Made by a program: the position numbers and the translations under genes
Part shown: piece by piece, positions 1 through 25,720 of the stretch
How the letters are laid out: each line of letters begins with the position of its first letter
Numbering within the stretch: position 1 is the stretch's first letter
Origin: a virus
DNA: 25,720 bases
Strand: one strand, 5' to 3'
IMG/VR virus record: IMGVR_UViG_3300030116_007454
Coordinates: 1-25,720 of that record
Notes under the pieces: generated by a model
Told to the model about the DNA's origin: nothing
Databases searched by the model: none
What the model saw: the letters and a program-made list of their open reading frames with translations, nothing else

Positions 1-3
1 AAG

Positions 4-189
4 ATGACTAAAGTTCAAACAAAATCGTATCACGTTTATTTGAATGAAAAGTGTCTATTTAAAAATTTAAATCAAGAGGAGTTTGATATTGTATGGAATC
101 GAATATACACCTCTTATTGGAAAGATGAGTTATCATACACAGAAATTACGGAAAACCCCATAGAACTACACGAAGAATCTTCTTATTGA
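4..189 (+). CDS. Small conserved phage protein, 61 aa, unknown function
   Basis: This is a 61-residue protein of a kind I recall from T4-like cyanophages; no function is known to me. Its pattern is a short beta strand (YHVYLN), then a FKNL turn, an acidic helix (residues about 24-37) and a DELSYTEITEN tail. It has no signal peptide or membrane segment. The start lies three bases from the window edge, so its ribosome binding site cannot be seen and a longer N-terminus cannot be excluded. Its stop codon overlaps the -35 box of the promoter for the next gene. The 52-aa protein at 996-1154 has the same layout and is probably a diverged paralogue. A small regulatory or host-interaction role is possible but is pure inference. 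Confidence 0.7.
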   Translation: MTKVQTKSYHVYLNEKCLFKNLNQEEFDIVWNRIYTSYWKDELSYTEITENPIELHEESSY

Positions 190-214
190 CATTCGCTATA
201 TAATATTGTATGAT
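186..214 (+). promoter_or_regulatory. Sigma70-like promoter (early/middle type)
   Basis: TTGACA (186-191) and TATGAT (209-214) are separated by exactly 17 bases. This is a near-consensus bacterial -35/-10 pair, placed 22 bases before the start codon of the glycosyltransferase-like gene. Its -35 box begins one base before the TGA stop of the preceding gene. It differs from the late promoters elsewhere in the window, which suggests host-polymerase transcription of the genes at 237-1977. Confidence 0.6.
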
Positions 215-236
215 ATGAAGGTAATTACAAAACATT

Positions 237-995
237 ATGGCTAAAGGATTTACAGTAAAAGCAAAACCTCCTGCAAAGAAAGCAAGTAAAGAAGAGTGGG
301 ATTATGATAAAGCAAAAGAAATATTAAAAGGTAAATCGGTTGTATTTTGTTTACCTGGTCGAGGAGTCTCATATACTTACTTAAAATCATTTGTTCAACT
401 CTGTTTTGATCTTGTACAAGCAGGAGCAAGTATACAGATTTCACAAGACTATTCGTCAATGGTAAACTTTGCAAGATGTAAGTGTCTTGGAGCAAATGTG
501 TTAAGAGGTCCTGACCAAGTACCATGGGATGGTAAACTTAACTATGACTATCAATTGTGGATAGACTCTGACATTGTGTTCAATTCAGAAAAATTCTTTC
601 AACTGGTATTAATGGATAAAGATATCGCAGGTGGATGGTATTGTACCGAAGATGGTAGAACCACATCTGTAGCACATTGGTTAGATGAGGATGATTTTCG
701 AACCAATGGTGGTGTAATGAATCACGAAACTCTCGAAAGTATATCCAAGAGAAAGAAACCATTCACAGTTGACTATACAGGTTTCGGTTGGCTCCTCATC
801 AAGAAGGGTGTATTTGAACATGCAGACATGAAGTATCCATGGTTCGCACCAAAGATGCAGGTATTTGAATCTGGAGAAGTACAGGATATGTGTGGAGAGG
901 ATGTCTCATTCTGTCTTGATGCAAAAGAAGCAGGATTTGAGATCTGGTGTGATCCTCGTATTCGTGTTGGTCACGAAAAAACAAGAGTAATCTAA
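237..995 (+). CDS. GT-A-type glycosyltransferase-like protein, 252 aa
   Basis: This is probably a nucleotide-sugar-dependent glycosyltransferase-like protein with a GT-A fold. The sequence shows a lysine-rich start (residues 1-20), a beta-strand opening (SVVFCLPGRGVSYTYL, about 34-49), and a YQLWIDSDI stretch. Its DSD at residues 110-112 matches the DXD metal and nucleotide-sugar site of such enzymes. Later come GFGWLLIKKGVFE (about 182-194) and GEDVSFC (220-226), followed by a conserved-looking histidine at 246. The late acidic pair before a helix is typical of the acceptor-side acid in family-2-like enzymes. There is no signal peptide, so it is cytoplasmic. Donor, acceptor and target (virion protein, DNA or host glycan) cannot be inferred. 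A sigma70-like promoter precedes it, and the next gene begins immediately after its stop. Similar proteins are common next to the baseplate genes of T4-like cyanophages, from memory. Confidence 0.7.
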   Translation: MAKGFTVKAKPPAKKASKEEWDYDKAKEILKGKSVVFCLPGRGVSYTYLKSFVQLCFDLVQAGASIQISQDYSSMVNFARCKCLGANVLRGPDQVPWDGKLNYDYQLWIDSDIVFNSEKFFQLVLMDKDIAGGWYCTEDGRTTSVAHWLDEDDFRTNGGVMNHETLESISKRKKPFTVDYTGFGWLLIKKGVFEHADMKYPWFAPKMQVFESGEVQDMCGEDVSFCLDAKEAGFEIWCDPRIRVGHEKTRVI

Positions 996-1154
996 ATGGC
1001 AGATCGATATAGTATCTACATTGAGGGTGTTGAAAAGTTCTCAGACCTCTCGGAACATGAATATTTTGATATTATGGAAGATTTAGCAATTGAATTTTAT
1101 CAGACAGGCAAACCAAACCCTTCTGATGTTCGTACAGAAATTATAGGAGACTAA
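996..1154 (+). CDS. Small acidic phage protein, 52 aa, related to the 61-aa protein
   Basis: This 52-codon gene starts on the base after the stop of the glycosyltransferase-like gene, so the two are probably translated together. The product is acidic and opens with RYSIYIEGVEKF, followed by DLSEHEYFDIMEDLAIEFY and a tail ending in TEIIGD. The order of strand, FxxL turn, E-E/Y-F-D-I helix and TEI tail mirrors the 61-aa protein at 4-189. This supports common descent, though identity is low. No catalytic motif or membrane segment is seen. The function is unknown. The codon pattern is like that of its neighbours, and the reading frame is tightly packed between two genes. Confidence 0.65.
   Translation: MADRYSIYIEGVEKFSDLSEHEYFDIMEDLAIEFYQTGKPNPSDVRTEIIGD
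1145..1149 (+). promoter_or_regulatory. Shine-Dalgarno site of the 48-aa basic protein gene
   Basis: AGGAG lies inside the last codons of the 52-aa gene, ten bases before the ATG at 1160. It supports that start and translational coupling in this cluster. Most late structural genes in the window lack such a site. Confidence 0.55.
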
Positions 1155-1159
1155 ATTTA

Positions 1160-1306
1160 ATGGCAAAAATGAAGAGTAGTCTTACAGGCAACCTGTTTGT
1201 AGAGACAAGACCGAAAAAAACTCGTCAGGGAAACGGAAAACACTCGAAATACTCGGCAACTTCGCGTAACTCGGCTCGTAAAAGGTATCGAGGTCAAGGA
1301 AAGTAA
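1160..1306 (+). CDS. Small, very basic conserved phage protein, 48 aa
   Basis: The predicted protein has 14 lysine or arginine residues among 48 and a single acidic residue (E15). It starts MAKMKSSLTGNLFVETRPKK, continues with a glycine/serine/asparagine-rich stretch and ends RKRYRGQGK. I recall close relatives of this small protein in T4-like cyanophages, where it is annotated only as hypothetical. The charge and low complexity suggest an unstructured nucleic-acid-binding or ribosomal-protein-like peptide, but that is inference. An AGGAG site lies ten bases upstream of the ATG. Its final codons hold the ribosome binding site of the next gene, two bases away, so the pair is likely coupled. 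Confidence 0.75.
   Translation: MAKMKSSLTGNLFVETRPKKTRQGNGKHSKYSATSRNSARKRYRGQGK
1296..1300 (+). promoter_or_regulatory. Shine-Dalgarno site of the 222-aa protein gene
   Basis: AAGGA sits within the last codons of the 48-aa gene, eight bases before the ATG at 1309. It fixes that start and suggests coupled translation. Confidence 0.55.
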
Positions 1307-1308
1307 GC

Positions 1309-1977
1309 ATGTCTACTCTAATTGCGAACCTACCCTCCTATGAAGTATGGGTAAGAAAAGAATATTTAACCGACCATCAGAGTGGTCACGGTGAATTTGT
1401 CAAAGGTGTATGGGTTTCTGCCAAAAGCATACCTGGTCGAGCATTTTATTTTGAGACTTACCTTCCAGAATACGCAGCAATGTTCGATAAATTGCCAATT
1501 TCAGCATTTACAACCGATCCAGAGTTGCCAAAACCCGATATGACACTCCATAATCTTCAATTTTGGAACTGTATGGACTATGGAGTCGTTGCAGTGCAGA
1601 AACAATTCATCGGAAGTATGCATTATGAGGTCATGACAAGGGATTATGGCAACCAAACAGGCACTTATATCTGCACTTTGGACAATTATCATGAAAGTAT
1701 CGATGGAATTGACTACTCAACAAGCGAACAACCTGCTGAACACAAGTCTCATAACCTTCTTGAACTCGATAATGGTCAATTTTGCCTCTATCCAAACAAC
1801 AGAATGAGAATTTATGACAACAGTATCACTCCTGAGACACCAAAAGTGCCTGATTTTAAGGTTTCGACTGTTTATTACCAAGTTGAGAACGGTCATGACC
1901 GTGATGGACTCGGATCTGAAGAGAATTATTTCTGGAAAACGGCAAAAGAACGAAAAAATGACCCAGAACTTGGTTAA
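1309..1977 (+). CDS. Conserved T4-like cyanophage protein, 222 aa, unknown function
   Basis: I recognise this as a widely conserved T4-like cyanophage protein of unknown function. Recognisable blocks are SYEVWVRKEYL (residues about 9-19), GEFVKGVWVSAKSIPGRAFYFE, a LQFWNCMDYGV stretch near residue 80, MHYEVMTRDYG, TYICTLDNYH near residue 120, and DNGQFCLYPNNRMRIYDNS near residue 153. It is rich in aromatic residues and beta-strand patterns. It has no signal peptide, transmembrane helix or catalytic motif that I can name. A clear ribosome binding site precedes it. It is the last gene before the intrinsic terminator at 1985-2012, so it closes the upstream transcription unit. It could be a DNA-, RNA- or virion-associated factor, but the sequence does not decide this. 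Confidence 0.8.
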   Translation: MSTLIANLPSYEVWVRKEYLTDHQSGHGEFVKGVWVSAKSIPGRAFYFETYLPEYAAMFDKLPISAFTTDPELPKPDMTLHNLQFWNCMDYGVVAVQKQFIGSMHYEVMTRDYGNQTGTYICTLDNYHESIDGIDYSTSEQPAEHKSHNLLELDNGQFCLYPNNRMRIYDNSITPETPKVPDFKVSTVYYQVENGHDRDGLGSEENYFWKTAKERKNDPELG

Positions 1978-1984
1978 ATAAGTT

Positions 1985-2012
1985 AAAAATCGCCTTTTTT
2001 GGCGATTTTTTT
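1985..2012 (+). terminator. Intrinsic (rho-independent) terminator
   Basis: AAAAATCGCC (1985-1994) pairs perfectly with GGCGATTTTT (2001-2010) around a TTTTTT loop, and the U-tract continues to 2012. It starts eight bases after the stop of the 222-aa gene. It separates the upstream unit from the late baseplate operon. The A-rich left arm gives it partial bidirectional character. Confidence 0.88.
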
Positions 2013-2023
2013 ATGATTTAGAG

Positions 2024-2031
2024 TATAAATA
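2024..2031 (+). promoter_or_regulatory. T4-type late promoter box, upstream copy
   Basis: TATAAATA matches the T4-like late promoter consensus, the -10 element read by polymerase carrying the phage gp55-type sigma. It lies 12 bases after the terminator and 53 bases before the gp25 start codon. A second identical box follows 26 bases later. Confidence 0.6.
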
Positions 2032-2049
2032 AAGAATTATTACTGCAGG

Positions 2050-2057
2050 TATAAATA
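2050..2057 (+). promoter_or_regulatory. T4-type late promoter box for the gp25 operon
   Basis: A second TATAAATA ends 27 bases before the gp25 ATG. The same 27-base distance separates the late box and ATG of the gp8 gene, which supports this copy as the main late promoter. The leader would be about 20 bases, with no visible Shine-Dalgarno sequence. Confidence 0.72.
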
Positions 2058-2084
2058 AATCTAGCAAACTGTTTATTAAATTGA

Positions 2085-2483
2085 ATGAAAACTAGGATAT
2101 CTAGGTCATTTAAGGATATTAGCTTATCATTTAAACCTCATCCTGTAACGGGAGACCTTACAATTATCAAAAATGCGAATGCGATTAAGAGATCTGTAAG
2201 GAATTTAGTGGAAACTATTCCCAGAGAGAGGTTTTTTAACCCAAATCTTGGCACAGACATCCGTTCAAGTCTATTTGACTTCTGTGACTTCGGTACTGCA
2301 TCAGTGATTCAAAGACAAATCGTCACAACTATCGAAAACTTTGAACCTCGAATCGATAATTTGGATGTTGAAGTGATTCCTCGACCAGATGACAACGAAT
2401 TTGAAGTAAATATCTTTTTTGAGATTATTGGACAACAGTTTCCTCCACAAGCATTCCAGTTCATATTAGAAGCCACAAGATAA
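2085..2483 (+). CDS. 25: Baseplate wedge protein gp25 (lysozyme-like fold, gpW/gp25 family)
   Basis: This is the gp25 wedge component, which sits at the inner baseplate next to gp6 and gp53 and helps seed sheath assembly. At 132 residues it equals the length I recall for T4 gp25. Family features are visible: the start with SFKDISLSFKPHP, the AIKRSVRNLV helix, the RFFNPNLGTDIRSSLFD block and the family's EPR motif within NFEPRI near residue 87. The family belongs to the gpW/gp25 group with a lysozyme-like fold but is regarded as structural rather than enzymatic. It is the first gene after the tandem late promoters. gp6 follows one base after its stop. In T4 gene 25 is far from gene 6; here they are adjacent, as their counterparts W and J are in P2-like phages. 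Confidence 0.95.
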   Translation: MKTRISRSFKDISLSFKPHPVTGDLTIIKNANAIKRSVRNLVETIPRERFFNPNLGTDIRSSLFDFCDFGTASVIQRQIVTTIENFEPRIDNLDVEVIPRPDDNEFEVNIFFEIIGQQFPPQAFQFILEATR

Positions 2484-2484
2484 T

Positions 2485-4422
2485 ATGCCATTTACTAAAT
2501 TTACAAATCTAGATTTTGACCAAATCAAGACATCAATCAAAGATTACCTCCGTACAAACTCAGATTTTGACGCTTTTGATTTTGAGGGATCTAACTTTTC
2601 AGTTTTAATTGATACTTTAGCATATAATACGTATATCACTGCTTTTAACTCAAACATGGTTGTGAATGAGTCCTTCCTTGACTCTGCAACAGTTCGAGAG
2701 AACGTTGTCTCACTTGCTCGAAATATTGGATATGTTCCTCGATCTCGAAGTGCTGCACAAGCAACGATATCTTTTGATGTCACGTCAACTGACACTTCAG
2801 AGGTGTCTACAGCAACCTTAAAGGCAGGTCTAGTTTGTATTGGTAGTAGTAATGATATAACATATACTTTCTCAATTCCAGATGATATAACAACCACTGT
2901 TATACCTACATTTTTTCCTGTTCCAGAAGCTGGAGGTGTTAGAAGACTTAAAGGATATACAACATCTTTTGATTCAATTACAGTTTTTCAAGGAACACTC
3001 ATTAAAAAAAGGTTTGTAGTTGATGGATCACTCGATCAAAGGTTTATTTTAGATAATCCTTTCATAGATACATCTACAATTGTGATTTATGTAAAAGGTG
3101 CGAGTGATAAGGGTAGAGGAACACTTTATACAAAAGTTGATAATATATTAAATATAGATTCTACATCATCTACATACCTAATTCAAGAAGTTCAAGATGA
3201 AAAATACGAACTTTTATTTGGGGATGGTATTTTTGGAAGAAAACTTGATAATGAATCTATAATAGATGTTAGTTATATTGTAACTGACGGAAAAGATGGA
3301 AACGGACCTTCAACATTCTCATATGCAGGAAATATTGAAAATGATTCGGGGGAATCATCAACAATAATCACACCCACCATATCTGTGGTCTCTCCTGCAT
3401 CTAATGGCGGTAATATAGAGTCTATTGACTCAATTAAGTATTTTGCACCCCGACTCTATTCATCACAGTACAGGGCGGTTACAGCAAGGGATTACGAGGC
3501 AATAATTCAACAAATTTATCCTAATACTGAAAGTGTTTCTGTTGTTGGTGGAGAGGAAATTGATCCACCACAATTTGGAACAGTTTTTATTACGATAAAA
3601 CCTAAAAATGGTGACTTTGTGTCGGATTTTGATAAAACTCAAATATTATCAGATCTAAAAAATTACACATTGACAGGAATTACACAAAAAATAATTGATT
3701 TGAAAGTTCTTCATATTGAATTAGAATCATTTATATATTTCAATTCATCAAGAGTTGGAAATGTAAACTCTTTGAAGACAAATGTTCTTAATGGTTTGAC
3801 AACTTACTCTAAGTCAACTGATGTAAACAAATTTGGTGGCAGATTTAAGTATAGTAAAGTTTTAAGTGTTATTGACAATATCGAAGATTCAATTACATCT
3901 AATATTACTCGAATCAGAATTAGAAGAAACTTAAATGCTCTTATAAATCAATTTGCTCAATATGAACTTTGTTTTGGTAACCAATTTAATGTCAAGTCCG
4001 AAGGATTAAATATTAAGAGTACAGGATTTAAAATTTCTGGTGTAGCAGAAACAGTATTTTTAACAGATACGCCAAATAGTGATAAAATGACGGGAATAGT
4101 ATCAATTGTGAAAAAAGACATAGTTGATGGGAAAAAAGTTATTATTGTTGAAAATGCAGGAACTGTTGATTACTTAAAAGGAGAAATAAATTTAACCACA
4201 ATTAATATTACATCAACTGATAAACCAAATAACGTTATTGAGGTTCAAGCTTTCCCAGAATCAAATGATGTCATAGGTCTTGAGGACTTATATTTGAAAT
4301 TTAACATTGAAAGTAGTTCAATAAATATGGTTAAAGACACCATTTCATCTGGAGACCAAATATCTGGTGTTGGATTTAAAGTTACTTCAAGTTATACAAA
4401 CGGAGATTTAACACGAGGATAG
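2485..4422 (+). CDS. 6: Baseplate wedge protein gp6 (baseplate J-like)
   Basis: This is gp6, whose dimers join neighbouring wedges into the inner baseplate ring. At 645 residues it is close to T4 gp6 (about 660). The N-terminal part matches T4 gp6 as I recall it, with FDAFDFEGSNFSVLIDTLAY, then NESFLDSATVRENVV and a NIGYVPRSRSAAQ stretch (residues about 28-95). The middle contains the J-like region with YELLFGDGIFGRKLDNESI and YRAVTARDYEAIIQQIYPNT. The C-terminal third is less familiar and beta-rich. It sits between gp25 and the gp7-like gene with one-base gaps on both sides, so translation is probably coupled. No strong ribosome binding site precedes its ATG. Arginine codons shift from CGA/CGT near the 5' end to almost only AGA further on. 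Confidence 0.95.
   Translation: MPFTKFTNLDFDQIKTSIKDYLRTNSDFDAFDFEGSNFSVLIDTLAYNTYITAFNSNMVVNESFLDSATVRENVVSLARNIGYVPRSRSAAQATISFDVTSTDTSEVSTATLKAGLVCIGSSNDITYTFSIPDDITTTVIPTFFPVPEAGGVRRLKGYTTSFDSITVFQGTLIKKRFVVDGSLDQRFILDNPFIDTSTIVIYVKGASDKGRGTLYTKVDNILNIDSTSSTYLIQEVQDEKYELLFGDGIFGRKLDNESIIDVSYIVTDGKDGNGPSTFSYAGNIENDSGESSTIITPTISVVSPASNGGNIESIDSIKYFAPRLYSSQYRAVTARDYEAIIQQIYPNTESVSVVGGEEIDPPQFGTVFITIKPKNGDFVSDFDKTQILSDLKNYTLTGITQKIIDLKVLHIELESFIYFNSSRVGNVNSLKTNVLNGLTTYSKSTDVNKFGGRFKYSKVLSVIDNIEDSITSNITRIRIRRNLNALINQFAQYELCFGNQFNVKSEGLNIKSTGFKISGVAETVFLTDTPNSDKMTGIVSIVKKDIVDGKKVIIVENAGTVDYLKGEINLTTINITSTDKPNNVIEVQAFPESNDVIGLEDLYLKFNIESSSINMVKDTISSGDQISGVGFKVTSSYTNGDLTRG
4415..4419 (+). promoter_or_regulatory. 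Shine-Dalgarno-like site of the giant gp7-like gene
   Basis: GAGGA lies in the final codons of gp6, four bases before the ATG at 4424. The spacing is short but usable. It favours this start, which also begins immediately after the gp6 stop. Confidence 0.45.
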
Positions 4423-4423
4423 T

Positions 4424-7400
4424 ATGATAAGTACTGGTATTGATACAAGAATTAAGATTCAACAAATAATTGAAAATCAACTTCCTGAGTTTATTCTATC
4501 AGAAAGTTCAGGAACAGTTGATTTTTTAAAGCAATATTATACCTCTCAAGAATATACTGGAGGTCCGACTGATCTAGTAGATAATTTAGATCAATATTTA
4601 AAATTAGATAATTTAACACCAGAAACTTTAAAAGGTTCAGTTACACTTAACGTGGGTATTGCATCAACTGATAAAGTAATTACTGTTTCACCAAACACAA
4701 AAGGATTTCCAAAACAATACGGATTGTTAAAAATTGGTGGTGAAGTCATCACATACACTGGTATCACTACAAATACCTTTACTGGATGCAAGCGTGGATT
4801 TAGTGGGATTACCACATATAGAGACATTAATAATCCATCGGAGTTAGTATTTTCTACTTCAACAGCAGATGCTCATACTCAAGGATCAAAAGTTGAAAAT
4901 TTAAGTTCTTTGTTTCTAAAAGAGTTCTATAAAAAAATAAAAAACACCTTTACACCTGGTTTAGAAAATACAGATTTTGTCCCAAATTTAGATGTAAATA
5001 ATTTCATAAAAGAAGCAAGAACTTTTTATGAATCAAAAGGAACAGAGGAGTCTTTTAGAATTTTATTCAGAGCACTCTATGATGTTGATCCTAAGATAAT
5101 AGATTTAGAAGAATATTTAATAAAACCATCTTCTGCAAAATATGTAAGAAGAAAGAGAATAGTAGCAGAAAAAATAATAGGAGATCCTTTAAATTTAAAA
5201 GGTCAAACCATTGTTAGATCAACAGATTCATCCTCTACAGCATCTGTATCTGAAGTTGAAATATTAACAGGTATTTCTGGAATATCTACATCAAAAGATT
5301 ATTTTATTTTAGATCTTTTTGTTGGGTTTGATGAAGAGGAATTTATAACTGGAAATTTTGATGTTACTGGAAAAACTAAGGTTATCACTGATGTTTCGGA
5401 GAACTCTACAGTAATAACTGTAGATTCAACCATTGGTTTTGGAACCGCTGGAACAATTATTTCTGGTATAAACACAAATATATCTTATGACAATAAAACT
5501 ATCAATCAATTTTTAGGTTGCACGGGAATTAATCATCCAATTGCCTTAGGTGATGATATAATAGATGATGATAATATTTTTGGATATGAAAATGGAGATT
5601 TGACAAAAAAAGTAGAATTGAGAATAACAGGTGTACTAAGTGATTTTGTACCATCAGAAAATAATCGATTATCTTTAGAGGGTGAAACTATAAATGTTAA
5701 AAGTATTGGTGAAATAATTAATAATCCAAATACAAACAAATCTCAAAAAGAAATATTTGCAAATTCATGGATATACAATACATCTTCAAATTATGATGTT
5801 GTTGATGACTTTTCATCAGTTCCCCAAAGTGCAATAAAGTTAAAATCTAAGATAGATAAGTCTAGTTTAAAGGTTGGAGACTCTATTCAAGTTTTAGAAA
5901 AGAAAAGTAGTCCTTTTTCTTTAGGAAATGTTGTTAAAGAAACAACAATCATAAGCATAATTGAATCTTCAAATAAAATTATTATGAATTCTTCACATGA
6001 ATTCAGTTCTTCAAAAAATTATGAAATTAGAAGAGTTATAGAAAAAACTTCTAGTATTTCAAATTTATTGAAATATGGTAATAATACTCTTACTCCCAAT
6101 ATTCAAAATGTATATAACGAATCTGATGAAAATTTATATGTGGCAAGTAATTCTCTCCCATCATCAGAAACCATAGTAACTCTATCTCAAGCTACAATTT
6201 CTGGTGTTACAACTGCAGTCACAATTCAAGATTTTAATAGTTTAACAAGAAAATATTCAACAATTTCATTTCCTGATCCTAATATTCCGTTTGTAACAGG
6301 AGATCAGGTATTCTATGAACCAGAGGGATTACCTCTAGTTGGACTTACATCTGGTTTTTACTTTGTGAGAACTATAGGCAATAATAAAATTAAATTATAT
6401 AAGGCACCAGCTTTTATTGAGGTTAATGATTTTATTGAATTTGGTGTTCCTGCGATTACAAATACTAGTCATTCCTTCACTCTTGGTAATCAATATAACA
6501 AATTGATAGCACCTCAAAAATTACTTAAAAAATTTCCAATAAACGTTAATCAAAATACGGGTACAAATGTAGAGACAATTCCAGGACCAGTTGGAATGTT
6601 AATTGATGGAGTTGAAATTGAAAATGGAAAATCTACAGATAGTATTTTTTATGGATCAATTGAAAACTTTTCAGTAATCGGTTTTGGAACTAATTATGAT
6701 GTAATCAATCCACCTGATATTGAAATTGGATCTGTATCTTCAGCATCAACACAAGCATTGGTTAGTCCTGTAATAGATGGAGATATAAGAGAGATACAAG
6801 TTGATCCACAAAATTTTGATATAGAAGATGTGATTTCAATTCAATTAACTGGAGGTAATAGTGGGGAAGCAGTTCTTCAACCAGTTCTTCGTAGGAGAAA
6901 TAGGGAGTTAGAATTTAGTGGAGTTACAACTGCTTTTGGTGGAGGAATCGATACATTTTCAGAAACAATAACATTTACAAAACCACACAACTTAGTAAGT
7001 GGACAAATTTTAGTTTATGATAGAAATAAAAATACACAACTAGGGATAGGAACTTTTAAAGGTAGTAATTTGAGTGACTCTGAAAGTTTGATCGATGGAC
7101 AACAATATTGGCCAGAAGTTGTTGGATTATCAACAATTAGACTTTATAGAAATCAAACTGATTATCTAACTGGTATTAACACAATTGGATTTACAGAAAT
7201 TGCAAAAAATGGAATACATAAATTTAAATTAAAAGATGCTAAAAATAGTTTATCTAGTGTTAGGGTTATAAAATCAGGAAAACCATATCTAAGTAGAAAA
7301 ATATTTGTCAATTCATCTACTGGAATATCCACCCATAAATCTATAATTACGTTCCCAAATCATGGATTTTTAGATGGTGAATTGGTAGACTATCAACCCT

Positions 7401-10400
7401 CTGTCGGTTTAGGAACAACTTCTCCTCAAAGTATATTGGGATTATCAACTTCGGTTCAATATAATGTTATCAAAATTGATAATGATAATTTCAGAATATC
7501 TAACGCTGGTATTGGTGGCACAAATACAACTAATTTTATTAGAAAAAATCATGTAGAACTTAAAACTACTGGAACTGGATATCAATTATTTAAATATCCA
7601 GATGTTCAAATTTCTATCAACGCAATTTACTCTGTTCCAACTTCAGATAAAATTAATTTAACTCCAGTAATTCAAGGACAAATTGTAGGAGCATCTTTAT
7701 ATGAAAAGGGCAGTGGTTATGGAACAACTGATATCATTAACTATGAAAATAAACCAACTATAGTAATTAAAAATGGAATATCTAGACCAGGCAAAAATAT
7801 AACACCATCAATAGTTCCCATAATTTCAAATGGTCAAATATCAAATGTCAATATTCAAGATGGTGGATCTGAATATCATTCAACTCCAGATTTAGTTGTA
7901 GTTGGAGACGGAACTGGTGCTAGATTAAGGGCAGTTATTGATAGAGATGAAAATTCCTCTACTTTTTTAAAAATAGTTGACGTAATTATTTTAAGTTCAG
8001 GCACTAACTATACTTTTGATAAAACAAGGATTAATATAGTTCCTAGAGGGAAAAACGCAGTATTTTCTAGTTCAATTAAAAAGTTATCTATAAACAACAT
8101 TCAAAAAGAAAGTTCACAACCATATTTTAGAAAATATGAAAAACTTAGATTATTACCAAGTAATAATGAATTAAAATTTGTAACAGTAGGATACTCTACT
8201 GCGGATGGAATTACTAGATACGGTCAACAAGAGAATAGACACTCTCCAATTATTGGATGGGCATATGATGGGAATCCAATTTATGGACCATATGGTTATA
8301 GCGATGCATTTGATAATTCATCTACCATAAAAATACTAAAAACGGGATATTCTATAAAAACAAATATACCTGATAGAAATGATTTGCCTTTTGATCTTGG
8401 ATTTTTTGTTGAAGACTATTCATACTTACCTTCAAGTTCTACAGATTTAGATGAACATAATGGAAGATATTGTAGAACTCCAGAATATCCAAATGGAGTT
8501 TATGCATACTTTGCTGGTATTACTACAGATGGGCAAAATCCAGAGTATCCATATTTTATTGGTAATACTTATAGATCTATTCCAGAGGTTTTAGATCCTC
8601 TTTCAAAAATAGATCAATCATTTGATTTTAATAATTCAAAATTAGTTAGAAATACTTTTCCATATAAATTATCAGATCCATTTGCGAATAATGATTTTAT
8701 TGTTGAATCAAATGAAATATTACCACAAACTACTAGAGTTTTATCTGTATCTCAAGGTGGAGTTGATTCATTATCAATTTTAAAATCTGGAGAAGGATAT
8801 AAAGTAAATGATACTGTAGTATTTGATAATGCAGGTACGAAGGGTAGTGGTGTTAGTGCTTTTGTAAGTCAATTAGAAGGGAAACCGATATCTAGTATTG
8901 TGACAAATTATGATGCTTTGAACAATGTTACATTTATTAGAAAAAATGCGGACACGATTTCAGTATTTGTTCCAAACACTCATCAATTATCAGTTGGAAA
9001 TAATCTTGAATTATCTGGATTATCAACAGATATTAAATCAACAACAGGTATTCCTTTAATTGGTAATCATAACGTTTCTGCAATTTCAACTGAAAGCACT
9101 ATCTTATTTAAAGAACTACCTTTAAATACAACTGCAGGGATTGTGACTGATATATTTGTTTATGAAACAAATGTAATTTCAGTAGGAAGTAGTATTGGAA
9201 TTGGAACTGAAAAACTATTAGTTTTAAATAAATTTGATGATAAAAATATTTTAAGAGTTGAGAGAGGTGTTTCAGGAACAGCACATACACTTTCTACTGA
9301 AGTTAAATTAATTCCTAGTTTCTTTGATATATCTTTCAAATCAAATCCAATTGATTCAAGAGTAGATGATGTAGTATATTTTAATCCTAGACAATCTGTT
9401 GGCATCGCAACAACAGTAGGTATTACATCGGCAGTTAATGTATCCATTGGTGCGACTTCAAGTATAGTATCTGTTCCAGCACAAAGTATTTACTTACCAA
9501 ATCATCCATTTAAAACGGGACAACAAATTACTTTTAAAACAGATGGAAATAATGCAATTCAGGTATCAAAAGATGGATCAAGTGCGACTAGTCAGACTTT
9601 TACTATTCCAATCTCAGGAACAAGTCAAACTTTATTTGCAATAAACAAGTCTCCAAATTACATTGGAATAGTAACTCAAGTAGGTTTAATTACTTCTACT
9701 GATGGTTTATTTTTTAGAAGCAATGGTGATGATTATTTTAAATATAGATTTGAATCTAATTTTAATAAAGTTACTGGAAACGTAGAAAGAATAAATTCAA
9801 AAGTATCTTTAACAACATCACATAATTTATCCGTAGGAGATATAGTTAGTTTAAATATTACCTCTGATCAATCTGTTGGTATTGGAGCTTCCACTAAAGT
9901 TAAAGTTAAATATAATTCTTTAATTGATAGTTTATTAATAGATCAAGTAGGATTTACTTCAGCAAAAATTAATACAACTAATAACACAATAAACATAAAT
10001 TCTCATGGTTTTAAAACTGGAGACAAAGTTTACTATGATTCAACGGATACTATTGCTACTGGACTTGAAACTGGTGGATATTATGTTTACAGATTAGATG
10101 ATAATAATATAAAATTAGCAGAAACATTTTATGATGCAAAACAAATACCACCTACTATTGTAAGTATCGTATCAATTGGAGGATCTGAGCATCAATTGTC
10201 ATTAATTAACCCTCAGATAAATGTAACTAGAGATAACAATTTGGTATTTGATATATCAGATTCATCTTTAGATGGATTTAATTTTAAAATATATCAAGAT
10301 GAGAATTTTAATAATGATTTTGTTTCTACTGGAAAAACAACTGTAAATACAGTTTCCACCTCAGGGACAATAGGGGTTACTTCAACTGCGACTCTAACAC

Positions 10401-13400
10401 TAAATTATTCAATTAATAATCCTTCAAATTTATTTTATAATGTTGAAAAATCTAGATTTATCAGCACTTCAGATACAGATGTGATAAATGGGTCTAAAAT
10501 ATCTTATGTAGATAGTGATTATAATACAAATTACTCTGTTGTGAGTGTGGCATCAACTGATTTTGATATAAGACTTAAATCAAAACCAGAAACTTTATCA
10601 TATCAAGCATCAAATACAAATGTTTTAGAATATAAAACTACATCAAAAACAGATAGTGGTGCGATTAGTAAAGTTAATTTAACTTCTAAGGGAACTGGAT
10701 ATCAAGCTTCTCCTAGATTTGTTAGTGTTGCATCCACTCAAGGAATAAATGCTAAGTTATTGCCATCATCAACAACTAGTAATAAAATTGAAAATGTTGA
10801 GATATTAAATATTGGATTTGAATATGCATCAGATAAAACTTTAACTCCTATAGCAAATTTATCACCAGTAATTACAACAAAAGATTCAAATAAAATATCA
10901 TCAATAATTGTTAAAAAAGGAGGCACTAATTATACAACTCCACCAGAATTAGTTTTACAAGATGTTGAAACTAAACAGATTATAAAGAGTGGATCTCTAA
11001 TAGCAAATGTTGGACAAGCATCTCAATCAATTAACAGTGTTGAAATAATCAATACACCTCAAGGGATTGGTAATTGTGAATTGTTTACTAAAAATAATTC
11101 AAGTGGAATACCAATCACAAATATAGCAGTAGGATCTACGATTGTTACTGATAGTGTAAGTGGAATAGTCACTGTAACTTTAGCAACACCAATTTTAGGG
11201 TTTACTACTGCTCCTTTCCAAGCAGGAGATAGAATTTTTGTAGAAAATATAGAAAATGAGTATGGAGATACTTTTAATTCACCATCTAATAAATTTACTT
11301 TCTATCCAGTAGAAAGAATACTTGGTGGTGTAAACCCAAATCCATTTAGATTAGAAATAAATCTTAATGGATTAATATCAAATCCAGGATTAGCAAAAAC
11401 AATTCAAACTTTTGCATCAGCAATTAATTTTAAAGATTATCCTCAATTTACAATAGTTACAGAATTATCTAATTTTGTGGAAGGTGAAATACTTTTAGTA
11501 TCAAGAAATAATTCATCTTTTGATAATGTTGGACTTACCTTGGATAAGGTGAATAATAGTTATATTAAAGTTTTAGGTGATTTTAATTTAGAAGTAAATG
11601 ACAAAGTAAAAGGTCAATTTTCTGGAGCAATTGCTACTATTAACAGCATATTCGAAAATAAGGGTCAATTTAAAGTTAGTTTTGCTTCAGATAGAGTTGT
11701 TGGATGGTCTAATAACACTGGTAAGTTAAATCAAGATTATCAAGTAATACCTGATAATGATTATTATCAAACTCTATCATACACAATACAGAGTCCAATT
11801 GAGTATCAAACATTAGTAAGTCCTGTAAACAAATTATTACACACAACAGGTCTTAAGAATTTTGCAGACTTAGGTATATCAACATCTGTTGGAGTTGGTT
11901 CTACTACTAGTGTTGACTCTTCTACCATCATTAGAGATTTAACCTCTGAAAATAGAGTGGATGCGATTGATAATTTTGATTTAGCTAAAGATGTTGACGT
12001 ATTATCAAATCCACTTCGATCTAGATTTATTTCTTTTGATACAAAAGATCTTGCAAATTTCTTTGAGTGTTCAACAAATAGAGTTTTACAAATAGATAAC
12101 ATTAATACATTATTTAAAAACTCAACAAATAACGCACGAAGAGATGGATCAATAAATCTTACTAATTCATTTAACAGATTTTTAGTTCAAACGAGAGTTC
12201 CATCTGTTTCCACTGGAATTGGAACTACAACAAACACCATTCAGTTGACTGAACTTCTTACTTCTATAGATTTTGCAAATAACAACATATTTACAATTCA
12301 AAAAGGTTCTATAAATGATGAGGCAAAAATAGTTGATATTGTAGGAGAAGAAGGTGAAGATAATACTTTCAAATTAAACTTCAATCCTGTAGACCCCTTT
12401 AACAGTGATTTAGATGTTAAAATTTTACAACAATCATTTTTACCTGGTGTTGGTGCAGGACAAACTTCTATAGGATTTATAACTTTAAATGGAACAAATC
12501 AAAATGTTTCTGCATCTTCAACTTCTACGATAATATCCTCTAATATTTCTGATATAGATTCTTATTTTGCTACAGTTGAAATTAAAGATAGTAACACAAA
12601 TGAGAATAATATTGTTGAAATTTACGCTACTCATGATGGAACAAATTCATATATATCAAACTATTCTTTAGAAACTAACACTACTAATTCTATAGGAACT
12701 TTTACCACAAATTTAGATTCTAGTATTTTATCTTTAAAATTTGAAAATGATAGATCAAATAAAGTTTTTGTCAGATCAAGAGTTGTTGGATTTGGAACCA
12801 CAGGAGTTGGAATTGGAACATTTAGATTTAAAAATGATACACAATCAGCTGGGTCTGAAAATTCTGCAAGATTTGAATCAAATTTTGTTAGCATTGCTGC
12901 AACATCAGTTATTGCAGGATTTACAACTGCAAGAGATACTTCTGTTAAGAGTATAGTTAGAGTATCAATAGGAAAAACAAGTGCTTTACATCAAATTCTT
13001 TTGAGTCATGATGGAGAAAATACTTTTATTTCACAATATCCATTTATAACAATAGGAGATGATTTGGGTATAGGAACATTTTCTTCAGAGTATAATGGTT
13101 CTAATTTAAATTTAAAATTTCATCCAGATCCCAATTTTATTGGTGTGGGCGATTTAGTTGTACAATCTTTTAGTGAAATTATAAACACTAAATTAGATGA
13201 GATTAATTTAACACCAAATTTAAATTATGGTAAAAGTTTTGAAACATTATCCCTGTTGCAATATGATGCAATAAATTCTGTGAGATCTGATGGGTTAGAA
13301 TTTACACTAACAAATAACAATAATCCAATATTTGCTAATTTCTTTAATCCTACAAATAATTTAAATTTGGTGACAGGAGAATTTACAATTGAAAATAATT

Positions 13401-16400
13401 TCTTCAATCGAAATGAAAGATTAATTTACACACCTGGTACTTCAAATGTTGGATTCTCATCTTTAATAATGTCTGACGGTAATCCTTTACCAAGTGAGGT
13501 CTATGTTGTTCTTCCTTCTGGTACTGTAAACTCAAAAGTATTTAAATTATCAACATCAAGAGCAGGATCTGCAGTAACATTTAATACAGTTGGTTCTGGT
13601 GATAGACATAAATTAGAGATGTTTAAGAAAAATGAAAAATCTTTAATTGCTCTTGACGATGTAATTCAATCTCCAATATCATTTACTCCTATTACAACTA
13701 CATTAGCAGGAAATGTTGGTGGACAAGTTTCAATATCAACTTCAATTTTATCTCTATCAGGAATTTCAACAATAATTCTTGGTGATATTTTAAAAATAGA
13801 CAACGAATTTGTAAAAGTAAATAACGTAGGTTTTGGAACCACAAACCTTGGTCCTATTTCAAATACAGGTTCTTTGAATTTAGTTGATGTAACTAGAGGA
13901 GTTGTTGGATCATCTTCATCAATCCATACTGACTCTAGTACAGTGAGATTATTTAAGGGTGGATACAACATAGTCGGTGAAAAAATATTCTTCTCAGATC
14001 CACCTAGAGGAACTAATATCTTAGAAAAAGATGAATCAAATAGAGATCGTGGTAGATCTAATTTTAGTGGAAGAGTTTTCTTAAGACAAGATTATTCATC
14101 AAATGCAATTTTTGATGATGTTTCAACTGAGTTTACTGGTATAGGAAAAACATTTACTACAACAATATCTGGAATTAATACTACAGGAATTACAACAGGA
14201 AGTGCTTTTGTAACTATTAATGGAATATTTCAACCACCAACAACAGAAAAAAATCCCACAAACAATTATGAATTTTCAGAATCTGCTGGAATTACAAGTT
14301 TTGTATTTAGTGGTATAACTTCATTTAATGGAACTCAGATTATCAGTGAAGCAGATGTAAATCAAAATCAATTACCAAGAGCAGGGCAAATTGTATCAAT
14401 CGGATTTAGTGGTGGATTGGGAATCGCACCTTTGGCAGGAGCATCAGTCACAGCTGTTCTTGGTGCAGGTGGATCAATTACATCAGTGGGAGTTGGAACA
14501 AGAGACTTCCATGGATCTGGATATCGTTCAGGTTTAAGCACCACAGGAGATGGAATTATTCATATTGGTATTGCTGATACTGTTGGAACTGGTGCCACAG
14601 TTACTGCAACAGTTGGTATAGGTGGAACATTAATATTCAGTGTTGTTGGTGGTGGAAGTGGATATGTGAATCCTAGAGTAGAAGCACCTGTTCCTAGATA
14701 TGAGAATTTACCAGTAACAGGTGTATCCAGAATAGGTGTTGGTGCTACAACAGATACTGGAATTGGACTTCTTTTAAATGTTGACGTTGGTGGAAGTAAT
14801 ACCACTGGTATAGGATCCACTCTTTTTGAAGTTAAATCTTTTGAAATAACAAGACCTGGTTTTAGTTTTAAAAAAGGTGATGTATTTAAACCAGTAGGAT
14901 TGGTTACTGACAAAACACTTTCATCGCCAATAACTGAACCTCTATTTACAGTAAATGAGGTATTTACTGATTCCTTCTGTTCTTGGAATGTTGGTGAATT
15001 TGATTACATTGACACAATAAGACCATTACAAGATGGAATTAGAAAAAGATTCCCACTTAATTTTAAAGGTGAGTTAGTATCTTTCCAAAGTGCTAAATCA
15101 TCTCAAATTGATATGCAATCATTATTATTAATATTCATTAATGGAGTTATACAAATTCCTGGTGAATCTTACATATTCAACGGTGGAACATCATTTGAAT
15201 TTACAGAGGCACCTGATGTAAATGATAAGGTATCAGTATTTTTCTATAAAGGAACAAATGATGAAGATGTCACATTTACAGATGTCACAGAAACTATTAA
15301 AGTTGGTGATGAGGTTCAATTACTTAAAAATAATAATGATAGTGGCAGTGATCAACAAACTAGAGTTGTATCTGGAATTTCAACATCAGATTTAATTGAA
15401 ACTCCTGTATATTTTGATGAGGGTATTGATATTATTGATTTTGGTACGGGAAGACAAAGAACACCTTTAAAATCACTAAGATGGATAAAACAAAAAGCAG
15501 ATAAATTCATAAATGGTGAGTTAGTTACTAAAATCAGACCTTCGATTGAACCACTTGTATTTCCAGAAGCTAGAATAATTAAAGATCTTGGATCTGGAGA
15601 TAGTACAATTTATATTGATAATGTGGGTGTTGGTACAAACTCTTTAACTAATTTGTTCTTCTATGAAAATCCAACTAATATTGGAGCATTAGTATTTGAT
15701 GAATCCGTAGAAACAAAAACAGCAGATTTAACTGCAGTTGTTTCTGCTGGTGGAACAATTCAATCTATTACAATTAACGATGGAGGAAAAGGATATGTGG
15801 GTTCTAGCACTGCACTATCAATCGCTTCTCCAACATCACACACTGGAGTTGCTTTGACAGCAAGTGATTTGTTAGTTGTTAATGGTGGTTTAGGAATAGG
15901 ATCTACTACCTTTGCCACAGCAAATGCCAACATTACAAGTGGTATTATAACTTCAATATCAATTGTGAATGGTGGTGTGGGATATACAACAACCGCAGTT
16001 CCAAACGTAATTGCACCAACTCCTGTTAAACCATCAGAAGTAATTACTGGATTTACTGGGGCAAGTGGATTTTCAGGTATAGTTACATCAATAAGTGTTT
16101 TAAGTAGTTCTACTATAAAATTCTTCTTAGAAAAAGAATCGGGAACATTCAGTGGAATTGGAAATGGAGATCCAATTTACATATTTGATACTGCAGTTGG
16201 TTCAGGTGTTACTTCAGTAGTAACCTCCTCAGGATCTCCTGTGGGAATTGGTACTTCATTCTTTGACAACATATATCTAATCAGCTCTTACAGCACAACA
16301 TCCAATACCGCTGAATTTGTTGCTGGAGTCAAAACTGATACGTCTTTGGTTGGTATTTCAACTAGCGGTATATCTGGTAAGTTCTCTTGGGGTAAACTTA

Positions 16401-16549
16401 CTGGTGGTGTTAGATCGTCTACAAATCCAATTTCAGTTACGATTTCTGGTAAAACAGTCAACTCTGGTTTAACTACTTTTCCAAGAATACAAAGGAGAAA
16501 TTCTGGTATTAGAAACACTGGTGCTTTAATAGATAAATCCCGTGCTTAA
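4424..16549 (+). CDS. 7: Giant gp7-like baseplate wedge protein, 4041 aa, with YHYH domain and beta modules
   Basis: This protein of roughly 430-440 kDa is the probable gp7 of the wedge (T4 gp7 is about 1032 aa). Residues 1-290 carry the homology. ENQLPEFILSE is followed by a FLKEFYKKI helix and then FYESKGTEESFRILFRALYD (201-220), which closely parallels a segment in the C-terminal third of T4 gp7 as I recall it; later GQTIVRSTDSSST also parallels it. The rest is beta-rich. HGF-x-TGD-x-V-type modules lie near residues 614-676, 974-1029 and 1856-1906. A YHYH-type domain spans about 1242-1386. Glycine-tyrosine modules recur from 1086 to about 3870, and tandem HDG modules lie at 2693-2919. NGIFQPP and NGVIQIPG modules lie near 3264 and 3571. 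A distinctive end runs from GKFSWGKLTGG (about 3985) to the IQRR and TGAL motifs. It has no signal peptide or stop interruption. Arms or fibre-like projections are inferred. Confidence 0.85.
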   Translation: MISTGIDTRIKIQQIIENQLPEFILSESSGTVDFLKQYYTSQEYTGGPTDLVDNLDQYLKLDNLTPETLKGSVTLNVGIASTDKVITVSPNTKGFPKQYGLLKIGGEVITYTGITTNTFTGCKRGFSGITTYRDINNPSELVFSTSTADAHTQGSKVENLSSLFLKEFYKKIKNTFTPGLENTDFVPNLDVNNFIKEARTFYESKGTEESFRILFRALYDVDPKIIDLEEYLIKPSSAKYVRRKRIVAEKIIGDPLNLKGQTIVRSTDSSSTASVSEVEILTGISGISTSKDYFILDLFVGFDEEEFITGNFDVTGKTKVITDVSENSTVITVDSTIGFGTAGTIISGINTNISYDNKTINQFLGCTGINHPIALGDDIIDDDNIFGYENGDLTKKVELRITGVLSDFVPSENNRLSLEGETINVKSIGEIINNPNTNKSQKEIFANSWIYNTSSNYDVVDDFSSVPQSAIKLKSKIDKSSLKVGDSIQVLEKKSSPFSLGNVVKETTIISIIESSNKIIMNSSHEFSSSKNYEIRRVIEKTSSISNLLKYGNNTLTPNIQNVYNESDENLYVASNSLPSSETIVTLSQATISGVTTAVTIQDFNSLTRKYSTISFPDPNIPFVTGDQVFYEPEGLPLVGLTSGFYFVRTIGNNKIKLYKAPAFIEVNDFIEFGVPAITNTSHSFTLGNQYNKLIAPQKLLKKFPINVNQNTGTNVETIPGPVGMLIDGVEIENGKSTDSIFYGSIENFSVIGFGTNYDVINPPDIEIGSVSSASTQALVSPVIDGDIREIQVDPQNFDIEDVISIQLTGGNSGEAVLQPVLRRRNRELEFSGVTTAFGGGIDTFSETITFTKPHNLVSGQILVYDRNKNTQLGIGTFKGSNLSDSESLIDGQQYWPEVVGLSTIRLYRNQTDYLTGINTIGFTEIAKNGIHKFKLKDAKNSLSSVRVIKSGKPYLSRKIFVNSSTGISTHKSIITFPNHGFLDGELVDYQPSVGLGTTSPQSILGLSTSVQYNVIKIDNDNFRISNAGIGGTNTTNFIRKNHVELKTTGTGYQLFKYPDVQISINAIYSVPTSDKINLTPVIQGQIVGASLYEKGSGYGTTDIINYENKPTIVIKNGISRPGKNITPSIVPIISNGQISNVNIQDGGSEYHSTPDLVVVGDGTGARLRAVIDRDENSSTFLKIVDVIILSSGTNYTFDKTRINIVPRGKNAVFSSSIKKLSINNIQKESSQPYFRKYEKLRLLPSNNELKFVTVGYSTADGITRYGQQENRHSPIIGWAYDGNPIYGPYGYSDAFDNSSTIKILKTGYSIKTNIPDRNDLPFDLGFFVEDYSYLPSSSTDLDEHNGRYCRTPEYPNGVYAYFAGITTDGQNPEYPYFIGNTYRSIPEVLDPLSKIDQSFDFNNSKLVRNTFPYKLSDPFANNDFIVESNEILPQTTRVLSVSQGGVDSLSILKSGEGYKVNDTVVFDNAGTKGSGVSAFVSQLEGKPISSIVTNYDALNNVTFIRKNADTISVFVPNTHQLSVGNNLELSGLSTDIKSTTGIPLIGNHNVSAISTESTILFKELPLNTTAGIVTDIFVYETNVISVGSSIGIGTEKLLVLNKFDDKNILRVERGVSGTAHTLSTEVKLIPSFFDISFKSNPIDSRVDDVVYFNPRQSVGIATTVGITSAVNVSIGATSSIVSVPAQSIYLPNHPFKTGQQITFKTDGNNAIQVSKDGSSATSQTFTIPISGTSQTLFAINKSPNYIGIVTQVGLITSTDGLFFRSNGDDYFKYRFESNFNKVTGNVERINSKVSLTTSHNLSVGDIVSLNITSDQSVGIGASTKVKVKYNSLIDSLLIDQVGFTSAKINTTNNTININSHGFKTGDKVYYDSTDTIATGLETGGYYVYRLDDNNIKLAETFYDAKQIPPTIVSIVSIGGSEHQLSLINPQINVTRDNNLVFDISDSSLDGFNFKIYQDENFNNDFVSTGKTTVNTVSTSGTIGVTSTATLTLNYSINNPSNLFYNVEKSRFISTSDTDVINGSKISYVDSDYNTNYSVVSVASTDFDIRLKSKPETLSYQASNTNVLEYKTTSKTDSGAISKVNLTSKGTGYQASPRFVSVASTQGINAKLLPSSTTSNKIENVEILNIGFEYASDKTLTPIANLSPVITTKDSNKISSIIVKKGGTNYTTPPELVLQDVETKQIIKSGSLIANVGQASQSINSVEIINTPQGIGNCELFTKNNSSGIPITNIAVGSTIVTDSVSGIVTVTLATPILGFTTAPFQAGDRIFVENIENEYGDTFNSPSNKFTFYPVERILGGVNPNPFRLEINLNGLISNPGLAKTIQTFASAINFKDYPQFTIVTELSNFVEGEILLVSRNNSSFDNVGLTLDKVNNSYIKVLGDFNLEVNDKVKGQFSGAIATINSIFENKGQFKVSFASDRVVGWSNNTGKLNQDYQVIPDNDYYQTLSYTIQSPIEYQTLVSPVNKLLHTTGLKNFADLGISTSVGVGSTTSVDSSTIIRDLTSENRVDAIDNFDLAKDVDVLSNPLRSRFISFDTKDLANFFECSTNRVLQIDNINTLFKNSTNNARRDGSINLTNSFNRFLVQTRVPSVSTGIGTTTNTIQLTELLTSIDFANNNIFTIQKGSINDEAKIVDIVGEEGEDNTFKLNFNPVDPFNSDLDVKILQQSFLPGVGAGQTSIGFITLNGTNQNVSASSTSTIISSNISDIDSYFATVEIKDSNTNENNIVEIYATHDGTNSYISNYSLETNTTNSIGTFTTNLDSSILSLKFENDRSNKVFVRSRVVGFGTTGVGIGTFRFKNDTQSAGSENSARFESNFVSIAATSVIAGFTTARDTSVKSIVRVSIGKTSALHQILLSHDGENTFISQYPFITIGDDLGIGTFSSEYNGSNLNLKFHPDPNFIGVGDLVVQSFSEIINTKLDEINLTPNLNYGKSFETLSLLQYDAINSVRSDGLEFTLTNNNNPIFANFFNPTNNLNLVTGEFTIENNFFNRNERLIYTPGTSNVGFSSLIMSDGNPLPSEVYVVLPSGTVNSKVFKLSTSRAGSAVTFNTVGSGDRHKLEMFKKNEKSLIALDDVIQSPISFTPITTTLAGNVGGQVSISTSILSLSGISTIILGDILKIDNEFVKVNNVGFGTTNLGPISNTGSLNLVDVTRGVVGSSSSIHTDSSTVRLFKGGYNIVGEKIFFSDPPRGTNILEKDESNRDRGRSNFSGRVFLRQDYSSNAIFDDVSTEFTGIGKTFTTTISGINTTGITTGSAFVTINGIFQPPTTEKNPTNNYEFSESAGITSFVFSGITSFNGTQIISEADVNQNQLPRAGQIVSIGFSGGLGIAPLAGASVTAVLGAGGSITSVGVGTRDFHGSGYRSGLSTTGDGIIHIGIADTVGTGATVTATVGIGGTLIFSVVGGGSGYVNPRVEAPVPRYENLPVTGVSRIGVGATTDTGIGLLLNVDVGGSNTTGIGSTLFEVKSFEITRPGFSFKKGDVFKPVGLVTDKTLSSPITEPLFTVNEVFTDSFCSWNVGEFDYIDTIRPLQDGIRKRFPLNFKGELVSFQSAKSSQIDMQSLLLIFINGVIQIPGESYIFNGGTSFEFTEAPDVNDKVSVFFYKGTNDEDVTFTDVTETIKVGDEVQLLKNNNDSGSDQQTRVVSGISTSDLIETPVYFDEGIDIIDFGTGRQRTPLKSLRWIKQKADKFINGELVTKIRPSIEPLVFPEARIIKDLGSGDSTIYIDNVGVGTNSLTNLFFYENPTNIGALVFDESVETKTADLTAVVSAGGTIQSITINDGGKGYVGSSTALSIASPTSHTGVALTASDLLVVNGGLGIGSTTFATANANITSGIITSISIVNGGVGYTTTAVPNVIAPTPVKPSEVITGFTGASGFSGIVTSISVLSSSTIKFFLEKESGTFSGIGNGDPIYIFDTAVGSGVTSVVTSSGSPVGIGTSFFDNIYLISSYSTTSNTAEFVAGVKTDTSLVGISTSGISGKFSWGKLTGGVRSSTNPISVTISGKTVNSGLTTFPRIQRRNSGIRNTGALIDKSRA
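5024..5083 (+). other. gp7 signature segment within the giant protein
   Basis: Residues 201-220 read FYESKGTEESFRILFRALYD. T4 gp7, as I recall it, has an almost collinear segment with FY-KG-E-S-LF-LY residues in its C-terminal third. This short block is the main sequence evidence that the giant protein is gp7 rather than an unrelated fibre. Confidence 0.7.
7681..8050 (+). repeat. Glycine-tyrosine beta modules, block 1 (three units)
   Basis: Three consecutive protein-level units read KGSGYGTTDIINYENKPTIV, DGGSEYHSTPDLVVVGDGTG and SSGTNYTFDKTRINIVPRG. Each has a G-x-x-Y turn, a proline or strand and then V/I-rich strands. They resemble repeats in beta-helical or beta-solenoid tail proteins, which is inference. 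The DNA is diverged, so this is a protein repeat. Confidence 0.6.
8150..8581 (+). other. YHYH-type domain embedded in the giant gp7-like protein
   Basis: Residues about 1242-1386 carry the hallmarks of the YHYH domain (Pfam family named for its motif). They are IIGWAYDGNPIYGPYGYSD, then DLDEHNGRYCRTPEYPNG followed by VYAYFAG, and finally YPYFIGNTYRS. The position expected to read YHYH reads YAYF, so the histidine is replaced. Such domains are known from bacterial secreted proteins and, from memory, from giant cyanophage structural proteins. The function is unknown. Confidence 0.8.
8741..8905 (+). repeat. Glycine-tyrosine beta module, single unit
   Basis: One unit directly after the YHYH region reads LSILKSGEGYKVNDTVVFDN and continues into a GTKGSGVSAFVSQ strand. 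It has the same SGxGY turn as the other blocks. Confidence 0.5.
10660..10975 (+). repeat. Glycine-tyrosine beta modules, block 2 (three units)
   Basis: The units are LTSKGTGYQASPRFVSVAS, then LNIGFEYASDKTLTPIANLS, then VKKGGTNYTTPPELVLQDV. They repeat the turn-tyrosine-proline-strand plan of block 1, about 3 kb further on. Confidence 0.6.
12505..13180 (+). repeat. Tandem HDG beta modules (two units of about 120 residues)
   Basis: Unit 1 has VEIKDSNTNENNIVEIYATHDGTNSYISNY-type features centred on HDG at about 12632. Unit 2 repeats them with HQILLSHDGENTFISQYPF centred at about 13007. Both continue with an IGTF turn and then L-LKF (LSLKF, LNLKF) before a valine-rich strand. The period is about 374 bases. 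Only protein-level similarity remains, so the duplication is old. Confidence 0.65.
14450..14710 (+). repeat. Glycine-tyrosine beta modules, block 3 (two units)
   Basis: GGSITSVGVGTRDFHGSGYR and GGTLIFSVVGGGSGYVNPRV bracket a GATVTATVGIG strand. This is the classic pattern of a G-S-G-Y turn followed by alternating V/T strands. Confidence 0.6.
15739..16040 (+). repeat. Glycine-tyrosine beta modules, block 4 (two units)
   Basis: GGTIQSITINDGGKGYVGSS and ITSISIVNGGVGYTTTAVPN are the clearest copies. Each has an I-T-S-I strand, then N-G/D-G-G, then G-Y. They lie about 180 residues before the C-terminus of the giant protein. Confidence 0.65.
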
Positions 16550-16568
16550 AGATGTCAACTCTACCTAG

Positions 16569-16576
16569 TATAAATA
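16569..16576 (+). promoter_or_regulatory. T4-type late promoter box for gp8
   Basis: TATAAATA in the 54-base gap between the giant gp7-like gene and gp8 ends 27 bases before the gp8 ATG. The distance is identical to the box before gp25. It would let gp8 and the second giant be transcribed without reading through 12 kb. Confidence 0.72.
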
Positions 16577-16603
16577 TAAGAAAAAAACTATAGAATATAA
16601 AAA

Positions 16604-18259
16604 ATGTCGGCAATTGTAACAGATCAGTTTAGAATCAATAACGCAGGGAATTTTTTAGGCGATGTAAATAATTCTTCAAATTCATATTATGTTTTTGTTG
16701 GATTATCAAACCCATCTGCTGCAGTTAGATCGGATAAAGCTTTTGGTAGAAATGCAACTGATGCACAGTGGAATGATCAAATAACTAGAAAAGTTCCTGT
16801 TGATAATTCAAATTATTTAACACATTCCAAAGACACAATGGTTTTTGGTAAAAAAATTACCCCAGATAATGTAAGAAGAGTTGTTAGAAAAATAACTTGG
16901 ACAAAAGATACAATCTATGATATGTATCGTCATGATTATAGTGCATCTAATCGAACCCCAAATGGTCAAACAGCAAGATTGTATGATACTGATTTTTATG
17001 TGATTAATAAAGATTTTAATGTTTACATATGTGTTGACAATGGTTCGAGTGGAATTAACACTACGGGTAATCCATCTTTAAATGAACCAACATTAACAGG
17101 ATTAGAACCATTTAGAGCCACTGGTGCTACTGATGATGGATATCTTTGGAAATACTTATTTACAGTGCCTCCAAGTGATATTATAAAATTTGATGCTACA
17201 GAATTTATTCCATTACCTAATGATTGGTCAACGTCAACAGATGCCAACGTTGCAAATGTTAGAGACAATGGAAATGCTGATATTAGCAATAATCAAATAA
17301 AAAAAATATTCATCGAAAATAGTGGCACTAATTATAAAAATGCTGGTGCTGGAGGTTTAGAGGTAAGTATTAGAGGTGATGGTAGTGGTGGAAAGGCAAT
17401 CGTTGAAGTTGGTAATGATGCAAAAATTAGTGATGTAAAAGTATCTGTGGGTGGAAAAGGATATACTTATGGTCTAGTTGATCTAACAGATATTCAACCA
17501 GACAGTCCTAATGCTAAGTTAGTTCCAATAATCCCACCATCAAAAGGTCATGGTTTTGATATTTACAAAGAACTTGGTGCAGATAGAGTTTTGGTTTATG
17601 CTAGATTTGATGATTCTACCAAAGATTTCCCGATTGACACTAAATTTGCTCAAATTGGAATTGTTAAAAATCCAACTTCAATTGGGTCTACACAAATTTT
17701 TAATCAATCTCAATTTTCCTCAGTATCCTCTTTATATTTGAAGTCTTTTGATAGTCCTAGTCCAGCAAAAGTGGGTGATTTAATTACACAAAATATTAAG
17801 AATGAGGGTGGAACTGTAATTGGTCAAGCAAGAGGTTATGTTGTTTCTTTTGATATTATATCAACTGATGTTAGCAATAAAATCGCAGTCTTAAAATATT
17901 ATCAAGACAGATCACTATATTTTAATCCAACCACTGGAGATCAAACAGACATAGTTGGTTTAGGCACAACTTCCATATCTGGCACAAATGGACAGATATA
18001 TAAATTTGGTGGAAGCGAAACCATTAATGGAACTGACGGAACTTCAGATTATGATGTTACAATAGAAACTACTTTTAGTGGTATTTCAACAAATCCCACA
18101 GGAACCAAAATAATCGATTTGGGAGTTGATTTTAAAAATGGCGTAGCACAATCCGAGATAAATAATCAGTCGGGTGATATTATCTACCTAGATAATAGAC
18201 AGTTGATCACTAGAGATAGTAGGCAAAAAGAAGACATTAAAGTTATACTGGAATTCTAA
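16604..18259 (+). CDS. 8: Baseplate wedge protein gp8, enlarged by inserted modules
   Basis: This is gp8, which binds gp7 and gp10 in the wedge. Both ends parallel T4 gp8 as I recall it. The start has AIVTDQFRINNAGNF and then YYVFVGLSNPS. The middle has DDGYLWKYLFTVPPSDIIKF followed by FIPLPNDW (residues about 176-206). LVYARFDDSTKDFPIDTKF and IGIVKNP come near 328-358. The end is GDIIYLDNRQLITRDSRQKE followed by DIKVILEF. At 551 residues it is much longer than T4 gp8 (334). The extra length includes a glycine-tyrosine module at about residues 234-300 and an expanded segment between about 360 and 525 with GIGT/GIST-type loops. A late promoter precedes it, and no clear ribosome binding site is seen. 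The second giant starts three bases after its stop. Confidence 0.9.
   Translation: MSAIVTDQFRINNAGNFLGDVNNSSNSYYVFVGLSNPSAAVRSDKAFGRNATDAQWNDQITRKVPVDNSNYLTHSKDTMVFGKKITPDNVRRVVRKITWTKDTIYDMYRHDYSASNRTPNGQTARLYDTDFYVINKDFNVYICVDNGSSGINTTGNPSLNEPTLTGLEPFRATGATDDGYLWKYLFTVPPSDIIKFDATEFIPLPNDWSTSTDANVANVRDNGNADISNNQIKKIFIENSGTNYKNAGAGGLEVSIRGDGSGGKAIVEVGNDAKISDVKVSVGGKGYTYGLVDLTDIQPDSPNAKLVPIIPPSKGHGFDIYKELGADRVLVYARFDDSTKDFPIDTKFAQIGIVKNPTSIGSTQIFNQSQFSSVSSLYLKSFDSPSPAKVGDLITQNIKNEGGTVIGQARGYVVSFDIISTDVSNKIAVLKYYQDRSLYFNPTTGDQTDIVGLGTTSISGTNGQIYKFGGSETINGTDGTSDYDVTIETTFSGISTNPTGTKIIDLGVDFKNGVAQSEINNQSGDIIYLDNRQLITRDSRQKEDIKVILEF
17305..17500 (+). repeat. Glycine-tyrosine beta modules inserted in gp8
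   Basis: IFIENSGTNYKNAGAGGLEV and VKVSVGGKGYTYGLVDLTD bracket GDGSGGKAIVEVG. These are the same modules as in the giant gp7-like protein. They fall in a place where T4 gp8, as I recall it, has only a short connector. Confidence 0.6.
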
Positions 18260-18262
18260 ACC

Positions 18263-21200
18263 ATGTCACAAAAAACAAATTTAAACATAAGTCCTTATTA
18301 TGACGATTTTAATGATGTCAATAATTTCTATAGAGTTCTGTTTAGACCAGGAAGACCTGTTCAGGCTCGCGAATTAACAACTTTACAATCAATATTACAA
18401 AACCAAATAGAATCTTTTGGAAATCATATATTCAAAGAAGGATCAATGGTTCTTCCTGGTGGTGTTAGTTATGATGATACATACTTTTCAATAAGATTAG
18501 AATCAGAGCATTTAGGTCTTCCAATATCTCTTTATCTTAATAATATAAAAGGAAAAAAATTAAAAGGTCAAAATTCTGGAATTGAATTTTTGGTTAATGA
18601 TTGCAAACTACCAAGTGAATCGAGTGAGATTACAGATATTACAATTTTTGTAAAATATTTAACGGGAAATAACGATAATTTAAACGCTAATTTAGAGGAT
18701 GGTGAACCATTACTTACTTTAGAAGATATTACTTATGGAAACACCACTATAGTATCTGGTGAAAGTGTTGCTACATTAGTGCCTACAAACGCCTCTGCGA
18801 TTGGTAGTGCGGTTAAAATGAATGAAGGTGTATATTTTGTTAGAGGAACCTTTGTAACCGTTCCTACAAGCACTATAGTTTTAGATCCATATTCAAATGA
18901 TCCATCATATCGAGTAGGATTAAATATTACAGAGTCAATAATTACATCAAAAGAAAACTCTTCATTATATGATAATGCTAAAGGATTTTCTAATTTTGCA
19001 GCACCTGGTGCAGATAGGTTAAAGATAACAGCAACTCTTGCAAAAAAAAGTTTAACTGATACTAGTGACGTTAATTTTATTGAAATAGTTAAATTAAGAG
19101 AGGGTGAACTTAAAAAATTACAAGATTCTTCTGTCTATAATCAATTAGAAAAATATTTGGCTGCTAGAACATTTGAAGAATCAGGAAATTATTCGATAGA
19201 TAATTTTAATGTTAATATTGCAGAATCTTTAGATAATGGACTTTCTAATGGAGGAATATTTGAATCAAATCAAGTAACTGAACAAGGTAATACCCCTTCT
19301 GATGATCTAGCTTGTCTTAAAGTAAGTGCTGGAACAGCGTATGTTCAGGGTTACAGAATTGAAGAACCAGGAACATCAATTATAGATTTTGATAAACCAA
19401 GAGATAAAGAAAAAGTAAATACTGCTTTAGTTCCATTTGATATGGGAACTTTAATACGTGTTAATAATGTGTCTGGAACACCTGTTTTGGGTATTGCAAT
19501 TCATGGAATTCAACAAAATACAGTTTCTCTTTTTAGTAGAAGAAAAGATTTGACAAATGCATCTAGTAAACCAGCTGGTGCTTTTGAAATAGGGAAAGCA
19601 AGGGTATATTCATTTGGATTACGAAATACTCCATATCAAGGCAATGCTAGTGAGTGGAATCTTCACTTATTTGATGTTCAAACATATACAGTTTTGACTA
19701 TAAACACTGGATTAGACGCAACAAAGAGTTCATTTATTAGAGGTGCCAGTAGTGGTGCCACGGGATTTGTGAATGAGGCAGTATCAGGTGCAACTGAAAT
19801 TGTTTTATCTCAAACATCAGGATCTTTTATTACTGGTGAAAAATTAATTATTAATGAATCTGAAGAAGAATTTAGATCTGTTGTATCAATTAGAAAGTAT
19901 AATTTTCAAGATATAAAATCAGTTTTTCAAGATACTGACGGTATTGACGGTGGTATACCATCATTTACTGAATTTAGTGCAGACACAGTACTAGAGACTA
20001 CTAGAATACCTTCAGTGACATCTTTTAACAACAGTGTAATTTCAGGGACTAACGGTCTTACAGGGACAATAACATCACCTGGTAATTCTCTCTCTGGAAT
20101 AAAAACAGATTCTATCATTCAATATCAAGAAGCAGGAACTTCTGATATTAATTTTAATAGAGTCACTGCTGTTAGTGCTAATTCATTAACTGTTGTTGGA
20201 GTTGCAACTGTCAGTGGAGTAAACGATGGTAAAGTTGGTATTAACACAATTTCTTCAATATCTTTAGCGTCTCCAGTTGTTGTAGATAAAGAAAATACAG
20301 GATTATATGCAAAATTAGGATTTGATAACATATGTGAAGTAGATTTGGCAAATTCAACTTTAGCAGTATCTTCTCAATCAGGATTGATTACCCTTTCAGA
20401 TTATTCAACAACGCAACCAATTTCTAATATTGCAGGTATAACAAGTGCATTTTTCAGTAATTTTGACACTCAAAAATATTCTATAGCTTACACTAACGGA
20501 ACCATAGAACCTTTGACAAGAGATCAATTTAAATTAGTTGACTCTGGATCAAAAGTTCAATTTAGTGGATTGAGTACAAACACAGGCAGTGCTGTATTAA
20601 ATGTTACTGTAGAGAAACAAGGCATTAAAAATAAAACTAAACAATTCACAAGAAGTAATAAAATAATTATTGATAAAACAAAAGTTGGTGTGACCACTAG
20701 TACAAATGGTTTAACATTTAATAGGTATTATGGACTTAGAATAGAAGATAGGGAAATATCTTTGAATGCTCCAGACGTAGTAAATGTAGTATCTGTTTTA
20801 GAATCCAATGATGCTAATGATCCCACTCTAGACAAAATAACCACCGTATCTGGACTTAATTTAAATATTAACACCATTGATGGTGAAAAAATAGTAGGTT
20901 CAGAAAGTGGAGCAGTAGCACAATTAGTTACTAGAGTAGATGGTGACAACGTTGAAGTTGCTTATTTTACGAGTGCACAATTTACTGTAGGTGAAAATAT
21001 AAGATTTGAGGAATCAAATATTCAGACAACAATTCAAGGAATTACTCTAGGAAATAATTCAAACATAACTGAAAAGTATTCTTTAGATAAGGGTCAAAGA
21101 GAACAATATTATGATTATTCAAGAATAGTTCGAAACCCAGTTATTTCTGCACCATCAAGAAGACTTTTAATAATTTTTAATTCTTATGTTGTTCCAACTA

Positions 21201-24200
21201 CAGATACTGGTGATTTATTTACAGTTAATTCATATGATCAAGATCGATATACAAATGATATTCCAATTTTAGAGGGTGGTTTAAGATCCACAGACACACT
21301 TGATTTTAGACCTAGAGTTGCACCAACAGCTGATATTTCTAAGTCCCCATTTGCTTTTACTTCTAGAAGTTTTTCAAGCACTAATGGATCAGCACCTAGT
21401 CTTGTGGTTTCACCAGAGGGAGATTCAACATTAGGTTATAGTTATTTCTTACCTAGAATAGACAAATTAGTTTTATCTCGATCTTTAAATCGTAAAAGAC
21501 CAAGTGAATCTTTATATTCAGGAGATTTTTCAATAATAAAAGGTGTTTCTTCTCTTACTCCAAAAGAACCTGTAATGATAGATGGTGCTATGCATCTTGC
21601 AACTATTGAACTTCCAGCGTATCTTTACAATCCAAAAGATGCAAAAATAACTTTGGTTGAAAATAGAAGATATACTATGAGAGATATTGGTAAGTTAGAA
21701 AGTAGAATAGAGAATCTAGAGATTGTTACTAGTTTGAGTTTGCTTGAATTGGATACCAAAACTTTACAAATCAAAGATACAACTGGTGATAGATTTAAAT
21801 CTGGATTTTTCGTAGATGACTTTAAAGATGCTAGTCGTATTGATGTAAATAATCCAGATACTAGAATCAATATTGATACTGAAGAAAATGAATTGATTGT
21901 TCCTTTAGATCAATATAGTATAAAACCATTGTTAGGTGTATCTGAAAGTATTGATGTAAATTCTGCAGACTTCTCTCAAAACTTACCATTATTAGATTCA
22001 AATGTACAAAAAACTGGAGATTTAATTACTTTAAAATATTCTGAGGTACAATCCGACATTGGTAATTCTCAAGCAAGTAGAGTTGAAAATGTAAACCCAT
22101 ATGAGGTTGTTATTCGTGAGGGTAGAATAACCCTAAATCCACCAGTTGACAATTGGACAAGAACTATACCTATTACTGGAAAAAAAATAGTAGTTTATGG
22201 TGATACTGAAAATACAATAGTTGATAAAGTTATAACAGCATCAGAACCTGATCCATTTATAAGATCTAGAAACGTTGGATTCAGTGCTTTAAATTTAACA
22301 CCTGGTGTCAGACATTATCCATTCTTTGATGGAAAATTTCATATTAATATTATGCCAAAACTCGTTGAAATTGAGATGCAAAGTGGTGTCTTCCAAATTG
22401 GCGAAACTGTTCAAGCTCGTTTCCCCTTTACAGGAGAAATATCTGAATTCAGAGTAGCACAACCAAATCATAAGACAGGAGCTTATAATTCTCCTAGAAG
22501 TGTATTTCCTAGCAATCCATATAATACTTCTCTTAGTTTAGGGTCATTCTACACAGAATCTTCAACAGTGTTAAATGTAGACATTGCATCATTATGTCAG
22601 GATGCTCAAGGAGCTTTCTTTGGAAGAATGTTACCATCCATACCTTTAGTTGGTAAATCTAGTGGAGCAATTGCGGTTAGTAGAAATGTAAGACTAATAC
22701 CTGATGAGTTTGGTGCAGTTTATGGAGCAATCTTCTTCCAAGATCCAAATACAGATCCACCACCACCTTTAAGATTTGAAAATGGAATAAACACATTTGT
22801 ATTAAGTTCAAGTGCTACTAATGCCGAACCAACTAAAGGAGATGATGGTGTTGGAATAACTCGTGGAGAAGTAACATATCGTACATTTGGAATAATCAAT
22901 ACAGAAACATCAACTACAACTGAAATTCGTCTAGGAGTACCTGCTCCTCCTCCACCACCACCAGCACATAATGACCCTCTAGCACAGTCATTTCTCGTGG
23001 ATGAGACGGGAATGTTCTTATCATCTATAGATCTTTTCTTCTTTGAAAAAGATGATAGAGTTCCTTTAACTGTTCAGATAAGAAGTGTTGAATTGGGAAC
23101 TCCAACAGGTCAATTAATATCTGATCTTGCGGAAGTTGTTTTAGATCCTACTGAATTAGATTCTAATAACGAATCAATCATAAAAACTTCTTCAGATGCT
23201 TCTGCTGCAACTAGAGTTACTTTCCCATCTCCACTTTACTTAGAACCTGGTAGAGAATATGCAATTGTAATTTTAGCACCAGCAACAGTAAATTACAAAA
23301 TTTGGATCGCTCAAATGGGTGAAGAGACAATTGAAACTCAAACTCTTGGAGTTGATGAAGGATCAAAGAGTATTGTAACTAAACAATATCTTGGTGGAAG
23401 TTTATTTAAATCTCAAAATGGAACAATATGGACACCAACTCAAACTCAAGATTTAAAATTTAATCTTAATAAGTGTTCATTTATAACCAATCCTGGCACT
23501 CTTACATTATTTGACTCTGATATATCAACAACTGACAAAATTAATTTGAGATTAGAAGATAATTCTTTGAAGTCTTATCCAAGAAAATTAAAGGTTGGTA
23601 TTGATACAACCTCTGGTTTGAGTAGTGTCATATCAGTAGGGACTAAAGTTTCAGCATCAAACGTACCTTCATATACATCATCTCAAGATGCAAAAGGATT
23701 TGTTGAAAAAATTGGAGGTCCAATAAATACTCAATCCATATCTAATGCTGGATCTGGATATGATACTGTAACAACGTCTTACTCTAATGTAAATCTTTAT
23801 TCAATTACTGGTGATGGTTCTGGTGCTAAAGCAACTGTAGCGTTTACATCAGGTGAACTTACTGGTGTCTCTGGACTATCAACAGGTAATGGATATGTTG
23901 TGGGTGATGTTTTAGGAATTACCACAGCAGATGTAGGAAATACAGGTAGTGGTGCTGAGATAACAGTAGGTAGTATATCAGGAATGGATACCTTGTATCT
24001 AACCAATGTTCAGGGTGAGAAATTTAATAATGGTAGAAGATTAGTATACTATACTGATGTCGCAGCGGGAACAATTCTACCTGCACCAGGTTCAGTAAAC
24101 ATTAGAGGTGATTCTGTAGTTAATGGTGATTTATATACTGGAAATGTAGTTGAAGTCGAGAACTATAATCATAGTATGGTCTCTGATTTGAACGTAGTAC

Positions 24201-25474
24201 AACTTGATGATATAAAACCAGACACCATTCCAGTTCTTTTAACAGAAAATCTTAGTTCAACTGGCACTACAATTTCTGTTGCAAACACAACACCATTTGC
24301 TACATTTGAAGGTATATCTACCAGCACTGGTTATGTTAAGATAGGGAATGAAATTATTTTCTATAATGGAATAGGTTCTGGAAATCTATCTGTAGGGACA
24401 CGAGGATTTGGTGGATCTCCACAAGATTCTCATAAAGTTAATGATCAAGCATTCAAATATGAGTTTAATGGTATATCTTTAACAGGTATTAACACAACTC
24501 ATAATTTACCAACTAATTCTAGATTACAATCATTAAAAACTAGTGATAGTTATTTCTTAGAAATTAGTAGAGGAGCAGGTAGACCTAATTTACTGGATAG
24601 ATCAACTGGTATAAATCAAATTAGTTTTACTGGTGAAAAAGTTGGTGGAGGAAGTAGATCTGTAGGATCACAAAACTTCCAGTATGATGCATTTATCCCA
24701 TCTTTCAATGTGCAGACACCTACAACAAATACTCTGGTGTCAAGTCAATTGAGATCAGTTTCGGGTACAAGTGATGGTGGATCTGAAATATCATTTGTGG
24801 ATCAAGGATATGAGAGTGTTGAATTCAACCAAATTAATAGATTGAATTCACCTAGACTATTGTGTTCAAAAGTCAATGAAGATGCAAAATTAAATGATTT
24901 ACCTCGTAAAAAATCAGTTACACTGCAAACTCGACTTAGCACTACTGATCCTAACATGTCTCCAGTGATAGACCTTTCAAATGGTGTGTTTAGATTTTTG
25001 AGGAATAGATTAAATTTACCAATAACTGATTATGCTGTAGATTCCAGATCAAATAATATATCAGGCGACCCACATAACGCATGTTATATTTCACAAAAAG
25101 TAAACTTAAAACAAGCATCAACATCTCTCAAAGTATTGATAAGTGCCTACAGGCATCCATCTGCTGACTTTAGAGTTTTATATCGATTGTTTAAAACTGA
25201 TTCAAGTGAAGTTGAACAGTCATATGAGTTATTTCCTGGTTTTGACAACTTAAATGATGTGGGAATTGACAAGATTATCGTTGATCCTAAGTTAAATAGT
25301 GGAAGACCTGATGTTTTTGTGCCAGCAAGTAAAGAGGATGAATTTAAGCAGTATGAATTTAGTATAGATGATTTAGATGAATTTGTTGGATTTCAAATTA
25401 AAATAGTAATGAGTGGAACTAATGAAGCATATCCTCCAAGATTTAAAGACTTAAGAGTACTTGCTTTAGCATGA
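18263..25474 (+). CDS. Giant DUF4815-type virion structural protein, 2403 aa
   Basis: This is a probable baseplate-periphery or fibre-like virion protein of about 260 kDa. The first residues match the DUF4815 family that I associate with T4-like marine phages: NISPYYDDFNDVNNFYRVLF, then RPVQARELTTLQSILQNQIE and IFKEGSMVLPGG. A conserved middle includes TLDFRPRVAP (about residue 1012), YFLPRIDKLVLSRS, PAYLYNPKDAK and NRRYTMRDIGKLESRIENLE (about 1134-1153). Proline clusters occur near 1497 and at 1560-1567 (six prolines in a row). They precede DPLAQSFLVDETGMFLSSID, a probable jelly-roll or lectin-like beta domain. A glycine-tyrosine module lies near 1823-1905 and an EIIFYNG loop module near 1991-2080. 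The last ~150 residues look like a beta sandwich (CYISQKVNLKQAS). It occupies the T4 gp9/gp10 position, but I see no convincing homology to either. Binding to host glycans is inference. Confidence 0.85.
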   Translation: MSQKTNLNISPYYDDFNDVNNFYRVLFRPGRPVQARELTTLQSILQNQIESFGNHIFKEGSMVLPGGVSYDDTYFSIRLESEHLGLPISLYLNNIKGKKLKGQNSGIEFLVNDCKLPSESSEITDITIFVKYLTGNNDNLNANLEDGEPLLTLEDITYGNTTIVSGESVATLVPTNASAIGSAVKMNEGVYFVRGTFVTVPTSTIVLDPYSNDPSYRVGLNITESIITSKENSSLYDNAKGFSNFAAPGADRLKITATLAKKSLTDTSDVNFIEIVKLREGELKKLQDSSVYNQLEKYLAARTFEESGNYSIDNFNVNIAESLDNGLSNGGIFESNQVTEQGNTPSDDLACLKVSAGTAYVQGYRIEEPGTSIIDFDKPRDKEKVNTALVPFDMGTLIRVNNVSGTPVLGIAIHGIQQNTVSLFSRRKDLTNASSKPAGAFEIGKARVYSFGLRNTPYQGNASEWNLHLFDVQTYTVLTINTGLDATKSSFIRGASSGATGFVNEAVSGATEIVLSQTSGSFITGEKLIINESEEEFRSVVSIRKYNFQDIKSVFQDTDGIDGGIPSFTEFSADTVLETTRIPSVTSFNNSVISGTNGLTGTITSPGNSLSGIKTDSIIQYQEAGTSDINFNRVTAVSANSLTVVGVATVSGVNDGKVGINTISSISLASPVVVDKENTGLYAKLGFDNICEVDLANSTLAVSSQSGLITLSDYSTTQPISNIAGITSAFFSNFDTQKYSIAYTNGTIEPLTRDQFKLVDSGSKVQFSGLSTNTGSAVLNVTVEKQGIKNKTKQFTRSNKIIIDKTKVGVTTSTNGLTFNRYYGLRIEDREISLNAPDVVNVVSVLESNDANDPTLDKITTVSGLNLNINTIDGEKIVGSESGAVAQLVTRVDGDNVEVAYFTSAQFTVGENIRFEESNIQTTIQGITLGNNSNITEKYSLDKGQREQYYDYSRIVRNPVISAPSRRLLIIFNSYVVPTTDTGDLFTVNSYDQDRYTNDIPILEGGLRSTDTLDFRPRVAPTADISKSPFAFTSRSFSSTNGSAPSLVVSPEGDSTLGYSYFLPRIDKLVLSRSLNRKRPSESLYSGDFSIIKGVSSLTPKEPVMIDGAMHLATIELPAYLYNPKDAKITLVENRRYTMRDIGKLESRIENLEIVTSLSLLELDTKTLQIKDTTGDRFKSGFFVDDFKDASRIDVNNPDTRINIDTEENELIVPLDQYSIKPLLGVSESIDVNSADFSQNLPLLDSNVQKTGDLITLKYSEVQSDIGNSQASRVENVNPYEVVIREGRITLNPPVDNWTRTIPITGKKIVVYGDTENTIVDKVITASEPDPFIRSRNVGFSALNLTPGVRHYPFFDGKFHINIMPKLVEIEMQSGVFQIGETVQARFPFTGEISEFRVAQPNHKTGAYNSPRSVFPSNPYNTSLSLGSFYTESSTVLNVDIASLCQDAQGAFFGRMLPSIPLVGKSSGAIAVSRNVRLIPDEFGAVYGAIFFQDPNTDPPPPLRFENGINTFVLSSSATNAEPTKGDDGVGITRGEVTYRTFGIINTETSTTTEIRLGVPAPPPPPPAHNDPLAQSFLVDETGMFLSSIDLFFFEKDDRVPLTVQIRSVELGTPTGQLISDLAEVVLDPTELDSNNESIIKTSSDASAATRVTFPSPLYLEPGREYAIVILAPATVNYKIWIAQMGEETIETQTLGVDEGSKSIVTKQYLGGSLFKSQNGTIWTPTQTQDLKFNLNKCSFITNPGTLTLFDSDISTTDKINLRLEDNSLKSYPRKLKVGIDTTSGLSSVISVGTKVSASNVPSYTSSQDAKGFVEKIGGPINTQSISNAGSGYDTVTTSYSNVNLYSITGDGSGAKATVAFTSGELTGVSGLSTGNGYVVGDVLGITTADVGNTGSGAEITVGSISGMDTLYLTNVQGEKFNNGRRLVYYTDVAAGTILPAPGSVNIRGDSVVNGDLYTGNVVEVENYNHSMVSDLNVVQLDDIKPDTIPVLLTENLSSTGTTISVANTTPFATFEGISTSTGYVKIGNEIIFYNGIGSGNLSVGTRGFGGSPQDSHKVNDQAFKYEFNGISLTGINTTHNLPTNSRLQSLKTSDSYFLEISRGAGRPNLLDRSTGINQISFTGEKVGGGSRSVGSQNFQYDAFIPSFNVQTPTTNTLVSSQLRSVSGTSDGGSEISFVDQGYESVEFNQINRLNSPRLLCSKVNEDAKLNDLPRKKSVTLQTRLSTTDPNMSPVIDLSNGVFRFLRNRLNLPITDYAVDSRSNNISGDPHNACYISQKVNLKQASTSLKVLISAYRHPSADFRVLYRLFKTDSSEVEQSYELFPGFDNLNDVGIDKIIVDPKLNSGRPDVFVPASKEDEFKQYEFSIDDLDEFVGFQIKIVMSGTNEAYPPRFKDLRVLALA
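22940..22966 (+). other. Polyproline hinge in the 2403-aa protein
   Basis: Residues 1560-1568 read PAPPPPPPA, just before the conserved DPLAQSF block. A second cluster, DPPPP, lies about 190 bases upstream. Proline runs like this usually mark a rigid linker between structural domains, so this probably divides the N-terminal DUF4815 half from the C-terminal beta domains. Confidence 0.6.
23728..23975 (+). repeat. Glycine-tyrosine beta modules in the 2403-aa protein
   Basis: SISNAGSGYDTVTTSYSNV, GDGSGAKATVAFTSGELTG and STGNGYVVGDVLGITTADVG repeat the same plan as the blocks in the gp7-like and gp8 proteins. This is the third protein of the operon to carry the module. Confidence 0.6.
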
Positions 25475-25674
25475 TGATACCAGTTGATGGTCACAAACAT
25501 CTATATCGAGATGAAAAATCAGGTGCAATTGTAAGTACCGATTCTCAAGGGTACTTACAATATAAAAAACTGAAAGATCAGAAAAAAAACCAAGAAAATG
25601 AAATACAGAGACTGAGGTCAGATGTTGACGAAATAAAGTTACTTTTAAGAGAACTAATCAATAAATCCTCTTAG
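25471..25674 (+). CDS. Small conserved phage protein with coiled coil, 67 aa
   Basis: The start overlaps the stop of the 2403-aa gene in an ATGA arrangement, so translation is probably coupled. A second ATG one codon later (25474) is equally possible. Residues 1-25 include VDGHKHLYRDEKSGAIVSTD, which I recognise from small proteins of T4-like cyanophages. Residues about 32-63 are a charged amphipathic helix (KDQKKNQENEIQRLRSDVDE, then IKLLLREL) with leucine/isoleucine spacing typical of a coiled coil. It has no membrane segment or enzyme motif. An assembly or linker role beside the baseplate proteins is plausible from context but unproven. Confidence 0.8.
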   Translation: MMIPVDGHKHLYRDEKSGAIVSTDSQGYLQYKKLKDQKKNQENEIQRLRSDVDEIKLLLRELINKSS

Positions 25675-25675
25675 A

Positions 25676-25683
25676 TATAAATA
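25676..25683 (+). promoter_or_regulatory. T4-type late promoter box after the baseplate block
   Basis: TATAAATA begins two bases after the stop of the 67-aa gene and ends 22 bases before the ATG at 25706. It repeats the box-to-start geometry seen before gp25 and gp8. It probably starts the next late transcription unit. Confidence 0.7.
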
Positions 25684-25705
25684 TTTAAAAATGTATTGAT
25701 TAATA

Positions 25706-25720
25706 ATGGCAGTATATGTA
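25706..25720 (+). CDS. Start of a late structural gene, truncated by the window edge
   Basis: ATGGCAGTATATGTA encodes MAVYV and runs off the window. A late promoter lies just upstream. From memory, many T4-like cyanophages have a structural protein starting MAVYV at this point of the operon. With five codons visible, the identification rests on context. Confidence 0.5.

Follow-up and report, generated by a model that had tools for sequence, protein, structure and literature searches.

What is encoded by the giant gene that stands where T4-like phages carry gene 7, and which part of its product is gp7? The question is raised by DNA of 25,720 nucleotides (hereafter the window), a part of the 27,028-base virus record IMGVR_UViG_3300030116_007454, in which a single intact open reading frame (ORF) occupies positions 4424-16549 of the + strand, with 4,041 codons open throughout. 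A sequence-only reading of this locus had placed a gp7 wedge core in the first ~290 residues of the protein and described everything after it as a beta-rich extension of ~3,750 residues.

Gene position and family

The gene order in the window is gp25, gp6, giant ORF, gp8, DUF4815 protein; the slot of the giant ORF, between gp25/gp6 and gp8, is the position of T4 gene 7:

2085..2483, + strand, gp25 (PF04965, E 1.6e-13)
2485..4422, + strand, gp6 (PF21379, E 5.6e-17; PHROG 219)
4424..16549, + strand, giant gp7 orthologue, 4,041 aa (intact ORF; PHROG 2885 baseplate wedge subunit, E 0)
16604..18259, + strand, gp8 (PF09215, E 3e-9; PHROG 438)
18263..25474, + strand, DUF4815 protein ('VrlC' in relatives), 2,403 aa, a separate gene (PF16075, E 2.3e-56)

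The PHROG 2885 profile covers residues 2-3371 of the giant protein (E 0), and the first 300 residues were matched by 462 phage records, cyanophages nearly throughout. As the homologues in P-SSM2 (5,195 aa) and P-HM2 (4,454 aa) already carry the annotation 'gp7', the gene family is present in databases and is not new. The source phage is a marine T4 relative of the Kyanoviridae type. An assembly chimera was ruled out, since collinear proteins exist in many relatives, isolates among them.

Upstream of these genes, positions 1309-1977 of the window encode a 222-aa protein with a match to PHROG 3704 'ferredoxin' (E 2e-111) and no Pfam match; comparable 'ferredoxin' genes lie directly upstream of gp25 in S-CAM1 and S-SKS1.

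Identity of the giant protein

The protein had been described as about four times as long as T4 gp7; the measured ratio is 3.9 (4,041 versus 1,032 aa). The KGT motif, FYESKGTEESFRILFRALYD, occupies residues 201-220, and its proposed alignment to the C-terminal third of T4 gp7 was borne out: BLAST aligned T4 positions 728-758 with 13/31 identities (E 5e-4), the strongest similarity falling at residues 198-226 of the giant protein. Family-to-family comparison of the N-terminal region with T4 gp7 by HHalign gave 93.6% (P 2.1e-7); as controls, the T4 profile in reverse gave P 0.15, and 40 column-shuffled versions of it reached P 0.044 at best.

Structure prediction pointed in the same direction. 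An AlphaFold model of residues 1-480 (pLDDT 74.3, pTM 0.39) was compared by Foldseek with 350,542 PDB chains; the top match, and the sole one with E < 1e-3, was chain BJ of 5iv5, an entry that contains T4 gp7. This chain (1,004 residues) is taken to be gp7, judged by its length. The global TM score between the model and T4 gp7 was low; thus, the similarity is local. Helices are predicted in the N-terminal model, and the helical hairpin at the N-terminus matched T4 647-758 in HHalign jointly with the KGT segment (P 1.9e-4); the hairpin alone gave a weak, non-significant match to T4 641-690. PF21428 (Gp7_helical, T4 643-689) matched in 0/5 cyanophage genomes, and a phmmer search of the whole protein against PDB returned chance FimG matches only. 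P2 gpI may resemble the gp7 core as well.

The N-terminal part of T4 gp7 had been thought absent or moved. No significant match to its ~640 residues was found in a scan of the giant protein by overlapping chunks. When the complete P-SSM2 genome was searched with the T4 gp7 family, the giant gene was the only match, confined to profile positions 719-788, so that no second gp7 was found there beside it. The N-terminal ~640 residues of T4 gp7 are peripheral and are likewise missing in minimal homologues such as the 242-aa XM1 gp17 (PMC10457771).

The published view is different: pelagi- and cyanomyophages have been stated to lack T4 gp7 and to use VrlC in its stead (PMC7029224), which would make the giant protein an unrelated structural protein. 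The shortness of the plain similarity to T4 gp7 speaks for this view; against it, the giant protein matches gp7 by profile and by fold, and these same genomes encode VrlC (DUF4815) separately, two genes further downstream. We regard substitution by VrlC as extremely improbable, and the giant protein as almost certainly gp7.

The pelagiphage HTVC008M led to the same result. The gp7 profile matches gp055 of this phage (E 5e-23), which is labelled 'head closure Hc2' and contains all three core pieces described below; VrlC of this phage is a separate gene two places past gp055. We conclude that gp7 is present in both the cyanophage and the pelagiphage groups. Cyanophages and SAR11 phages count among the most abundant viruses of the sea; a split, collinear gp7 core in the expected gene closes the gp7 gap reported for both groups.

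As to annotation, I899_gp055 (NC_020484.1, 33435-36485) is a gp7 homologue despite its 'head closure Hc2' label; I899_gp059 of the same phage is annotated as 'baseplate wedge initiator', yet the gp7 profile has no match there.

Three-piece core and inserts

The gp7 core was found in three pieces: a helical hairpin (residues 6-64), a KGT segment (159-238) and a 'SYxI...W...HPaGF' segment (2446-2495). Together with the inserted and appended parts they are arranged as follows:

4439..4615, + strand, core piece 1, N-terminal helical hairpin, residues 6-64 (own-family HMM; helices in model)
4616..4897, + strand, insertion i within the core, residues 65-158 (beta strands in model; family C module 69-131)
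4898..5137, + strand, core piece 2, KGT segment, residues 159-238 (T4 gp7 731-758; motif 201-220)
5138..11758, + strand, insertion ii, residues 239-2445, ~2,200 residues of repeat modules and a YHYH domain (bounds from core HMMs)
11759..11908, + strand, core piece 3, SYxI...HPaGF, residues 2446-2495 (T4 gp7 862-903; PF23786 231-282 in relatives)
11909..16546, + strand, C-terminal extension, residues 2496-4041 (core HMMs; no counterpart in S-CREM2)

Core piece 3, probably a beta-alpha-beta fold, is homologous to a landmark that reads SYxI...W...HPAGF in HTVC008M, S-CAM1 and P-HM2 and resembles T4 gp7 at 858-895. A profile of residues 2350-2569 matched T4 gp7 at 816-903 (P 5.2e-4; controls 0.054 or worse). 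Once the core pieces were spliced, the HHalign match to the T4 core rose to 97.2% (P 3.6e-11); with the order of the pieces swapped, it fell apart into two. When the protein was scanned without bias in 66 overlapping chunks, the four top matches lay in order at T4 733-758 (twice), 779-790 and 866-905. Divergence of the subfamily to which the window belongs makes the last two of them weak (P 0.013 and 0.029); the HPaGF segment of the window reads HTTGLKNF and reaches P 0.029 when distant relatives are left out. The weak match to T4 779-790 (P 0.013) lies at residues 241-380, and the first ~75 residues of insertion ii may correspond to T4 domain V.

A core profile built free of T4 sequences (S-SM1 was omitted, as its large insert disrupted the alignment, and its pieces were located separately) was searched against the whole PDB; only two sequences, both gp7 of T4 type, fell below E 0.02, with E values of 1.6e-7 and 2.4e-7 and two collinear matches each.

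PF23786 (Baseplate_wedge), a contiguous Pfam model of 284 positions independent of this analysis, matched as three collinear pieces in HTVC008M and S-SM1, core piece 1 being matched at 4-53 in S-SM1 and at 8-41 in HTVC008M, and in HTVC008M the break falls exactly at model position 230/231. Single pieces score below the Pfam cut-off of 27 bits, as does the spliced core of the window (14.2 bits), while HTVC008M gp055 as a whole reaches 48.9 bits.

These data bear on the initial picture of a core confined to the first ~290 residues and followed by a single unbroken arm of ~3,750 residues at the C-terminus. That the strongest similarity to T4 lies at 198-226 would fit such a picture; the second collinear gp7 piece at 2446-2495, the split of PF23786 at 230/231 in HTVC008M and the S-CREM2 protein (1,937 aa), which stops 10 residues past core piece 3, all argue against it, and we consider it very unlikely. 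The core resumes far downstream, and residues 65-158, counted earlier as gp7-like, are a beta module inside it. Of the supposed extension, ~1,550 residues are truly C-terminal, while the other ~2,200 are internal, with core on both sides. The gp7 core is thus very probably split.

Homology, gene position and fold match show that hairpin, KGT and HPaGF pieces together make up a conserved core. In all eleven phages compared this core stays constant, and the variation lies in the inserts, at three fixed sites. The lengths of insertion ii and of the part that follows the HPaGF piece (KGT-to-HPaGF distance / remainder, in residues) were:

T4: 106/137
HTVC008M: 535/195
S-CREM2: 1,649/10
S-CAM1: 1,805/945
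S-SRM01: 2,156/1,451
the window: 2,207/1,546
ACG-2014f: 2,170/1,765
S-CAM7: 2,166/1,861
P-HM2: 2,364/1,786
P-SSM2: 2,240/2,661
S-SM1: 2,724/2,681

At the third insertion site, which interrupts the helical part, the window has 94 residues and S-SM1 has 598. The fixed sites at which the giant inserts grow can now be named, giving exact segments for structure work.

Compared with T4 gp7, the window protein shares the gene order 6-7-8, the KGT motif and the HPxGF segment; it differs in its roughly fourfold length, in the size of insertion ii and in lacking the N-terminal ~640 residues, and T4 gp7 for its part has no YHYH domain. Cyanophage gp7 (PHROG 2885; PSSM2_111 of P-SSM2, and P-HM2) agrees with the window protein in family, gene position, core pieces, YHYH and modules, and differs in the lengths of insert and tail, the C-terminal part of P-SSM2 having 2,661 residues versus 1,546. 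HTVC008M gp055 (1,016 aa) has the three collinear core pieces and lies between gp6 and gp8, as in the window, but its inserts are short and without YHYH. S-CREM2 ORF 122 has the core pieces and YHYH of the window protein without the C-terminal extension. No description of this split architecture was found in the open literature searched; the architecture is apparently undescribed in those papers, while the family itself is known.

Profile self-comparison of the giant protein gave several families of repeat modules: A (residues 611-701, 841-947, 960-1057, 1840-1941 and 2973-3062), B (744-823, 1083-1207, 2077-2181 and 3776-3866), C (69-131 and 314-371; P 7.7e-10 between copies) and an unlettered pair (2695-2778 and 2822-2904). 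Modules 2695-2778, 2822-2904, 2973-3062 and 3776-3866 belong to the C-terminal extension; those of insertion ii are encoded at

5363..5536, + strand, second copy of family C, residues 314-371 (profile self-comparison)
6254..7594, + strand, A modules 611-701, 841-947 and 960-1057 with B 744-823 (P 8e-18 to 3e-7)
7670..8044, + strand, family B copy, residues 1083-1207 (profile self-comparison)
9941..10246, + strand, family A copy, residues 1840-1941 (profile self-comparison)
10652..10966, + strand, family B copy, residues 2077-2181 (profile self-comparison)

The ORF contains one minor array of DNA tandem repeats only, so the protein repeats have diverged. The label 'beta modules' holds where the protein was modelled, with beta structure at 72-159 and 242-405; elsewhere a beta content is suggested by the repetition of modules. 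In P-SSM2 gp7 we noted by eye extra tandem repeats at residues ~3400-4300 ('...FTCxxDxxxxxHxYPRxTDP...'); the window has a short stretch there.

The YHYH domain and the proposed role of the inserts

The sole named domain within the inserts is YHYH:

8225..8518, + strand, YHYH domain, residues 1268-1365 (PF14240, E 8.1e-25)

It scores 88.3 bits against a cut-off of 25 and covers profile positions 88-181 of 193 only. YHYH occurs also in the giant gp7 of P-SSM2, P-HM2, S-CAM1, S-CAM7, S-SM1 and S-CREM2; it was not found in the HTVC008M and T4 proteins. A model of the YHYH region (pLDDT 62.7) had no PDB match and was set aside.

In a published survey YHYH was predicted to be a tail-associated metal-dependent hydrolase whose histidine triad is accompanied by an aspartate (PMC7824862). 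One could therefore suppose that the protein is gp7 and that its inserts are mainly enzymatic, the hydrolase opening the host envelope; indeed, H1273 and D1282 are kept in the window and in all 173 distinct phage-type sequences aligned. We compared the histidines of 227 phage-type copies with those of 18 stand-alone bacterial proteins, a small set collected by similarity to the phage copy. The YHxH upstream of the HSPxxGxxxDG stretch was present in 18/18 bacterial proteins and in 0/227 phage copies, the window included, and another histidine conserved in the bacterial set is likewise lost. The exchange is directly visible in the motif, GEYHYHDNP in bacteria versus GEYGYLYNP in P-HM2 relatives.

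Judged from these alignments, the phage domain appears to conserve the scaffold and not the proposed metal site. As histidines of that site are missing, the most likely role of YHYH is that of a module for binding or for structure; we take the phage domain to be probably non-catalytic and a mainly enzymatic role of the inserts to be unlikely. The published enzymatic role of YHYH in these proteins is thereby put in question.

Two further YHYH matches were seen in a second protein of S-SM1 (1,387-aa open frame; NC_015282.1, 77114-77824), which sits just downstream of a gp9-like gene. Long phage-type YHYH ORFs also occur on contigs assigned to metagenome bins of bacteria and archaea; these look like misbinned contigs of T4-like phages.

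The reading that we consider likely overall is that of a gp7 orthologue with a three-piece core and inserts at three fixed sites. In T4 and other contractile tails the wedge consists of (gp6)2-gp7 and gp25 (PMC10457771). The three core pieces would come together and attach to the gp6 dimer and gp25, as gp7 of T4 does. The repeat-built inserts leave the core within the helical part, between KGT and HPaGF, and at the C-terminus. As the middle insert begins and ends at the core, it would make a loop or arm held at either end, with the C-terminal ~1,550 residues as a second, free arm.

In XM1 gp17, the gp7 homologue of a Vibrio phage, the tail spikes are held by two parts, an internal loop (80-106) and the C-terminal end of the chain (201-242) (PMC10457771); gp17 is a minimal protein, and the spikes are separate proteins. 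Insertion i and the C-terminal extension are placed comparably by described position, and by this analogy the inserts should be directed outwards, at places where spikes are fastened in other phages. In S-CREM2 virions, mass spectrometry identified the orthologue by 91 unique peptides covering 27.2% of it (PMC10665884); as that protein is homologous to the giant gp7 (E 1.4e-59), this relative is a component of the virus particle. No structure of a baseplate of this kind came to light. An arm or skirt at the outer baseplate, as first proposed, seems to us rather probable; copies around the baseplate would make its outer part and contact the host or bear fibres.

The inserts would stand in for the N-terminal half of T4 gp7 and for gp9/gp10, so that one protein probably takes over much of the outer baseplate for which T4 needs several. 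The N-terminal family of T4 gp9/gp10 is absent in 4/5 cyanophage genomes and weakly present in S-SM1; its absence fits, without proving, a replacement of the T4 periphery. Replacement of gp9 is not obligatory, since S-SM1, whose insert is the largest among the ten genes of cyano- and pelagiphages that were measured, still has a gp9-like gene. The full proposal, that one split gp7 with a giant loop and a free tail replaces the N-terminal half of T4 gp7, gp9 and gp10 while a retired YHYH binds the host, is put forward tentatively.

Two further relatives may be mentioned. In S-SKS1 (NC_020851.1, 15992-28387) the giant gp7 region falls into four overlapping stop-to-stop frames (710, 1,601, 1,113 and 739 aa), the first ~7 kb having no annotated CDS; the broken frames reflect either sequencing errors or a really split gene. 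The longest giant gp7 seen here lies in a 7,352-aa open frame of NZ_RMVE01000006.1, a contig of 188,235 bases from the assembly of a bacterial isolate (Nonlabens xiamenensis); this contig may be a whole T4-like phage genome.
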